The position numbers and the translations under genes were made by a program. Source: Candidatus Lutacidiplasma silvani (GTDB taxonomy: Archaea; Thermoplasmatota; Thermoplasmata; Lutacidiplasmatales; UBA184). From it: DNA of 64,000 nucleotides. How positions within the stretch are numbered: position 1 is the first letter of the stretch; each line of letters starts with the position of its first letter. Location: contig JAKIVZ010000012.1 in the NCBI GenBank assembly GCA_022750295.1, positions 1-64,000 on the forward strand. The letters run 5' to 3'. Below are positions 1 to 64,000 of the stretch, piece by piece. The notes beneath the pieces were generated by a model, which ran no database searches, was not told where the DNA came from, and saw only the letters and a program-made list of their open reading frames with translations.

Positions 1-75
1 ACGCGACGGAAGTTGTGCGTCAGAACCTCGGCACGCCCATTCGTGAAGGGTTACCAATCGACGCAGCACTCGACC

Positions 76-1779
76 CTAGCGATTATGGTGCTTCGTCCGC
101 CCGTGTAGGTACCACACGACCACTGCAGCGGCGAGGACGACCCCGAGTCCAACGGCGACGAGATCCCAAACCCAGGGTGACGAATTCGGTGTGCTGAGAG
201 CCGATTCGACCTGCACGGTGATGTTGGACTCAGCCGTTCCACCGGCCGCATCCGAGGCCTTGAGCGACACCGCGAACGTCCCGTCGGAGGTCGGGGTGCA
301 CGTCAGTCGGGTAAGATTGCTCGAGGTGCAGCCCGGCGGAAGGCCCGAGTAGGTCAACAAATAGTTGGGTGTTCCGCCGGAAATCGAGACGTTCAGCGTG
401 AGCGGAGAACCAAGTCGGATGATTGCCGGAGGGGCTGTAACGGAGAGATTGAGGGCTGGCGCGATTTCGATCGCTAGTGGGGCGGCACTAAAGGACCCGC
501 CCGACGAGTCCGTCAAGTTCACCCGGACTGAGCTGTCCCCTGGTTCTCCTGCTCGGCACACAATTGAAGAAGAGTTCTGCGAGGCACAGGCGGTCGGTAG
601 GCCCGACCACGCGTAGACGTACGACCCAGACCCCCCGGTGGCGTTCACCGAAAACTCGATGCTCTGCCCGAGATCGATCCTCGTCTGACTGGCCGTCAAG
701 CCGGATACCGACAGCTTAGGGAAGACCCGGATATCGACCGGAGAACTCGGTCCTGCCTTGGCACCGGCACGGTCGGTCGTGGTCACCGCGATCTGGAACA
801 CACCCGCTTGCGTTGGGAGGCACGAAACGGAATGCGAGTTGGGGGCTGGACACCCTGGAGGGAGCCCCGCCCAAAGGTACTCGACGATCCCCGATCCCGG
901 CGAATTCGAGACCGCCGAGAGGGTGAGGACCTGCCCAACGTCGAGGGTGAACTGACTCGGCAAGACGATGGCAGGCCCCAGCGGTGCGAAGACCTCGAGT
1001 AGGGTGACATTCGTCACCCAGCTGGAGTACCAGGAATCCTGAATCTCAACCTGGATCGAATAGTTACCCGCGACCGAAGGCGCACAGTCCAAGCTCGTAG
1101 CGTTCAAGCTTGGGCAGGAAGTTGGTAACCCGAGCCAAGTGACTTTATAGACCCCCGTGCCGCCGGTCGGCTGAACTGAGAGATTGGTCGATTGGCCAAC
1201 GTCAAGGATCGGTTGGTCTACGGCGGGATTCGATGCTTCGAGTGGGTAGGCGTTCACAACGATTCTGGTCGACCAGTTGTCGGACTGGTTTGAGTCGTTG
1301 ATCCACGCCGTCAGGATAAAGGCGCCCGTAGAGTCGTACGTGTGGGTGGTGTTCCCACTGACTGATGAGTTGAACCAAGTGCCGTCCCCGAACTCTGTCG
1401 TGTAGTTGAAAGGGGGCGAACCCCCGGTAGCCCATTCCAGTAGGTCGACCACCATGGGGACTGCTCCGCCTAGTGGTCCGGCTCCTGCCGCGAAAGACAG
1501 GTTAGAGCCGCCCTCACGGGCGCCGGATTCAATCCCGCGATGAACTTCGAATGCTGCGGAGTTTCCCTGCGGGCCGGTCGCTTGGATCCCGAAGGCGCTT
1601 GGTGACAGCCGGTGGGCAGATGGAGACACGAGTGGTGCATGACGCCCTACGCCGTCTTCTACCTGGGGACTCGAGGATCCCACGAGAATAAGCAGTAGGG
1701 CGAGAAGTCCGACAGCCCCCACTGCGCGGATGACCAACCGGACTCGGTCCCTCCCCGAACCCGCGAAATCTGGCACCAC
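76..1779 (-). CDS. PKD-containing, membrane-anchored cell-surface protein
   Basis: The 567-residue product has an N-terminal hydrophobic segment (about 15-37, signal peptide or anchor) and a PKD-like domain at about 100-175 with the motif FGDGTWF. Four Ig-like repeats of about 85 residues follow, and a membrane helix at about 537-558 ends in a short basic tail (HGRTKHHNR). Each repeat carries GLP-x2-C followed by a second Cys about 9-10 residues later, so a disulfide within each repeat is likely. Asn-X-Ser/Thr sequons are frequent, fitting a glycosylated exported protein. The start is GTG, with a second GTG directly after it; no ATG is available. An adhesion or envelope role is inferred. It lies apart from the large surface cluster after 34 kb but shares its style. 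Confidence 0.75.
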   Translation of the reverse strand: MVPDFAGSGRDRVRLVIRAVGAVGLLALLLILVGSSSPQVEDGVGRHAPLVSPSAHRLSPSAFGIQATGPQGNSAAFEVHRGIESGAREGGSNLSFAAGAGPLGGAVPMVVDLLEWATGGSPPFNYTTEFGDGTWFNSSVSGNTTHTYDSTGAFILTAWINDSNQSDNWSTRIVVNAYPLEASNPAVDQPILDVGQSTNLSVQPTGGTGVYKVTWLGLPTSCPSLNATSLDCAPSVAGNYSIQVEIQDSWYSSWVTNVTLLEVFAPLGPAIVLPSQFTLDVGQVLTLSAVSNSPGSGIVEYLWAGLPPGCPAPNSHSVSCLPTQAGVFQIAVTTTDRAGAKAGPSSPVDIRVFPKLSVSGLTASQTRIDLGQSIEFSVNATGGSGSYVYAWSGLPTACASQNSSSIVCRAGEPGDSSVRVNLTDSSGGSFSAAPLAIEIAPALNLSVTAPPAIIRLGSPLTLNVSISGGTPNYLLTYSGLPPGCTSSNLTRLTCTPTSDGTFAVSLKASDAAGGTAESNITVQVESALSTPNSSPWVWDLVAVGLGVVLAAAVVVWYLHGRTKHHNR

Positions 1780-1976
1780 GACCCACCACGCGCTAGGGAT
1801 TGATGAAGACCAATTTCAAGGTTGTCGCGACCGTGTCAAATGCACCCGAATTGCAAGTGTAGGACGAGGAGAGATCGCAGACGGCGAAGCCCGCCGCCCT
1901 CCTCGAGGTATCCATCGGGGGCGCTGGCCCGGTCCGTGACTGGCGGGCTCAGGACCAAGGTCAGCAAGCGGAGCAT
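1780..1976. other. Intergenic, left flank of the transposase gene
   Basis: This 197-base stretch separates two diverging genes and is less GC-rich than most of the window. The transposase frame stays open back to a TAG at 1860-1862, but no ATG, GTG or TTG precedes the GTG at 1977 in that frame. No clear terminal inverted repeat could be paired with the sequence after 3002. Confidence 0.4.
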
Positions 1977-3033
1977 GTGCTGTTCGATGAGCTGCTCTGG
2001 GACCTGCTGGGCGCTGTCAACGAACCAGCGCGTCCGGTAGGGGCGCCTGGTCGGAAGCCACTCCCGCTCCGGACCCTGTCGTTCCTTGCGGTCAAGAAGG
2101 TCCACTACGGCCAGTCTTGCCGTCGGGTAAACGGCCTCATGCGGACCGTCCACGGACCCGGTCGCGGCGGGACCCTCCCCAGCGTCCCGAACTACGCGGT
2201 CCCGTCACGATTCTTCAACCGAGAAGATGCGGGGGATCTCCTCCTGAGGTTGATCGAGGCCTCGGCCCGTCCGCTGGCGGAGCTCGAGGACGGAGGGACG
2301 ATCGCGATTGACTCGACCGGGTTCTGCACGACGTGCATGGGCGCCTACTGCACCGAGAAGCACGATCCTTCCCGCCGCCACCGCTGGGTGAAGGCGCACT
2401 TGATCATCGGGACCCGCACGCACGCGGTCCTCGCGGTGGCGGTGACGGACGAGCATGGCGCGGACTCCCCGCAGCTGATCCCTCTCCTTCGGAACGTGGT
2501 CGAAGCGGGCTTCAAACCGTCTGCATTGGTCGCGGACAAGTCGTACCAGAGCCGTGCCGCGTACGCCGAGCTCGCTCGGCTCGGGATGGACGGCTACATC
2601 CCCTTCCGCCTCGGCTCGACCGGGCAGATGAAGGGGACCCCCATGTACCGCCGCAAGTGGCTCGAATTCACCCTCACGCGGGAGGAGTTCGATTCGAAGT
2701 ACCACCGGCGCAGCAACGTCGAGTCGGTCAACTCGGCGATCAAGCGGACCGGCGGGGAGTTCCTGCTTTCCAAGAACCCGGTGGCCCAGTTCAACGAGAC
2801 GCTGGCGAAGATCTTGACCTACAACATCAGGGTGCTAATCCACGAGATCCACGAGAACGGGATTGACCCGGGCGTCGCCGGCACCCCCAGACGCGCGTTC
2901 CCAGCGACCCCGGGAGAGGCCTCGGGCACGTCCCCGGACACCGCCTGTGATTCTTTGGGGGCCCCTGTGACGGAATCGAAAGTCTCGACGGCGGAGCCTT
3001 AGAAAAAATCCCACAGCCCGCCGAATGCCAATG
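1863..3033 (+). mobile_element. Insertion sequence, IS5/IS4-like, ends not resolved
   Basis: A single DDE transposase gene with short flanks suggests a simple insertion sequence lying between a surface-protein gene and the RHH-ftsZ promoter. The limits given are only the open frame on the left and the bases before the RHH promoter on the right. Terminal inverted repeats and a target duplication were looked for by eye and not found, so the element may be worn at its ends. Confidence 0.4.
1977..3002 (+). CDS. DDE transposase, IS5/IS4-like
   Basis: Transposase of the RNase H-like DDE superfamily that cuts and joins insertion-sequence ends. The triad is visible: D112 in AIDSTG, D187 in VADKSY and E249 in NVESVNSAIKR, with spacing typical of IS5-like enzymes. 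The GTG start at 1977 is the only usual start in the frame. The open reading continues 38 codons upstream (…DQGQQAEHVLFDELL…), so the N terminus may be longer or slightly damaged. The C-terminal 50 residues are low-complexity. The catalytic core is intact, so the element may be active. It sits 94 bases ahead of the RHH regulator gene. Confidence 0.88.
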   Translation: MLFDELLWDLLGAVNEPARPVGAPGRKPLPLRTLSFLAVKKVHYGQSCRRVNGLMRTVHGPGRGGTLPSVPNYAVPSRFFNREDAGDLLLRLIEASARPLAELEDGGTIAIDSTGFCTTCMGAYCTEKHDPSRRHRWVKAHLIIGTRTHAVLAVAVTDEHGADSPQLIPLLRNVVEAGFKPSALVADKSYQSRAAYAELARLGMDGYIPFRLGSTGQMKGTPMYRRKWLEFTLTREEFDSKYHRRSNVESVNSAIKRTGGEFLLSKNPVAQFNETLAKILTYNIRVLIHEIHENGIDPGVAGTPRRAFPATPGEASGTSPDTACDSLGAPVTESKVSTAEP

Positions 3034-3062
3034 TAGAAATACGTCCGACGTCCCTACTCAGA

Positions 3063-3094
3063 TTGTCAGACAAAATCGGGAAGTTGTCTGACAA
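3063..3094. promoter_or_regulatory. Twin palindromic operator of the RHH-ftsZ genes
   Basis: Two 11-base sites, TTGTCAGACAA at 3063-3073 and TTGTCTGACAA at 3084-3094, are exact reverse complements. Each is also a perfect odd palindrome (TTGTC-N-GACAA). Their centres are 21 bases apart, two turns of the helix, and the second ends two bases before the ATG of the RHH gene. A weak TATA-like stretch (about 3034-3043) would start transcription near the first site. This is the layout expected for autorepression by an RHH protein. Confidence 0.75.
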
Positions 3095-3096
3095 CC

Positions 3097-3459
3097 ATGG
3101 TCGACACGTCGGAGCGGGTGACGGTCCGAATCCCGCAGGACCTGCTGGAGAAGCTGAAGTCGATCCAACAGGCGAAGGGAACGCCGACCATCTCCGACAC
3201 GATCCGCGAGGGGCTCGAGAGGTTCATTGAGATGAACCTCCCGCCGCCGAACATCCGGAAAGTCGTAGTCGACCTGTCTCGCCAGGACAACCTCCAGCTC
3301 GAGGAGTTCGTCCGGGAAGGAAATTCTGTCTCCGTCGACGACGCGGTGCGGTCCGCCGTGCGCGAGTACATCCGCTCCCGCCTTGAGCCGGCCCCGGCGA
3401 GCAGCCGGGCCCGCCGCGACGCCGAGTCGGTCGTGGCCGACGGCGGCCCTCCACCGTAA
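3097..3459 (+). CDS. Tandem ribbon-helix-helix regulator, CdrS-like position
   Basis: The 120-residue protein contains two RHH-type units. The first (about 6-46) has the strand VTVRIP followed by two helices. The second (about 53-100) has VVVDLS followed by helices with SVDDAVRSAVREYI. The last 20 residues are disordered. RHH proteins bind DNA as dimers by inserting a two-stranded sheet in the major groove; here two units could sit in one chain. The gene is 23 bases ahead of an ftsZ-like gene, as cdrS precedes ftsZ2 in haloarchaea, where CdrS regulates division genes. The twin palindrome directly before its ATG is the likely binding site. The CdrS link rests on fold and position, not on close sequence identity. 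Confidence 0.8.
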   Translation: MVDTSERVTVRIPQDLLEKLKSIQQAKGTPTISDTIREGLERFIEMNLPPPNIRKVVVDLSRQDNLQLEEFVREGNSVSVDDAVRSAVREYIRSRLEPAPASSRARRDAESVVADGGPPP

Positions 3460-3482
3460 GACGGCGACTCGACGGGAGGAAG

Positions 3483-4517
3483 TTGGCGACCACGAGCGGA
3501 GGCGAGGACTGGGCCCCCCCGAACCCTTCGGAGACGTTCGCGGTCGTCGGGCTCGGCGGCGCCGGCAGCGAGGCCGTCCACGACCTCGTCCGCCTCGGGA
3601 TCCCGGGGGTCCGGGCCTTCGCCGTGAACACCGACGAGAAGCACCTCGCGAAGATCGAGGTCGACCAGCGGATTCTCCTCGGCAAGCGGCAACTCGCCGG
3701 TCGGGGGAGCGCCGGCGACCGACCGGCGGTCCTCTCCGCCGCCGAAGACGGGAAGGAGGAGATGCTGCGGAGGCTTTCGAAGTTTGAGATCGTCTTCCTG
3801 CTCGCCGGGCTCGGCGGGGGGACCGGGAGCGCGCTTCTCCCGTTCCTCGCGCGGGAGCTCCGGCGTGGCGACGCGCTCCCGGTCCCGGTCGCGTTCCTTC
3901 CGTTCCAGGTCGAGCTCGACACGAACTCCCAGCGGCGGGAGAACACCACCGAGGCGATCGACGAGCTCGAGGCGATGGGGGGCCTCATCCTGGCGCTCGC
4001 GAACGAGAAGCTCCGGCGGTTCGAGTCGCTCCCGATGCACCACGTGTTCCAGCTGCGGAACACCTACGTTCACAACCTCGTCACGAGCCTCGTCGACATG
4101 GTCGAGACGCCGAGCCTCCTGAACGTCGACCTGGCCAGCCTGAAGGCCCACCTTGACGACGCGGGCGTCTCGACGCTCCTCCACGCCGAGTACCACATCT
4201 CCGAGCCCGAACGGCTGGTCCCGCAGGCGCTCGTCGAGTCGCTCCTCGACTTCCAGCTCACCGAGGCCCCCTCCGCGCTGCTCCACCTCGACGGTGGGTC
4301 GAACTTCACCCTCCGGACCCACGACCGGATCGTGCGGTCGGCGCGGCACCACTTCGGAGAGCCCCGACGGCTCCTCCTCGGGATCCGGATGCACCCGGCG
4401 CCCCGGGAAGTCGTCCGGATGACCGCCGTGGTCGGCGGGCTGCGGTCCCGCGCGATCCGCGACGCACTGGGGTCGGGCCAACCGGAGCGCCCGGCCGCCC
4501 TGCGCCTCAGTCGCTGA
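3483..4517 (+). CDS. Divergent FtsZ-like tubulin-family GTPase
   Basis: Member of the FtsZ/tubulin superfamily, which polymerises with GTP and usually builds the division ring. The nucleotide-binding N half is clear: GLGGAGSEAV at 23-32, AFAVNTD at 45-51 and the tubulin signature GLGGGTGS at 109-116. The T7 loop reads NVDLAS (214-219), where FtsZ normally has N-x-D-x-x-D, so the second catalytic Asp is Ser. The C-terminal half is divergent and no canonical FtsZ tail is visible. The start is TTG at 3483, preceded by GGAGG five bases away. It is likely co-transcribed with the RHH regulator. It could be an accessory or regulatory FtsZ paralogue rather than the main division protein. Confidence 0.85.
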   Translation: MATTSGGEDWAPPNPSETFAVVGLGGAGSEAVHDLVRLGIPGVRAFAVNTDEKHLAKIEVDQRILLGKRQLAGRGSAGDRPAVLSAAEDGKEEMLRRLSKFEIVFLLAGLGGGTGSALLPFLARELRRGDALPVPVAFLPFQVELDTNSQRRENTTEAIDELEAMGGLILALANEKLRRFESLPMHHVFQLRNTYVHNLVTSLVDMVETPSLLNVDLASLKAHLDDAGVSTLLHAEYHISEPERLVPQALVESLLDFQLTEAPSALLHLDGGSNFTLRTHDRIVRSARHHFGEPRRLLLGIRMHPAPREVVRMTAVVGGLRSRAIRDALGSGQPERPAALRLSR

Positions 4518-5145
4518 CCGGGGAACGCTCGGCGGCCCCGGGAGGAGCCGCCTGGTCGGCCAGGTGGTGCAGGACGTCGACGCACTGCGATGAACGAAGC
4601 GACCGGGCCCCGAGGGAACGGGCGGACGCGCCGGCCTCCCGGAGACAGGTGACCTCCTCCGCCGTCGGATCGGTCGGGTCGCTCAGCACGGCCCGAAAGG
4701 AGCCCCCGACGACGTCGGTTGCCGAAATGGGCCCGCCGGTCTCCGTCAGCCAGATCGTGCCGGCCGTGGAGGCGAACTCCCGGAGGGCGTCCAACGGCTC
4801 CGCGGGCCCCACGACGAGGCCGGGCGACGCCTCGACGTCCCGGGCCACCCCGGCGGACCGGACGAGGGAGTTCTTCAGAAGGGCCGCGGTCGACCGCTCG
4901 TCCGGGTTGAGGAATTTCAGCCTCCGACCGTCGAGCCGCATCCGGCGGGCCCGGGGCGCCGGCTCGGCCCCGAAGAGGATCGTGACCTCGGTGTCGCGCC
5001 GGAGGTCGTTCGAGAGGGTGAACGCCGTCGAAACGACTCGGGCGACCTCGTCCATCCGGCCCCCGCCACCCGCGAGGTCGTTCAAGGTGAACGCGCCGCC
5101 GACGGGAACTCGGTGAGCGAGAAGTAGGAACTGGCGCACGACCAC
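4507..5145 (-). CDS. trmY: tRNA (pseudouridine(54)-N1)-methyltransferase TrmY
   Basis: SPOUT-family methyltransferase that makes N1-methylpseudouridine at position 54 of the T-loop in archaeal tRNAs, using S-adenosylmethionine. Family features seen are the start VVRQFLLLAHRVP, the segment RMDEVARVVSTAF, LNPDERSTAALLKNSL at about 78-93 (the most conserved stretch), and the knot region with LTETGGPIS. Length (212) fits the family. The C-terminal 40 residues are Ala/Ser-rich and less conserved. The gene converges on the ftsZ-like gene and their ends overlap by 11 bases. Confidence 0.88.
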   Translation of the reverse strand: MVVRQFLLLAHRVPVGGAFTLNDLAGGGGRMDEVARVVSTAFTLSNDLRRDTEVTILFGAEPAPRARRMRLDGRRLKFLNPDERSTAALLKNSLVRSAGVARDVEASPGLVVGPAEPLDALREFASTAGTIWLTETGGPISATDVVGGSFRAVLSDPTDPTAEEVTCLREAGASARSLGARSLRSSQCVDVLHHLADQAAPPGAAERSPVSD

Positions 5146-5213
5146 ACCAAGCGGGTGAGGCCCAAGAGAGTTGGGGACGGGGCGGGCCCCGGAATGGGGG
5201 CCCGACGGCGAGT

Positions 5214-5903
5214 CTATTCGTCCGGGACGACGTGGCGGGCGGCGCGGGGGGCGCCCGGGGGCGGCGGCGGGCGAACGCCCCCTCCGCCGGGGTGCTTCGG
5301 GGCCCGGCGCTCGAGCCAGACCTCGTCGCCGAGCTCGTGGTAGACGGCGTGGGCGGGGAGGCCAGTCCCGGTCTCGCCGTGCGGAAGGCGGAACGCGCCC
5401 GAACGGGTCGCGCCCGAGGAGTAGATCACGTCGGCCTCGCCGGCCTCGGCCATCGCCTGGGTCTCCTCCCGGGCGAGGTCAAAGATCCGGTCCTTGCGGA
5501 ACATCCAGTAGTGGATCCGCCACTCGCGGCCGTCGTAGAGCGTCGTCTCGTCGCGCTCGGTCTCGAGGATGCCGGTGTCCTCCAGCATGTAGAACGTGTC
5601 GCGGTCGTCCGGCTCGAGGACGTTGTCGATGATCCGCTGGTTGAAGCCGAAGAAGTTCAGGACGTGGGCCGCGATCGCCCGGGCGTCGTCCGGACGCATC
5701 CCGTCGTGTCCGACGGAGCGGCGGATTGCCTTGGCGAGCGAGTCGTGGTCGACCGGGCCGGACGATGCGAGGGCGAGCGTGGTGTCGGTCGGCAGCCCGA
5801 TGCGGGTCCGGGAGATGTCCTCCGGGGACCGGATGGGGACCGGGTTGCGCAGGGTGTAGCCCGACGGCCCCGAGGCCGCGGAAGCTCCGCTCTTCCTCTG
5901 CAT
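5214..5903 (-). CDS. Conserved archaeal protein, DUF6015-like
   Basis: The 229-residue soluble protein has a helical core at about 50-145 with a highly conserved look: HVLNFFGFNQRIIDNVL, DRDTFYMLEDTG and GREWRIHYW. This pattern recalls the uncharacterised archaeal family DUF6015, recalled without a search. The N-terminal 35 residues and the last 35 (Pro/Gly/Arg-rich) look disordered. No catalytic motif is evident and the function is unknown. A TATA-like element (minus-strand reading of 5930-5939) is 30 bases before the ATG, so it has its own promoter with a short leader. Confidence 0.75.
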   Translation of the reverse strand: MQRKSGASAASGPSGYTLRNPVPIRSPEDISRTRIGLPTDTTLALASSGPVDHDSLAKAIRRSVGHDGMRPDDARAIAAHVLNFFGFNQRIIDNVLEPDDRDTFYMLEDTGILETERDETTLYDGREWRIHYWMFRKDRIFDLAREETQAMAEAGEADVIYSSGATRSGAFRLPHGETGTGLPAHAVYHELGDEVWLERRAPKHPGGGGVRPPPPPGAPRAARHVVPDE

Positions 5904-5973
5904 GTTCCTACGTGTAGAATTCCCGGGTAGCCTATATGAACCTTCGGGCGACTTCTTGATTGCCCTTGCCCCG

Positions 5974-6576
5974 CTAAGACCTCCCGTCCGCCGACGGATA
6001 ACTGGCCCTCCGGCGCGGCCGGACCACGCGACCGAGCGCTTCGGCCCGGGGACGCCACTCCTCCCCCTCGATAAGAGACTCCGACCGGCCGAGCTCTGCC
6101 AAGTCGAGCGGGAGGGGAAGAACCGCGCGGGCGAGATATACGTGGGCCAACCCGCCCGTGGTCGGCCCCGTCCAGGCCCGTCCGGACCACTCGTGGGCCC
6201 GAAACTCGTAGTACTCGGGGGCGGGCAGGAACCAGAGCAGGGTGTCGTCCGTCGACCGGGCGTTCCGGGGCGGTCGGGGCGAGGTCCGCAGCCCGAGGTA
6301 TTGGAGGACCGGGAGCGGGAGGTTGAACACCCCCTTCTCGGTGGCGAGCGCCGGAGCCAGGAAGCGGCCGCGGACGATCTCGATCGGAAGCACGTCGGCG
6401 GCCGGAGCCCCGCTCACGACGCGGACGACGCCCGGACCTCGACCGAGGAACGCGAGGGTCCGGTGGCTCGAGCTCCGGGCGAGGTCCGGATTGTGGAGCA
6501 GGAGCGTGGCGACCTCGGAGGGGAGTTGGAGGTTCAGCCACGTCGGCCGAACGGTGGCGAGGACCACGTACTCCAT
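5974..6576 (-). CDS. Hypothetical protein, 200 residues
   Basis: Not recognised. The start is set at the ATG at 6576 (MEYVVLATVRPTW) because a TATA-like element (minus-strand TTCTTATAGG, about 6608-6617) precedes it by about 35 bases and the frame upstream of it is low-complexity. The product is a mix of strands and loops with hydrophobic stretches (LPSEVATLLL, VLPIEIVRG) and no membrane segment. The segment GVFNLPLPVLQYLGL may be a small domain. It lies downstream of the HAD phosphatase on the same strand but seems to have its own promoter. Confidence 0.6.
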   Translation of the reverse strand: MEYVVLATVRPTWLNLQLPSEVATLLLHNPDLARSSSHRTLAFLGRGPGVVRVVSGAPAADVLPIEIVRGRFLAPALATEKGVFNLPLPVLQYLGLRTSPRPPRNARSTDDTLLWFLPAPEYYEFRAHEWSGRAWTGPTTGGLAHVYLARAVLPLPLDLAELGRSESLIEGEEWRPRAEALGRVVRPRRRASYPSADGRS

Positions 6577-6640
6577 CTTCGCGTCCGCCCGGACGAGGGG
6601 GGTCCGGCCTATAAGAAATCTGAGGACGCGGACCCATCGT

Positions 6641-7297
6641 TCACGGGCGGGCCGACGGGCTCCGTCGGAGGAGGTCGACGACGGCCGGGAGGTCGGGGGA
6701 ATCCAACACGGCATCGGCGGCCGCCCGGACCTCGGGGATCCGACTCCGAAACGCGACCCCGAACCCGACGAGCGGGAACACCTCCGCATCGGCGAGACCG
6801 TCGCCGACGTGGGCCACGCGCCCTCGGGGAACGGAGAACCGGCGACAGAGGCGGTCGAGCCCCCCGACCTTGTCGGCCCGAGTTCCGACCGGGGCCTCGA
6901 CCCGGCCCCCCGCGCACGTCGGGGCCGACGCGAGGCCGTCGGCGGCGTCGAACCCGAAGGTCCGGCAGTACCAGTCGGTCACGTAGGGGGGATTGTGGGT
7001 CAGGAGCGCAACCCGACACCCGTACGCGTGCAGGCGTTCGACGGCCGAGTCGATCGCCTCGACCCTGGGGGTCCCGGCCAGGATCGCGTCCAGTTCGGCC
7101 ATCGTCGCTCCCTCCGCGAGGGCGAGGAGGTTGCGGAGGTGCTCGTCCTCCCCGATCGTCCCGGCCCGGTACAACCGCTCGGTCTGGTCATACCCCTCGG
7201 AGCGCCCCAATCGGGAGGCGATGACCTCCCAGCCATGGACCAAGGTGAGGGTCCCATCGATGTCGACAGAGACGAGCCGGTACGGAAACTCGTCCAC
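6641..7297 (-). CDS. HAD-superfamily phosphatase, SerB-like
   Basis: Haloacid dehalogenase-type phosphohydrolase. Motif I is VDIDGTLT (nucleophile Asp12, acid/base Asp14), motif II is LLTHN at about 99-103, and motif IV is HVGDGLADAEVF near 163-174, all in order. The 218-residue length and helical cap fit the phosphoserine-phosphatase-like group that acts on small phosphorylated metabolites. The substrate cannot be read from the sequence. It starts 3 bases after the stop of the small membrane protein upstream, so the two are likely co-transcribed. Confidence 0.82.
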   Translation of the reverse strand: MDEFPYRLVSVDIDGTLTLVHGWEVIASRLGRSEGYDQTERLYRAGTIGEDEHLRNLLALAEGATMAELDAILAGTPRVEAIDSAVERLHAYGCRVALLTHNPPYVTDWYCRTFGFDAADGLASAPTCAGGRVEAPVGTRADKVGGLDRLCRRFSVPRGRVAHVGDGLADAEVFPLVGFGVAFRSRIPEVRAAADAVLDSPDLPAVVDLLRRSPSARP

Positions 7298-7300
7298 GGA

Positions 7301-7567
7301 CTACCGGCCGCTTCGTCGCTCGCCGAACCCGACCCCGAGGAGGATCCCGCCGGCGTAGATCGCGACGAGGGCCACGGCGAGAAAAGGAAGGTCCGCAACG
7401 AACGGACCGGTCAGGTTGGGGGCGAGGAGCAGGGCGGCCAGGCCGACGAACGTCATTCCCAAGCCAAGAACGACCTTCCGCTGCCGTCGGACTCGGCGGA
7501 GCTCCTCCCGGGCCGCCTCCGGGCCGGGCGCTGGGTCCATCGGGGTCGCCCACCGGCCGGTCGGCAT
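7301..7567 (-). CDS. Small two-helix membrane protein
   Basis: The 88-residue product has a charged N-terminal segment (EAAREELRRVRRQRK) followed by two membrane helices at about 32-50 and 56-78 (LGLGMTFVGLAALLLAP and FLAVALVAIYAGGILLG). It ends in a short basic tail. ATG at 7567 is preferred over a GTG three codons upstream. Unknown function; it precedes the HAD phosphatase with 3 bases between them and diverges from the PadR regulator gene. Confidence 0.6.
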   Translation of the reverse strand: MPTGRWATPMDPAPGPEAAREELRRVRRQRKVVLGLGMTFVGLAALLLAPNLTGPFVADLPFLAVALVAIYAGGILLGVGFGERRSGR

Positions 7568-7627
7568 AACCTCCACGGCGCGCTGGGGCGGCGAAATCGG
7601 CGACGACGGTGCGCCGGCGGTGCGCCA

Positions 7628-7670
7628 AATTTATCTATTCGTATCGGTTTTCCGATATCGGAATACCGAT
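7628..7670 (+). promoter_or_regulatory. Promoter and palindromic operator of the PadR gene
   Basis: A TATA element (AATTTATCTA, 7628-7637) is followed by a 28-base palindrome at 7643-7670 centred on GATATC, with 13 of 14 base pairs matching. The palindrome covers the expected transcription start and its last two bases are the first two of the ATG at 7669. Such placement suits autorepression by the PadR dimer encoded directly downstream. Confidence 0.75.
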
Positions 7671-8091
7671 GGCGACCTGGGGAATGCCGTGGGTGTCGCG
7701 GAAGAAGCGCGGATTGCGTTCGTGGGTCCTGGTCATCCTGGGCGACGCCCCGAAGACCGGCGCCGAGGTCATGGATGAGATGGAACGGATGAGTGGCGGA
7801 TGGTGGCGTCCGTCGCCCGGATCCGTCTACCCCTTGCTCGAGGAGTTGACGCAGGAGGGGATCACCCGCCGGAAGGAAGATGGTCGCTACGAGCTCCTGA
7901 ACTCGGCGCGCGAGCAGTTCGGATGGCGATTCCCCCAGCGGGGACCCCGGTCGCCCGCCGACGTGGTCCGCGAGATCGGCTCGCTCATCGCCTACCTGGA
8001 GGACCTTCGTCGGTCCGATGCGACGCGGTTCGCCGAGGCGCAGGGATCGATCCACGAGACGGCCGAGCGGCTAAAGAGGCTCGCCAACTGA
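7669..8091 (+). CDS. PadR-family transcriptional regulator
   Basis: Winged-helix repressor of the PadR family, 140 residues. The HTH domain spans about 15-80, with the family pattern SPGSVYPLLEELTQEGIT and the wing RRKEDGRYEL. A C-terminal dimerisation helix carries YLEDLRRSD. PadR proteins often control multidrug exporters next to them, and here the ABC-2 exporter genes begin 10 bases after its stop. The ATG at 7669 is chosen over upstream starts because the promoter and operator end there; it starts MATWGMPWVSRKKRG. Confidence 0.88.
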   Translation: MATWGMPWVSRKKRGLRSWVLVILGDAPKTGAEVMDEMERMSGGWWRPSPGSVYPLLEELTQEGITRRKEDGRYELLNSAREQFGWRFPQRGPRSPADVVREIGSLIAYLEDLRRSDATRFAEAQGSIHETAERLKRLAN

Positions 8092-8101
8092 GGTCGGACG
8101 A

Positions 8102-9118
8102 ATGCCCGACGCCATCTCCGCCCAAGGGATCTCCAAGACCTACAACGGCAAGGTTCGCGCCGTCGAGAACGTCTCGTTCAACGTCGAGGCCGGCGTGGCG
8201 TACGGCTTCCTCGGCCCGAACGGGGCCGGCAAGACGACGACCGTCGCGATGCTGACGGCTCAGATCGCGCCGACCGCCGGGCACGCGGTCGTCGACGGGA
8301 TCGACGTCTTCGCGAACCCGCAGGACATCAAGCGCCGGATCGGGCTCGTCTTTCAGGAGTCGACGGCCGACTCCGACCTCACCGGGCGGGAAAATCTCGA
8401 GCTCGCGGCGGCCCTATTCGGGGTTCCCCGGAAGGAGGTCACCAGCCGGATCGACTCGCTCCTCGACCGGATGCAGATCGGCGATGCCGCCGAGCGGCTC
8501 GCCAAGACGTACTCCGGCGGGATGCGCCGTCGCCTCGAGCTCGCGGTCGGCATCATCCACTCTCCCCGCGTCCTCTTCCTCGACGAGCCGACGCTCGGTC
8601 TCGATCCCCAGGGCCGCGCCGGATTCTGGCGCTACGTGGAGGAGCTCCGCAAAGACCACGGAATGACCGTGTTCCTCACGACGCACTACCTCGAAGAAGC
8701 CGACGGGATCTGCGAGCGGCTGGCCATCATCGATCACGGCCACATCGTCGCCACTGGCACGCCGTCCGAACTGAAGGACCGGCTCGGAGGCGACGTGGTG
8801 ACCGTCCGTCCGATCAAACCGGATCCGACGCTCGAAGGGGTTCTGAAGGGAGTCCCGGGCGTCACGTCGGTCGCCGTCCAGGACGGTTCGTTCCGGGTCA
8901 AGGCCCCCCACGGGGAGGAACTCATCCCGGCGTTGGTCGCCGCCTGCGAACGGGCCGGCGTGGGCCTCGCCGGGGTCTCGCTCAAGCGGCCGAGCCTCGA
9001 TGAGGTCTTCCTCGAGTTCACCGGTCGTGAGTACCGCGAGGACGACAGTGTCTCCGCCACCGACCGGGCGGTCCGGGTCGGACAGGTCCAGCAGGCGTTC
9101 GGGAGGGCCCGGCGATGA
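8102..9118 (+). CDS. ABC-2 type exporter, ATP-binding protein (DrrA-like)
   Basis: ATPase subunit of a two-gene ABC-2 exporter. Walker A is GPNGAGKTT (about 39-47), the Q-loop is near FQES, the signature is YSGGM, Walker B is LFLDEPTLGLDP, and the switch His is in TTHYLEEADG. The C-terminal 100 residues match the DUF4162-type extension found in drug and antibiotic exporters of the DrrA/NatA kind. It overlaps the permease gene by four bases, and both follow the PadR regulator, so the three probably form one operon regulated by substrate or membrane stress. The exported compound is unknown. Confidence 0.93.
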   Translation: MPDAISAQGISKTYNGKVRAVENVSFNVEAGVAYGFLGPNGAGKTTTVAMLTAQIAPTAGHAVVDGIDVFANPQDIKRRIGLVFQESTADSDLTGRENLELAAALFGVPRKEVTSRIDSLLDRMQIGDAAERLAKTYSGGMRRRLELAVGIIHSPRVLFLDEPTLGLDPQGRAGFWRYVEELRKDHGMTVFLTTHYLEEADGICERLAIIDHGHIVATGTPSELKDRLGGDVVTVRPIKPDPTLEGVLKGVPGVTSVAVQDGSFRVKAPHGEELIPALVAACERAGVGLAGVSLKRPSLDEVFLEFTGREYREDDSVSATDRAVRVGQVQQAFGRARR

Positions 9119-9951
9119 TCCGGGAGACGGTCGCGCTCACCCGCCGTGAGCTGTTGCGGATCACCCGCAACCCGCAGGCGATCGTCACATCGCTCCTGCT
9201 GCCGATCCTCTACCTCGTCCTCTTCGGGCAGGCGTTCAACCTCGAGAACCTCGGCTCCGGGAAGATCCCGCAGGCGTACTTCCTGTCGGCGTTCCGGGGC
9301 GCTCCGAGCTACTTCTCGTACTTCTCGGCCGGGATGACCGGGTTCGTCGCCGTCACCGCGACCCTCTTCATCGGAGCGAACGTGATCTTCGACCGGCTCT
9401 TCGGCGTCCTCAAGCGGACGTCGGCGACGCCGGCGACCCCCACCGCCATCTTCGGCTCTCGCCTGATCGCCGGCTCGATCCAGCCAATCGGGCTCGCGTT
9501 CCTCGTCCTCGGGCTTTCGATCCTGCTCGGACACCTCGGCCTGAGCGGTCTCGACATCACCGCCTCCGTCACGGCCGTCGGCGCCGTCGAGATTCTGCTC
9601 GCGATTGTCATCCTCTCGGCGATGTTCGCCTCGCTGTTCCTCGCCGTCGGTTTCTCGCTCGAACAACCCCAGACGTACTTCGCGGCGGTCAACGCGATCA
9701 ACCTGCCGGTCCTCCTGACGTCGGCGGCCCTCTACCCTTGGGGAACGATGCCCCCGTGGTTCCAGAACGTGGCCTCGGTGAACCCGATCACGCTCGCGGT
9801 CAACGTGCTGCGGGAGAACATGTTCGCCGGCGCCACCGCGTACTACCCGTACGGACCCTCGATCTACCTCCTCGGCCTCTTTGCCTGGGCGCTTGCGATG
9901 TTCGTCGTGGCGACGTTGCTCGCCCGACGGGCGTTGGCGCCGAAACGGTAA
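9115..9951 (+). CDS. ABC-2 type exporter, permease protein
   Basis: Integral membrane partner of the preceding ATPase. The 278-residue protein has about six membrane helices, a cytoplasmic N-terminal helix (ALTRRELLRITRNPQAI) and the conserved ABC-2 region around FDRLFGVLKRTSATPATPTAIFG, which contacts the ATPase. The segment NPITLAVNVLRENMF near the end is typical of DrrB-like permeases. Start ATG overlaps the upstream stop (ATGA), indicating translational coupling. Confidence 0.92.
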   Translation: MIRETVALTRRELLRITRNPQAIVTSLLLPILYLVLFGQAFNLENLGSGKIPQAYFLSAFRGAPSYFSYFSAGMTGFVAVTATLFIGANVIFDRLFGVLKRTSATPATPTAIFGSRLIAGSIQPIGLAFLVLGLSILLGHLGLSGLDITASVTAVGAVEILLAIVILSAMFASLFLAVGFSLEQPQTYFAAVNAINLPVLLTSAALYPWGTMPPWFQNVASVNPITLAVNVLRENMFAGATAYYPYGPSIYLLGLFAWALAMFVVATLLARRALAPKR

Positions 9952-9978
9952 GGCGGACCGACCCATCTTCTCCCGCGG

Positions 9979-10416
9979 TTGGGGTCTGTGCCGCCTCGCG
10001 CCGCCCCGGAACCGGAGGCGGGGGAGGGGGCCGCCCCGGCAGCGGCTCGGCGTGCCTCCCTCGGTCCCGGCGGGGACGACCGCCGGGCCGGCGTGAGGCT
10101 CCTCGTGGGGTTCCTCGTCGTCGTGGGCCTCCTGAGCCTCGCCAGCGGCAGCGCAGAGGTATGGAGCATCTCGCACGGGTCGACCGAGCCGAGCGGGTGC
10201 CCGTCCGGACCGAATTGCCCGGCGGTCGGACCCCTCGGCCGGCAGCCCGGGTTCGATGCCGGGGTCCTCGCGGGGGGGACCGGGGGGGTGCTCCTCGCTC
10301 TCGCCTTCGTCCTCTGGACTCGCTCCCGGCGAGGTCCACCCCCGAACGAAGGCGCAGGAACCGGGGGGGTGGCGCCCCCGGCCGGCGCCGATGTCGTTCC
10401 GGCTCCTGAGGGGTAG
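9979..10416 (+). CDS. Putative two-helix membrane protein
   Basis: Predicted 145-residue protein with a Pro/Ala-rich N-terminal part, helices at about 40-58 (VRLLVGFLVVVGLLSLA) and 93-111 (GVLAGGTGGVLLALAFVLW), and a disordered tail. The loop between helices has two Cys in CPSGPNCP. The start is TTG at 9979 or GTG at 9988; neither has a strong ribosome-binding site. Coding status is supported mainly by clean membrane helices and position behind the exporter genes. Function unknown. Confidence 0.5.
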   Translation: MGSVPPRAAPEPEAGEGAAPAAARRASLGPGGDDRRAGVRLLVGFLVVVGLLSLASGSAEVWSISHGSTEPSGCPSGPNCPAVGPLGRQPGFDAGVLAGGTGGVLLALAFVLWTRSRRGPPPNEGAGTGGVAPPAGADVVPAPEG

Positions 10417-10474
10417 GGCCTGAGAGCCGAACTACAAGTAGGCCGAAAAATCTAGACCCGGTGCGGCGGATTGG

Positions 10475-11773
10475 ATGGCCGACCTGACCTCGTTCATCGT
10501 CGGGCTGTTCGTCCTTCTCACCGCGGCGGTCCTCGTCGGGGAGATCTTCTCCCGGTTCGGGCAGGCGGCGCTCGTCGGGCAGATCCTCGTCGGAATCGTC
10601 CTCGGACCGACCCTCCTCGGCTCCTACTTCGGCCTTACCGGGGTCAACGACGAGCTCGCCGGGGTGCAGTTCCTCGCGACGTTCTTCATCCTCGTCATGG
10701 CCGGGCTCGAGGTCAGTCCCGAAGAGGTCTACGAGACGGGGTTCGCCTCCGGACTTCTCGGGACGGCCATCTTCGTCGGCCCCTTCCTGATCGGGGCGTT
10801 CATCGTCCCGCTCGTCATCCACGGGCTGTCGTTCACGACGACGCTCTTCGTCTCGCTGACGCTCTCGATCACCGCCCTCCCGGTGATGGCGGTGATGCTC
10901 CGCGAGTTCGGGCTCACCCGGACCCGGCTCGGGGTGATGATGATGAACACGGCGGTCATCAACGAGCTGGCCGCCGTCACGACGTTCGCGATCCTCCTCC
11001 AACTCAACGCGAATGGGTTCGGGCTCTCCGAAGTCGCGATTGCGCTCTTGTCGGTCGCCGTGTTCCTCGGGACCGTCCTCTCGGCCCACATGGTCCTCCG
11101 CGTCAGCCGCGAGACCCGGATCGGTCGGGTCGTCCGGGAGCGGATCACCGGGATGTGGAAGTCGCGGAACTCCGGGTTCGCGATCCTGATGGTCCTCGCC
11201 CTTGGATCGGCCCTGTTCTCCCAGTACCTCGGCCTGACGTTCCTCGTCGGCGCGTTCTACGCCGGACTGCTCATCACCCCGGAGAGCGCGGGGACGCGGG
11301 AGCACCGGGGCATCAGCCAGGTGTTCGAGCTGATGACTTGGGGATTCTTCATTCCCCTATTCTTCGCGTTCGTCGGCCTCTCGATGAACCTGAGGACGCT
11401 CCTCACGCCGACGATCCTCCTCGCCTTCGTGGTCCTCATCGTCTTCGCCGTCGCCTCCAAGTTCGTGCTCGGCACGGGGGTCGCCCGAATCCTGAACTGG
11501 TCGCGGTCCGATTCGCTCGCGATCGGGTTCTTCGTCTCCAGCCGGGGGGCGGTCGAGCTCGCGATGTCGCTCATCCTCCTCGACCTCGGGATCTTCAACA
11601 CCGAGATCTTCACGATCGTCGCCGCGGTCGGTCTCGTGACGACGATCATCTCGCCGATCGGCGCGAGCCACTACGGCGGGTTCAAGATCGGGACGACCGA
11701 GCCGGTCGCGAGCCCGTCGCCCAACATCGGGCCCGGCCCCCGTCTCAGGGTCGACGCCGCCTCGGACGACTAG
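10475..11773 (+). CDS. CPA2-family Na+/H+ or K+/H+ antiporter
   Basis: Cation:proton antiporter of the KefB/NapA (CPA2) type, 432 residues with about 12-13 membrane helices and a short hydrophilic tail. Recognisable stretches are VGQILVGIVLGPTLLG, FLATFFILVMAGLEV and FVSSRGAVELAMSLILL. The ion-binding helix reads VINELAAV (N163-E164), where most relatives carry Asp-Asp or Asn-Asp, so a Glu seems to replace the key Asp. A TATA-like AAAAATCT (10446-10453) lies about 25 bases before the ATG, suggesting a leaderless transcript. No regulatory RCK/TrkA domain is fused. Confidence 0.88.
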   Translation: MADLTSFIVGLFVLLTAAVLVGEIFSRFGQAALVGQILVGIVLGPTLLGSYFGLTGVNDELAGVQFLATFFILVMAGLEVSPEEVYETGFASGLLGTAIFVGPFLIGAFIVPLVIHGLSFTTTLFVSLTLSITALPVMAVMLREFGLTRTRLGVMMMNTAVINELAAVTTFAILLQLNANGFGLSEVAIALLSVAVFLGTVLSAHMVLRVSRETRIGRVVRERITGMWKSRNSGFAILMVLALGSALFSQYLGLTFLVGAFYAGLLITPESAGTREHRGISQVFELMTWGFFIPLFFAFVGLSMNLRTLLTPTILLAFVVLIVFAVASKFVLGTGVARILNWSRSDSLAIGFFVSSRGAVELAMSLILLDLGIFNTEIFTIVAAVGLVTTIISPIGASHYGGFKIGTTEPVASPSPNIGPGPRLRVDAASDD

Positions 11774-11823
11774 CGCGCCCGGTCGGCCGTCGCCCCCATA
11801 TCCCCGCTGGGAGTGGCGACGCC

Positions 11824-12249
11824 GTGCCGCGCGAACCGGGGCCGCGCCGGGAGACCCGCCCCGCTCCGGTCGAGCAGGCGGAGCGCCGAACCCGGGCCCT
11901 CGAGGAGCCGCTCGACGTTCGCCCAGAGTCCGGACCTCTCGGGGTCCTCACGCTCGCGGTCCGCAACCTGCGACGCCAAACCCAGTACACCGTCTACGTC
12001 CCCGCGTATCCCGACCGGACCGGGGCGTTCTGCGGGTGCGTCGACTTTGCCCGCCGGGACCTCGGCACTTGCAAGCACGTCGAGGCCGCGTTCCTCTGGC
12101 TCGCGGACCACCCGGAAGGACGGACCGCCCCCCTCGTTCCGGGGTCCGGTCCGCGTTGGGGCGCGGTCGACCGGCGTCTGAGCTCCCTCCCCGCGGACGG
12201 TCCGTCCAGCCGACGGATCCGTCACGTAGGTTCGGCCCTCCTCGGATGA
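11824..12249 (+). CDS. SWIM zinc-finger protein
   Basis: The 141-residue protein carries one SWIM motif, C70-G-C72 … C83-K-H85 in FCGCVDFARRDLGTCKHVEA, which binds zinc and often contacts nucleic acid or partner proteins. The preceding segment TQYTVYVPAYPD is the usual lead-in strand. SWIM domains are commonly attached to SWI2/SNF2 helicases; this one stands alone. The GTG at 11824 is chosen because a TATA-like CCATATCC lies about 24 bases upstream. The N-terminal 35 and C-terminal 40 residues look disordered. Confidence 0.78.
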   Translation: MPREPGPRRETRPAPVEQAERRTRALEEPLDVRPESGPLGVLTLAVRNLRRQTQYTVYVPAYPDRTGAFCGCVDFARRDLGTCKHVEAAFLWLADHPEGRTAPLVPGSGPRWGAVDRRLSSLPADGPSSRRIRHVGSALLG

Positions 12250-12337
12250 TTCCTGGGCGGACGACCGCCCCGGCCCCCGCGCGCGCTTCCGAGACCGTGG
12301 ACGCCAAGCTCATGGTCTCGGGGATTCTCGCGAACCC

Positions 12338-12745
12338 ATGTCCGCTCCCGCCCCCGTTCCGCCGGCGCCGATGCCGTTCGCGCCTCCGACCGACATGATC
12401 ATCGTGACCACCCCCTTCGTCTCCGGCTACCACGTGACCCGGGTCGTCGGGGCGACGTTCGGGCTGATCGTCCGGTCGCGGGGACTCGGCCAGAACGTAT
12501 TCGCGTTCTTCCGGGCGTGGGGGGGCGGGGAGATCAAAGTGTACACCGACCTCCTCGAGTCCGTCCGCCACCAGGCGATCCAGCGGCTCGCGGACCACGC
12601 GAGGAGCCTGGGCGCCAACGCGGTCGTCTCCGTCGGGTTCGATACCTCGGAGATGGCGGGAATGATGACCGAGGTGATGGCCTATGGAACGGCCGTCGTC
12701 GTCCAGCCCGACACGACCCCGGCTCAGGCCGTCTCGCTCCACTGA
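12338..12745 (+). CDS. UPF0145 (YbjQ-like) protein
   Basis: Small protein of the YbjQ/UPF0145 family, which forms pentameric beta-rich rings and whose role is unsettled (heavy-metal binding has been suggested). Family motifs are VTTPFVSGYHVTRVVG, VRSRGLGQN, LGANAVVSVGFDTSE and TEVMAYGTAVVV. Relatives usually start near MIIVTT (codon 20 here), so the 19-residue Pro-rich lead may be real or the start may be at 12395. The upstream 90 bases show no strong TATA. Confidence 0.87.
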   Translation: MSAPAPVPPAPMPFAPPTDMIIVTTPFVSGYHVTRVVGATFGLIVRSRGLGQNVFAFFRAWGGGEIKVYTDLLESVRHQAIQRLADHARSLGANAVVSVGFDTSEMAGMMTEVMAYGTAVVVQPDTTPAQAVSLH

Positions 12746-12890
12746 ACCGGTCCAGCCCCAAGGGGACCCCGATTCGACGCTCCAACGTCGGGGCGATCGC
12801 CGGCTGGCGGCCGGGTTCACGGTTCCCGTGGTCAGAAAAACACCGCGCGTCGCGGGGGAAGAGGTTGGATCCGCTTCGGACCGGGCGGCC

Positions 12891-14606
12891 CTACGTGCTA
12901 CTCATTCCGGGAGCGCCCTTGAGCGCCCGGACTTTGTAGTACTCGGGGTCGACGACGACCTCGCCGTTGATGCCCATCGTCTCGATGGTCTTCAGCGCCG
13001 CGACGCCGCTCGAGCTCTTGGCCTTCTGCCACTCGGGGATCGGGATCGAGAACTTCTTCTCGACTTCGGTCCGGTAGATGGGGCCGGAGTTGTACGAGCA
13101 GAACGGAATGATCCGTCCGTCGGGCACCGAGTAGTGGATGTCGCACCGCATCAGGCGCTGGATGTCGTAGTCGTACGCATCCTGGAAGTGCATGTTCCCC
13201 AGGTACATCGTGCGCCAGGTGAACTTCGCGAGCGCTTCCTTGTTCCCCTCGGTGAAGATCGAGGCGATCAGCCGGACGCAGTTCTTCTCGTTGATCCCTT
13301 CCGGCGCCTTTTGGAAGTCGAAGTACTTGGCGACGTCGTGGAGGAGCTTCGCTCCCGCCACGGCCGTCCGGACGCGGGCGAACCGGGCGTCCCGGTACTT
13401 CTCGATCATCGCTTCGACGTTCTCGAAGAACCCGTCGACGTCCATGAACCGCGGCAGCGGCGTGATCTTCTGCCCGTCCTGGCTGATGAAGGCGAACGTC
13501 GCACAGCCGCACCCGGGGTGCGTCGTGAGCGTCATCTTCTCCTCGCCGTGGATGATCGAGGCGAGCTCGGAGATCGGAGCGACCGACGGCACGGGGAAGA
13601 AGTCCGACTTCTCGAACGGTCCGTCCGTGCAGAGGATCCGGACGAGGTCCGACTGGGTGAACCGCATCTGGAACCGGTCCTTGTCGGGGATCCGCGCGGT
13701 CAGGGCGACCGGCTGGAAGTTGACACCGCGGACGACGTCAATGTTGTCGATCGCGAACTTGACGGTCGGCCAGATCTCCTTCTCGTTGAATCCGCCGACG
13801 AGGGTCGGAACGAGCACGACACTGAGCGGCTTGTCCGGCTTCCCCTGGGCGAGCTCCGCGGGGGACGTGTGGGTCTCCCGGGCCGCCTGGATCGCCTTCT
13901 GCTTGACCTTCAGGAGAGGAACTCCACGGACCTTCCGGTAGATCTCATCGTCCAGACCGTCGAACTGCAGGTAGAGGGTGTGGAGGCCGTTCTCCCGGCA
14001 CGCCTGGGCGAAGCCGGGCTCGTTGGCGACCCGGATCCCGTTCGTGGCGACCTGGACCTGCTTGAACCCGAGGTCCCGGGCCATGCTGCAGGCGTCGAGG
14101 AAGAGCGGGCTGAGCGTCGGTTCCCCACCGGAGAACTGGACGGCGACCGCGCCGACCGGCTTCTGCTCCCGGAGCGTCTTCAGCATGAAGTGGATCTGCT
14201 CGCGGGTCGGCTCGTACACGTAGCCGGCGGCGTTGGCGTTCGCGAAGCAGACCGGGCACTTCAGGTTGCACCGGTTCGTGAGGTCCATCAGGGCGAGTCC
14301 CGTGTGGGATTTGTGGTGGCTGCACATTCCGCAGGTCGTCGGGCAGCCGCGGAACTTGTCGTAGTACGGGTTCTCGTAGCCGACGCCGTCGTGGGCGTAC
14401 ACTTCCATCCGGAGATAGAAGTCGACGTCGTTCGAGATGATGTCCCAGAAGTAGCCGTGCACGCGGCACGTCTTCTCCATGATGACGCGGTTGTCCTTCT
14501 CCCGGACGACCGCGGGAATCACCTTGATGCACTCCGGGCAGACGCTGGCCGTCTTACGGGGCAGCCCGCGCGGGGCCTGGAACTCCTTCATGACTCGGGC
14601 CGGCAT
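12891..14606 (-). CDS. tes: Radical SAM tetraether lipid synthase (Tes)
   Basis: Homologue of MJ0619/Tes, the radical S-adenosylmethionine enzyme that joins two archaeol-type diether lipids through biphytanyl chains to give membrane-spanning tetraethers (GDGTs). Cys groups are in family order: C23/C26 and C47 in an N-terminal metal site, C88/C92/C95 in GCPTTCGMC, then the radical SAM triplet C113, C117, C120 in RCNLKCPVCF. A HPGCGC pair lies further on. GGEPTLSP is the SAM-binding strand. The 571-residue length fits. ATG at 14606 begins MPARVMKEF. A TATA-like element (minus-strand GTTATGTA, about 14671-14678) suggests a leader of about 40 bases. Confidence 0.9.
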   Translation of the reverse strand: MPARVMKEFQAPRGLPRKTASVCPECIKVIPAVVREKDNRVIMEKTCRVHGYFWDIISNDVDFYLRMEVYAHDGVGYENPYYDKFRGCPTTCGMCSHHKSHTGLALMDLTNRCNLKCPVCFANANAAGYVYEPTREQIHFMLKTLREQKPVGAVAVQFSGGEPTLSPLFLDACSMARDLGFKQVQVATNGIRVANEPGFAQACRENGLHTLYLQFDGLDDEIYRKVRGVPLLKVKQKAIQAARETHTSPAELAQGKPDKPLSVVLVPTLVGGFNEKEIWPTVKFAIDNIDVVRGVNFQPVALTARIPDKDRFQMRFTQSDLVRILCTDGPFEKSDFFPVPSVAPISELASIIHGEEKMTLTTHPGCGCATFAFISQDGQKITPLPRFMDVDGFFENVEAMIEKYRDARFARVRTAVAGAKLLHDVAKYFDFQKAPEGINEKNCVRLIASIFTEGNKEALAKFTWRTMYLGNMHFQDAYDYDIQRLMRCDIHYSVPDGRIIPFCSYNSGPIYRTEVEKKFSIPIPEWQKAKSSSGVAALKTIETMGINGEVVVDPEYYKVRALKGAPGMSST

Positions 14607-14682
14607 TCTCTGTTCCTCTTTTCTGACCCTTCCGCAAGCGGGGGTCTTGCTCGGCCCACCATCTCCATGGTACATAACCCTC

Positions 14683-14703
14683 CTGTCGCCTTGGTCGCGA
14701 CAG
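14683..14703. promoter_or_regulatory. Small palindrome upstream of tes TATA
   Basis: Inverted repeat CTGTCGC-N7-GCGACAG, just upstream of the TATA-like element of tes on the minus strand. It could be an activator or repressor site for lipid synthesis, or chance in GC-rich DNA. Confidence 0.3.
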
Positions 14704-14835
14704 TACACCCCTCCCGTGACGGAGGTTCGCACGGTTTCGAGCGCTACAACCCGACGGAAGTGACGGATATCCACACGCATCGGCGAAGGCACGGTTATCT
14801 TGGAAGCCGCCCTCGGGCCGAGACGAGGACCTCGA

Positions 14836-15453
14836 ATGCCGGTGAAGCGGAAGGGAAAGCTCACGAGCCAACGTCCGTCTCCCCGCCGCGGCCCGGTCGC
14901 GACGAAGTCGGAGCCGAAGTTCGTGGGGAGGGATCCCTCCCCGGTCCTCGTGAAGTATCCTCCGAAGGAGTCGGGCTTGGGGGCCCGCCTCCCCCCCCAG
15001 CCTTCCCGCCCGATGGCCCGACCGCCGGCGCCACCGGCCGCCGCACCCCGTCCGGGCGTCGCACCCACTCCGAAGCCACTCGCAACCCCCGGCACCGCGG
15101 CCTCCCCCCCCACGACGCCTCCCTCGGCCGCGCCCGCGGCCCCGAAGATGCTGATCTCGCTCGAGCGGCCGTTCGACATCGACGAGTTCTCCCAGTTGCT
15201 CGGGGAGACCGTCGTCCGGACCGAGGTCCCCCGGGAAGACCTCGCCGAGGCGCTCCGCCGAGTCTCCGACTTCATGGGATTCGGGATCTACGTGTACTCC
15301 GTCCGGGTGAAGCCGGCGAAAGACGAGACGCTGATGCGATTCGTCGTCGAGCTCCAGCGGGTCGACTACGACCCGAACGTCGGCGACTGGGTCCCGTTCG
15401 AGGAGACCGGACGGTCCGACAGTCCGTTCGGCCCGACCGGCGGCCGGCGATAG
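14836..15453 (+). CDS. Hypothetical protein, disordered N half, folded C-terminal domain
   Basis: The 205-residue protein begins with a basic segment (MPVKRKGKLTSQRPSPRR), then about 80 residues of Pro/Ala-rich linker. It ends in a compact alpha/beta domain from about 113 onward (LISLERPFDIDEFSQLLGETV … VELQRVDYDP). Not recognised. ATG at 14836 follows a TATA-like GGTTATCTT (14793-14801) by about 38 bases. It diverges from tes and precedes a coiled-coil gene and a metal exporter on the same strand. Confidence 0.6.
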   Translation: MPVKRKGKLTSQRPSPRRGPVATKSEPKFVGRDPSPVLVKYPPKESGLGARLPPQPSRPMARPPAPPAAAPRPGVAPTPKPLATPGTAASPPTTPPSAAPAAPKMLISLERPFDIDEFSQLLGETVVRTEVPREDLAEALRRVSDFMGFGIYVYSVRVKPAKDETLMRFVVELQRVDYDPNVGDWVPFEETGRSDSPFGPTGGRR

Positions 15454-15513
15454 CGAACCTCCCCGCCGCCGCTATCTAGCCGGTCGGCATCGGACTCCCC
15501 GGAAGGAAGGTTC

Positions 15514-15729
15514 GTGGCGGACCCCGAGACGGAGCGGTGGATCGGCGAGCTGGCCCAGCTCCGCCGCGAGATCGCGGAGCTCCGGACGGAGCAGCAGGAG
15601 CTGGCCCGGGCGGTCCAGGAGCTCGCCAAGACGTTCCGCGCGCTGGCGCTCCACTTCGGCATCGCCTCCGAACCGTACCCGAAGCCGAAGGGCGCGAGCC
15701 CCCCCCGGGAAAGTCCCGGGTTCGCCTGA
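15514..15729 (+). CDS. Short coiled-coil protein
   Basis: The 71-residue product is almost one helix: charged heptads at about 8-45 (ELAQLRREIAELRTEQQELARAVQEL) predict a coiled coil, followed by a hydrophobic helix end and a Pro-rich tail. The GTG start at 15514 has GGAAGG seven bases upstream. It lies 27 bases before the CDF exporter gene and may be co-transcribed with it. Function unknown. Confidence 0.6.
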   Translation: MADPETERWIGELAQLRREIAELRTEQQELARAVQELAKTFRALALHFGIASEPYPKPKGASPPRESPGFA

Positions 15730-15756
15730 GGCGGGGCCGGGCCCGCAGGGCATCCG

Positions 15757-16746
15757 ATGGCCGAACTCTTCCACGGCGAGGCGGAGGCCGAGCGTCAGGT
15801 CCTCGTCGCCCTTCGATGGGCCATCGAATTCACCCTCGTCATCCTCGTGGTCGAGTCGGTCGGGGCGTACCTCTCGCACAGCCTCTCGTTGACCGTGGAC
15901 GCCGTCCACAACGTCCCGGACGCCGTGGCGTTCGCGATCTCGTGGACCGCCCTCCGATCCGCCGGGCGCGGCACGTCGGAGTCGTACACGTTCGGAACGC
16001 ACCGGGCCGAGGTGTTCGCCGGGCTGGCGAACGCGGCGCTCGTCGCCGGCACGGGGGCCGTGTTCGCCTACGTGGCCGTCTCCGCGTTCCTCCACGGGGG
16101 GACGTTCGATGGACCGATCGACCCGGTCTGGCTCCTTTTCGCCGCGATTCCGACGTTCGGGCTGCGGGCCGTCAACACGCGGCTCCTCGGGAAGATCCCC
16201 GGGCGGGTCCGGGACTTGAACTTTCGGAGCGTCGTCCTCCACGTGGCGGGGGACCTCGCCATCACCGCCGCCATCGTCGTCGTCGGCGTGACCGTCCTCC
16301 TCCGCCCCGGTTGGACGTGGGTCGATCCGGCGGCGGGGCTCGCCATCGCCGGCGTGCTCGTGTTCGAGGCGGCCCCCCTCTTCCGGGACTCCTGGGAGGT
16401 CCTCTCCGAACGAACCCCTCGACACCTCTCGATGGCGGCGATCGAGCGGACCGCCCTCGGGGTCGCCGGGGTGGCCGAGATCCACGACGTCCACGTCTGG
16501 GCCGTCTGCCCGACCCTCGTCTGCATGACCGCCCACGTCCGCGTGTCCGAGATGAGCGTCCGCCGGTCGATGGACGTCGTCGCGAAGCTCCGGGACGCGG
16601 TCGCCGCCCAGCACGGGATCCTGCACGCGGTCTTCGAGGTCGAGGTCGCTCCGACCCCGGCGTCTTCGGCAGAGTCGCGGACCCGTTCCCGAGTCGACCG
16701 AAACGGTATCCCTCCGTCGGGGGTCGGGGCCGACGACCCTCGATGA
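15757..16746 (+). CDS. Cation diffusion facilitator metal exporter
   Basis: CDF-family proton-coupled exporter of divalent metal ions, 329 residues with six membrane helices. The transport site is formed by H51-N-V-P-D55 in helix 2 and H162-V-A-G-D166 in helix 5. The double HxxxD set is usual for zinc-specific members such as CzcD and ZnT. The cytoplasmic C-terminal domain (HDVHVWAVCPTLVCMTAHVRV) is the ferredoxin-like metal sensor. The last 30 residues are disordered. Its stop overlaps the start of the M61 peptidase gene (ATGA). Confidence 0.92.
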   Translation: MAELFHGEAEAERQVLVALRWAIEFTLVILVVESVGAYLSHSLSLTVDAVHNVPDAVAFAISWTALRSAGRGTSESYTFGTHRAEVFAGLANAALVAGTGAVFAYVAVSAFLHGGTFDGPIDPVWLLFAAIPTFGLRAVNTRLLGKIPGRVRDLNFRSVVLHVAGDLAITAAIVVVGVTVLLRPGWTWVDPAAGLAIAGVLVFEAAPLFRDSWEVLSERTPRHLSMAAIERTALGVAGVAEIHDVHVWAVCPTLVCMTAHVRVSEMSVRRSMDVVAKLRDAVAAQHGILHAVFEVEVAPTPASSAESRTRSRVDRNGIPPSGVGADDPR

Positions 16747-18539
16747 CCGAGCCGGCCGCCCTCCACTACGAGATCCGGGCGTCGAACCCATCGGACCATC
16801 GCGCCGACGTCGTCCTGACGATCCGGGGGGCGGGGGCTTCGCCGCTCGAGCTCGTCGTGCCCTCGTGGATCCCCGGCTCGTACTGGATCCAGGACCGGGT
16901 CCGCAACCTTTCCGGGGTTCGGGCAAATCCCTCGGGTGGGGCCGACCCCCTTCCCGTTCGCCGGCTCGCGAAGGACCGGTGGCGGGTCGAGCCGGGGGGG
17001 CACGACTCGATCGAGGTCCACTACTCGGTGTACGGGAACGAGCTGCGGACCGCGCTCCTCGACGTGACCCCCGAGCACCTGTTCGTCGCCGCCGGGTTCC
17101 TGTTCCCGTACGTCGAGGGACGCCGGGACGAGCCGCACGACGTCGCGGTCGTCGTACCCGCGGAGTGGAGCGTCCGCGCCGAGCTCCCGGAGGTCGGCCG
17201 GCATCCGCCGACGTTCCGGGCGGCCGACTACGACGAGCTCGTCGACTCCCCGATTGACGCCGGGCGGCCGGACGCCTACACGATCCATCCTGCCGGGATC
17301 CCCCACCACATCGTCTTCTGCGGGGCGGGGGGGAACTACGAGCCGCACCGGGTCCAGGACGACGTCGGCAAGATCGTGGAGGCGACGATTCGAATGTTCG
17401 GCGAGTCGCCCGTTCCGAGCTTCACGATGTTCTACCATCTGACCGACCGACCGAGCAACGGGCTCGAGCACGCCCGGTCGTTCGCCTGCGCCCTCCCCCC
17501 GACCAGTTTCCGACCGGAGAGCCGGTACCGGGATTTTCTGCACCTGACGAGCCACGAGTACCTGCATCTGTACAACGTCAAGCGGATCCGCCCGAAGGCG
17601 TTCGACCGGTTCGACTACACCCGGGAGACGTACACCCGCCTCCTCTGGGCGATGGAGGGGACGACCGACTACCTGTCGTACTTGATCCTGCTCCGCGCGG
17701 GTCGGATCGGGGTCCCCCGGTACCTGACCCACGTCGCGGAGAAGATCCACCTCTACCGGTCCGGCGCGGGCCGGCTCCACCAGAGCCTCGAGCAGGCGAG
17801 CCTCGTCGCCTGGGTCGACTTCTACCGACGGTTCGAGGAGTCCCCCAACCGGTCGATCTCCTACTACCTGAAGGGCGACCTCGTCTCGCTCTGTCTCGAC
17901 CTCGAGCTGCGATCGGCGACCGCCGGCGAGCACTCGGTCGAGACGGCGTGGCGCGAGATCTGGCGCTCCCACGGCCGCAGCCGGATCGGGCTCGAGGAAG
18001 ACGAGCTCCCCACGCTCCTGACGCGCGCGACCGGGGTCGACGTCGGGCCGTTCTTCGACGCGTACATCCGGGGGACCACGGAGGTCGACTTCGAGCGGTA
18101 CCTCGGCCTCGCCGGGCTCGAGCTGACGTCGAAGTCGATGCCGCGGAAACCCGACGACGATGCCGAGCCCGGCTACCTGGGGGTCGAGACGGAGACCGCG
18201 GGCGGCCTCGCCCGGCTGACCGTGGTCCGGGACGGCGGTCCCGGGCGTCGGGCCGGCCTCTCGCCGGGGGACGAGGTCGTTGCGATCGATGGCGGCAAGG
18301 TGACGTACGACCAATTCCCGAAGGCGCTCGAGCGGTCCCCGCCCGGGACCCGGGTCGAGATCGCCGTCTTCCGGCGGGGTCGCTTGACGACCGTGCCCGT
18401 GGTCCTCGGCGTGGCGCCCCCGAAGGAACTCTTGATCGGCCCGGTGCGGGAGACGAACGCCAACGCCCGCAAGGTCCACGAATCGTGGCTGGGGATCCCC
18501 TGGGCGCCGTCCAAGGCGCCGAGCGACTCTTCTGCCTAG
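16743..18539 (+). CDS. M61 glycyl-aminopeptidase-like peptidase with PDZ domain
   Basis: Zinc metallopeptidase of family M61. It has an N-terminal beta-sandwich (about 1-200), a catalytic domain with HEYLH at 271-275 and the third ligand Glu305 in WAMEGTTDY, and a C-terminal PDZ domain at about 475-550 (PGRRAGLSPGDEVVAIDG). The 598-residue length is normal. No signal peptide is visible, so a cytoplasmic role in peptide breakdown is likely. The ATG at 16743 shares four bases with the CDF stop, so the two are translationally coupled. Its stop overlaps the convergent DUF35 gene. Confidence 0.92.
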   Translation: MTEPAALHYEIRASNPSDHRADVVLTIRGAGASPLELVVPSWIPGSYWIQDRVRNLSGVRANPSGGADPLPVRRLAKDRWRVEPGGHDSIEVHYSVYGNELRTALLDVTPEHLFVAAGFLFPYVEGRRDEPHDVAVVVPAEWSVRAELPEVGRHPPTFRAADYDELVDSPIDAGRPDAYTIHPAGIPHHIVFCGAGGNYEPHRVQDDVGKIVEATIRMFGESPVPSFTMFYHLTDRPSNGLEHARSFACALPPTSFRPESRYRDFLHLTSHEYLHLYNVKRIRPKAFDRFDYTRETYTRLLWAMEGTTDYLSYLILLRAGRIGVPRYLTHVAEKIHLYRSGAGRLHQSLEQASLVAWVDFYRRFEESPNRSISYYLKGDLVSLCLDLELRSATAGEHSVETAWREIWRSHGRSRIGLEEDELPTLLTRATGVDVGPFFDAYIRGTTEVDFERYLGLAGLELTSKSMPRKPDDDAEPGYLGVETETAGGLARLTVVRDGGPGRRAGLSPGDEVVAIDGGKVTYDQFPKALERSPPGTRVEIAVFRRGRLTTVPVVLGVAPPKELLIGPVRETNANARKVHESWLGIPWAPSKAPSDSSA

Positions 18540-19786
18540 CCCGAGGAGTTCGGGCCCGAGATCGCCTTCCGCCCGTACCGCCATTCCCCTTCCATCGGGT
18601 AGAGGCGGCGCAGGACGGGGACCACCGAGGCGCCGAGCGCCACCGTCCCGGATGGACCGGCGACCTGGAACGTGGCGCGGGGACCCTCCGGGGACCGGGC
18701 GACGACCACGGAGTACGCCCCCGCGAGACCGACCGTCCGGTCGAACTCGGTCGGTTGCGCCCCGGGTCGGACCGTCGTCACCGCTTCGACAATCCAGCCA
18801 ACGCGCGAGAGCGGTTCCGGGGCGACCTCGGCGGAGCCACAGGCCTGGCACGAGCCTCGCGACGGGAACGTCCGATGGCCACACGCCCCGCAATGGTCGG
18901 CGAGGAGCCGCCAGCGGCTCGGAAGATTCTCGACGTACCGCGGGCGCGGAACGTACGCCCCCTCGGCCCGGAGGTCGAGGTCGGCGGGGGTGTCGCGCAC
19001 GGGCGGCGCCGCGAGGGCCACCGTCGCACTCGAGAGCGCTTCCGACCAAGCCACCCTCCCCGTGGACCTCCCGTACGCGTAGACGTCGCGGTCGGCTCCG
19101 AGGGCCGCGAGGACGAACTCGATGGGACCGCCCTCGCCGGGCGGGGCCGCCCGGAGGGCGACCGCGGTGGGCGTCGACGGGGCGGGACCGGTGCCGGGGG
19201 GAGCGTGAGGCACGATGCCGGGGGCATAGCCGAGACCACCGGCGTCCCGGGCCGCGGACGCCACGCGCGCTTCCGAGCCCAGGAGCAGCAAAGGGGTCGG
19301 CTCCGCGCCGTGGGCGGCGGGAAGCCGAAGTCGGGCCGAGGGCGTCGCCGGCGAGGTGGCGTGCGAGGCGATCGACGAGAACGAGAGCCCGGGTCCGTCA
19401 CCGAGCCGGAACGCGACGGCGAGGGCGCCGTGCTCGAGGCGGTTTCCCGGTCCGAGGGCCGAGACGTCCCCCGCGAGTACGAGTCGGACGCCGGCGGCCG
19501 GGGTGTCGGGGTGCGAGCGGAGGGTCTCGAGGAGGTGGGCCGCGCCGGGGGGTGATCGGTGGACCGACGCCTCCGGGGTCCCGAGCGCCTCGAGGATCTC
19601 CCACTCCGACTCGGGCGGGAACTCCCCGACCAGGTCGACCCGGGTGACGGGTCGGGACTCCGGCGGGAGCGCCTCCGCGGCGGCGACCGCGAGGGTGAAG
19701 ACGTCCTCGTCCGGGGCTTCCACGGCCAACGGGCCGAGGCGCCCGGAGGGGCGGGCGACCGACGCGTGGAGGACGGCGACCGGCAT
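18536..19786 (-). CDS. Fusion of inactive thiolase-fold domain and DUF35 zinc-ribbon/OB-fold
   Basis: The C-terminal part (about 290-416) is a DUF35 protein: a zinc ribbon C-x2-C … C-x2-C (CGACGHRTFPSRGSCQACG), then an OB-fold. In archaea, DUF35 bridges acetoacetyl-CoA thiolase and HMG-CoA synthase in the mevalonate pathway. The N-terminal 280 residues resemble a worn HMG-CoA synthase/thiolase fold (EDVFTLAVAAAEAL, VRLVLAGDVSALGPG … EHGALAVAF) but show no Cys-His-Asn catalytic set. The protein may thus be scaffold plus pseudoenzyme. ATG at 19786 lies 7 bases after the thiolase stop. The domain assignment of the N half is inference. Confidence 0.75.
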   Translation of the reverse strand: MPVAVLHASVARPSGRLGPLAVEAPDEDVFTLAVAAAEALPPESRPVTRVDLVGEFPPESEWEILEALGTPEASVHRSPPGAAHLLETLRSHPDTPAAGVRLVLAGDVSALGPGNRLEHGALAVAFRLGDGPGLSFSSIASHATSPATPSARLRLPAAHGAEPTPLLLLGSEARVASAARDAGGLGYAPGIVPHAPPGTGPAPSTPTAVALRAAPPGEGGPIEFVLAALGADRDVYAYGRSTGRVAWSEALSSATVALAAPPVRDTPADLDLRAEGAYVPRPRYVENLPSRWRLLADHCGACGHRTFPSRGSCQACGSAEVAPEPLSRVGWIVEAVTTVRPGAQPTEFDRTVGLAGAYSVVVARSPEGPRATFQVAGPSGTVALGASVVPVLRRLYPMEGEWRYGRKAISGPNSSG

Positions 19787-19793
19787 CGAGGGT

Positions 19794-20960
19794 TCACATC
19801 CTCTCAAAGAGCGTGACGGTCGCGCTCGCGCCGGAGCCGCCTACGTTGTGCGTGAGGGCCCGCTCTGCGCCGACGACCTGACGGGCGCCGGCGGCGCCCC
19901 GAAGCTGGACGAACGCCTCGTACGCCTGGCTCGCGCCCGACGCGCCGATCGGGTGCCCCTTCGCCTTCAGTCCGCCGTCCGGATTGACGGGGAGGCGTCC
20001 GCCCAAGGCGGTCGCCCCTTCGAGCGTCATCGCGGCGGCCCCCCCGGGGTCGGCGAAGCCGAGGTCCTCGAGCGCGAGGAGCTCGGCGATCGTGAAACAG
20101 TCGTGGACCTCCAGGAATTGGACGCCCGTCCGGTCGAACGGCGCGTGCCGGAACGCCTCGGCCGCGGCGACCCGGGTCGCGGCGAGCTGGGTGAGCGAGT
20201 CGCGCTCCTGCAGCGCAAGGGCGTCGGCGCCGGCGCCCGCGCCGACCACGGCGACCGGGGTGTCGGTGAGCGTCCGGGCCATGTCGTCGCCCGCGAGGAT
20301 CAGCGCGACGGCGCCGTCGCTGACCGGGCAGCAGTCGAGGAGACCGAGCGGGTCGGCGACCCGGGGGGCGGCGAGCACCTGCTCCCGGGTGATGACCTTC
20401 TGGAACTGGGCGTTCGGGTTCTTCGTTCCGTTCGCGTGGTTCTTCACGGCGACCGCTGCCAGCGCCTCGGGGGGGGTCCCGTGGGCGGCCATATGGGCCG
20501 ACGCCATCAGGGCGTAGACGCCCGCGAACGTGAGCCCCGCGAGCCGTTCCCACTCGGTGTCGCCGGAGACGCCGAGCCAGTAGCGACGGTGGGCCGACGG
20601 GGAGTCGGTCATCTTTTCGAGACCGACGACGAGGACGACGTCCCGGGCCCCGCTCTCGATCGCGCGGACCCCCGAGCGGAGCGCGAACCCCGCCGAGGCG
20701 CACGCGTTCTCGACCCGCGTCACCGGGGCGTGGCCGATCCGGGCCTCCTCGGCGAGGGCCGCCGAGGCGTTGCCGAGCTGCCAGCCCGAAAACCCGAGCG
20801 TCCCGAGGAACGCCTCCTCGACCCGGCTCCGGTCCACTCCCCGGTCGACCGAGCGGAACGCGGCGTCGACCGCCTGGCGCATCAGCGCCCGTGGGCCATC
20901 TGGAAGGACGCCGAACCGGGTGTGTCCGGCGCCGACGACCGTCGCCCGCCGTCGCGCCAC
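19794..20960 (-). CDS. Thiolase (acetyl-CoA acetyltransferase, archaeal type)
   Basis: Archaeal thiolase family, 388 residues. The nucleophile is C87 in ENACASAG, H286 is in HDCFTIAE, and H336 in KGHPIGASG completes the set; the usual second Cys near the C terminus is replaced by NVGGSG. In archaea this enzyme makes acetoacetyl-CoA for HMG-CoA and the mevalonate route to isoprenoid lipids, together with a DUF35 protein, whose gene follows at once. Start GTG at 20960 (VARRRATVVGAGHTRFG) is set by the conserved first strand. A TATA-like element (minus-strand CGATATGA, about 20980-20987) lies 24 bases upstream. Confidence 0.9.
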   Translation of the reverse strand: MARRRATVVGAGHTRFGVLPDGPRALMRQAVDAAFRSVDRGVDRSRVEEAFLGTLGFSGWQLGNASAALAEEARIGHAPVTRVENACASAGFALRSGVRAIESGARDVVLVVGLEKMTDSPSAHRRYWLGVSGDTEWERLAGLTFAGVYALMASAHMAAHGTPPEALAAVAVKNHANGTKNPNAQFQKVITREQVLAAPRVADPLGLLDCCPVSDGAVALILAGDDMARTLTDTPVAVVGAGAGADALALQERDSLTQLAATRVAAAEAFRHAPFDRTGVQFLEVHDCFTIAELLALEDLGFADPGGAAAMTLEGATALGGRLPVNPDGGLKAKGHPIGASGASQAYEAFVQLRGAAGARQVVGAERALTHNVGGSGASATVTLFERM

Positions 20961-21029
20961 CCCGCTTTCCCCCGAACCGTCATATCGAACGAGTCCTTCG
21001 AGGGTATAAGCCCGGCCGGAGGGCGGACA
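20961..21029. promoter_or_regulatory. Divergent promoter between thiolase and ubiX
   Basis: This 69-base gap holds a minus-strand TATA-like element (about 20980-20987) and a plus-strand GTATAAG (21004-21010). A ribosome-binding site GGAGGG (21018-21023) precedes the ubiX start. Both TATA boxes are about 23-25 bases from their start codons. Confidence 0.6.
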
Positions 21030-21605
21030 CTGACGGAGGATCGAGCGGTCGTCATCGGGGTGAGCGGGGCGAGCGGAGCGCCCATCGCCGTTCGCGTCGT
21101 GGAGGCTCTCGGGGCGGCCGGGGTCCCCGTCGCCCTCGTGGTCTCCGAGGGGGCGAGGGCGGTCCTTCGGGAGGAATCCGGCATCGATGAGGCGGCGTTG
21201 GCGGCGAAGGCAACGCGCGCGTACGAGGACCGGGACCTCGCGGCTCCGATCGCGAGCGGGTCGGTGCCCACCCGCGGGATGGCGGTCGTGCCCGCTTCGA
21301 TGAACACGGTCGCGAAGATCGCCCTCGGGATCAGCGACTCCCTGCTGCTGCGGGCGGCCCAGGTTCACCTGAAGGAGCGACGTCCGCTGGTCGTCGTTCC
21401 CCGCGAGACCCCGATCTCGGCGATCCACCTCCGCCACCTGGCCACGCTGGCGGAGCTCGGCGCCGTCGTCCTCCCCGCGTCGCCGCCCTACTACACCCAC
21501 CCGAAGTCGGTCGAAGACCAGACCGACTACCTGGCCGGGAAGGTCCTCGACCAGTTCGGGGTCCCCCACACACTCTACCGACGCTGGAACGCCGGAGTCC
21601 TGTGA
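21030..21605 (+). CDS. ubiX: Flavin prenyltransferase UbiX
   Basis: Makes prenylated FMN from FMN and dimethylallyl phosphate, the cofactor of UbiD-type decarboxylases. The FMN-binding start is VVIGVSGASGAPIAVRV. Other family stretches are the region with PASMNTVAKIALGISDSLLLRAAQV, the segment VVVPRETPISAIHLRHLATLAELG, and YYTHPKSVEDQTDYLAGKVLDQFG. The length (191) is normal. No ATG, GTG or TTG lies in frame ahead of the first strand. The best start is CTG at 21030 with GGAGGG six bases upstream. A later GTG at 21054 would delete strand 1. Four genes follow each other with four-base overlaps. Confidence 0.9.
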   Translation: MTEDRAVVIGVSGASGAPIAVRVVEALGAAGVPVALVVSEGARAVLREESGIDEAALAAKATRAYEDRDLAAPIASGSVPTRGMAVVPASMNTVAKIALGISDSLLLRAAQVHLKERRPLVVVPRETPISAIHLRHLATLAELGAVVLPASPPYYTHPKSVEDQTDYLAGKVLDQFGVPHTLYRRWNAGVL

Positions 21606-22156
21606 GCGACCGGTCCGAGACGCTCCGCCGCTGGTTTCCGACGCCGTTCGTCGCGATCGTCGTTCTCCTCGTGGTCCTCATCGTCCTCACCCCGAACCTC
21701 CTCTCGAGCGCGAGCCCGTCGGCCGGGAGCCTCCCGACCGAGGCGGAGCTCATCGTGGACCATGCCTCGGGCGACACCGTTACCCACCTCTACGTGCGCG
21801 GCATCGGACTCGTCCGGTACACGTCGATCGCGGTCGTGGTCGTCGGCAACTTCAGCTGGACGTCGCCCCCCTCGTCGTCGAACCTTTCGTTCGGGAAGCC
21901 GACGAAGTGGACCGACGTCCTCGCGGCGAGCACGGCCACCGCCTCGAATCCGTTCGCGGTGAACGTCACCGCCGTGTACGTGGACGCGAGCGGCACGACG
22001 GTCGACTTCGTGGGGACGTTCGCGTTCGACCTCGCGGGCGGGGTCCTCTCGGAGATCGTCTACGTCCCGTCGACCGGCGGGGTCACGACGACCCCCGAGA
22101 ACCAATTGCCGCTCGCGATCGTCCTCGAGACCGTCGCCCCGGGAGGGTCGTCGTGA
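21602..22156 (+). CDS. Membrane-anchored extracellular protein of unknown function
   Basis: The 184-residue product has one N-terminal membrane helix (about 15-35, PTPFVAIVVLLVVLIVL) and then a beta-rich domain outside the cell with sequons (NFSW, NLSF, NVTA). The GTG start overlaps the ubiX stop (GTGA). Its own stop overlaps the next gene in the same way, so it belongs to the ubiX-guaA operon. Not recognised. Confidence 0.7.
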   Translation: MSDRSETLRRWFPTPFVAIVVLLVVLIVLTPNLLSSASPSAGSLPTEAELIVDHASGDTVTHLYVRGIGLVRYTSIAVVVVGNFSWTSPPSSSNLSFGKPTKWTDVLAASTATASNPFAVNVTAVYVDASGTTVDFVGTFAFDLAGGVLSEIVYVPSTGGVTTTPENQLPLAIVLETVAPGGSS

Positions 22157-22500
22157 GAGCGTCGCGCGCGATCGCCTTCTGGGTGGGGATCATCGCCGTC
22201 CTCCTGTTCGTCGAGGTCGCGGAACTCACCCACCTGTTCACCCTCCCGATCCAGTCGGCGGCCGGGAACCTGCTCGCGTTCGTCTTCGCGCTCGTCTTCA
22301 CGACGATCCTCGCGCTCGTCGGCGCGCTGTTCGTCGGGATCTACATCTCCCAGCGGCTCCAGACCCCCGGGGGATTCACCCGGTTCGAGGAGGAGATGCT
22401 GCGAATGCGGTCCGACGTCCAGAAGATCGCCGAGGACATGGCCGAACTGAAGCAGCGCGCCCCGTCCCCGGACGCGGCTCCGCGGGAGGACCCGAAGTGA
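22153..22500 (+). CDS. Two-helix membrane protein with coiled-coil tail
   Basis: The 115-residue protein has two membrane helices (about 7-24 and 38-66) and a cytoplasmic coiled-coil-like helix (RFEEEMLRMRSDVQKIAEDMAELKQ). Start GTG overlaps the previous stop, and the end overlaps the GMP synthase gene (GTGA). It may pair with the preceding membrane protein. Function unknown. Confidence 0.7.
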   Translation: MRASRAIAFWVGIIAVLLFVEVAELTHLFTLPIQSAAGNLLAFVFALVFTTILALVGALFVGIYISQRLQTPGGFTRFEEEMLRMRSDVQKIAEDMAELKQRAPSPDAAPREDPK

Positions 22501-23063
22501 GGATCGCGGTCGTCGACAACGGCGGGCAGTGGACCCACCGGGAGTACCGGATGCTCCGCGACCTCGACGTCGCCGCCGAGATCGTCCCGAACACCCGCCC
22601 GTGGTCGGAGATCCAGGCCGATGGGATCGTCCTGAGCGGCGGGGCGCTCTCGCTCGAGGGCACCGACACCCGCCTCGGCGCCGTCGCCGACTGGATCGAC
22701 TCGGTCCCGGTCCCCGTCCTCGGCATCTGCGTCGGCCACCAGTTCCTGGGCCGGCATTTCGGGGGTACCGTCGGGAAGGCCGAGCACCCGGAGTTCGGTC
22801 GCGTGACGATCGAGGTCGAGGGACGGGGGGACCGGTTGTTCGAGGGTCTCCCGGCGACGTTCACGGCGTGGGAGAACCACAACGACCACGTCGTGGTCGC
22901 CCCGCCCGGGTGGCGGGCGTTCGCCCGGTCGGAGACGTGCCCGGTGCAGGCGATGGCCCACCCGACCCGGCCGGTCTGGGGCGTCCAATTCCACCCCGAG
23001 GTCGAGCACACCGAGGGCGGCGCGCGGATCTTCGAGAACTTCGTGAAGCTCTGCCGGCGGTAG
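22497..23063 (+). CDS. guaAA: GMP synthase, glutaminase subunit
   Basis: Class I glutamine amidotransferase subunit that feeds ammonia to the ATP-pyrophosphatase subunit of archaeal two-part GMP synthase (XMP to GMP). The catalytic triad is C78 in GICVGHQF, H166 and E168 in FHPEVEH. The length (188) is that of archaeal stand-alone subunits. The partner gene guaAB is not in the window. Start GTG overlaps the previous stop. Confidence 0.92.
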   Translation: MRIAVVDNGGQWTHREYRMLRDLDVAAEIVPNTRPWSEIQADGIVLSGGALSLEGTDTRLGAVADWIDSVPVPVLGICVGHQFLGRHFGGTVGKAEHPEFGRVTIEVEGRGDRLFEGLPATFTAWENHNDHVVVAPPGWRAFARSETCPVQAMAHPTRPVWGVQFHPEVEHTEGGARIFENFVKLCRR

Positions 23064-23105
23064 GCCCGTAAGAACCTAAGTACCGCCCTCGGCTCGTCGG
23101 CCCCC

Positions 23106-24668
23106 ATGCGGGCCCGTCGCGCGAGCGGAGGACGTGAGACCGACCTTGTCCGCCGGGCTGCCAAGCTCCGGGACTCGGTCGCGACCCTCGTTCCCGAACG
23201 GATCGGGGACGGCCCATGGGCGAAGTTCGACCGCCGACGGGAGGAGCTCGAGGCGGTCCGCGCCGTGAAGGACGACGAGGACGCCCTCGAGCGGCTGGCG
23301 AAACGGGGCGACCCGATGGCCCGGGCGCTCGCCGGACTGCTGCGGTTCTACCACGACCCGGATGTGCCGGCGATGCTCGTCGCCCGCTACCCGTCCGGCG
23401 AGATCCCCTACGCCCCCTTCGGCCGGACGACCCGGGAGGCGAACGTGGCCGTCCAGAACGCCGACGACCCCGCGCGGCTGATGATCGGCTACCTCGACTA
23501 CGCCCGGAAGGGGTTCTACTTCTTCGCGACCGACCGGATCCTCTACTGCACCGGACGGTCCCCCCAGCCGCCCGCGTCGTTCCTCGCCTCCCAGACCGAG
23601 GCGCAGCCGTACCGCCTCGCCCCCGCGGGGAACGGGGACCGGTTCGACTGCCCCCACCTGGCCCGGGGCGAGCATCGCCCCTACCTCGCCGTCGAGTGGC
23701 CGGCGGCCCGCCGGGCCTGGCGGGTGTGCCTAGGTTGCGCGAAGCACGAGCGCCAACTGCTCGCGGCGCTGACGTCCCGCCTCACCGTGCCGAAACCGCT
23801 CAAAGAGTTCACGGTCGCCGCGAGCTTGAACGTCGATTGCCACGGGGGCGCGAACTGCGTCCACGCCGCCCTCCCCGACCTCCCGCGGGGGATCCGCAAA
23901 CGGTACCTCTTCGGCCGGTCGAGCGACCGGGAGCTCCTCGACGCGTACATCGCGTTCCTGACCCCCCGTCTCGACCGAACTCGGGGACCGGTGTTCGTGG
24001 CGGCCGGGGTGTGCTACGGCTCGGACCAGGCGAAGTTCGTCGACGCGCTCTCGCCGACCGCGGAGGAGCGGGTCGCGCTCGAACGGACGCTCCCCTCGGT
24101 CGACGGCCGGTTCGAGGTCGACGAGCCTCGGGCGAGCCGGGTCCTCGAGAAGCTGTGGCCCCAGCACGCCGAGGAGATCGTCGGCGCGATCGTCACCGAC
24201 CCGCGCGAGGCCGAGCGGCTCGTCCGCGAGGCCCGCTCCGCCCCGGGCCGGGTCAGCGAGCTCCTGGCCCGCGCCGCCAAGCGGGGCGCCGAGGAGGCCC
24301 GTCGCAAGGAGCTCCCCGCATTCCGGGGGCTGTCTCCCGAAGCGGCGTACGTCGACGCCGTCGCCCGGGCGTACCGCTCGCGGGGCGCCGCCGCCGCCGA
24401 GAAGACGCTCCTCGACCGGCTCCCCCGCGAGGGGAAGGAGCGGGGACTCGCCGTCGGGCTCCTGTCGGCGCTCGGTCGGCTCGGCCCGCACGATTGGCAG
24501 TTCACCGACACCGAGCGGAAGTTCGGCACCGCCCTCGCCGGCGAGGCGAAGCCGGTCCTGACCGGACCCGCCGGCACCTATCACGCCGCGCTCGACCGAT
24601 TGCTCGGAGTCGCCGGAGTCGTCGAATGGGGCGAACTGGACTCCGGCGAAACGTCGGCGGGAACGTAA
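23106..24668 (+). CDS. Conserved hypothetical protein with Cys/His clusters
   Basis: The 520-residue soluble protein was not recognised. The central part has possible metal ligands: CPHLARGEH and CLGC-x2-H near 184-212, CHGGANCVH near 243-251, and a Cys in GVCYGSD. The C-terminal third is helical and charged (EEARRKELPAFRGLSPEAAYVDAVARAYRSRG). The ATG at 23106 lies 27 bases after a TATA-like CCTAAGTA (23075-23082), suggesting a leaderless transcript. Good codon periodicity and length make it a real gene. Confidence 0.75.
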   Translation: MRARRASGGRETDLVRRAAKLRDSVATLVPERIGDGPWAKFDRRREELEAVRAVKDDEDALERLAKRGDPMARALAGLLRFYHDPDVPAMLVARYPSGEIPYAPFGRTTREANVAVQNADDPARLMIGYLDYARKGFYFFATDRILYCTGRSPQPPASFLASQTEAQPYRLAPAGNGDRFDCPHLARGEHRPYLAVEWPAARRAWRVCLGCAKHERQLLAALTSRLTVPKPLKEFTVAASLNVDCHGGANCVHAALPDLPRGIRKRYLFGRSSDRELLDAYIAFLTPRLDRTRGPVFVAAGVCYGSDQAKFVDALSPTAEERVALERTLPSVDGRFEVDEPRASRVLEKLWPQHAEEIVGAIVTDPREAERLVREARSAPGRVSELLARAAKRGAEEARRKELPAFRGLSPEAAYVDAVARAYRSRGAAAAEKTLLDRLPREGKERGLAVGLLSALGRLGPHDWQFTDTERKFGTALAGEAKPVLTGPAGTYHAALDRLLGVAGVVEWGELDSGETSAGT

Positions 24669-24722
24669 TCTTATAGGGAAGCGGCGCCCCAGTACACCGG
24701 CCGGGTCGGGTCCCGGCAGGCG

Positions 24723-25115
24723 ATGACCCCACCGACTCCCAGCGAAGCGACCGCTCTTGTCGTGGCGGGGGACGAGGAGACCCGAGTGCTCCTCCGGGGC
24801 CTGCTGAGGCTCCACCACTACCGGGTCGTCGGGGAAGCCGAAGGGGCCCACCAGGCGATCGACCTCCTCCGGCAGACCGCGCCCGGCGTCGTCGTGTCGG
24901 ACGTGAACCTGGTCGATGGAACGTTCACCGACGTCCTCGACGCGGCGAAGGTCGTCGATCCCACTCCGCGCGTGATCCTGGTCGTCCCCAGCACCCGTTC
25001 CCACGCCGGCTGGGACGCGCCGACCCGGCCCGATGCGGTCCTCCAGCGACCGTTCCGGATCCGGCAGTTCGCCGAGGCGCTCGGAGGGACCGTCGCGACG
25101 ACCCCGACCGCCTAG
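24723..25115 (+). CDS. Stand-alone response-regulator receiver domain, atypical
   Basis: The 130-residue protein matches a CheY-like receiver. It has the acidic pair D17-E18, phosphoacceptor D60 in VVVSDVNLVDG, and a Ser/Thr region in VVPSTRS. The conserved Lys before the last proline is Arg (VLQRPF), so switching may be altered. No output domain or neighbouring histidine kinase is seen. A TATA box CTTATAG (24669-24675) lies about 50 bases before the ATG. It converges with and overlaps dphB by four bases. Confidence 0.8.
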   Translation: MTPPTPSEATALVVAGDEETRVLLRGLLRLHHYRVVGEAEGAHQAIDLLRQTAPGVVVSDVNLVDGTFTDVLDAAKVVDPTPRVILVVPSTRSHAGWDAPTRPDAVLQRPFRIRQFAEALGGTVATTPTA

Positions 25116-25900
25116 GTCGAGCGCGCCGGCCCCCCCGGTCTCCACCGCCGGACCGCGTCGGTCTCGGCGAAATGGAGCTCGGGTGCCGGAACCACGACCG
25201 TGTGGAGCGGGGCTCCGAACTCGACTCCGGTCAATTCCGCGCGCGTTCCCCACCAGGCCTGGGCGTCCGGGCGCCCGACCCGGGCCACGACCCCGAACTC
25301 GGTCGACGCATCGACCCCCGCCGCCCGGGCCGCCGGCCCCTCGAACCGGCCGAGCGCGTCCCCGGCCGTCAGGAACCGGCCCTCGAGGGGACGGAGGTCC
25401 AGCAGGACGAGCGTGTGCGAGGCGGACAAGCGGTTCCGCCCGATCGCCTCGAACGGGGAGACCGGGTCGAACCCGGGGTCCGGGAACGGGAGCGAGACGA
25501 CGCGGCCGAATCGGTAATGCATCAGACCGAGGAGCGACGTCGCCGCGGTGAGCACGGAGGCGCCCGGAAGGTACTCCCACTGGTGCCCCGCCGCCTCCGC
25601 GGCGAGGCGGAGATGAACGTGGGTCGTCGCGACGAACGGGTCCCCGGCGACCAGCAGGGCCACGCTCCCTCCCTTCGCCAGAGCTTCCAGAATCTCTCGC
25701 TCGTCCTCGAGCTCGGCCCGGTTCAGGCGCTCGATCGGCCGCCCGAGCTCGGCTTCCAGCCGTTCGAGCGCGCCGGAGGCGAGGTGGCTCGTGTACTCCT
25801 CCGCGAAGATCCGGTCCGACGACCGAAGTCGATCGAGGGCCCTCCGGGACAGGTCGCGCTCGTCGCCGAGCCCGGCCCCCACGAACCTGAGTTCGGCCAT
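25112..25900 (-). CDS. dphB: Diphthine synthase
   Basis: S-adenosylmethionine-dependent methyltransferase that adds methyl groups to the modified histidine of elongation factor 2 in diphthamide synthesis. Family signs are the start LRFVGAGLGDERDLSRRAL, IFAEEYTSHL, VALLVAGDPFVATTH, and FGRVVSLPFP. The 262-residue length is usual. It is a typical archaeal/eukaryotic function. The USP gene upstream on the same strand ends 12 bases before its ATG. Confidence 0.92.
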   Translation of the reverse strand: MAELRFVGAGLGDERDLSRRALDRLRSSDRIFAEEYTSHLASGALERLEAELGRPIERLNRAELEDEREILEALAKGGSVALLVAGDPFVATTHVHLRLAAEAAGHQWEYLPGASVLTAATSLLGLMHYRFGRVVSLPFPDPGFDPVSPFEAIGRNRLSASHTLVLLDLRPLEGRFLTAGDALGRFEGPAARAAGVDASTEFGVVARVGRPDAQAWWGTRAELTGVEFGAPLHTVVVPAPELHFAETDAVRRWRPGGPARST

Positions 25901-25912
25901 GGGGAAGGTCGC

Positions 25913-26716
25913 CTAGCCGCGGACCGCGAGGACCGGGCACGGGGCGGCCCGGAACAGCTCTTCGAGGAACCGTCGCGTCAGGAGGGGCCCCTCCGACGGG
26001 GTCGCCTCCTCGCCGACGAGCAGGAGTCCGTACCGTTCCCGGGCGGCCTCTTGGAGGACGAGCTCGGGTAGCCGGCGTCGTCCGAGGAGCGTTTCGGAGA
26101 AGAACGCATGGCGGCGGCGGAGCGGGACCCCTCGCGGCGAGCGGGACACGGTCTCCTCGGCCGACGAGCCGCCGCCCCGGGCCGCGATTGACAGAGTGAT
26201 GATCGGGATCCCCTTGTTCCGGAGGGCGATCTCCTCGGCGATCTGGAGCGCCTTCGGCGGGGGGCTTCCCGTGAACGTCGGGATGAGGATCCGGGGGACC
26301 TTCTCCTCGATCAGGCCCAGTCGGTTCACGACGATCACGTCGCACCCCGCATGATGCAGGAGGGCGCTCGCCGTGTGGCCGATGAACGGGTTCCGGCCCC
26401 GTCGGTCGCCCCGGAGGGTCAGCACGATCGCGCCGACGCCGTGGGTCTCCGCGCTCTCCAGGATCTCCCCCGAGACGTCGCGGCTCGCCCGGACCTCGGG
26501 GTCGACCCGGATATCGAGGGCGGCCCCGGTCTCATGGGCCGGGACGACGAGGTTCACCGACGCCCGCCACTGGCGGGTCACCTCGGGGAGTGTCGTCGTG
26601 GGGATGACGTGCAGGAGCCGGATCTCCCCGTCGGTGTCGAGAAGCTGCGCCGCGAAGCGGATCATCGGCTCCACCTCCGACGGTTCGTTGATCGGGATGA
26701 GAATCCGCCGGTACAT
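25913..26716 (-). CDS. Universal stress protein, two tandem USP domains
   Basis: The 267-residue protein has two UspA folds. The first (about 1-130) begins MYRRILIPINEPSE and ends with GHTASALLHHAGCDVIVVN, close to the ATP-binding G-x2-G-x9-G-S/T pattern. The second (about 140-267) begins RILIPTFTGSPPP and ends APCPVLAVRG with a weaker nucleotide motif. Likely a cytoplasmic nucleotide-binding stress protein. It is probably co-transcribed with dphB. Confidence 0.85.
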   Translation of the reverse strand: MYRRILIPINEPSEVEPMIRFAAQLLDTDGEIRLLHVIPTTTLPEVTRQWRASVNLVVPAHETGAALDIRVDPEVRASRDVSGEILESAETHGVGAIVLTLRGDRRGRNPFIGHTASALLHHAGCDVIVVNRLGLIEEKVPRILIPTFTGSPPPKALQIAEEIALRNKGIPIITLSIAARGGGSSAEETVSRSPRGVPLRRRHAFFSETLLGRRRLPELVLQEAARERYGLLLVGEEATPSEGPLLTRRFLEELFRAAPCPVLAVRG

Positions 26717-26828
26717 CGGTCCTCGTCAGGCGACGGGGGGCGCGACGACCCGGCCCCTCAAGAACGTTGACCCGGAGCGGTCCCGCGGGTTCCAGCGTCG
26801 TTCGGGGGGCACGCGTCCGACCCCGGAA

Positions 26829-26951
26829 CTAGAACTTCTCGGGGTGGGCCATCGAGTAGGCGAGGTAGACCATCAGGGCGATGGCGAGCGCCGTGAAGAC
26901 GACGAGGCCGAAGTCCTGCGTCAGGACGGACTGGACCGACGCGAGCGACAT
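26829..26951 (-). CDS. KdpF-like single-helix small membrane protein
   Basis: A 40-residue peptide read on the minus strand. It has a short polar start (MSLASVQSVLTQDF), one membrane helix (LVVFTALAIALMVYLAYSM), and the ending AHPEKF. The Y-L-x-Y-x5-P-E-K/R-F ending is the hallmark of KdpF, the small subunit that stabilises the potassium-pumping Kdp ATPase. No kdpA, kdpB or kdpC is nearby. A TATA-like GATAAATAGG (minus strand, 26978-26987) lies about 30 bases before the ATG and overlaps the end of the hef gene. It may serve another transporter. Confidence 0.65.
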   Translation of the reverse strand: MSLASVQSVLTQDFGLVVFTALAIALMVYLAYSMAHPEKF

Positions 26952-26978
26952 GGACGGAGGGGGACGAGTCGGCCCGGC

Positions 26979-28775
26979 CTATTTATCGCGCGCGCCCGAC
27001 GGGTCGGACGGGGGCCGTCGTCGTCGAGGGCTCGGGGGAAGCGGATCGGCCGCCCCGGCCGGCCCGTCGCCCGTCGCCGCTTCCTCGGCCCGGGCCCGTC
27101 GCCCGTCGCGGCTGAGCCGACGGACGATCCGAACCATCGCCTCCTCGCGGCGCTGCTCGGCCTTCTGGTATCCGACGTCCCGAGTGTCCCGAGTGAGCAA
27201 GAGCACGACCCGGCCGAGGGAGCTCCGGCCGGTCCGGCCGCGGCGCTGGATGGCCCGGATCTCGCTCGGTACCGACTCGAAGAACACGACCAGGTCGACG
27301 TCGGGGACGTCGAGCCCCTCCTCGGCGACGCTGCTCGCGACCAGGAGGGGGAACTTCCCGACCCGGAACTCCTGGAGAACGCTCGTCTGGTCGGCCTGGG
27401 TCATCCCGGGGTCGTCGGCGTCCCGCGTCGACTGTCCGACGAACCGCCCGGCGGCCCACCCGTTCGCATCCAGGGCGGCCCGAATCCCCTGGATCGTATC
27501 CCGGAACTGCGCGAACACGAGGATGCGGGGCGGGCGGTCCCGCGGCCGGGCGAACTCCTCGTGGACCAGGTCGAGGAGGGCGTCGATCTTCGGGTGGGAG
27601 GTCGAGTGGGCGGTCGCCAAGATCGCTTTCGCCTCCGCCAGCGCCTGGACCAACGCCGGCGCGGCGAGGAACGCCTTGTCGCCCCGCCCGAGCTTCTCCT
27701 TCGCCGCGACCCGGTCGACGTACTGGACGAACGGCTCGACCCCCTGCGTCTCGAGTCGTTCGAGCGCGTGGTGAAGGTGGAGCAGCACCAGCTGGTGGAA
27801 CAACGGGCCGAACTTGCGGGTCATCGGCCCGGGTCGGGCGAAGATCTCGAGCCGGAGTGCGATGAGGTCCTTCACGGAGAGCGAAGCGAGCGGCTTCTTC
27901 CGCAGGTACCCCATCTTCTGGAGCGCCCGCCCCTCGGCGAGGTTCGCCGTCCGGAGCCCCTCCTGGATCGACCGGATCTCCGGCGGAAGGTCGACCCAGC
28001 GGTACTCGACGTCGACCGCCTGGACGTACTCGCGGACCCCGGGTTCGTCCCGGTGCCGCGCCTCGACCCGCCGGACGCCGAGGACCCCGACGACCTCGTC
28101 GATCCGGGCCTGTTCCCCTCCGGGCGAGGCTGTGAGGCCCAGGAGCCGGGCGCCGGGGCGCCGCTCGGCCCGGAATCGGGCCGCCACCGGAACGTAGGCG
28201 TAGTTTCCGACCGTGTGGTGGGCCTCGTCGAAGACGATCAGGCCGACATCGGACAACGAGTACCGGCCGGCCTTCGTATCGTGGTCGACGAGCTCGGGGG
28301 TCGAAAAGACCACCTCCGCCGAATCCCACGCGCCTTCGCGGACCGGCTTTCGGACCGTGCCCGTGAATCGGGCGGTCCGAAGGGCGAGGAACCACGCGCG
28401 GAACGCGTCCGCGTGCTGCACGACGAGGGGGCGGGTCGGAGCGAGGACGAGGACCTTGCCCGAGTCCCGACGGACGACCTCGGCCGCCGCGAGGGCGGCG
28501 ATTACCGTCTTGCCGAGCCCGGTCGGAAGGACCACCAGGAGGTCGTCGGCGATCGCGATCCGCGCGAGGTCCAGCTGGAACGGCATCGCTCGAATCGTCT
28601 CCGGCCGGAGGAGAGGGTGACGCACCCAGCCGCCTTCGACCTGCCAAATTCCGGGGAGGGCGGCGGGCTTCGCGGCCGGGGGTTCGGGAGCGACCGGCGC
28701 GCCGGTATCGAACTCCTCGAGTCGGGGGGCCTTCGTCACGTCCGGCAGCCGTCCCGCCGAGGGGTCGCGGCGCAT
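26979..28775 (-). CDS. Hef/FANCM-type superfamily 2 DNA helicase, no nuclease domain
   Basis: The 598-residue SF2 helicase acts on forked or branched DNA in replication restart. Motif I is PTGLGKT (84-90), motif II is DEAHH (183-187), motif III is LTASPG, and motif VI is IQRRGRTGR, with the helical insert between the two RecA lobes typical of Hef/FANCM/Mph1. The C terminus ends in a disordered basic tail; the XPF-type nuclease and HhH domains of euryarchaeal Hef are missing. The ATG at 28775 is 30 bases from a TATA (minus-strand CTATAAG, 28804-28810) that also faces serS. Confidence 0.85.
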   Translation of the reverse strand: MRRDPSAGRLPDVTKAPRLEEFDTGAPVAPEPPAAKPAALPGIWQVEGGWVRHPLLRPETIRAMPFQLDLARIAIADDLLVVLPTGLGKTVIAALAAAEVVRRDSGKVLVLAPTRPLVVQHADAFRAWFLALRTARFTGTVRKPVREGAWDSAEVVFSTPELVDHDTKAGRYSLSDVGLIVFDEAHHTVGNYAYVPVAARFRAERRPGARLLGLTASPGGEQARIDEVVGVLGVRRVEARHRDEPGVREYVQAVDVEYRWVDLPPEIRSIQEGLRTANLAEGRALQKMGYLRKKPLASLSVKDLIALRLEIFARPGPMTRKFGPLFHQLVLLHLHHALERLETQGVEPFVQYVDRVAAKEKLGRGDKAFLAAPALVQALAEAKAILATAHSTSHPKIDALLDLVHEEFARPRDRPPRILVFAQFRDTIQGIRAALDANGWAAGRFVGQSTRDADDPGMTQADQTSVLQEFRVGKFPLLVASSVAEEGLDVPDVDLVVFFESVPSEIRAIQRRGRTGRSSLGRVVLLLTRDTRDVGYQKAEQRREEAMVRIVRRLSRDGRRARAEEAATGDGPAGAADPLPPSPRRRRPPSDPSGARDK

Positions 28776-28803
28776 AGCCACTTCGACTCTCGACCCGAGG
28801 GGC

Positions 28804-28810
28804 CTTATAG
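28804..28810. promoter_or_regulatory. Shared TATA element between hef and serS
   Basis: The 69 bases between the two starts contain one clear AT-rich element, CTTATAG on the plus strand and CTATAAG on the minus strand. It is about 32 bases from the hef ATG and 38 from the serS GTG, so it may drive both directions. Confidence 0.55.
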
Positions 28811-28844
28811 TCCGGCTCCGAACTCGGGTTCGGGCCGAGGGACC

Positions 28845-30182
28845 GTGACGGCGCTCACCACGATTCGGACCCGCCCCGACGACCTGAAACGGGCGATCGT
28901 CGTCCGGAACAAGCCGTACCCCGACGTCGACGAGATCGTCCGCCTCGACACCGAATGCCGGACCCTCGCCGCCGAGGTCAACGGGCTGCGCGCCCAACGG
29001 AACGAGCGCGGGCAGGCCGTGGCCGAGGCGAAGAAGGCCGGAGGGGGCGCTCACGACGCGGCCGTGGGACGGGCGCTCGCCGAGCTGCGGACCGCGATCG
29101 CCACCAAGGAGGCGGCCCTTCAAGCGCTCGAGGCGCGGCGGGACGCAACGCTGCGGTTGTTCCCCCAGATCCCTCACACGACGGTCCCGCTGGGGAAGGA
29201 CGGCACGGAGAACGTGGTGGTCCGTGAGACGCCGTCGACCGTCGCGACCGTGGAGCACCCGAAGCCCCACTTCGAGATCGGGCCGGAACTCAACCTCATC
29301 GACACGGAGCGCGGAGCGAAGGTCTCCGGGGAGGGGTTCTACTTCCTCCTCGGCGACGGCGCCCGGCTCGAGATGGCGCTGATCAACTTCATGCGGGAGA
29401 CCCACCGGCAGCGGGGCTACACCGAGGTCACCGCCCCGATCTTGATCTCCGCCACGTCGATGGAGGGGACGGGACAGCTCCCCAAGTTTGCCGAGGACTC
29501 GTACCAGACCACCCTCGACGGACTCTGGCTCTGCCCGACGGCGGAAGTGCCGGTGACGAACCTCTACCGCGACGAGGTCCTGCTCGGGACCGACCTCCCC
29601 CTCAAGCTGATGGCGTTCACCCCGTGCTTCCGGCGGGAAGCCGGCGGACACGGGGTCGAGACCCGGGGGATCGCCCGGGTCCACCAGTTCAACAAGGTCG
29701 AGCTCGTCAACCTCGTCCACCCCGACCGGTCGTACGAGCAGCTCGAGATCTTGCTTTCGGAGGCCGAGGCGATCGTTCGGTCGCTCGGGCTCCGCTACCG
29801 GATCGTCAACCTGTGCACCGGCGACCTCCCGGACAAGGCGGCGAAGTGCTACGACATCGAGCTGTGGGCGCCGGGCGCCGAGCGGTGGCTCGAGGTCAGC
29901 TCGGTGTCGAACTTCGAGGACTTCCAGTCGTCGCGCGCCGGGATCCGCTTCCGGGCCCAACAGGCGGCCAAGCCGGAGTACGTCCACACGCTGAACGGCT
30001 CGGGGACCGCCCTCCCGCGCTTGATGATCGCGCTCCTCGAGACCTGGCAGACCTCGGAAGGAGCCATCGAGGTCCCGCCGGTGCTGCGGCCGTACTTCGG
30101 CGGCCAGGATCATCTGGAGCCGACGCGACTCGTGGGCGAGCGGGAGCTCGGCCGGGGCCGCCGCGGCTGGGCGAATTCGTAG
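28845..30182 (+). CDS. serS: Serine--tRNA ligase, canonical (bacterial/eukaryotic) type
   Basis: Class II aminoacyl-tRNA synthetase charging tRNA-Ser, 445 residues. The N-terminal long antiparallel coiled coil (about 35-105) grips the tRNA long arm. The catalytic core has motif 2 in FTPCFRREAGGHGVETRGIARVHQF and motif 3 near LNGSGTALPRLMIALLE, with TAEVPVTN the serine site. This is not the rare methanogen-type SerRS. Start GTG at 28845; no better start is in frame near the promoter. Confidence 0.95.
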   Translation: MTALTTIRTRPDDLKRAIVVRNKPYPDVDEIVRLDTECRTLAAEVNGLRAQRNERGQAVAEAKKAGGGAHDAAVGRALAELRTAIATKEAALQALEARRDATLRLFPQIPHTTVPLGKDGTENVVVRETPSTVATVEHPKPHFEIGPELNLIDTERGAKVSGEGFYFLLGDGARLEMALINFMRETHRQRGYTEVTAPILISATSMEGTGQLPKFAEDSYQTTLDGLWLCPTAEVPVTNLYRDEVLLGTDLPLKLMAFTPCFRREAGGHGVETRGIARVHQFNKVELVNLVHPDRSYEQLEILLSEAEAIVRSLGLRYRIVNLCTGDLPDKAAKCYDIELWAPGAERWLEVSSVSNFEDFQSSRAGIRFRAQQAAKPEYVHTLNGSGTALPRLMIALLETWQTSEGAIEVPPVLRPYFGGQDHLEPTRLVGERELGRGRRGWANS

Positions 30183-30249
30183 CCCCTCTGTCGACCGCGG
30201 CACCCTTTTGAAGGGCACCGACGTCGCCGCCGCCGAGGAGCGAACTTCG

Positions 30250-31737
30250 ATGCCGGACACGGTCGAGCACGGGCTGTTCATCGACGGACGGTGGGAGAGT
30301 CCCCCGGGGGCCGCCCGATTCACCACCCGCAACCCGGCGACCGGCGAGCTGCTGGGCTCGTTCGTCTCCGGCCGCGCCGAAGACGCGGAACGCGCGGTCA
30401 CGGCGGCCGCCCGCGCCTTCCCGGCGTGGCGCGACACCCCGGCCCCGAAACGGGGCGAACTCCTCCTCCGCGTCGCCGAGAACCTGAAGCGCCGGAAGGA
30501 GGCGATCGGCCGGGTCGTCACGAAGGAGATGGGGAAGGTCATCGCCGAGGGACGGGGGGACGTCCAGGAGGCGATCGACTTCGTGGAGTACATGGCCGGC
30601 GAGGGCCGGCGGCTCGCGGGGGAGACCGTCCCATCCGAATTGTTCCGCAAAATGTGCCTCACGGTCCGCCAGCCGAAGGGGGTCGTCGTGTGCATCACCC
30701 CGTGGAACTTCCCGACCGCCATTCCGAACTGGAAGATCGCCGCCGCGCTCGTGTGCGGCAACGCCGTCGTGTTCAAGCCGGCGTCGAACACCGCGCTGTG
30801 TGCGGTGGAGGTCGTCAAGGCGTACGAGGAGGCGGGAGTTCCGGCCGGCGTTCTCAACCTCGTCACGGGCGCGGGCGGCGTCGTCGGGAACGCTCTCGTG
30901 GACGATCCCCGCGTTCGCACGATCTCGTTCACCGGCGGCGTGGAGACGGGCCGCGAGGTCTACGTCCGAGGCGCGAAGTCCCTCAAGATGGTCCACCTCG
31001 AACTCGGCGGGAAGAATCCCCAGATCGTGATGGACGACGCCGACCTCGAGCTCGCGCTCGAGGGGGTCCTTTTCGGCGCGTTCGGCACTTCCGGCCAACG
31101 GTGCACCGCCACGAGCCGGTTGATCGTCCACGAGAAGGTCTACGACCAATTCCTCGCCTCCCTCCTCGAACGGCTGGCGACGTTCCGCGTCGGCGACCCG
31201 CTCGACGAGAAGACCGACATGGGCCCGGTCGCCTCGGCGGACCAGGAGAAGAAGGTCCTCGAGTACATCGCCGTCGCCCGGTCCGAGGGGGGGAAGCTCC
31301 GCTTCGGCGGGGAGAAGCTGCGGGGCGGGGTCTTCGACGCCGGCCACTTCATCGCGCCGACCGTGTTCGAGACCCGCCACGGCTCGCGGATCAGCAAGGA
31401 GGAGATCTTCGGCCCCGTCCTCTCGGTCCTGAAAGTCCGCGACTTCGAGGAGGCGGTCCACGTCGCGAACGACATCGAGTACGGCCTCTCCTCGTCGATC
31501 TACACCCGCGACGTCAACCGGGCGTTCCGGGCCGTCCAGGAGCTCGAGGCCGGGATCACCTACGTGAACGCCCCGACGATCGGGGCCGAGGTCCAGTTGC
31601 CGTTCGGCGGCGTCAAGAACACCGGCAACGGGGGCCGCGAGGCCGGCTCGGTCGCGATCGACGAGTTCACGGAGCTGAAGACCGTCTTCCTCGATTTCTC
31701 CAGCCATCTGCAGAAAGCCCAAATCGACCCGCGGTAG
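30250..31737 (+). CDS. NAD(P)-dependent aldehyde dehydrogenase
   Basis: ALDH-superfamily enzyme oxidising an aldehyde to the acid, 495 residues. N153 (PWNFP), general base E251 (ELGGKNP) and nucleophile C285 (SGQRCTA) are present, with the cofactor loop SFTGGVETGR. The closest groups by eye are succinate-semialdehyde, alpha-ketoglutarate-semialdehyde or piperideine-6-carboxylate dehydrogenases; the substrate is not decided. ATG at 30250 (MPDTVEHGLFIDG) is chosen because family homology begins there; an in-frame start 14 codons upstream has no support. Confidence 0.93.
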   Translation: MPDTVEHGLFIDGRWESPPGAARFTTRNPATGELLGSFVSGRAEDAERAVTAAARAFPAWRDTPAPKRGELLLRVAENLKRRKEAIGRVVTKEMGKVIAEGRGDVQEAIDFVEYMAGEGRRLAGETVPSELFRKMCLTVRQPKGVVVCITPWNFPTAIPNWKIAAALVCGNAVVFKPASNTALCAVEVVKAYEEAGVPAGVLNLVTGAGGVVGNALVDDPRVRTISFTGGVETGREVYVRGAKSLKMVHLELGGKNPQIVMDDADLELALEGVLFGAFGTSGQRCTATSRLIVHEKVYDQFLASLLERLATFRVGDPLDEKTDMGPVASADQEKKVLEYIAVARSEGGKLRFGGEKLRGGVFDAGHFIAPTVFETRHGSRISKEEIFGPVLSVLKVRDFEEAVHVANDIEYGLSSSIYTRDVNRAFRAVQELEAGITYVNAPTIGAEVQLPFGGVKNTGNGGREAGSVAIDEFTELKTVFLDFSSHLQKAQIDPR

Positions 31738-31745
31738 GTCTGACG

Positions 31746-31949
31746 ATGGCGCCGTTCCGGGGCTCCGACGAGGCCGTGGAACGGGAGATCGCCACGCTCG
31801 AGCAAATGGCCCGCCTTCGGCTACGACGGTACGCCGCCGAGATGCGGGAGCTCGACCGGGACCTTTCGGAGCTGCGACGCGAGAAGGCCCGTCGGAGGGT
31901 CGAAGCGAGCGTCCCGGAAACGACGGCCGCCGCGACGGCCTCGGCCTGA
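31746..31949 (+). CDS. Small charged helical protein
   Basis: Predicted 67-residue peptide, nearly all helix and strongly charged (EIATLEQMARLRLRRYAAEMRELDRDLSELRREKARRR), probably a coiled coil, with an Ala/Thr tail. Its ATG lies 8 bases after the aldehyde dehydrogenase stop. It converges with orc1/cdc6 with 7 bases between stops. Not recognised. Confidence 0.6.
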   Translation: MAPFRGSDEAVEREIATLEQMARLRLRRYAAEMRELDRDLSELRREKARRRVEASVPETTAAATASA

Positions 31950-31956
31950 ACGGCGG

Positions 31957-33336
31957 TTACGGGCCGGTCCGGCCCGGGTTGTCGAAGTTCGTGAGGATCG
32001 TCTGGTTGAGGCTCCGCGGCCGCGCGAGCGCGGCGAGGAGCGGGTCGTCGAGCAGCGCGGGGAACGTCTCGGAGACCGGGACGTCGACGACGATCTCGCG
32101 GGTCCGTCCCCCGCGGCCGCGTGAGACGATCGTGGCCCGGATGAGCCCGAGGTTTTCGAGCTCGCTGAGGTAGTTGGAGATCGACCGGGCGTGGAGCGGC
32201 TGGAGCCCAAGGCGCTGGGCGAGCCGGGTGTACCCGTCGTAGACGTCCCCCGTCTGGACCCCCTCTCGGCGTCGCTCGAACGCCTGGAGGATGGCGTACA
32301 TGAGCACCTTGCAGTGCGGCGGCAGGGTCCGGCAGCACTCGACGATGATGTCCTGCTCGAGCCGGCTCTTCGCCTTCACGACGTGGTCGGAGGTGATCCG
32401 CTTCGAGCGGTCCCGCTCGGCCATCTCGGCCGCGAGTCGAAGGAGCGCGAGGGCCCGGCGCGCGTCCCCGTTCTCGAGGGCAGCGTACGCCGCGCATCGT
32501 TCGATGACCCCGGCGTCGACGACGCCGTCCCGGAACACGTCGGACGCCCGGTCCCGCAGGATATCCTGCAGCTGCGTCGCGTCGTACGGCGGGAAGAGGA
32601 TCTTCTCCTCGTTGAGCCGGCTGCGGACCCGCGCATCGAGGTTGTTGGTGAACTTGAGGTCGTTCGAGATGCCGATGATCACGAGACGAGCCTTGTCGAG
32701 TTCGGTGTTGACCTGGCAGAGGGTGTAGAGGACCCCGTCGCCGCTTCGGGCCACGAGGCGGTCGATCTCGTCGAGGATGAGGAGCACGATCCCGCCCTTG
32801 ACGTCCATCAGGTCGCGCATCGCGGCCTGGACCCGGTCGAGCGACCACCCCGTCGGGATCCGGTCGGCTTCTTTGGTCGCGAACGTGTTGCCGATCGTCT
32901 GCATCAGGCTGTACGGCGTCTCGACGTTGCCGCAGTTCACGGCGATGAACGTGAGCTTGCGCGCGAGATCGCCCCGCCGCTGGACGTCGGCGCGGACCTG
33001 GGCGACGACGGCGGTCTTCCCCGTGCCGATCTTCCCGTAGATCAGCAGGTTCGACGGGACGTTCCCTTTCAGCGCGGGTGCGAGGATCTCCGCGACCTGC
33101 CGGATCTGGTGCTCCCGGTGCGGAAGCCGGCTCGGGATGTACGTCTCGCGGAGGATCTCCCGGTCGCCCTTGAAGAGCTCCGGTCCGTCGCGGAGGACCG
33201 AGTCGAACACCTCGCTCGCCGAGTTGCGGGGCAGTCCGGACCCGCCGCTCGTCCCGACGGAGGGAACCGTCGTGGGGGCTCCGACCCGACCCGTCGCGAC
33301 TACGTCGTTCGCCGCCGCGAGCGGTTCGGAACCCAT
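31957..33336 (-). CDS. cdc6: Orc1/Cdc6 replication initiator
   Basis: AAA+ origin-binding protein, 459 residues. An N-terminal disordered region of about 40 residues is followed by Walker A GKIGTGKT (101-108), Walker B LLILDEID, the sensor region IIGISNDLKF, and a C-terminal winged helix at about 370-445 (VYDGYTRLAQRLGLQPLHARSISNYLSELENLGLI). In archaea such genes often lie beside the origin they serve. A TATA-like element is about 90 bases upstream, leaving a leader with a strong hairpin. Confidence 0.95.
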   Translation of the reverse strand: MGSEPLAAANDVVATGRVGAPTTVPSVGTSGGSGLPRNSASEVFDSVLRDGPELFKGDREILRETYIPSRLPHREHQIRQVAEILAPALKGNVPSNLLIYGKIGTGKTAVVAQVRADVQRRGDLARKLTFIAVNCGNVETPYSLMQTIGNTFATKEADRIPTGWSLDRVQAAMRDLMDVKGGIVLLILDEIDRLVARSGDGVLYTLCQVNTELDKARLVIIGISNDLKFTNNLDARVRSRLNEEKILFPPYDATQLQDILRDRASDVFRDGVVDAGVIERCAAYAALENGDARRALALLRLAAEMAERDRSKRITSDHVVKAKSRLEQDIIVECCRTLPPHCKVLMYAILQAFERRREGVQTGDVYDGYTRLAQRLGLQPLHARSISNYLSELENLGLIRATIVSRGRGGRTREIVVDVPVSETFPALLDDPLLAALARPRSLNQTILTNFDNPGRTGP

Positions 33337-33546
33337 CGTGTGCTCTCCGCGGTACCCGATCCGGGGGCGCCTTCACGCCCCCGGATGGCCTCGGGCGGAG
33401 TCGCCGAGGAGCGTGGCGCATATCTATCTTTTGTCGAAAAATGTCGCACCGGCCGCCGCTCGCGGTCCCCCGGCGCTTTCCGGCGCCGCGCCCCCGAGCC
33501 CCCCCCGTTATCTCGCCGGACGGCTCGTCGGGTACGGTTCACGGGA
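33337..33546. promoter_or_regulatory. Region between orc1/cdc6 and a PEGA gene, possible origin flank
   Basis: This 210-base region has an 11-bp perfect hairpin at 33359-33386 (ATCCGGGGGCG and its complement, 6-base loop). It also has an AT-rich stretch at about 33418-33447 (with TTTTGTCGAAAAATG) containing the minus-strand TATA of orc1/cdc6, and a plus-strand TATA-like GTTATCTC (33508-33515) for the next gene. No origin-recognition-box repeats could be recognised by eye, so an origin here is only a suggestion. Confidence 0.4.
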
Positions 33547-34080
33547 ATGCGCCTCCGCCTCGCCCTCGTCACACTCGCGGCTCTGGTCGTACTCGTCACG
33601 GCGTTCGGGCCGCCCCCGGCGACCGCCTCGCTCCCCTACCCGGCTGTCGGGACCGGCGTGCCCTCCTCGGGGGGAAACGGGACCCTCGCGCTCGCGGTGA
33701 CTCCGGCGACCGCCGAGGTGATGGTGAACGGCTCGGCCATCCATCTGAGCGGGACCGGGGCCGCCTCCCTCAACCTGTCGGCCGGCAGCTACCCGGTCGC
33801 CGTGACGGCCCAAGGGTACAAGGAATTCGAGGGGAACGTCACGGTCCTCGGGGGCCAGGTCGCCTACCTGACCATCCAGCTCGTTCCGAACCCGCCTCCC
33901 CCCGCGGGTTCGTCGCTCTCCTTGGGTTCGTTCCCCGTCGCGGTCACCGCCACCGTAGTCGGAATCCTCGCGATCGTGGTCCTCGGTGTCCTGCTCTGGC
34001 GGGTGCCCCGGCTTCGGGGTCCCGCCCCGTCGGCTCCCGTGGCCCCGGCGGAGCCGTCCCGCGAGGAAGGACCCGAATAA
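33547..34080 (+). CDS. Small PEGA-domain membrane-anchored surface protein
   Basis: The 177-residue product has a signal peptide (about 1-28, ending ATA-SLPYP) and a PEGA-like beta domain (about 45-115, LALAVTPATAEVMVNGSAIHL … SAGSYPVAVTAQGYKEFEGNVTV). A membrane helix follows at about 130-150, with a Pro-rich cytoplasmic tail. PEGA domains are common in surface proteins of this type. It faces away from orc1/cdc6 and converges with the first of the large minus-strand surface genes. Confidence 0.78.
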   Translation: MRLRLALVTLAALVVLVTAFGPPPATASLPYPAVGTGVPSSGGNGTLALAVTPATAEVMVNGSAIHLSGTGAASLNLSAGSYPVAVTAQGYKEFEGNVTVLGGQVAYLTIQLVPNPPPPAGSSLSLGSFPVAVTATVVGILAIVVLGVLLWRVPRLRGPAPSAPVAPAEPSREEGPE

Positions 34081-34098
34081 CGGATCCCGACGGGTCGT

Positions 34099-37000
34099 TC
34101 ACTCGTATTCGTCTTCGCCGAGCGGGGGGCGCTCGTCCGGGTCCCGCTCGGGGCCGCGTCGCAGCCGGATCAGGGCGATGATCGCGACGCCCCAGCCGGC
34201 AAGGGCCGTGACGAGGATTCCGGCGGCGAGCGGGGTGAACTCGCCGAGCGTCGAGCCGGTCGACGACGTCGCACCCAGCGTTCCGACGTAGACCGTGACG
34301 TTCGCGTAGGCGGTCCGTAACGACGCATCGGTGGCCGTCACGTTCACCACGAAGGTCCCGTCCGAATGGTAGTCGTGGGTGACGTTCTCCCCTTGGCCGA
34401 CGGCCCCGTCGCCGAACGCCCAGAGGAACGAACCGGTCCCGGATCCCCCGATCAGCCGCGCGTGGAACGCGTAGCTCCCGGTGCCGTCCGGCCCGGCGTC
34501 CGTCGTGATCGCGACCGATGGCAGGGCGTAGACGACCTCGGCGACGTCGGCGGTCGCCGACCCTCCGGTGCCGTTGTCGACCACGGTCACGCTCGCCGTG
34601 AACGTACCGGCCCGGGAGAACGCGTGGTCGACCGTCGCGCCGGACCCGTTCGTCCCATCCCCGAACGCCCAGGTATAGACGAACGGCCCGGTCCCGGTCG
34701 CGCTCGCCGTGAAGTTGACGGCGACGCCCACGTACGCGGGGGAGGGGTTCGTCTGCGCCGTCACCTGGGGCGGCGCCCCGTCGGTCACGAGGACATCGGT
34801 CGTGGCGATCGCCGTCCCGCCGAACGTATCGCTGACGTGGAGGAGCACTTCGGCGAGGCCAAGGGTCGTGATCCGCACTGTGGCGTTGACGTAGACCTGC
34901 GTCGGACTGGTCCGGGTGAGGTTCGCCGGCGTGAACGCGAAGCCCGGGTACGAGTAGATCGCCTCGTCGATCGTGTCGTTCGTCCCGGTGGAAAGGACGG
35001 TGGAGAGGGTCGTGGAGTACGGGGCCGGACCGCCCGGCCCGCCTTGGATGGGTCCGGGGGACAGCGGCGCGGGCGTCGCCTCCACCGGGGACGCCGTGGC
35101 GAATCCGAACCCGAGGGAGTCGAACGGAACGACGGTCGCATACGCGGTCGAATTGTCCGCCCAGGGGAGGGAGGCGGTATCGTTCGTCGTGTTCCAGACT
35201 AGCACGCCGCCGTCGGAGACGTTCGACGACGTGTTGGCCGGACCCATTCGGAACGGAGCGGATGAAAGCGAGACGTTGGAGGTCAAGTAGACGGTGTAGC
35301 CGGTCACCGGGGCGGTCGGGGACGCCGACACGGACCAGTTGACCGCTAGGGAGCTGCCTCCGGCCGAGGCGTTCGCCACCGGCGCGAGGGGGCCGCCCCA
35401 GACATCTCGGAGAAGCGGCGGGGCGACGGCCGTGACTCCGTTCGCGTCGTCGACGGTTACCGAGACCGAAACCAGCCCCAGACCGTCGGCGAGCGCGACC
35501 GCGACGTTCGTCGAGTTCGTCGGCGAACTGACCTCCGTCACAGACCCATTCCCGAGGGTGACTCGGACCCCGAACGGACTGGCCCCGCCGACGATCGTCA
35601 CGTTCACGGGGGCGCTCGACGAGCCGTGCCAGTAGGGGCCGGCAGCGAGGCTGGCCACCACCGCGAAGGAAGCGAGCGGGTCGCTCGTCGGGGTGACCGT
35701 CGTTCCCGCGCTCGTGTTGGCGAACGTCAGGGCCGTCACCGCGACGAGGTACGTTCCCGGGGTCGGAAGTCCGGTCACGGTCGTGGCCGTGACGTTCCCG
35801 ACGAACGACGACTCCTCGAAGCTCGAGCTCGTCGAATTGACCGCCACCTCGAATCCGCGGATGTCGGGGCTGGGTTCGGACCAATTCAGCCGGTATCCGC
35901 CGGCGACGGGGGTGACGTTGCTCGCCCCGAGCGCCGGGGCCGAGGGGGCGGGGAGCGTGCAGGACCCCGATCCGTGGGTCATCGACAGGGAGTGGGCCAC
36001 GGGAACGCCCCAGACCGAGCCATCGGACCGTTCGGCGACCCAGTACGTCAGGGTCCCGTTGTCGGGGGCCAAGGTGAGAGTGGTCGAGACATTCACGAGC
36101 GTGCCCGAGGCCGGCGTCACGACGTCCGTCAGAGTCGGCCCACTCGGCGAGCACCACAACGCCTCGAACTCGAGGGAACTGGCCCCCCGGGGGTCGGCGA
36201 CCGTGAGGTTGATCGTCGCGTTCCCGGCGATTCCGACGGCCGAATCGACGGTCGTCGCCGCCGGGGACTGCCACGTGGCACTCCCGTTCGAGAGGAATCC
36301 GGCGGACGGCCCGGAACCGTAGGTCAAGAGGGCCCCGCTCGGCGAACCCAACCGCCAGGCGGCGCCCGAGGGGCCGTTGGGGACGATGGCGAGGTTCGGA
36401 TAGGAGCCGGACCCCCCGAACGATCGGGCGTCCGGGCACGGGGCGAGTCCTACGGCGCCCGAGCACGCGCCGCTCGAGGAAGCGGTGGCGATCCAGGGGA
36501 ACGATTCGACGGTGCCCGTCGAGGCGTTCCAGTACGTGGCGAAAGTCACGAGCGGTACGCCCGCCGCCTCGAGAGAGCGCGAATCGTACGTGTTGCAGGC
36601 GGTGGGCCCCGCGGACGACGGGCAATCGGTCCAGCCGAACGCGGCGTCAAACGGGGTGGACCACCCCGGGTCGCTGGCGTTCGAGGATCCGTACCGGGGC
36701 GCCACCGGGTCTCCGGTGACCGTGGCGGAGCCGTAGTACCGCCATTCCGACGATTCGGCCGGGTCGGTCGTGTCGTTGACCCAGACCCCGAGAGGTCCAG
36801 TCGAGTTGGCGGTCCCCCAAGCCGTGATGGTGAGTTGGTCCCCGGGGGCGAACCGACCGACGCTCGACGACCTGGCCCAGCCGCCCCCGACGATGAGGTT
36901 GTCCGCGCACACCGGAACGCCCCCGACCTCTCCCGAGGCGCTCGCGTTCTGGCAAAGCGGGTCGCAGGAGCCTGCGGGGGCAAGGTCGAGGACCGGCACC

Positions 37001-37464
37001 TGCGCGACCCAGTCCGGAGAGACCGGGACCACCGCCGGGCTGTAAGGCGGATAGAGGTTGACCGTCAGATACGAGGCCCCGTCAATCGAGCACGGCGCCC
37101 CGGTGACCCAAAGGCCCACCCAGAACGCACCGAGGACCGATTCCGGGTCGGACCCATTGCCCGGGAGCGAGACTCCGAGGGAGAACCGGGCTCCGGAGTC
37201 CGAGGAATTCGAGACGAGATCGACGACGGCTTGGTCCGGTCCCGGCAGGCAGGGGACGGCGCGGGGGACCCCGAGGCAGGCCAACGAGGATCCTCCGGAC
37301 GGGACGGGGGCACTCCCCGGCGCGCGTTCTTCGCTCTGGGGGATGGGCGACCCGGTCCGGTCCGTTCCAGGTGAACCCGAGGAGGCCAGCGGAACCAGAC
37401 CCACCAGCAGGAGCAGGGCCGCCGTCGCGATCGGGAGGAGGTCGCGGCGAGGGGGACGTCGCAT
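34099..37464 (-). CDS. Large surface protein with lectin-like N domain, FN3 and two PKD domains
   Basis: The 1121-residue protein has a signal peptide (LLPIATAALLLLVGLVPLASS) and an N-terminal Cys-containing domain of about 400 residues that resembles the one in the 40971-44726 product. FN3-like domains follow (LNWSEPSPDIRGFEVAVNST; VNWSVSASPTAPVTGYTVYL). Two PKD domains lie near 880-960 and 965-1050 (WAFGDGTNGSG; WAFGDGAVGQG), then a membrane helix and an acidic tail (LGEDEYE). Sequons are very frequent. ATG at 37464 has a TATA (minus-strand CTTAAAT, 37488-37494) 27 bases upstream, so it has its own promoter although it ends the gene row. Confidence 0.78.
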   Translation of the reverse strand: MRRPPRRDLLPIATAALLLLVGLVPLASSGSPGTDRTGSPIPQSEERAPGSAPVPSGGSSLACLGVPRAVPCLPGPDQAVVDLVSNSSDSGARFSLGVSLPGNGSDPESVLGAFWVGLWVTGAPCSIDGASYLTVNLYPPYSPAVVPVSPDWVAQVPVLDLAPAGSCDPLCQNASASGEVGGVPVCADNLIVGGGWARSSSVGRFAPGDQLTITAWGTANSTGPLGVWVNDTTDPAESSEWRYYGSATVTGDPVAPRYGSSNASDPGWSTPFDAAFGWTDCPSSAGPTACNTYDSRSLEAAGVPLVTFATYWNASTGTVESFPWIATASSSGACSGAVGLAPCPDARSFGGSGSYPNLAIVPNGPSGAAWRLGSPSGALLTYGSGPSAGFLSNGSATWQSPAATTVDSAVGIAGNATINLTVADPRGASSLEFEALWCSPSGPTLTDVVTPASGTLVNVSTTLTLAPDNGTLTYWVAERSDGSVWGVPVAHSLSMTHGSGSCTLPAPSAPALGASNVTPVAGGYRLNWSEPSPDIRGFEVAVNSTSSSFEESSFVGNVTATTVTGLPTPGTYLVAVTALTFANTSAGTTVTPTSDPLASFAVVASLAAGPYWHGSSSAPVNVTIVGGASPFGVRVTLGNGSVTEVSSPTNSTNVAVALADGLGLVSVSVTVDDANGVTAVAPPLLRDVWGGPLAPVANASAGGSSLAVNWSVSASPTAPVTGYTVYLTSNVSLSSAPFRMGPANTSSNVSDGGVLVWNTTNDTASLPWADNSTAYATVVPFDSLGFGFATASPVEATPAPLSPGPIQGGPGGPAPYSTTLSTVLSTGTNDTIDEAIYSYPGFAFTPANLTRTSPTQVYVNATVRITTLGLAEVLLHVSDTFGGTAIATTDVLVTDGAPPQVTAQTNPSPAYVGVAVNFTASATGTGPFVYTWAFGDGTNGSGATVDHAFSRAGTFTASVTVVDNGTGGSATADVAEVVYALPSVAITTDAGPDGTGSYAFHARLIGGSGTGSFLWAFGDGAVGQGENVTHDYHSDGTFVVNVTATDASLRTAYANVTVYVGTLGATSSTGSTLGEFTPLAAGILVTALAGWGVAIIALIRLRRGPERDPDERPPLGEDEYE

Positions 37465-37569
37465 CGGGAGGGGACTCCGTCGGGTGGATTTAAGGTGCGG
37501 AACGGGCGGGTCGAGACCCCGTAGCACCAGCGCGGAGGAAGGGGTTGTCCCGGGGCCGCAGAGTGGCCG

Positions 37570-40500
37570 TTAGCCGCCGGGGGGCGCACCGCCGTATGTG
37601 TCCGAGCTCGCCTCGGTGCCGTCGGTTCCGCCCATCGAGCCTTCGGGGGGCGTTGTGTCGCCACCCCCGCCCGGCCGCCGGCGCATCAGGACGACCGCCG
37701 CGATAACCGCGACGAGGACCACGACGACGAGGATCCCGCCCACTAGGAGCGGCGAAATTCCGGCGTTGTTGTTCGTCGTGGGCGGGCACAGCGACTCGTT
37801 GTTCGTACAGTTCTGATGGGGCTGCACCACCGGGGACAACGCAAGCACGAACGTGACCGGCTTGGTGTCCTGCCCTGGGCGGACGAAGACGACCTGCGTC
37901 GCCGTCACGTATCCGGTCGCCGAGACCGTCAGCGTCCAGTTGACCTCGCCGGTCGCGTTCACCGCGAAGTTCCCGGTGATCGCATTGATCGGCCTGTTGC
38001 CGCCGGTCGACTGCGTCACGTTGTTCACGATCAACTTGGCGCCATTCGCGAGGGCCCCCGCCGGGCCGATGTTCCCCACGATCATTCCGATGTTCGTCAG
38101 GGAGATCGCAAAGTTCGTCGTACGCCCCGGCGTCACGGTCCAGTTCTGCCACGAGGTATTGTACCCCGGGGCGGTCGCCTCGACCGTGTGGCGTCCGCCC
38201 AGGAACGATTCGTTGAACGTCGCTCCGACGAGGCCGGTCACGGGCAATCCGTCGACGTTGATCGTCAGGCCGGGGTAGGTCGACGCCACGGTTCCCTTGA
38301 GCCATCCGCCGATCAAGTTGAACGGCGTGTTGGTGGCCTGTCCCGGATTCACGGTGACGAGCTTGCTCGCATTCGTGACGCCGTACCCGGTCGCGTTCAG
38401 CCAGTAGGTGCCCCACTGCACCGTTACGTTGTAGATCCCGTCGCTCGCGTTGATGGTGACCGGGCGGCCGTTGAGGAGGAGGGTCGCGTTCACCGGACTG
38501 ACCCGACCCGTGAGCCAACCAACCGTCTTTCCAAGACTGATGTTCACCACGGTCGTCCTTCCGGACTGAACCGAGATCATGTCGTTCGTGACCGACGCGT
38601 AGAGGTTCGAGGCCGAGGCATTCAGGTAGTACGACCGGCCGCTCGCGACGGAGTAGTTGAACAGCTCCGTCGTCGCATTCCACGGGTGCAGGGTGACGAT
38701 CGTATTGTCGATGGTCAATCGGGACTGCGTGATGTTCGGGGAAAACGTACCCCCGATGTACGCGGCGGGCACGTACACGTACGTGACGAGCAGCGTCGAG
38801 CCCCCGGTATAGTCGAACGTAGTTGAGAACGCGGTCGAGTTGACAATCCCCGAGTAGTTGACGAACGACGCGACCGTTCCGTTGCTCGACTCGCCGAACC
38901 ATCCCTGGGCCGAGAGGGAGTGGGTGGTTCCAGTGGCCCACGGTTGCGCGCCCGGCAGGGTCATCGGCGCCGAGACCCCGTTCGTCGTCACCGTGAGGTT
39001 GACCCCCGGTGCGGTTGTGTCGAACGCGATCGGCTCGATCTGGGCGACCATCGCCGACGTGTTGTAGGCCGTCGTGCAGCTCGACGACCGGCAGTCCATC
39101 CAGGTCGCGAACGCTCCGGCCGACGTGGCGGCGAGGCCGTTGTACTGGCCGATGCTGAGGAGTCCGACCGCGAGAACGCTCGTCGCCGACGTGATCGTGC
39201 CGATGCTCGACCAGTTCGAGCCGCCGTTCGTAGAGTACACCGCATAGAGGTTGAGGTCGCCACTGGACTTGCTCATCCCGTAGAACGTCACCCAGACCGT
39301 GCCGTCGGGCGCGACCGACACGGACGGCTCAAAGTAGGCCGTCGTCTTGGTCGTTGGCGTCAGATAGCTGATCCCCGACCAACTGAGCGATCCCGACGCC
39401 TTCTCTTGGAGGGCAATCGACGGGTCGCCCTGATAGGTGCTCCCGGCGGTCCGATTGTCGCTCCAGACGAAGTAGGCGTTCCCAGCGTACGCCGAGGTCC
39501 CGCTGTCAATCGCGAAGCTCGCGGGAGTGGGAGCGAGCTCGCTGAACGGGTTGTACGTCACCATCCAAGAGTCCGGGGACGAGGACCCGCGCCACAGGAG
39601 GTTGTTGTTGGGAGTAGAGGAGGTATCGGCAACCTTCGACCAGCTTGTCCCGTTGTTCGTCGATGTCGTCGTCTCCCAGCTGACCGCGAACGCCTGGGTA
39701 GTCGAGTCCTGGGTCGCGTTCTGCCAATCCTGCGAGAGGATCGTGATCGGATAGGTCGGAGCGGGTCCGAACGCCACTCGCGGTTGGTACGACGCGTTGC
39801 TCGATACGTTCACCGGAGCGGACCACGACACCCCGCCGTTCGACGACACGGAGGCCTGAACCGTGCCGGAGAGGAACGTCTCGCAGACCCCCTCGTCCAG
39901 ATTCAGGTGCATGAGGTCCCAGACCGCGACGGCCACGCCGTTCGACGGGTTGATCCCGACCCACGGGTCCATCGGGATGTCGGTGAAGTAGTAGCCCACC
40001 GTGTAGCCGGCCGACTGGCAAGTCGACGTCGGTGTGATGTACTTCAGGAACGGCTGCTGCGCGATCACGGTCGTGTTCGCCCAGCTCGCGCCGCCGTCGG
40101 TGGACCGGGCCACGGCAATTCCCGCGGGGGCCTGCAGTCCGGGGGCCGAGGTGCAGTTGCCACCGAGCGCGATGCACTCCGGGATGAATTGGGTGCCAAG
40201 AAGAACGGTCCCGTCATTCGCCGCGGCAACAGAGACCGAAGCGAAGGGGGGGCCCCCGTTCGTGATCGGGTAATAGAACCCGAGGAGGGAGCCGTTGGTC
40301 GAACTCGATTTGTTCGTCCAGCTCGCGTTCGGAGGGACGAAGCTCGGTGTCCACGTGGCTCCACTGTCGTTCGACCGCTCCGTCTCCACGAATCCGTGGG
40401 TCAGGAGAGATGAAGAGAGCGAGCCGCTCGAACAAAACGTGTCCCCCGACCCGTTGTAGATCAGGTAGTTCGAGCTCAGGGCCGTCAAGAGGGTCGAGTT

Positions 40501-40944
40501 GGTGCCGTTGATCGCGGTGAGGGCGGTTGCGTACGAGCACGGGGCATTGAGGTAGATGTTGCCGCTGAGCGACTGGGGCACGGGGGCCGCGCCGGAGGCT
40601 CCGATCGAACCGACCCCGGAGGCAGAGTTCGCCGCGATTCGCGCCGCGTGAGACTCATCCAACACGGCCGAGGACGCTTCGGGGTGGGCCGCCAGCATCA
40701 TTGCGAGATTCTGGACCGACCCGGAAGCCGAGGCAGCGGCCGGGGCCACCATCGCAGGCGCCTGGCCGACTGGGAGCGCAGCCGGAGCGGCCGGAGACGG
40801 CGCGCCGGCAAGCGCCGGAAGGGGAAGCGCCATCAGCAGCGCAATCCCCACCGCCGCCAATGCGGCTAGCCGGAGGGTCCGGAGCGGTCGGGAGGTCGTT
40901 CGAATCGAGCGGGTCGAGCTCTCGGTCATGGGGGTTGCGTTCAT
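37570..40944 (-). CDS. Sialidase-like (Asp-box) surface protein with PEGA-type repeats
   Basis: The 1124-residue protein has a signal peptide (about 20-46) and then a beta-propeller-like part with five Asp boxes (S-x-D/N-x-G-x-x-W): SNDSGATW, STDGGASW, SSNGGVSW, STNNGTSW and STNGGSNW at about 190, 280, 368, 430 and 570. Carboxypeptidase-regulatory/PEGA-like repeats follow (about 740-1030), then a strong membrane helix and a Gly/Thr-rich tail. Asp boxes occur in sialidases and in glycan-binding or photosystem-assembly proteins; no catalytic set could be verified. ATG 40944 has GGAGAA upstream; the ATG at 40929 is an alternative. The gene follows the next surface gene by 26 bases. Confidence 0.75.
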   Translation of the reverse strand: MNATPMTESSTRSIRTTSRPLRTLRLAALAAVGIALLMALPLPALAGAPSPAAPAALPVGQAPAMVAPAAASASGSVQNLAMMLAAHPEASSAVLDESHAARIAANSASGVGSIGASGAAPVPQSLSGNIYLNAPCSYATALTAINGTNSTLLTALSSNYLIYNGSGDTFCSSGSLSSSLLTHGFVETERSNDSGATWTPSFVPPNASWTNKSSSTNGSLLGFYYPITNGGPPFASVSVAAANDGTVLLGTQFIPECIALGGNCTSAPGLQAPAGIAVARSTDGGASWANTTVIAQQPFLKYITPTSTCQSAGYTVGYYFTDIPMDPWVGINPSNGVAVAVWDLMHLNLDEGVCETFLSGTVQASVSSNGGVSWSAPVNVSSNASYQPRVAFGPAPTYPITILSQDWQNATQDSTTQAFAVSWETTTSTNNGTSWSKVADTSSTPNNNLLWRGSSSPDSWMVTYNPFSELAPTPASFAIDSGTSAYAGNAYFVWSDNRTAGSTYQGDPSIALQEKASGSLSWSGISYLTPTTKTTAYFEPSVSVAPDGTVWVTFYGMSKSSGDLNLYAVYSTNGGSNWSSIGTITSATSVLAVGLLSIGQYNGLAATSAGAFATWMDCRSSSCTTAYNTSAMVAQIEPIAFDTTAPGVNLTVTTNGVSAPMTLPGAQPWATGTTHSLSAQGWFGESSNGTVASFVNYSGIVNSTAFSTTFDYTGGSTLLVTYVYVPAAYIGGTFSPNITQSRLTIDNTIVTLHPWNATTELFNYSVASGRSYYLNASASNLYASVTNDMISVQSGRTTVVNISLGKTVGWLTGRVSPVNATLLLNGRPVTINASDGIYNVTVQWGTYWLNATGYGVTNASKLVTVNPGQATNTPFNLIGGWLKGTVASTYPGLTINVDGLPVTGLVGATFNESFLGGRHTVEATAPGYNTSWQNWTVTPGRTTNFAISLTNIGMIVGNIGPAGALANGAKLIVNNVTQSTGGNRPINAITGNFAVNATGEVNWTLTVSATGYVTATQVVFVRPGQDTKPVTFVLALSPVVQPHQNCTNNESLCPPTTNNNAGISPLLVGGILVVVVLVAVIAAVVLMRRRPGGGGDTTPPEGSMGGTDGTEASSDTYGGAPPGG

Positions 40945-40970
40945 CGTTGATTCTCCATATTTGAGCGTTG

Positions 40971-43900
40971 TCATGCTTGGTCGTTCGAGGGAGGCGGCGG
41001 CATCGTGTATTCGTCGTCCTCAGCCTCGAGGGTCGGCTCGGCGGTCGACGCGGACTCTTCCGACGTCGCCGGCGGGGCGGGTCGGCGGGTCCAGAGGGCG
41101 AGAACGGCGATCGCCACAACCGCGAGGCCGGCGAGGCCGAGGACGATCAGCGTCGACGTCGGGATCGCGGACGTACTCGAACCCGAGGAGCTGACGACCA
41201 CGATCGTTTGGTTCGCCTCGGCGGTCCGGTTGTACGGGTCGTGGACGGTCACGGAGACGACATAGCTCCCCGGTGCCGCGTAGGTGTGCTGGGTGAAGTT
41301 CGCGGGCGTGGTCACGGTCCCGCCGTCCCCAAACGTCCACGTGTAGTTGTAGGTGTAGGGGGGGACCGGGACGCCGACGGCCGCCGCGAGCACCACGCTC
41401 TGGCCCGCGAGCGACCCGCTCGGAACTTGGAGCGTCACAATCGGGAAGATCGGCGCGTAGATCGCCGTCAGGGTCCCGTTCCCGCCGACAGTGACGTTGC
41501 CGCCGGCGACGGTGACGCCGCCGGTGGAGTTGAGCGTGACGAGCACGTTGCCCAGGCACGGGGCCGCGTGGGTGGGATAGACGCCGTACGTGAGGTTGAG
41601 CGAGGTCCCGTTGGTGTCCGACTCCCCGTTCACGTAGAGCGAGCCGCAGCCGGCCGGGTTGATCAGGACCGTCACGTTGTACGCGCTCGGCGTGAACGTC
41701 GCGGTGACGATCGCCTGACCCGAGAGGTAGATGTCGCCACCCGTGATGATCGCCCCGACCGTGTTCGCCCACGACTGGAACTGGAAGTGGGCGCACGGGA
41801 CGGCCACGATGGGATACGGCACGTCCTCCGTTAGCGTCGCCGAGTCGTTCGTCGCATAGTCCGACCCGGCGAGCATCACGGAGCCGCAGCCGGTTGGCTC
41901 CGTCTGGACGTTGACGATCGCGATCGGTCGGAAGACGGCTTCGAGCGAACCGCTCGAGTTCACGTACGCGATCCCGTCGTGGACGACGACCCCGCCGGTC
42001 GTCTGCCAACGTACGAATCCGTACGCGGAACATGGAGTCGCCGTGAGCGCGGCCGACGTGTTCGGAGCGACCTCGGTGTAGTTGGTGTCGAAGTACCGAA
42101 CCGCGCCGAACAGGATCGACCCGCACGTTCCGGGGTCGGTCTGGAATTCCAGGAACGACGAGGGCGAGCCGGTGAGCCAGTTGGCGTAGACGGTCCCGGA
42201 CCCGTTCACCGTGAGTTCGCTCCCGAAGAAGCTCATTCCGGTCGCGGAGGCGGTCAGGCTGAACGGATAATGGCCCGTGCACGGGTTCTGGGTCACGATG
42301 TGGGTCGAATTGTTCTGCACGACCAGGACGGTCCCGTTCTTCTCGGTGACCCCGTCGAACTGGACGGTGCAATAGTACGGCGTCGTTAGGATCAGCACCT
42401 CCGTCAGAATGTAGTTCTTCTCCGAGATCGAGCCCGACGAAGTGACCGTGAGGTTGCCGCTTACGAGCGATGCCCCGCCCGTGGTGACGAACTGGGTGAA
42501 GCCGAAGTGCGAGCATGGGTCGGGGGCGACGGGGTACGGCGTGGAGTTGACGTAGAGGCTCTCCCGGTTGGTGTACCCGACGCCGCGGTAGAGGACTCCG
42601 CCGCACCCCGGCGGTGTCGTGCCGAAGGTGAGGGCGGACGCCGACGAAGTTGTCACGAAATTGGCGGTCAGCGAGCCGTTCCCGCCCGCGGTGAAGTTGT
42701 ACCCCTCGAGGGTGAGGTTCCCCGTCAGATTCCAGCCGGCGAAGCTGAGACCCCCGCAGGAGCCGAGGTTGGTGACGTTGCCGAGGTCCCCGAACCGGAG
42801 GCTGACGTTCTCGCCGGGGGAGTACGTCACCCCGTCGAAATCGGCGGTTGCCGTGCACGTCGCGGGGTTCGTCAGGTACTGGACCACGATCAGCGGGCGC
42901 ACGTACCGCCAGACCGCCGTCAAGTTGCCGGACGTGCTGACGGAGACGTTTCCGAACGGGCCGCTCGTGTCGTTCGAGACGGTGACGTGGATCCCGGGCG
43001 TGGCCTGCCAGTCGTTGAACTGGAACGGGTAGCACGACGAGCTGGTGACGGGGTAGCTTCCCGGGTTGACGTGGACGACCGACCCGTTCGCGTAGACCGT
43101 GCCGTTGAGGGTCAGGTTCGTACAAAAGGGTGGGAACGTGCCGAGCGTCACGGCGAACACCGGCAGCGGGCCCCGGAAGACGACGTACGTCTTGCTGGAG
43201 ATGTTCTGGCCGGCATGATTGTACGCGGTGATCGTGTAGTTGATCCAGCCGTTGGCGCCGGATGGGATCGTCCCGTTGTAGACTCCCCGCTGCGCCGTGC
43301 CCGACAGCCGGGTCATGACGAGCGAGGTCGGGGCTCCCGAGTTGACTGTGTAGACCAGCGTCGCGTTCTTGATCGTTCCAAGGTCGGATACCTCCGCCGA
43401 GACGTTCAGGGCCAGCGAGGGTCGGATGTACCCGGAGCGGCTATCGTTGGTGACGTAGTTCAGGAACATGGGGACGTAGTCCTTGGCGAACGGACCGCTC
43501 TGGATGTATTCCTGGGACTCTCCCCCGAAGTCGTCCAGAGTGTACGGCTGATCGTCTCCGAAATTCAGAGCGGTCCCATTCCAGGAGAAGAACGGGTACC
43601 ATCCGGAGCCACCCATCCCGGAGTAGTTGGGACAGTTCGCGATTGGAACCACAGCGGAGGAACTACACTCCGCGCTCGCCGACATCGGGGCGAAGAGCGC
43701 GTAATCGCCGGCGTATCCGAGCGTGGAATTCACGTAGAATTCGGGAATCCCGAACTCCGCCGACGGAGCCCCGTCCCAGTTCGTCTGGTTGTACGAATCG
43801 CACGACGCGAACGGTTCCGAGGCGATTGGGCAGAGGTCCCAGCCGATTCCGAGGCCGAAGGGGTACGACCAGTTGAGGAAGCAAGCGTCGGGGCACGAGG

Positions 43901-44726
43901 AGTTGAACTTCGGCTCGAACACGTGCGTGCCGGTGTTCGTCAGGTTCAGCTGGAAGCTTACATTGTTGGCCGCGGACCGGTTCGTGGAGTCGTTGGCCCA
44001 GATCCAGAGTCCTGAGCTGTTCCCCTTCACTCCGTCAAAGGTGACGTTGTACCAGGTGGCGCCCGCGATCCCGGTCGGTCCGGTGAAGCCGCCCCCATCT
44101 CCGACCTCGTCGGTCTCGCACCACTGGCTGTTGTTCCACGCTACGGCCATGCTTTGACCGAGGCAGTTGGCCCCCGCCGTGCTGTTGAGAAGGGACCAAA
44201 CCGACACTTGCAGCGTCCAGCCGACGGTGGTGTTCGCGACCGGGTCGATCGGGGTGAAGCTCAGCTGCGCGTACGATTGCCCGAAGGCCGAGCCGGGGTC
44301 GCCGCCCACGACCATCCCGAGGAGAAAGTCGTTGTACGCGAAGTCCTGACCGGGAGAGCCGTTCGTCGGGAGGTAGACCCGTTCGGTGAACCGCTCGCCC
44401 GAGCCGGGCGCGTTCGAGGAGAACGTCCCGTGGACCATGTCCTGGGCGAGCGGCCCGGGGCAGTACTGGTACGTGAGCGACGGGGATGGTGGGAAGAACG
44501 CACCGGGGCCTCCGAGCGCTCCATAGGCAAACGGGGGTCGCGGGCACATGAAGACGGCGGGATGGGAAGCTGCCCGGGAGGCGGCGGAAGTGACCGCGGA
44601 AGGGCTCACAGGGAGGCCCGCCGAGGCCGCGCTCGCTCCGAGGATCCCGCTCGGAGCGCTCAGCACCACGACCACGACGACGATGCCGAGGATCGGACCC
44701 CAGCGGCGGAGCGCTCGCAGGCTCAT
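40971..44726 (-). CDS. Giant surface protein with Cys-paired repeats and PKD domain
   Basis: The 1251-residue protein has a signal peptide (ILGIVVVVVVLSAPSGILG) and an N-terminal Cys-containing domain (about 40-400) related to that of the 34099-37464 product. A beta module with MTRLSG … GTIPSG … ITAYNHAG follows, then about eight repeats of 65-75 residues (about 500-1100). A repeat begins P-x-x-C-G-S/G-V/I, has a second Cys in PC-x3-F and ends in a G-x-L-T-A-x-F strand, so one disulfide per repeat is likely. A PKD domain (WTFGDGGTV), membrane helix and acidic tail end it. GGAGAA lies 5 bases before the ATG. A stalk-like adhesin is inferred. Confidence 0.78.
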   Translation of the reverse strand: MSLRALRRWGPILGIVVVVVVLSAPSGILGASAASAGLPVSPSAVTSAASRAASHPAVFMCPRPPFAYGALGGPGAFFPPSPSLTYQYCPGPLAQDMVHGTFSSNAPGSGERFTERVYLPTNGSPGQDFAYNDFLLGMVVGGDPGSAFGQSYAQLSFTPIDPVANTTVGWTLQVSVWSLLNSTAGANCLGQSMAVAWNNSQWCETDEVGDGGGFTGPTGIAGATWYNVTFDGVKGNSSGLWIWANDSTNRSAANNVSFQLNLTNTGTHVFEPKFNSSCPDACFLNWSYPFGLGIGWDLCPIASEPFASCDSYNQTNWDGAPSAEFGIPEFYVNSTLGYAGDYALFAPMSASAECSSSAVVPIANCPNYSGMGGSGWYPFFSWNGTALNFGDDQPYTLDDFGGESQEYIQSGPFAKDYVPMFLNYVTNDSRSGYIRPSLALNVSAEVSDLGTIKNATLVYTVNSGAPTSLVMTRLSGTAQRGVYNGTIPSGANGWINYTITAYNHAGQNISSKTYVVFRGPLPVFAVTLGTFPPFCTNLTLNGTVYANGSVVHVNPGSYPVTSSSCYPFQFNDWQATPGIHVTVSNDTSGPFGNVSVSTSGNLTAVWRYVRPLIVVQYLTNPATCTATADFDGVTYSPGENVSLRFGDLGNVTNLGSCGGLSFAGWNLTGNLTLEGYNFTAGGNGSLTANFVTTSSASALTFGTTPPGCGGVLYRGVGYTNRESLYVNSTPYPVAPDPCSHFGFTQFVTTGGASLVSGNLTVTSSGSISEKNYILTEVLILTTPYYCTVQFDGVTEKNGTVLVVQNNSTHIVTQNPCTGHYPFSLTASATGMSFFGSELTVNGSGTVYANWLTGSPSSFLEFQTDPGTCGSILFGAVRYFDTNYTEVAPNTSAALTATPCSAYGFVRWQTTGGVVVHDGIAYVNSSGSLEAVFRPIAIVNVQTEPTGCGSVMLAGSDYATNDSATLTEDVPYPIVAVPCAHFQFQSWANTVGAIITGGDIYLSGQAIVTATFTPSAYNVTVLINPAGCGSLYVNGESDTNGTSLNLTYGVYPTHAAPCLGNVLVTLNSTGGVTVAGGNVTVGGNGTLTAIYAPIFPIVTLQVPSGSLAGQSVVLAAAVGVPVPPYTYNYTWTFGDGGTVTTPANFTQHTYAAPGSYVVSVTVHDPYNRTAEANQTIVVVSSSGSSTSAIPTSTLIVLGLAGLAVVAIAVLALWTRRPAPPATSEESASTAEPTLEAEDDEYTMPPPPSNDQA

Positions 44727-44774
44727 CGGGCTTCTCCGAAAACCCCGTGGTGGTTGGGTCGGCAGATGATCGGT

Positions 44775-45113
44775 TCAGCGGGAACCGGAGTCCGGCTCGG
44801 GCGCATCCGACGGTCGGTAGATCTCGAAGCTCGGGGCGGAGTCCACCGGGCCGCTCCCGACCGGCGGCTCGCTGGGCCGCTTCGGGGTTCGGTTCCCTTC
44901 CCGTAGGTCGTAGGCGAACCCGAGCCCGAGCGCGGTGAAGATCCCGCCCACGATGGCGACCACGATCGGAAGCCAGGTGTGGTCCGGGAGCGATTTGCCG
45001 CCGGGGAGGTACGGAAGGCCGACGCCGACGAAGAACACGAGGAGCCCCAACAGGCCGACCCCGGCCCACGTCGAGGCATCCAGGCGCTCGCGAATCCCGT
45101 CGACGTCGACCAC
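44775..45113 (-). CDS. Small two-helix membrane protein in the AAA-surface cluster
   Basis: The 112-residue product has two membrane helices (about 18-37 WAGVGLLGLLVFFVGVGLPY and 47-67 WLPIVVAIVGGIFTALGLGF), then a cytoplasmic tail with YDLREGNRTPKRPSEPP and a PSFEIYRPSD motif. Start GTG at 45113; no strong ribosome site. It lies 92 bases downstream of the membrane AAA+ gene and on the same strand, so it could be a small partner. Not recognised. Confidence 0.65.
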   Translation of the reverse strand: MVDVDGIRERLDASTWAGVGLLGLLVFFVGVGLPYLPGGKSLPDHTWLPIVVAIVGGIFTALGLGFAYDLREGNRTPKRPSEPPVGSGPVDSAPSFEIYRPSDAPEPDSGSR

Positions 45114-45205
45114 GGGGCGCTCGCGCTACCGCGGAGGGCGGCGGGCGGCGATGGCTCGGTCCGTCCGGCGAGGTCCATCGTCCGTCCCGCTCCCCCCTTC
45201 GTTCC

Positions 45206-48200
45206 CTACCCTCGGGTGCCGTACGACCGGATGAAGTCCTGGGCCCACGCGAGGGTTTCGGGCGTGATCGACGAGTGGGTCTTCTCGACGGCTTCCAGAA
45301 GGTTCTCCATCCGGACCCCGACGACCTTGCTGACCGGCTCGAGCTTCGCGCCCGGCGTTCCCGCGGCGACCCCGGCGTGGCCGGTCGTCGTCCCGGTCTG
45401 GAAGAGGCCGAAGCCCCCACCCCGGTCGGTCGCGTCCTTCGTCTCGCTGACGAGCTGCTCGCGGAGCGCAATCAGCTTCGCCTCGTCGACGACGCTCGCG
45501 ATGTCGGCGCCGGAGAATCCGTCCGAGAGCTTGGCGAGCTGGCCGAAGTCGACGTTCCCGTCGCTCGGGACCCCTTTGAGGTGAATCCGGAAGATGTCCT
45601 GCCGGGCCGCCACGTCGGGAGGCGGCACGTAGAAGATCTTGTCGAATCGCCCCGGGCGGAGTAGCGCCGGGTCGAGGGTCTGCGGCCGGTTCGTCGTGGC
45701 GATGATGATGACCTTGTCCTTCGGACGCAGGCCGTCCATCTCCGTCAGGAACTGGCTGACCGCCCGCGAGACCTCGGGCGTCTTCATCGAGTCCTTGCTC
45801 GCGAGCGCGTCGATCTCGTCGAAGAAGACGATCGAGGGCGCGTTCTCCCGAGCCCGGTAGAGGACGTCCCGGACCGCGGCTTCCGACTGGCCCGCCAAGG
45901 CGCTGACGAGCTCGGGCCCGTTGACGATCTGCATCGGGACGTTGAGTTCGTTCGCCGCCGCCCGCATGATGTGGGTCTTGCCGCAGCCGGGCGGACCGAA
46001 CAGGAGGATCCCCCGTCCGGTCTTGATCTTGTAGCTCTCCATCAGCTCGGGCCGCGTGAGCGGGAGCTCGACGTACTCGCGGATCGCCTGCTTGATGTCG
46101 ACCAGTCCGCCGACGTCGTCCCACCGGACGACGATCTTCCGCTCCATCCGCTGGACCTGGTGCATCTTCCGCTCGTAGTCCATCTTCATGACCTCGTAGT
46201 CGGAGATCATGCGTAGGCTGATCGAGGGCTTGATCCGGGGCAGCACCTGGCGGAAGTCGTCCATCGCGATCGGGCTTCGGACACCGGTCATCATCTCGCG
46301 GCGGACCGCGATCGTCGCGGCTTCCCGCACGAGGTTCGCGAGGTCGGCGCCCGAGTACCGCTCGGTCTTCTTCGCGATCTCCGAGAGGTCGATGTCTTGC
46401 GCGACCGGCCGGCCGACGAGGTGCACGTGGACGATCTCCATCCGCTCGTTGAAGTCGGGGGGCGGGACGTAGATGATCTTGTCGAGCCGGCCCGGGCGCA
46501 TGAGCGCCTGGTCGATCAGGTCCGGCTTGTTCGTCGACCCGACGACGATGACACCGGCCGACTTGTCGATGCCGTCCATTTCCGAGAGGAGGATCGAGAG
46601 GAGCCGGGGGGTGACGTCGTCCGCCGTGTACATGTCGCGGCGCTTCGCCACCGAGTCGATCTCGTCCATGAAGAGGATGCACGGCGCCCGCTCCCGGGCC
46701 GTCCGGAGGAGCTCGGCGACGCGGCCCTCCGATTCGCCGTACCACTTGCTCATCAGGTCCGAGCACTTGATCGAGATCATCTCGACGCCGAGCTCGCTCG
46801 CGAGCGCCTTCATGAGCATCGTCTTGCCGCAGCCGGGCGGGCCGAACAGGAGGATCCCCTTGGGCGGTTCGAGCTTGAACCGGGTCGTGACGTCCTTCCG
46901 CATCAGCGGGATGATCATCGATTCCTTGATGTCGGCCTTCACGTCGTGAAGACCGCCCACCATCTCGAACGTCGTCTTCTGGAGTCCCTTCATCTCGGCG
47001 ACCCGCGTTCCGACGTTGGTCCCGCCGAGACGGCTCGTGAAGTACGACTCGAACGCGTCGCGGATGACGAGGGATCCGGCGGTCGCCGTGATCATCGCAG
47101 GAACGAAGAGGAGCACGACCAGGTCGTACGCCCCGACGTAGTTGAACGCCCAGAACGCCCCGAACGTCACCCCGGCGAGGACCCCGCCGCTCACGATCGA
47201 GTACTGGAACAACCGCTCGGGGGTCTGGTGCTCTCGCTCGCGGAGCGCCCAGGTGACGAGCCACGCCGCGAAGCACCACGCCCCGATCTCGACAATCGGG
47301 ATCGCGATGAGCCCGAGACCGCTCCCGCCGAGGGAGAGGACCTGCGGGTTCGGGTTGAGCATGTTGCCGTACGCGGAGCCGATCGCGTTCAGGGTGAAGT
47401 ACGGGAACGGTAACGTCGGTTGCAACGCGGCCGCATGGCCCGCGATCAGACTGGGTGTGCCGTTCGCCCCCGGACCGGCGAGGTAGCCGAGGATCGGCAG
47501 GTTGCCGAGCGTGACGAACAGCGCCACCAGGAGACCTCCCGCGACGGCGACCGCGAGGCCGATGTACAGCGAGAAGATCATCGCGAGGAACACCGGGACC
47601 ACGAACGACAGACCGAGCGGAGCGAGGAACAGGGTGAGGAAGGTCCCGATCCCGAATCTCCAGTCGATGAGCGACGCGAACAGAACGGGAATCGCGGCGA
47701 ACAGGAATATCAGCCCGAGCGTTCCGGACTGATAGCCGACTTCCGGGGCGACTAACAGGACGAGAACGAGCAACGACAGCTGGGGGAATTTCCAAGCCAG
47801 GAACCCGACCCCAGCCGCGATGAAGAGGACGATGGGCCACGGATAGAACGGTAGGAAGAACCCACCGAGGAGCGCGGTGACGCCCATGATGATGGCCGTC
47901 AGATGCTTCGGGTCCTTCGTCTGGCGGATGAACCACCGCTCGATCTTCGCGGGGAGAACGAAGGCCGCTCCGATGCAGACGATGCCGACCGCGATCAGGA
48001 ACGCGAACAGGTCGTCGTAGAGGACCGCCGGGGGTCCGTACTGGATGTACTGCTGCCCGATCGCAACCGCCTGGGCGCCGCCGAGGCCGTGCTGGATCGC
48101 GCCGGTCGTGGCGTCCGCCGCGGCGTCGAGCGTCAGGTAGCCGTTCGTCCCGAACGGTCCGCCGGGAAGCTGCTCCCGAACAATCGTGAAGGTGAGGACG

Positions 48201-48877
48201 ACGGGGGTTCCGGAGCTGACCCAGTTCATCTTGCCGGAGAACGTCGCGAACAAGTTGTCCGCGAGGGTCGTTTCCGATGCCCGCTGGCCACTCGGGAGGT
48301 TGGCGATCGACGCGAATGCAAGGGTCGTCGTCCCGCTGGTCGAGTTGTACGAACTCGAGCGGACCGTGTCCTTGATGACGATGGTCTGCCCGGCCGCGAG
48401 GCTGCTCTCGGTCAGCTCCACGTAGTTGACCGCCTTGTTCGACGACTGGACCGCGTGGTCGTTCTGGAGGAACTGGCTCGCCGTTTCCGCGTGGACGACG
48501 TCCGGGTAGAACGAAACCAGGAGAGCCGCACCGGTCGCGAACAGGATGACGCCGACCAGAAGAAGGACCCAGAACGTCCGACGTCCCGTCTTTCGTGGCG
48601 GGCCACGGGGCGGAGCCTTCGCGGGCGCCTTCGGGGGGCTTCGCACCGCTGGGGCGCCGGGCTTCGTGGCCGGGCGAATCGCGGTCTGGCTCGGAAGCGG
48701 AGCTGCTTTGGGGATCGCCGCACCCGTCGCCGGCCGGGCGGCCGTCTTCGTCGTGCTCGGAGCACCCGGGGTGGCCGGAGCGGCGGGAGCCGCCGGGACG
48801 GGAGCGGGGGCCGGGGCGGGAGCGGGTGCCATGGGCGAGGTCGGCGGAGTGGCGGCCTTGGTGCTGGGTGTTCCCAT
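45206..48877 (-). CDS. Polytopic membrane protein fused to tandem Cdc48-type AAA+ ATPase domains
   Basis: The 1223-residue protein starts with about 98 residues of Pro/Ala-rich disordered sequence. Membrane helix 1 (101-122) is followed by a beta-rich domain (about 123-287) and about 11 more membrane helices between 288 and 605. Two classical AAA+ domains follow. D1 has Walker A GPPGCGKT 679-686, Walker B MDEID with D738/E739, pore loop KWYGES and Arg fingers in RPGRLD. D2 has Walker A 961-968, FFDEID with D1020/E1021, pore loop ALAGQS and RPGRFD. All ATPase motifs look intact. The Cdc48 N domain is absent, replaced by the membrane part. GGAGAA precedes the ATG by 4 bases. It follows two surface-protein genes closely, suggesting a membrane-protein extraction or assembly machine. 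Confidence 0.9.
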   Translation of the reverse strand: MGTPSTKAATPPTSPMAPAPAPAPAPVPAAPAAPATPGAPSTTKTAARPATGAAIPKAAPLPSQTAIRPATKPGAPAVRSPPKAPAKAPPRGPPRKTGRRTFWVLLLVGVILFATGAALLVSFYPDVVHAETASQFLQNDHAVQSSNKAVNYVELTESSLAAGQTIVIKDTVRSSSYNSTSGTTTLAFASIANLPSGQRASETTLADNLFATFSGKMNWVSSGTPVVLTFTIVREQLPGGPFGTNGYLTLDAAADATTGAIQHGLGGAQAVAIGQQYIQYGPPAVLYDDLFAFLIAVGIVCIGAAFVLPAKIERWFIRQTKDPKHLTAIIMGVTALLGGFFLPFYPWPIVLFIAAGVGFLAWKFPQLSLLVLVLLVAPEVGYQSGTLGLIFLFAAIPVLFASLIDWRFGIGTFLTLFLAPLGLSFVVPVFLAMIFSLYIGLAVAVAGGLLVALFVTLGNLPILGYLAGPGANGTPSLIAGHAAALQPTLPFPYFTLNAIGSAYGNMLNPNPQVLSLGGSGLGLIAIPIVEIGAWCFAAWLVTWALREREHQTPERLFQYSIVSGGVLAGVTFGAFWAFNYVGAYDLVVLLFVPAMITATAGSLVIRDAFESYFTSRLGGTNVGTRVAEMKGLQKTTFEMVGGLHDVKADIKESMIIPLMRKDVTTRFKLEPPKGILLFGPPGCGKTMLMKALASELGVEMISIKCSDLMSKWYGESEGRVAELLRTARERAPCILFMDEIDSVAKRRDMYTADDVTPRLLSILLSEMDGIDKSAGVIVVGSTNKPDLIDQALMRPGRLDKIIYVPPPDFNERMEIVHVHLVGRPVAQDIDLSEIAKKTERYSGADLANLVREAATIAVRREMMTGVRSPIAMDDFRQVLPRIKPSISLRMISDYEVMKMDYERKMHQVQRMERKIVVRWDDVGGLVDIKQAIREYVELPLTRPELMESYKIKTGRGILLFGPPGCGKTHIMRAAANELNVPMQIVNGPELVSALAGQSEAAVRDVLYRARENAPSIVFFDEIDALASKDSMKTPEVSRAVSQFLTEMDGLRPKDKVIIIATTNRPQTLDPALLRPGRFDKIFYVPPPDVAARQDIFRIHLKGVPSDGNVDFGQLAKLSDGFSGADIASVVDEAKLIALREQLVSETKDATDRGGGFGLFQTGTTTGHAGVAAGTPGAKLEPVSKVVGVRMENLLEAVEKTHSSITPETLAWAQDFIRSYGTRG

Positions 48878-48898
48878 CTGTTTCTCCGTATCGGTTGG

Positions 48899-50809
48899 TT
48901 ACAGCGTGATGCGTCTCTGCTCTTGCTCGGCCTTCTTTCGGCGCTCGCGGAACCAGGCGCTCACCGGGACGAACGCCAGAGCGGCGGCGCCCAGGCCGAG
49001 GATCGCGGGGATCGTGAACGTCGTCTGCTGGACCCAGCTCGTCTGTGCCACGGCGCCCGACGCGACGTAGAAGATCAGCTCGAACGGCGTCGACGAGCTG
49101 ACGCTGACCGTCGCGGCCTGCGTCTGGTTGAACGCATGGATCGTGACGATGTAGGTCCCGAACGTCACGGGGAGGTACCCGGTCCCGGCGAGGGGGGTCG
49201 GCGCAGCAAATCCGAGCGCCGTTCCCTGCCGGCTCTCCGACCACGTGGCGTTCGCGAGCGTGTAGTTGAGGAACGAGACGAGGTGGCCCGTGGAGAGGTC
49301 CACCGCCTCGAAGAAGAACATCCCGTACCCGGCCGCGAGGACGAGGCCGCCCGGACCGGCGGCCGGGGCGCCGGTCTCCGTGTACGTCCAGTTCCCCGAG
49401 GCGAGCGGGGTCCCGAAGATGTCCTTGACGATCAGGTAGAACGCGACCGTGCCCCCCGAGGGGAGTCCCGGAATCAAGGCGAACGAGGTGTTCGCCCCGA
49501 TCCGCGTCATGGGAAGAACCGCCGAGGCTACCCCGGCCGCGTCGGAGTACGTGACGCGAACCTGGGCTTGCCCGAACGTCACGTTCTGGATCGGCTCATG
49601 GATCGTCACGTTCACCTGGGTGCCGGTCGCCAACGTGGTCTTCGTCCCGGTGGCCGCCAGCACATTGGGGGTCGTCGTGATGTTCAGGTTGCGAACCAGT
49701 CCCAACGAGGGGTACCACCATCCGCCGTGGCTCGACCACGCGAACGTGTACGTGGGGCTGACGATTCGGTCGATTGAGCCCCCCTTCCAGACCAGGTAGG
49801 CGGTGATGTTGAACGAAGCCTTCGTGGACTCCGGATTCGGCGGGATCGTCAGATTCGTGTACGTCGCGTTCAGCGGGGAGAACGCCTCGCCGTACGCCGT
49901 CGTGATGCCGTCGACCGTTTCGCTGAGATTGAGGGTCGCCTTCGGGATCGCCTGCAAGGACCCATTGATGTACGAGATCGACGTCAGTGAGATTCCGAGC
50001 GATTGGTTCCGGTTCGGGTCGTACGCCGGCTGCGAGAGCACGTTGGGCGTCGTGCTAACCCGGATATCGCTGAGGAAGCTCGTGGACGCCCACGGGCTGT
50101 CGACGGAGAATCCCCACGTCCAGTTGTCGATCAGACCCGAGTCGTTGTATTTCGCGTAGTTGCCGCCGCTCGTCGAGTAGATCGTGCTCGGCGTCGCCGA
50201 TGCGGACTGGACGGTCAGGTTGAAGTACACCTGCGAACCGGGCAGGAAGTACCGGTAGAGGTCGAAGTAGAACGACGCCGTCGTCCCCGGACCGTTCGGG
50301 TTGATGTACCCGGTCAGCTGGGCCGGCTCGAGCGGGTCGAATCCCTTGATGATCGGCGGGACGCCCGAACCGATCGACCACGATGTGCCCCAGATGGTCA
50401 CGACGGCGTTGACCATCTTGACGTTCGTGGTGATGTTCATGTAGAACCCGTTCAGGTTCATCGGGAGGTTGTTTCCGCACGGCTCCATGTTGAACCCGCC
50501 GTGGTCGAGACCCGGGGACCCGGGCACGTAGAAGCTGACCTCGACGTCGTTGAAGAACAGCAAGCTGTTCCAGTGGCCGGGGTTCTGCGGGGTCGGACAC
50601 GAGGGCGCCCCGGAGGCGGGGGTCGTCGCCGGAACGGCGGCCGCGGCTGCGACGCCGAGCGCCGCGAGCGGAACCGCGGGCGCGGTCGGAACGCTGGCGG
50701 CGCGAACCGTGGGGGAGAGGACGGCGGACTGGGCGAGCCCGGGCGACACCGAGAGAAGGACGACGGCGACGACCGCGAAGAGAAGCCCGGTGGCCAGGGG
50801 TCGGCTCAT
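48899..50809 (-). CDS. Surface protein B, paralogue upstream of the membrane AAA+ gene
   Basis: The 636-residue product has a signal peptide (LLFAVVAVVLLSVSPGLAQS) and an extracellular beta-rich body with many sequons. A single membrane helix (about 598-616, TIPAILGLGAAALAFVPV) is followed by a basic cytoplasmic tail RERRKKAEQEQRRITL. Two segments recur in the preceding protein: DIRVSTTPN and the module LPMTRIG … GLPSGGTVAFYLIVKD. The ATG at 50809 overlaps the stop of that gene (ATGA), and the AAA+ gene begins 21 bases after its own stop. The tail ending R-R-I-T-L may be read by the AAA+ partner; this is inference. Confidence 0.82.
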   Translation of the reverse strand: MSRPLATGLLFAVVAVVLLSVSPGLAQSAVLSPTVRAASVPTAPAVPLAALGVAAAAAVPATTPASGAPSCPTPQNPGHWNSLLFFNDVEVSFYVPGSPGLDHGGFNMEPCGNNLPMNLNGFYMNITTNVKMVNAVVTIWGTSWSIGSGVPPIIKGFDPLEPAQLTGYINPNGPGTTASFYFDLYRYFLPGSQVYFNLTVQSASATPSTIYSTSGGNYAKYNDSGLIDNWTWGFSVDSPWASTSFLSDIRVSTTPNVLSQPAYDPNRNQSLGISLTSISYINGSLQAIPKATLNLSETVDGITTAYGEAFSPLNATYTNLTIPPNPESTKASFNITAYLVWKGGSIDRIVSPTYTFAWSSHGGWWYPSLGLVRNLNITTTPNVLAATGTKTTLATGTQVNVTIHEPIQNVTFGQAQVRVTYSDAAGVASAVLPMTRIGANTSFALIPGLPSGGTVAFYLIVKDIFGTPLASGNWTYTETGAPAAGPGGLVLAAGYGMFFFEAVDLSTGHLVSFLNYTLANATWSESRQGTALGFAAPTPLAGTGYLPVTFGTYIVTIHAFNQTQAATVSVSSSTPFELIFYVASGAVAQTSWVQQTTFTIPAILGLGAAALAFVPVSAWFRERRKKAEQEQRRITL

Positions 50810-52875
50810 AGCGTCACCCGCTTCTCCTCTTCCTTGCGCCGCTGACGGATCTGGCGCCACCAGAAGAACAGCGGGACCGCCGTGCCGATCATCGCGAGCG
50901 AGGCGATGAGTTCGGCCAGGGGCACTTCATTGCCGGACGGGGCCACGGAGGGGGAGAGGGTGGGGGCCGGTGGGGTGACGTTGAGGTAGAAGAGGATCGC
51001 GCTCCCTTCCTGGACCACGTAGTAGTTCGAGCCCGCGACGAGGGTCTGGCGGGCGGAGAGCACGTGCGTCGCGTAGACCGAGGCGTTCAGCACGTTCGAG
51101 CTGAACCCGGGGTCCGAGACCGAGATCCGGTAAGTTTCGTTCGCCGCGAGGAGCAGCGGGGCATCGGCCGACTGGGAGGCGTTCGGGTAGGCGACGCCGA
51201 ACTGGGTCCGACCGACCGAGTTGAAGAACCCCTGGGGGCCGGTGACCTGGACCGTCGCGTTCGACACCCAGAGGTGGCTTCCGTTGTCGTACACGTAGAC
51301 GTAGAAGAACGACGCGTTCCCGGGGACGAACGGCACGGCCGTGAGGAACGTTGGCGTGAGGTAGGAGAAGTCCGGAGAAACGAGCTGATGCTGGTCGAAG
51401 TCCCACGCATCGATCGTGAAGTTGACGTACGACCCCACCGGGAGCCCCGGCAGGCCGCCCGTGAAGACGGTCGAGCTCAGGCGGGTCATCGGGAACATCG
51501 CGACCGACCGCTCGCCGATCGCGGGGTAGCTGAAGTATTCCACGAGCTCGGCGGCATCGATCGCCGTCCCGGGGTTCAGGCTCTGGATCGTCACGTTGAC
51601 CGCCTGCCCGGCCCCGATGGTGACGGCGACCCCGGCGGCGTCCGCGACGGCGGCCGGCGTCGAGTTCACGCCGATGTCATCGGTGAACGTGCCGGAGAGG
51701 AACGACCCGTTCCCGCTCACGTTGTACTCGTAGAACGGGGTGGTGAGTTGGTCGCCCGGGACATCCGTGACCACGACTTGGTACTGGACCTTCGCCCCGG
51801 CGACTTGGGCGTACGACGGCCCGATCACCAGAGAAGCGTTCACGGCGCCCGCCGTCGCGTTCGAGTTGAGCGAGAACGCAAACGACGTGTCAAAGAGCGT
51901 GACCGAGTTGCTCGTCTCGATGAACCGGACCTCCGCGGTGCCGATGGTCGCGTTGGTCGGCGTGCCGTCGGCGGGGGTCGTGTTCAGCTGGATCGTCACC
52001 GAGTCGTTCCAGTTGGGGGCGAGCGGGTGCGCGGAGACCTGGATATCTGAGAACGTCGCGTTCGAGCCGTCGGACTGCGGGATCCCGGGGTACGGGGAGA
52101 ACGGCCAAGCCCCGCCGTAGGTGAAGTGGTACGTCGCGCTGTAGTTGTGGTAGAAGACGTTCCCGGTTCCGCTGGTGAGCTCGATGAACCAGCTCATCGA
52201 CTCGCCGGCGAAGACGTTGGGGGCCGACGAACCGGACGAGCCGTTCGCGGCGATGTCGACGGTGTACCAGTACGGATACGATGGGTCCTGGGGGTAGAGG
52301 ACCGGCCCGGACCACCACGTGTTGTTGTCGGAGTGCCAGACCGTACCGTCGTCGGGGCCCGAATAGGGGTCGCCGTTCCAGAGCATCCCCGTCACGTTCA
52401 GCGAGATCGGGCTCTCGGGCCCGTTCTTCGGGGAGGTCGTGGGCGTGATGTCGTACCGGGACTTGATGAACAGCGGAAGGTCGGTCTTCGCGCCCGGTTC
52501 GACCGACGCGTAGTACCCGCTCGACGGGATGATGTTCGGTTCGTAATAGTTCTGGATCGAGACGCAAACGGTCGTGTTGATCTTGGCGCAGAACGGATTG
52601 AACGACGTCGAATTGTTCCCCGTCCCGTTCGCCGACTGGGTCGCGCCGTTGGCCACCGCGTCCGGACTGGCCGGGCGCACGGCGGGAGGGGTGACGGAGG
52701 GGTGCCCCGCCGACACGGCTGGGATCGCCGACGACGAAGTTGCGGTTCCGACGACCCCGCTCTCGAGCCCGTAGGCCACGAGGACGACGAGAAGCGCCAC
52801 CCCCCCGGCAAGTACCGCCGCGGAGACGACCGATCGGCGCTGCGACGTCAGACGGAATCCGGACGGACGGACCAC
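50806..52875 (-). CDS. Surface protein A, first gene of the AAA+ trio
   Basis: About 689 residues. An N-terminal membrane helix or signal anchor (AAVLAGGVALLVVLVAYGLE) is followed by a beta-rich extracellular body rich in sequons, a helix near the end (VPLAELIASLAMIGTAVPLFFWW), and the cytoplasmic tail RQIRQRRKEEEKRVTL. It shares the tail and the module FPMTRLS … LPGLPVGSYVNFTI with the next protein, so the two are paralogues from tandem duplication. GTG at 52875 with AGGAG ten bases upstream is preferred; an ATG at 52968 in the same frame would add 31 non-hydrophobic residues. Confidence 0.78.
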   Translation of the reverse strand: MVRPSGFRLTSQRRSVVSAAVLAGGVALLVVLVAYGLESGVVGTATSSSAIPAVSAGHPSVTPPAVRPASPDAVANGATQSANGTGNNSTSFNPFCAKINTTVCVSIQNYYEPNIIPSSGYYASVEPGAKTDLPLFIKSRYDITPTTSPKNGPESPISLNVTGMLWNGDPYSGPDDGTVWHSDNNTWWSGPVLYPQDPSYPYWYTVDIAANGSSGSSAPNVFAGESMSWFIELTSGTGNVFYHNYSATYHFTYGGAWPFSPYPGIPQSDGSNATFSDIQVSAHPLAPNWNDSVTIQLNTTPADGTPTNATIGTAEVRFIETSNSVTLFDTSFAFSLNSNATAGAVNASLVIGPSYAQVAGAKVQYQVVVTDVPGDQLTTPFYEYNVSGNGSFLSGTFTDDIGVNSTPAAVADAAGVAVTIGAGQAVNVTIQSLNPGTAIDAAELVEYFSYPAIGERSVAMFPMTRLSSTVFTGGLPGLPVGSYVNFTIDAWDFDQHQLVSPDFSYLTPTFLTAVPFVPGNASFFYVYVYDNGSHLWVSNATVQVTGPQGFFNSVGRTQFGVAYPNASQSADAPLLLAANETYRISVSDPGFSSNVLNASVYATHVLSARQTLVAGSNYYVVQEGSAILFYLNVTPPAPTLSPSVAPSGNEVPLAELIASLAMIGTAVPLFFWWRQIRQRRKEEEKRVTL

Positions 52876-53120
52876 GGGTGTTCCACTCCTAACTGACTTG
52901 TTGGTGCGGGGGCCACGGGGCGGTCCCGCAATGCAAAGACCAGTCGACACTCGAGGGGGTGGTCCCATGCATGGCTAAAAACCTCTAGCCCTCCCGACGG
53001 TGCCGAACGCGCGCGCGTAGAGGAATGCGTCGCGACGAAAATCGTACCGGAGGAGCAGGGGCGCCGGATGTCCCCAGCGAGCGGGGACCCCGGCGCGGGA
53101 GGGGGGGCCGGGCGAGAGGT
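52876..53120. promoter_or_regulatory. Gap before the surface A - surface B - AAA+ trio
   Basis: This 245-base gap is the longest inside the surface cluster. On the minus strand it has a TATA-like GGTTTTTAG (about 52975-52983), which would start the trio transcript near 52950 with a 75-base leader. The stretch nearer 53121 is GC-rich without clear signals. Confidence 0.4.
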
Positions 53121-55286
53121 CTACTCGAAATGCCCGATCCCACCGCTCTTCTTGGCCGAGGCTCCATCGAACTTCGACCCCATCGGGCCGGACTTGGCGG
53201 CGACCCGCATGGCGACCGGCTTGTTCTTCATCTGGACGCGCACGAATCCCGCCCCGAGGAACCCCGCGGCGGCCGCCTGCAACGAGATGTTGGCGACCCC
53301 GACATTGTTCCCGATCCCGATCTGCTGGACCACCGGGAGCGGCGCGGGGGCGGCAATGGCGAACGGGGGCGGGATCGGGGCGGGGGGCGGCGGGGTGACC
53401 CCCGCCGGGCCGAGACCCGGGGTCAGCTCCACGTTCAGGAGCGCGAGCGGGAACGATTCGGTGACGATCGAATTGTTCGTGTACGGAACGAACGTCGCCG
53501 ACGAGTAAAGCCCATCGACCGCGGTGCTGCCTCCCGCGTGACAGCCGGCCGTCGTGCAGGCGTCGACCGGCACGGCCCGGTAGGGGCCCCCCACGGCGAT
53601 CACGTTGAACGAGGCGGTCCAGGTGTCTCCGACGAACATCTGGTTCGTCGAGGCGTTCGTGCTCCAGTTCCAGCCGAGGAAGCGAATCCCCGCGAGGTCG
53701 AGCGGCTGCGCCGCGCCGCACCCGCGCAGGTTGATCCCGTTGTGCTGGCATTGCTCGGTCGCATCGAGGTTCGACGCGTTCGCGAGGACGATGTTCCCGA
53801 ACGGGACGAAGCTGAAGATCGGCCGGTTCGAGCCCGCGGCGACCTGGGTTTCGAGGACCGGACCGAAGCCAATTTCCCGGAACGCCTCGAGGAGGGTCGG
53901 ATTCGCGAGGTTCGGTTTCGTCGGCGGACCGTGCGGGACGTACTGGAGTGTCCCGGTCTGGCCGTCGGGGCACGTGAAGAACGACGGGCCGTCCCACGTT
54001 CCGCCCGTCGCGGCCGCCATGTCGCAGCCGGCGAGGAGGACGTGCTGGACGTCGGTGACGACGGCCGACCCACCCGGACCCCCGTTGGTCCGGCCCGTCG
54101 GCCAGCCCTTCGAGAGGGGGTCGGTCGAGGTCGTCCACAGATCGATCATGTCCACGGTGCAGACGCCGCCGATCGAATCGGTGCACGTCGGCGAGGTCTT
54201 CGTGAGACGGGCGATCGAGTCGTTCGCGTTGCCGTCCTGCGTGCGGATCCATCCCTCGCAGTTGGGGCTCGAGCCATCGAGGAAGGTGTACGACGGCTCG
54301 CACGACGTGGAGGTCTGGCAGCCGCTGTCGAGCGCATAGTCGGAGGCGCTCACGCAGTAGTCCTCGTTGTAGTTCGGGTCCTCGGGGGCGGTCGACCCCA
54401 TCCAGACGATCACGTGGTGGGTCGCCTCCGACCACGTGAGGCCGCTCCCGATGATCGTCCCGTACATCGCGGTGATCACCGAGGAGTGAAGGATGTTGTC
54501 CGACATGTCCGAGTCGCCGTAGATGTAGCCGCCGCCCAGGACCTGCGCCTGGAACGTCGACGTCACGGCGGTCCCGAACTGCTGGGACGGGACGAACTGT
54601 TGGATATCGACGTGGTACTTCGAGCCGTCTCCGTCGTCGGCCTTGTCCTTCGTCGCGAAGTAGTCGACCAGGGCGAACGACACGTGGGAGTGGGGGTTCG
54701 CTTCGGCGATGGCGTTCGCGATGTCCTGGGAGTGGGCCACGAAGAACGGCACTCCGTTCGACTCCTCGCAGGGACCGCTCGACGCCGAGGCGCACGGATC
54801 GGTGCCCGGGTCTTCGGCGGTGGGGTCATAGACCCCGTCGTAGGCGGTGGTTTCGATCACGAATGCGACCTGGACGTCCGGCCAACTGAGGTAGCCGGCA
54901 CCCCCCGCGTTCGCCGAGACCGTGACGCGGGACATGCCGACGCCGGCCGCGCAGCTCGACTCCTGGTCCACACAGATCGAGCCGGGCGAGTCGGAGATCC
55001 CGAGCTGCAGCGCCCCGAACCCCGGGGCGGTCGCGGCCGAAACGGTCGAGCCGTCGGACGAGGCCGGAGCGGCGGCGGGGGCGGACAGTACGTGGACCAA
55101 GGACCCCGAATTCGACGACACCCCCGACGCCACCGCGGTGTCCTGCATCCCGGGGATGCCGGAGAGGGCCATGATTCCGAAGAGCGCAACGACGCCGGTC
55201 AGGACGAGGGCCCGGGTCCAGCGCCCTCCGTGGGTCGTGGGTTGCTCGGCTTTCGACGCGCTCATTCGGCGACCGTGTTCGCTCAT
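53121..55286 (-). CDS. Surface protein with VWA-like domain
   Basis: The 721-residue product has an N-terminal membrane helix (ALVLTGVVALFGIMALSG) and a domain at about 120-350 resembling a von Willebrand A fold. It has strand VQVAFVIETTAYDG where MIDAS proteins have DxSxS, HVSFALVDYF, GDSDMSDNILHSSVITAMYG and HHVIVWMGS. Canonical MIDAS residues are not all present. A Cys-rich insert (SGCQTSTSCEPS; SPNCEGW) and further beta domains follow, ending in a hydrophobic stretch and tail VAMRVAAKSGPMGSKFDG. ATG at 55286 overlaps the stop of the giant gene upstream (ATGA), so the two are coupled. Confidence 0.7.
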   Translation of the reverse strand: MSEHGRRMSASKAEQPTTHGGRWTRALVLTGVVALFGIMALSGIPGMQDTAVASGVSSNSGSLVHVLSAPAAAPASSDGSTVSAATAPGFGALQLGISDSPGSICVDQESSCAAGVGMSRVTVSANAGGAGYLSWPDVQVAFVIETTAYDGVYDPTAEDPGTDPCASASSGPCEESNGVPFFVAHSQDIANAIAEANPHSHVSFALVDYFATKDKADDGDGSKYHVDIQQFVPSQQFGTAVTSTFQAQVLGGGYIYGDSDMSDNILHSSVITAMYGTIIGSGLTWSEATHHVIVWMGSTAPEDPNYNEDYCVSASDYALDSGCQTSTSCEPSYTFLDGSSPNCEGWIRTQDGNANDSIARLTKTSPTCTDSIGGVCTVDMIDLWTTSTDPLSKGWPTGRTNGGPGGSAVVTDVQHVLLAGCDMAAATGGTWDGPSFFTCPDGQTGTLQYVPHGPPTKPNLANPTLLEAFREIGFGPVLETQVAAGSNRPIFSFVPFGNIVLANASNLDATEQCQHNGINLRGCGAAQPLDLAGIRFLGWNWSTNASTNQMFVGDTWTASFNVIAVGGPYRAVPVDACTTAGCHAGGSTAVDGLYSSATFVPYTNNSIVTESFPLALLNVELTPGLGPAGVTPPPPAPIPPPFAIAAPAPLPVVQQIGIGNNVGVANISLQAAAAGFLGAGFVRVQMKNKPVAMRVAAKSGPMGSKFDGASAKKSGGIGHFE

Positions 55287-58200
55287 TCCTTCCCTCGGGC
55301 GGTGGGCGGGCGGGGCGCTCCCAGGCGGCCGGAGCGCCGGAGGACGACGACCATTCCGATGACCCCGACCGCGGCGACGACCCCGAGCACGACCGCGATC
55401 GCGACCCATTCGGTCGAGGGCGACGGCGCGGGATTCGAGTTGCTCGAGGCGAGGCTCTGCATCTGGACCGTGACCGGGGCCGCCGAGGCGCCTTTCAGGG
55501 CGACCGTCAGGGTGCCGTTCGAGTATCCGCCGTACACGCCCGTCACGGTGTACGTACCCTCGGGCAACGCGATCTGGAAGTTCCCGGCCTGCGTCGCGTC
55601 GATGACCTGCGAGATCTTGTCCCCGTCCGTCGCGGTCCCGGCGACCGTCACGGCGGCGCCCGGGAGCGGGGCCCCCGAGACCGAGTCGACGACGAGGCCG
55701 AAGAGGCTCGTCATCGGCGGGTACATCGTCACGTTCCGGGTCAGTCCCGCGCCGTCCAAGGAGACGGCGACGCTGACCTGCCCGTAGGTGACCGGCAGTG
55801 GGCCCTCGTAGAGCGCGGTGAGCTGGGCGGTCCCGTTCGGCAACTGGACGACGAACTCTCCGTTGGCGCCGGTGGTCGCGAGGATCGAGCTTCCGTCGAG
55901 GATCTCGACGCCGCTCAGCGCCGTGCCGGTCAGACCATCGGTGACCTTCCCCGCGACGGCGTACGTCTGGACGGAGAGGGTCAGCTCGAGTCCCGATACG
56001 GCCCCATGGACAACCACGGGCTGGCTCAGCGTCGCTTCGCCCGGCGACGTGACGATCAGGTCGTACGTCCCGTACACGACGGAGAAGCTGAACGCTCCCG
56101 AGCTACCCGTCGTGGTCGACGCCGCGACCACGCCGCCCACTTCGGCCGCGACGAGCGCACCCGCCAAGCCGGCGCCGCCCGCGAGGACGGTCCCGCTCAC
56201 CGGGAAGTCGGTGTCGACGCCGAGGCGGACCAGGAACGCGGTGGGCGCGAGGGTCGTCTTGCCGCCGACGATCGTGAGGTCGACCAGAGAGTCCTCGTAG
56301 CCCGGGGCCGAGATCGTCACGACGTACGCCCCGGGCGCTCCCTCGATGAGATAGTGTCCACTCGCATCGGTCCGGGTCGGAACGCAGGTTCCGCCGGACC
56401 AGACCGGGCAGGCGTACACCTGGGCGTTCGAGATCGGGGCGGTCGTCGCATTGTCGTACACTGCACCGGCCGCCGACCCGTACGACTCGAGGAAGACGGT
56501 TCCAACCGAAATGTGCTCGCCCGCCACCACGTGGAGGTTGAGGTACGAGGCGTTGTAGTAGGGGTCGGTGAAGTTCAGGATGTACGACCCGGCCGGCACG
56601 TCGATCAGGAAGCTTCCCGAGACTTCGGTCTGGACGGTGTAAAGACACGGCCCGGTCGGACTGCCGCCGACGGGCGAGCAAGCGCTGACATTCGCGTCGT
56701 GGAGGGGGAACCCGGCCGGGAGGCCGAGGACGACCCCGGAGATGTACGCGGGTTGATACACCTTGATCGGGGTCAGGGGGACGAAGCAGTCCGAACAGAC
56801 GTCCGCGAGGGTCGGTCCCGTCGAGATGAACCCGGGCGCGGAGACGTTGATGAAGTTCGGTTGGGATCCGGGCGTCGCGTTGACCCAGAACACCCCGGTC
56901 CCGTTCGTCTGCGACATGCCGCAGAGCCGCTGCCCACCGAGGCAGTCGGTAATGTTCGCCCCGGCGACCGGCACGTTCCCGGGTTCCGAGAGCACGACCG
57001 CCGAGACGACGCCGTCGCCGGTCAGGTTGACCGTCGGTTGCGTGGTGACCTCGCCGGCCGCGACGAGCACCCGCGTGGAGTTCGGCTCGTACACGGGCCG
57101 GGAGTAGTTCGCCCAGTCGAGGCCGGGCGGGCCATCGACGAGGAACTCGCCCCCGACGTTGCTGGTCGCGAGAGGGGTCGTCGAGGACTCGGTGTTGCCG
57201 TTCGAGCTGACGGTGAGCGTCACGCCGGGGATCGGGAGGTCCTTCACGGGGTCGATGAGCGTCGCGATGGGCGGGAACGCGCTGTAGTTCACCTGAGTCG
57301 AGGCGACGTACCCCCAGTGGTCGACCGTCAGATTGTTCGGAATCTGGGTGAGGGAGTGGTACGCCCCCGTGCTGCTGAAGTTCACGGGCGCGTAGAACAC
57401 CGTCTGATTGAAGTCGTTCCCTGGGCCGATCTGGAACTGGACCGACCGAGATTGCGCGGCGGAGACGTTGAAGAAGCCGCCGCCGTTCGTCTGAGAGGTC
57501 GACGTGTACTGCAGGATCGACCCCGACGGGGTCGAGATCGCCGAGACCCCGAGGTACGATGCCGGCTGGTAGGTGTTCGTCGTGACCGCCAAGCCGGTCT
57601 CCCAGCCGAAGTGGAGGAGGGAGAGGTTCTGGACGGCCTGGTAACCCTCGCCGGGTTGCAGGACGATCGCGATGGGCGCTGTGCCGTACTCCCACGCGTC
57701 GGGAACCTGGGAGGCGTAGGTGACCTTGTTGGCGGCGTTCCCGGGCGGGATGAAGAACGTGATGCCCCCGCTCCCGTTGGCGCTCCAGCTGACCGAGGTC
57801 GAGAAGTTCCCGGTCGCACTGATGCTGACGTCGGCGAACCGGATCGGCGTCGGGGTCAGTGCGGAGTTGTTCTCCCAGCTGATATTGTTCCAGACGGAGA
57901 AGCTCACCGCCGCGAAGGCGTTCAATCCGATCTGTCCGGGGATCGAGACGTACGGCACCCCGGAGGGGATCGAGACGCTCGTGGAGTTCGCCGTGAACCC
58001 TCCGGCCGCGCTCGACCCGAACGCCGGCGCCGATGGGGTGACCTGGACCGAATCGGCGACTCCGACCTCGCCCCAGACCTGGAACTCCCCGCTTGGCTGG
58101 ACCGCGCTCAGCGTCCCAGTCGCGGGGGCGCAGAGCATGTTGACGGTGCACACCTGGACGTTCACATCGGGCCCCATCGTCATCGAGTAGGTGTTGTTCT

Positions 58201-61200
58201 CATGCGTGTGCGAGTCCCAGATGTTGACCCAAATCCGCTGCCATGGGTTGATCGTGACGTTCCCGAAGACCCACGGGAGCGGGTCGAGGTAGATGGTCCC
58301 AAGGTTCAGGTAACCCGCCCCGCTCGAGTTGAAGTAGACGGAGCTGACCTGATACCCGGTCGCCGTCGTGTTCAGGAAGTAGAGGCCCGCGGGAATCGTG
58401 AGGTTCAGGTAGCCACCCGAATTGCTCCCCTGGATCGAGCCGACGCACGGACCGCCGGACGCCGGGCACGCCTCGTAGTTTCCGGTCTGGACGCCGATCC
58501 CGCTCGAGTTGTCGACCAATCGCGCGGTCAGCCACGTCGCGACGTTCGAGACGTTCGACCCGGACCCCGCGGCCAGGTGATCGCCCACCGGGGCCGTACT
58601 CGACCCGTTGGAGCCCGACGGGTAGAGGACGAGGGTCGAGACGTTGGTCTGCTGCCCGGCGGTGGCATTGGCCCACGCCCAGTTCGTCGAATACCCGGCC
58701 GCGGAGACGACGACCCGGTAGGTCGTGAGCGGTAGCCATCCGCCGATCACCGAGCCGAGGTACTCGCCGCTGCTGGAGACCCGACCGGCCCCGAGGTTGG
58801 GACATGCGTCCGAGAGGCTGGTGAGCGCGCACACGACGGCCGTCGCGCCCAGAACGGGGCTCCCTTCCGGGTCGATGACCCGACCGGACAAGGTCGCGAG
58901 AGGAAGCAGGGGTACGTTTCCGATCGAAACGACGTCCCCCGAGCCGTTGACGTACGCCCAGACGAAGTCCGCCTGGTAGCCGGACGCGGAGACCTTGATG
59001 TAATCCCACCCGAGCGGCGCCGGGAATTGGAACTTGCCGAGGAGGCTGGCGGCGCCGTCGGCGCATCCAACGGGATAGCCCGGAGAGACCGAGCAGACCT
59101 CGACGGCCGCCAGCGGAAGTCCGAACGTCGTGCCATTCGAGGTGACGTTCCCCGTGACGAATCCGCCCGCAGTGAGGTTGACCCCACTCAGCATTTCGTT
59201 CTCGGGACCCGCGAGCGGAACCCCGGCGGGGCTCCCGATGTACGCCTCAGGGGTGGCGACCCATGTGAAGTTGTTCGGGTAGCCAAACGAGGAGATGGTC
59301 ACGAGGTCGGGGCCGGGAGGGGCGGCGGCGCAGAACTCGTTGGGCGCATGGGTTCCACAGGCCCACGTGGCCCACGGCGACATGACCGCATCCCACGGGT
59401 AGGTGGCGAGGTTCGGATAGTTAATCGAAGAGATGCTGACCGCGAAGTCCTTGGGAGCCGAACTCGTGCCCTGGACCGTGACGTTGCCGTAGACGTACGT
59501 CCCGGCGGTGAAGTTCAGCCACCCGGCGTTCGTGATCAGATCGGGTGTGACGTTGACCCAAGTTTGATTGACCCAGACTGGTACGTCCGGATTCTGGTTT
59601 CCGGGGTTTCCGGGAATGACCCAGTCCGGAACCCCGTTGTTGCAGAGTCCGGTCGTATCCGGGTCGATCGTGACCTCGTCCCGCAATGGCACGGCCGCGA
59701 TCGTGGCGGTCTGCCCGATGCTCAGGCAGCCGGCCGTCCCGCACGTGCTCGCCGTGGTGTTGGAACCGAACCCGTTGGCGCTCGGGATCGTGCTGACGAT
59801 GCTGTACCCGTCCATCGTGCAGGAGGTGACGGTCCAGATTCCCGTGTGGGCGGGGACCCCGAGCGGGTCCAAGTCGTTTCCGGACATCCCGACGGTGACG
59901 TTGATTGCCCCGATGGGGGTGAGGTTGACCGGGCTCAGCCAGTCGATGTGACCGGCCCAAGGCAGGATCGAACCCAAGATGGGAGTGGATTCGACGTACC
60001 CCGTCACTTGAATGACCGCATACGAGGGGCCTGGTGCCGCAAAGGCCGCGAGTGTGGTGATCTGTGCCGGGCCATTGTCGTCGCCCGTCAAGACTCCTTG
60101 CTGGGTTTCCCCACAGCCGTTGCCCATCGAGCAGATCTGGAGGGAACCCGAGTTCCCCCCATTGAGGGGACCGCCCGTCAGAGCGTCGCTCAGGTTGATC
60201 TTGACCTCGACCTGCCGCTCCAAGAAGAACGTGCCCAGGTTGACGTACTCTCCCGGGGTCGCGTTCGCCCAGGTCCAGTTCGCGATGAAGAGTCCCGGGG
60301 GAGGGGTGAACGTGACGATCGACGGAGCGGGGGCGAGCGCGATCTTGAACGAACCGTTCGAGAGGGTCGAGCCCCCCGGGTTGACCAGGTAGGCGGAGTC
60401 GGTCGGGGCATCGGTGACCAAGACGCCCGAAAGCGGGGTAAAGCTCGGGGGGTTCTTCGCCTTCACGACCCCGACGCCGATCGCGGTCTCGACGAGATAC
60501 ATCGTCCCTAGGGCGGTCTTCGAGCCGTTTCCGGTCGTCGAGTAGGTGAGGTTGTCGAGGTAGTAGCTCGCCGACGCCCGGACGTAGTCAAAGCCGGCGG
60601 GCCCGTACACCGAATACGATCCGTTGGTCGTAGAGGAGACGGGTAGGCACGTGGTGGCCGGGCAGTCCTGCCCGTTCGCGCCGAACGCCTCGACCGTGGC
60701 GCCCACGACCGGTTTGTTCGTTTCCGCATCGTAGATGTACCCGGTGAATTCGCCCGTCGCGATGTAATAGGAGGGGTGGGGCGCCGCGGGGGCGGTGGTG
60801 GCGGGCGCCGCGGGGGAGAGAGGCAGGGAGGTCGACCCGTTGGCCAACGCCGAGTTCAGGGTGGCAAACTTGAACTGCTCGGCGGCCGACTGAGCCGCGA
60901 GCCCAGGGGTTACCGCCTTCTCGCCGGCGGGGTGGGCGCCGGCAAGTCCGCTCGACGCCGATCCCGTCGACTTCGGCGACGCGGCGTGCGCGGCCAGGGC
61001 GGTAAGGGACGTCGCGTGGGTCGCCGAAGCCGCGGGGTTGGTCATCGGGTTCGATACCCCGAGGGCCGACGCGGCCGGAACCGCCATCACCGCGATCGCG
61101 ACCCAGAACGCGATCCCGAAAGCCAGGCGGCGCGCCCAGCGCGGGAGCGAGCGCGGGGCTTGTGAAACTCCGCCCGATGCAGCTGCGGGGGTTGTCAACT

Positions 61201-61246
61201 TTCTCTCGGCGGAAGGCGTCCGCGGGGTGGTCCGCGAAGACGGCAT
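55283..61246 (-). CDS. Giant surface protein of carboxypeptidase-regulatory-like repeats
   Basis: At 1987 residues this is the longest protein in the window. A signal peptide (FGIAFWVAIAVMAVPAASA) is followed by many beta-sandwich repeats of the carboxypeptidase regulatory/SdrD-B type. Their pattern is G-x-V-x-D … P-V/L-x-G-A-x-V … T-x-x-x-G-x-F … G-x-Y … G-Y, for example GYIYDAETNKPVVGATVEAFG and GLVVDSVSGAPLPGAAVTVAG. A membrane helix near 1955-1975 and a basic tail (RRSGRLGAPRPPTARGKE) close it. Scattered Cys pairs (CPVWSGGTCVPT) suggest disulfides. ATG at 61246 is 31 bases after a TATA (minus-strand GGTTTATC, 61274-61281), giving a near-leaderless mRNA. A stalk or S-layer-associated role is inferred. 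Confidence 0.85.
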   Translation of the reverse strand: MPSSRTTPRTPSAERKLTTPAAASGGVSQAPRSLPRWARRLAFGIAFWVAIAVMAVPAASALGVSNPMTNPAASATHATSLTALAAHAASPKSTGSASSGLAGAHPAGEKAVTPGLAAQSAAEQFKFATLNSALANGSTSLPLSPAAPATTAPAAPHPSYYIATGEFTGYIYDAETNKPVVGATVEAFGANGQDCPATTCLPVSSTTNGSYSVYGPAGFDYVRASASYYLDNLTYSTTGNGSKTALGTMYLVETAIGVGVVKAKNPPSFTPLSGVLVTDAPTDSAYLVNPGGSTLSNGSFKIALAPAPSIVTFTPPPGLFIANWTWANATPGEYVNLGTFFLERQVEVKINLSDALTGGPLNGGNSGSLQICSMGNGCGETQQGVLTGDDNGPAQITTLAAFAAPGPSYAVIQVTGYVESTPILGSILPWAGHIDWLSPVNLTPIGAINVTVGMSGNDLDPLGVPAHTGIWTVTSCTMDGYSIVSTIPSANGFGSNTTASTCGTAGCLSIGQTATIAAVPLRDEVTIDPDTTGLCNNGVPDWVIPGNPGNQNPDVPVWVNQTWVNVTPDLITNAGWLNFTAGTYVYGNVTVQGTSSAPKDFAVSISSINYPNLATYPWDAVMSPWATWACGTHAPNEFCAAAPPGPDLVTISSFGYPNNFTWVATPEAYIGSPAGVPLAGPENEMLSGVNLTAGGFVTGNVTSNGTTFGLPLAAVEVCSVSPGYPVGCADGAASLLGKFQFPAPLGWDYIKVSASGYQADFVWAYVNGSGDVVSIGNVPLLPLATLSGRVIDPEGSPVLGATAVVCALTSLSDACPNLGAGRVSSSGEYLGSVIGGWLPLTTYRVVVSAAGYSTNWAWANATAGQQTNVSTLVLYPSGSNGSSTAPVGDHLAAGSGSNVSNVATWLTARLVDNSSGIGVQTGNYEACPASGGPCVGSIQGSNSGGYLNLTIPAGLYFLNTTATGYQVSSVYFNSSGAGYLNLGTIYLDPLPWVFGNVTINPWQRIWVNIWDSHTHENNTYSMTMGPDVNVQVCTVNMLCAPATGTLSAVQPSGEFQVWGEVGVADSVQVTPSAPAFGSSAAGGFTANSTSVSIPSGVPYVSIPGQIGLNAFAAVSFSVWNNISWENNSALTPTPIRFADVSISATGNFSTSVSWSANGSGGITFFIPPGNAANKVTYASQVPDAWEYGTAPIAIVLQPGEGYQAVQNLSLLHFGWETGLAVTTNTYQPASYLGVSAISTPSGSILQYTSTSQTNGGGFFNVSAAQSRSVQFQIGPGNDFNQTVFYAPVNFSSTGAYHSLTQIPNNLTVDHWGYVASTQVNYSAFPPIATLIDPVKDLPIPGVTLTVSSNGNTESSTTPLATSNVGGEFLVDGPPGLDWANYSRPVYEPNSTRVLVAAGEVTTQPTVNLTGDGVVSAVVLSEPGNVPVAGANITDCLGGQRLCGMSQTNGTGVFWVNATPGSQPNFINVSAPGFISTGPTLADVCSDCFVPLTPIKVYQPAYISGVVLGLPAGFPLHDANVSACSPVGGSPTGPCLYTVQTEVSGSFLIDVPAGSYILNFTDPYYNASYLNLHVVAGEHISVGTVFLESYGSAAGAVYDNATTAPISNAQVYACPVWSGGTCVPTRTDASGHYLIEGAPGAYVVTISAPGYEDSLVDLTIVGGKTTLAPTAFLVRLGVDTDFPVSGTVLAGGAGLAGALVAAEVGGVVAASTTTGSSGAFSFSVVYGTYDLIVTSPGEATLSQPVVVHGAVSGLELTLSVQTYAVAGKVTDGLTGTALSGVEILDGSSILATTGANGEFVVQLPNGTAQLTALYEGPLPVTYGQVSVAVSLDGAGLTRNVTMYPPMTSLFGLVVDSVSGAPLPGAAVTVAGTATDGDKISQVIDATQAGNFQIALPEGTYTVTGVYGGYSNGTLTVALKGASAAPVTVQMQSLASSNSNPAPSPSTEWVAIAVVLGVVAAVGVIGMVVVLRRSGRLGAPRPPTARGKE

Positions 61247-61822
61247 TAGGTTTTCTTCGAATGGCCGGGAGAAGATAAACCTTTGTATGGAGGGAAACGT
61301 CCCGCGATTCCAATCGCGGGGCACCGAAACCCGCCGGCTGGGAGGGAGAGGCCACTCCTCCCCGTTCCGGATCGCCCGATTCTGAGGCGGACCATGCGCT
61401 GTCCCCTCTTGAACCTCTCGGCAGGGGGATCGCGGCGGGCCGGGGCGGGGCCCGTCCGCGAATTCGGGGGGGGACCAACTCGCTCGTCATGGTCGTCCCC
61501 GACGGTCCGGGAGCCGCTTCGCCGTCGTCCCGCCCCATCGGTTTGACGACGAGGATCGCGCCCCCTGAGCAACGACGTATGACTCTCGCCCACGAGAGCG
61601 GGTTCCATGGCCTGCACGGAGCCACGCCGCCAGCCGCGGCGACCGGCGGGGTAGTTCGCATCGAGCTCCGCAGCTGTTCGAGGGGCCGACGCCGGAAAAG
61701 CTCAGCGATGGAGAGCGGCCGGTCCCGTGGCGACTCTCGCTTGCGTGTCAGCCCGAGCGGAGTCTCCGTCGAGAGAGGTTTAAGAACCGGGGCCGTGTCC
61801 GCGGCTTCGGGTTCGCTCAAGC
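61247..61822. other. Gene-poor stretch between divergent surface and membrane genes
   Basis: In 576 bases no convincing gene or RNA was found; open frames on both strands are low-complexity. Signals seen are the TATA of the giant surface gene (61274-61281), a palindrome at 61301-61320 just upstream of it, and a plus-strand TATA-like GGTTTAAG (61777-61784) for the gene at 61823. No tRNA, SRP or RNase P RNA hallmark was recognised. Confidence 0.5.
61301..61320. promoter_or_regulatory. Palindrome upstream of the giant surface-protein promoter
   Basis: Perfect inverted repeat CCCGCGATT-CC-AATCGCGGG, about 20 bases upstream of the minus-strand TATA of the 1987-residue surface gene. The position suits a transcription factor site controlling the surface cluster. 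Confidence 0.45.
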
Positions 61823-62278
61823 ATGGACGTACCACTCTACGCCATTGCCCTGATCATGTTCGCCATGCTGTACCTCGCCATCGGCGTCGTGCTCTCGGTC
61901 ACGCTCATCGTGACGTTCGTTGTCCTGTTCCTCTATCTCACGCTCCGCCACGGAAAGATGCCCGACAACTACCCCCACGGATTCGGCGACGCCCTCATCA
62001 CGGCCGTCTTCGTCGGCGTGACATGGGGGATTTTCGTCCTCCTCGGCCCGAAGACCCCGGTTCCGTTCCTTCCGCAGAACGGCTCCGCCACCTACTCGGC
62101 GTCCGCGCTCATCTCCATCAACGCGATCCTCGGAATCGCCGTCATCCTCGCGATCGTCTTCCTGTTCATCGGGGCGTTCCTCGCCCACCAATTGAAGGAC
62201 GGGAGCCAGGGCGGTGGGGGCGGTTCGACGACCACCGCGCAGAGCGACTCGAAGCCGAAACAGGGCGTGGGCGCGTAA
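61823..62278 (+). CDS. Four-helix membrane protein of unknown function
   Basis: The 151-residue protein has a very hydrophobic N half (two helices, about 5-43, LYAIALIMFAMLYLAIGVVLSVTLI), a helix at about 55-75 and another at about 95-120, then a Gly/Ser/Thr-rich tail ending KPKQGVGA. The ATG at 61823 follows a TATA-like GGTTTAAG by about 40 bases. Not recognised. It diverges from the surface cluster. Confidence 0.75.
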   Translation: MDVPLYAIALIMFAMLYLAIGVVLSVTLIVTFVVLFLYLTLRHGKMPDNYPHGFGDALITAVFVGVTWGIFVLLGPKTPVPFLPQNGSATYSASALISINAILGIAVILAIVFLFIGAFLAHQLKDGSQGGGGGSTTTAQSDSKPKQGVGA

Positions 62279-62336
62279 CCCGTCGACGTTCCCTCCGAGA
62301 GAGATTCTAAGTAACCCGCCAACGTTCGGAGCCGGC

Positions 62337-63491
62337 GTGCCGAACTTGACCTGCGGGGAGGTCCGGACGTACCTCGCTTCGATCGCGTCGAAGTCGCCTT
62401 CCCACGATCCGTCCGCCGAACTTTGGACGAGTCTCCTTGGCCACGGCGCGGTCGAAGGAAGCTCGGCATCACCGGTGATCACCGACGTCGGGCGCCACGT
62501 GCTTCGCGAGCTCCAAGTCCGCGCGAGCCGTACCGACCCGTTGCCGCTCGATGTCGTGTCCGAGCAACTCAGCCGCATTGGCGCCGACCTCGAGAACGTG
62601 GCGAAGTCGGCGTCCTACTTCCTCTCCGACCTCGGGCCCGTCGTCCCGGCGGAGGCGGTCCCCCTCCTTCGCGTCGTCGCGGTCGGACTCGCCAACCGCC
62701 GCGAAACGGTCGAGGAGATCGCCGAGGAGTTCCGCAACGCCTGGGGCAGCGTCGAGGTGATGGGGGGCGACCCCCGGGATCGGCTCCTCGCGGCCGAGCT
62801 GCTCAACGCCGAGTCGGCGCCGATCACCGAGCTCTACGCGTCGATGATGAAAACGATGGAACGGGTCCGCGCCCAGGGCGGTGACCACGCGTCGGCGGTC
62901 ACAGTCTCGACCGTCCTCCACCTCGCCGCCGGCCCCGATCAACCCCCGGCCCTGGAGGCGTTCTTCCAGCTCCGGGCGAATTCGATGGGCGACGAGGCCG
63001 CCGCGCTGTTGGCCGCGACCGGTCGCCCCGCGGCCGAATCGATCGCGCTCCGGGACCAGTGGATCGCGAAACTCCCCGGTCTCGACCCCGGCGACGCGAA
63101 GCTTGCCGCCACCTACCTCGCCTGCGAGCCGACGCCCCGCGCCGACGTGGCGAACCGGATCCTCACGCTCCACCCCCTGCTCGCGCCCCTCTTCGCCCGG
63201 CCGGGCCTCGCCTCGGCGTTGCTCGCGATGAGCGCGCCCGTCGATGCCGCTGAGCTCGCCGACTGGCTCGCCAAGGCCGGCGCCCTCGCCGGGGCACGGA
63301 AGCTCGCCCCGACGCCGGGCGAGATCAGCGCGCTCGCACTCGCCCTCGTCCACGGCCTCCCGGCCCGGGAGTTTGTCGCGACGGCGGTCGACGCCACGCC
63401 GTACGAGCCGTCGACCGCCTCCTTGGTGGCGCTCCACGCGTGGCTGTATCGGCCCGTGATCGGACCGTCCGCCGTCCCGCCGGTCCGATAG
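62337..63491 (+). CDS. Helical protein of unknown function
   Basis: Predicted 384-residue soluble protein, nearly all helix with Ala/Leu-rich repeats suggestive of an alpha-solenoid (LAAELLNAESAPITELYASMM; AAALLAATGRPAAESIALRDQW). No catalytic motif, signal peptide or membrane segment is visible. GTG at 62337 is 28 bases after a TATA-like TTCTAAGT (62305-62312), so a leaderless transcript is likely. The stop codon lies within an 11-bp inverted repeat that may end transcription. Confidence 0.65.
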   Translation: MPNLTCGEVRTYLASIASKSPSHDPSAELWTSLLGHGAVEGSSASPVITDVGRHVLRELQVRASRTDPLPLDVVSEQLSRIGADLENVAKSASYFLSDLGPVVPAEAVPLLRVVAVGLANRRETVEEIAEEFRNAWGSVEVMGGDPRDRLLAAELLNAESAPITELYASMMKTMERVRAQGGDHASAVTVSTVLHLAAGPDQPPALEAFFQLRANSMGDEAAALLAATGRPAAESIALRDQWIAKLPGLDPGDAKLAATYLACEPTPRADVANRILTLHPLLAPLFARPGLASALLAMSAPVDAAELADWLAKAGALAGARKLAPTPGEISALALALVHGLPAREFVATAVDATPYEPSTASLVALHAWLYRPVIGPSAVPPVR

Positions 63492-63520
63492 TACTGCGGC
63501 TACAAACGCTACTATCGGAC
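63483..63520. repeat. Inverted repeat at the end of the helical-protein gene
   Basis: GTCCGATAGTA (63483-63493) and TACTATCGGAC (63510-63520) are exact reverse complements with a 16-base gap. The repeat covers the stop codon of the preceding gene and marks the point after which base composition changes. It may be a terminator-like hairpin or the edge of an inserted segment. Confidence 0.6.
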
Positions 63521-64000
63521 TCGACTCCCGCTGAGTGCCCGGCAGCTCGCCCTGCGCTGGCAACTGAAGCGCGCTACTTTGCCGCCTTCTCCTGCGGCTC
63601 TCCGACTTGGACAGTGCACTCTGGCGCATAGACGGTCGATGATCGTCGATGCGAGAGTACGCTGCGAGGAGTCCGTGGAGATCTGGTCGAGGAGATCTTC
63701 TGCGGCCAACCCGAGCGCTGCCAGTGTCAGACCCGCGGAAATGTTCCCCTGAGGGTTTCGCCGTTCGACAGCTACCCCGGCCGAACGTAGCCGGCATCCG
63801 GACTCGGCTCGACCCACTCTGGCTCGGCGAGTGATTCCCCGTACTGCTCGGTGGGAGAGTTGCCCCTCCCCCCAAGTCGGCGGGCTCGCGTCGTCCACTC
63901 GGATGACGCGCCGACCCGTCGTCTGCCCCGAGCGCGATCCGTCCTGCTCCCGAACGGCTTCGGAGCACCCGTTCCGCTCGAGGCGACAACCCCCAAGATC
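63492..64000. other. Non-coding or degraded right end of the window
   Basis: This 509-base stretch is less GC-rich than its surroundings. Its open frames are short and of odd composition. The best is a minus-strand frame at 63512-63898 with a passable helical segment (SAGLTLAALGLAAEDLLDQIS), which could be a remnant of a gene. No promoter, RNA or repeat other than the inverted repeat at its left edge was seen. Confidence 0.4.

Follow-up and report, generated by a model that had tools for sequence, protein, structure and literature searches.

A polytopic membrane protein fused to tandem Cdc48-type AAA modules and encoded with surface-anchored partner proteins in Thermoplasmatota

Cdc48, VAT and p97 carry two tandem AAA modules with lids, and NSF, which is soluble, has an N-domain of its own and SNAP/SNARE clients. 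FtsH is a membrane-anchored AAA protein with an extracytoplasmic domain, one AAA module, an M41 peptidase and one or two helices, and classic AAA rings pull toward the cytosolic side. Other membrane AAA proteins are likewise anchored, to our knowledge, by one or two helices, and archaea are without FtsH in the accounts known to us. Archaea do have a membrane-anchored AAA machine in LonB, whose anchor lies inside the AAA+ module according to the available part of PMC9263693. A further system, predicted in the available part of PMC5898192 to serve secretion or remodelling in archaea, joins a MoxR AAA ATPase with VWA, Ig-like and DUF4350 (arCOG01314) proteins, and Table 1 of that paper marks arCOG01314 '-' in Thermoplasmata.

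In the 64,000-nucleotide stretch of Candidatus Lutacidiplasma silvani DNA analysed here (the window), we find a membrane-AAA protein that resembles several of these systems in part. Like FtsH and the i-AAA and m-AAA enzymes, it combines a membrane-anchored AAA module with an extracytoplasmic domain; it has instead about 10 helices and two AAA modules, no M41 peptidase is seen, and the FtsH models of NCBIfam match only its AAA part (451 bits vs. a cut-off of 600). It shares with LonB the character of an archaeal membrane-anchored AAA machine and has no Lon protease domain. The best PDB sequence matches of both modules are to Cdc48/VAT/p97, and TIGR01243 scores 537.9 bits, below its cut-off of 802.65. 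Unlike Cdc48/VAT/p97, however, the protein is membrane-embedded, its second module (D2) is probably dispensable and its first (D1) resembles Cdc48 D2. Pfam has no family that fits residues 1–642 at E ≤ 0.1, the Cdc48/VAT N-domain included. The membrane embedding also sets the protein apart from soluble NSF.

The protein is encoded by one intact 1223-aa ORF (Table 1). The sequence-only reading had placed it at 45206–48877, and the span stands while the strand is corrected to minus (48877..45206), the plus-strand reading having 5 stops. That reading had described a polytopic double-AAA protein with a Pro-rich N terminus, an extracytoplasmic domain, a membrane part and no protease domain, and this architecture is real: all of the parts lie in the single ORF, and no peptidase model is found among the 25 best of its 49 Pfam matches. 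Its count of one plus about 11 helices agrees with the 12 hydrophobic segments in the mean hydropathy of the first 17 rows and slightly exceeds the total of 11 obtained over 45 relatives. The conserved membrane core probably comprises about eight transmembrane (TM) segments and a broken hairpin. Foldseek on the predicted monomer gave no PDB fold match for the core at E ≤ 0.001, and we rejected a known fold for it, the best rows being mixed (ABC transporters, single-strand-binding proteins and receptors) with query TM-scores of ~0.07–0.15. The ectodomain has only weak OB-fold-like matches in Foldseek (E 0.3 or worse), and the Pro/Ala-rich N terminus is missing from the f2 homologue (L008/L026); a 990-aa homologue in G013 likewise has a short N terminus. 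Pfam places two PF00004 AAA stretches and two PF17862 lids in the protein, with Walker A at residues 679 (D1) and 961 (D2), Walker B DE at 738 and 1020, and RPGR at 794 and 1074; 81 residues remain after residue 1142, and the C terminus is ..SYGTRG.

Table 1. Positions in the window of the membrane-AAA gene, its parts and the neighbouring genes
Feature	Position	Strand	Basis
Membrane-AAA protein, whole gene, 1223 aa	45206..48877	-	ORF; same frame in relatives
Pro/Ala-rich N terminus, residues 1–98, presumably cytosolic	48584..48877	-	sequence
TM1, residues 99–128	48494..48583	-	predicted helix, hydropathy
Extracytoplasmic beta domain (ectodomain), residues 129–284	48026..48493	-	structure model
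TM2, residues 285–307	47957..48025	-	predicted helix, hydropathy
Conserved membrane core, residues 319–629, ends VGTRVAEM	46991..47923	-	alignments
AAA D1 (motor), residues 634–868	46274..46978	-	Pfam, motifs, alignment
D1 pore loop KWYGES, residues 711–716	46730..46747	-	[KR]WYGES in 45/45 copies
AAA D2, residues 916–1142, motifs intact in window copy	45452..46132	-	Pfam, motifs
D2 loop ALAGQS, residues 993–998, without aromatic residue	45884..45901	-	motif scan
Partner A, 720 aa, secreted-type, C-terminal TM, tail ..RRKEEEKRVTL; start codon predicted	50806..52968	-	
Partner B, 636 aa from ATG 50809, C-terminal TM, tail ..KKAEQEQRRITL	48899..50809	-	
Last 13 codons of A, tail matching B	50809..50847	-	tail pattern
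Last 13 codons of B, conserved cytosolic tail	48902..48940	-	conservation over 28 B homologues
Small membrane protein D, 112 aa, with ..APSFEIYRP..	44775..45113	-	
Gene E, 1251-aa PKD-domain surface protein, possible client	40971..44726	-	PKD match (Pfam)

A fusion made by sequencing error, or one already described with a known role, had been named as what could overturn the sequence-only reading. The first is ruled out, as a single frame is repeated in other assemblies, and a literature search of mostly open-access papers, preprints excluded, found no description of a polytopic membrane protein fused to a Cdc48-type AAA. In the loci examined, the core continues into AAA except where the contig ends, and the core ORFs that lack Walker A (L057/L074, L090, L105, L127) are all open at a contig end. 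The search of other genomes proposed in that reading, made by profile, located the core in 60 of the 400 genomes searched within the class, and outside it in 13 more from other classes of the phylum. One weak match with an internal stop (G230, L134) yielded no core ORF. A mobile origin was rejected, a search of plasmids and phages having given no match to the core.

The two modules have fared differently across the family. In D1, 45/45 copies keep Walker A and RPGR together with the [KR]WYGES loop and the Asn of sensor-1, and Walker B is DD rather than DE in 13 of the 45. In D2, Walker B DE is found in only 27/45 copies, and the module is degenerate or absent in other families; the four proteins scanned from other classes (L142, L143, L145, L147) all have a lone AAA. 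The two full AAA domains first reported are thus present with intact motifs in the window copy and are not a family trait. The pore-loop contrast noted from the sequence is borne out, since the D2 of 23 copies, window included, has ALAGQS with no aromatic at the loop, whereas three f9 copies have GFAGES with Phe; the soluble Cdc48 of the same genome has aromatic residues in both loops (KYYGES, KWVGES). Because the D1 motifs are kept in 45/45 copies while D2 decays or is missing, we conclude, in keeping with the emphasis already placed on D1, that D1 is the motor. It is probably the active pulling ring, with D2 as a second, dispensable one. A conserved motor in D1 and a decaying module in D2 is likewise the split of NSF in the available part of PMC5070193, a likeness that need not mean common origin.

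The gene lies in an operon of the order A-B-AAA-D(-E), in which the B start and the A stop share a 4-nt ATGA overlap and B and AAA are 21 nt apart. The paralogues A and B each span the membrane once and are surface proteins, and they accord with the earlier suggestion that the likely clients are membrane or surface proteins. A B homologue is present in 27/27 and an A homologue in 26/26 of the f1/f2 loci with upstream DNA available. Of 21 genomes, own genome included, 6 have AAA and precisely these 6 have B, with neither in the other 15, these genomes not being phylogenetically independent. Of 48 judgeable loci, 43 (all except L071, L085, L116, L124 and L125) have a small hydrophobic D-like ORF 3′ of the AAA gene, which is at most putatively homologous across distant families. 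In f9 (second copy), f17, f39, f43, f58 and f63, the partner ectodomain is fused to the AAA protein itself: hhalign of B_f1 against 12 fused N termini gives E 1.1e-29 with probability 99.8, and short B against fused gives 8.1e-45. B-like domains are FN3/Ig-like, of the adhesin type, a fold seen on the homologous fused domains of L107 rather than on the window B. A VWA (PF00092) partner stands beside L104, L107 and L145, and scanned partners other than VWA gave no convincing Pfam match. Two candidates were rejected for A-prime: a 23-column match to VWA profiles, taken as poly-Pro low complexity, and DUF4350, with no Pfam match and a Rossmann-like look judged by eye only. The operon, the common tails described below and the natural ectodomain-AAA fusion did not figure in the sequence-only reading. 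Genes for surface-anchored proteins beside the motor suggest a machine dedicated to handling surface proteins. Whether the partners serve in it as clients, as regulators or as structural subunits is not something that gene order discriminates.

A and B end in similar tails. The codon pattern for [KNSRHQ]R[IMV]T[LV]-stop, which omits AGR and TTR codons, has two occurrences in the 2.1-Mb, 91% complete assembly, one closing A and the other closing B. Among rows picked by homology and not by tail, the B tail leads all 532 windows in conservation across 28 B homologues, and the A tail ranks 9 of 499 across 33 rows, of which 7 are weak matches from other families. A different tail is seen in f9, and likewise where a family has VWA or A-prime proteins. 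Both tails are ~17 residues after the last TM, and since a tail of that length is, judged by FtsH, short for threading, docking is as likely as pulling.

From this architecture and operon partnership we infer a mechanism in which the membrane-AAA protein would form a hexamer that docks on, or threads, the short common cytosolic tails of A and B, and, acting across the membrane, would spend ATP to remodel, assemble or dismantle the surface complex of A and B (and E). Next to the membrane core would sit the B-like ectodomain, which other families have fused to it. We tentatively favour the reading of the protein as the motor of a dedicated Thermoplasmatota cell-surface machine with fixed partners, and not as a general protease or housekeeping extractor; it is plausible, if short of probable. 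The MoxR/VWA system is a partial parallel, with similar neighbours (anchored Ig-like surface proteins, small membrane proteins and, in some families, VWA) beside an ATPase in the available part of PMC5898192. The ATPase here, however, is a classic Cdc48-type one fused to a membrane core and not MoxR (best family PF00004, 284.7 bits; the top 25 of the 49 Pfam matches do not include AAA_3), and the likeness is only partial in this 91% complete genome, which has no VWA (PF00092 at E ≤ 0.001). It is possible, though somewhat doubtful, that we are dealing with a new ATP-driven envelope machine, in which a new-fold core and a Cdc48-type ring gripping the common tails of Ig-like proteins would build, load or dismantle a surface structure, as an independent classic-AAA counterpart to the MoxR/VWA machines with an NSF-like ring split.

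Gene E accompanies the operon in this genus and near genera: an E homologue lies downstream in 16 f1 loci, window included, of the 17 with room for it, and full or near-full-length E is present in 5/5 genus members with AAA and 0/8 without. This conservation would also fit a secretion or export motor, in which the membrane core is a channel and the AAA rings drive substrates such as giant E through it. The kinds of protein encoded nearby, Ig-like and small membrane proteins and, in some families, VWA, correspond to those of the secretion complex predicted by Makarova et al. 2015, in the available part of PMC5898192. The polytopic core of unmatched fold is consistent with such a channel as well. 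Nevertheless, A, B and E all start with signal-like hydrophobic stretches and could use Sec, and a classic AAA ring would pull the wrong way, toward the cytosolic side, so that we consider export unlikely.

Distinctly unlikely, in our view, is general membrane-protein quality control, in which misfolded proteins would be pulled from the bilayer and passed to the proteasome or LonB, in FtsH's place. The intact D1 motor with its aromatic pore loop, the membrane embedding and the lack of a visible peptidase would all suit this role, and archaeal membrane proteolysis has otherwise been studied as LonB and rhomboids in the available part of PMC9263693. Absence from 15 of 21 genomes, some of them 90–99% complete, is odd for a housekeeping function, however, and the operon partners are fixed. 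Moreover, the HbYX C terminus of Cdc48/VAT is missing, with no penultimate Tyr in any of the membrane-AAA copies listed, vs. a hydrophobic-Tyr-X end in 4/5 of the soluble Cdc48 copies listed.

The N-terminal ectodomain varies among families while the motor stays constant, and together with the adhesin/FN3-type ectodomains and the VWA partner of other families this could point to a signalling or adhesion switch, in which the ectodomains would detect or hold on to a target and have their state changed from the inside by the AAA rings, net transport being slight. We regard this as quite improbable, because a switch needs less than a pulling motor whose aromatic loop is invariant, no ligand is known and the own genome has no VWA partner. 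Least probable, and very much so, is an NSF-like machine by descent, with D1 from Cdc48 D2 and D2 from Cdc48 D1 in swapped order: D1 does score 249 bits against VAT D2 and 181 against VAT D1, and NSF has the same swap and division of labour (available part of PMC5070193), but D2 scores ~195–201 bits to either VAT module with no preference, and the best tree, with no NSF sequence included, has D1 and D2 as sisters, the swap being neither best nor rejected (p-AU 0.084), so that the swap first suggested by the best matches is not claimed. A defence system was also rejected, as PADLOC models of IetA/TRIP13 and other ATPases match the membrane-AAA protein in its AAA region only, and A, B, D, one VWA and one A-prime had no PADLOC match.

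The remodelling and extraction of membrane and surface proteins is a little-charted field in archaea. The membrane-AAA protein widens the range of fusions known for Cdc48-type AAA modules, and as the product of a single gene that comes with fixed partners and a short tail motif, it makes motor, client and signal testable together.

The membrane-AAA protein that the sequence-only reading described is encoded by one intact ORF of 1223 aa on the minus strand. Two AAA modules (D1 and D2) and two AAA lids are recognized by Pfam, and Walker A, Walker B and arginine-finger motifs were all located in both modules, which bears out that reading along with the contrast it drew between the pore loops of D1 and D2. 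Residues 1-642 have no Pfam match. The YGTR C-terminal end is kept in the double-AAA copies of families f1 (the window's own), f2 and f9. The window's genome also encodes a further two-AAA protein and a single-AAA protein, both separate from the membrane-AAA protein, which we take to be Cdc48 and PAN.

Positions of the operon genes, protein motifs and neighboring features
Feature	Position	Strand	Remark
A	52968-50806	minus	upstream of B
B	50809-48899	minus	ATGA overlap with A; AAA gene 21 nt later
membrane-AAA gene	48877..45206	minus	intact, 1223 aa; ORF reading
D	45113-44775	minus	downstream of AAA gene
E	44726-40971	minus	downstream of D
YGTR end	45209-45223	minus	C terminus of AAA protein
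2013-aa surface protein	55283-61324	minus	
Walker A	residues 679 (D1), 961 (D2)		AAA protein
Walker B DE	residues 738 (D1), 1020 (D2)		AAA protein
KWYGES	residue 711		D1 of AAA protein
ALAGQS	residue 993		D2 of AAA protein
RPGR	residues 794 (D1), 1074 (D2)		AAA protein

In the loci examined, a subset of the core-positive genomes, ORFs for the conserved membrane core run on into AAA except where the contig ends. The core ORFs that lack a Walker A (L057/L074, L090, L105, L127) are all open at the 3′ end, and each locus of a second set of 11 has at least one Walker A. The part preceding the core varies. In this genus and near genera it consists of a stretch rich in Pro, then TM1 and a small beta domain; in L111 it resembles a zinc ribbon; in L026, L119 and others it is a short stub; and two Ig-like domains plus a TM take its place in L102-L104, L106, L107, L142, L143, L145, L146, L148-L150 and also L147. 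SAP domains, which usually bind nucleic acid, occur at the C terminus of the L106 and L107 proteins (E 8e-6 and 1.6e-5). Genomes G078 (L101/L104) and G063 (L111/L102) each carry two paralogous copies, one with an intact double AAA and the other with a fused ectodomain and a degenerate D2.

AlphaFold2 modeled residues 98-640 from 45 sequences with mean pLDDT 82.9 and pTM 0.78. No PDB fold matched these residues at E<=0.001, and the beta domain drew weak OB-fold rows only. Helices and loop charges fit a topology in which the N terminus would be inside, the ectodomain outside between TM1 and TM2, and the AAA modules cytosolic, with the core crossing the membrane about eight times and having one broken hairpin.

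Judged from its motifs, D1 is the constant motor of the protein, because all of these but Walker B are constant in 45 aligned copies while D2 decays or is missing in other families. The D1 Walker A (G[PA]PGCGKT), pore loop ([KR]WYGES), sensor-1 N and RPGR are each present in 45/45, and its Walker B reads DE in 32 and DD in 13. The DD copies are L113-L117 and L119-L126, whose D2 is also without DE. The corresponding D2 counts are 30/45 for Walker A (GPPGCGKT), 27/45 for Walker B DE, 39/45 for sensor-1 N and 40/45 for RPGR, with ALAGQS at the pore position in 23/45 and GFAGES in 3/45. Four proteins of other classes (L142, L143, L145, L147) have a single AAA by Pfam, and L103, from another class, retains a degenerate second one. 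D1 scores 249 bits against VAT D2 versus 181 against VAT D1, and D2 shows no preference between them. In the tree, the family's D1 and D2 form two sister clades (SH-aLRT 96, with a long-branch warning). Tree tests left both a swap (p-AU 0.084) and the Cdc48 order (p-AU 0.098) unrejected. Thus, the likeness to NSF, where the modules are swapped and D1 is the motor according to an excerpt of PMC5070193, is one of division of labor between modules, and we do not claim descent.

In the window, A, B, AAA, D and E are consecutive on one strand. Both single-span surface partners, A and B, begin with a signal-like stretch and carry a large ectodomain, after which come a single C-terminal TM and a tail that is short and charged. 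Among f1/f2 loci with upstream sequence present, homologues of the window's B were found in 27/27 and of its A in 26/26. Of the 48 judged loci, 43 have a small ORF after the AAA gene that contains a hydrophobic segment, as in D; none was found in L071, L085, L116, L124 and L125. By hhalign, the D sets of f1b, f2, f9, f13 and f17 match each other at E 2.5e-7 or better, and the D of this genus and near genera has no convincing match to other D sets (best 4.8e-4, probability 32). E, a PKD surface protein, has homologues in 16 of the 17 f1 loci with room for it. In other families the upstream gene encodes a VWA protein or a 450-aa protein (A-prime) without a Pfam match. In L143, L145, L146, L149, L150, L119 and L123 these upstream proteins all contain a poly-Pro run; a hydrophobic EY/QYxxAGxxxLG-like segment comes next, and the end is short and basic. 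L119 and L123 also have a signal-peptidase-like gene upstream of their operons; that of L119 (5595-6755) matches TIGR02228 at E 0.0018, below the cut-off. The window's 2013-aa surface protein has seven CarboxypepD_reg stretches and lies near other PKD and CarboxypepD giants.

Every pairwise hhalign indicates homology (E 1.2e-16 to 1.8e-62) among the A and B proteins of f1, f2 and f9, the short B proteins found in other families and the N termini fused to AAA proteins; on this homology, the partner ectodomain is in several families part of the AAA polypeptide. Against the A/B/fused sets, the VWA and A-prime sets reached only E 0.022 or worse. For the fused domains and core of L107, a model with mean pLDDT 85.2 and pTM 0.58 drew 320 PDB rows at E<=0.001; tandem FN3/Ig-like folds and similar sandwiches make up most of the best 50, and their whole-query TM-scores are low as only the FN3/Ig-like part aligns.

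The search for this architecture in other genomes that the sequence-only reading proposed was positive: a whole-protein search of the window's genome and 20 relatives found the protein, full-length or contig-cut, in 6/21 (G000, G005, G007, G010 and G012 of one genus, and G013 of another family), the remaining 15 having ordinary AAA matches only. The core profile matched 60/400 class genomes at E<=0.001, a count that takes in a weak match with an internal stop (G230) and some contig-end-cut copies, and 29/389 genomes in a sample of the phylum, 13 of them outside the class. Two conserved peptides recovered 44 loci from a genome-contig collection, all necessarily carrying those peptides; the titles of 43 name Thermoplasmata, Thermoplasmatota or Euryarchaeota, and the remaining locus is a partial 4-kb contig titled bacterium. 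Searches of plasmids and phages gave no core match. The nearest named relatives, the AcS and SubAcS isolates, are described in an excerpt of PMC9287336 as Ca. Lutacidiplasmatales from Scottish acidic soils.

B occurs in exactly the six of 21 genomes with membrane-AAA. Full or near-full-length E occurs in 5/5 genus members with it and 0/8 without, other E matches being partial and mostly to the PKD part. The tail codon pattern ([KNSRHQ]R[IMV]T[LV]-stop) occurs at three places in the assembly, two of them the ends of A and B and the third ending in TGG with no stop; the reversed control gave one match. With rows chosen by homology rather than by tail, f1/f2 proteins end in [IV][TS][LV] in 27/27 B and 26/26 A (one with an extra G). 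In B the last 13 residues rank first in conservation among 532 windows (28 rows, one from another family); in A they rank 9 of 499 (33 rows, 7 from other families). Other families have different conserved ends, e.g. KIKVRA, KVSVGA and VGAG.

Observed, then, are the fusion, D1 conservation, the operon, natural partner-domain fusion, co-occurrence and tail conservation. The neighbor types resemble those of the system that Makarova et al. predicted (PMC5898192), where the ATPase is a MoxR. By membership tests the AAA protein is outside that system, Cdc48 and FtsH, and it may work in the manner of any of them. We tentatively propose, at slightly short of an even chance, that it is the motor of a dedicated surface-remodeling machine, in which it would form a hexamer, the motor would engage the tails of A and B, and the outcome would be remodeling of the cell surface.
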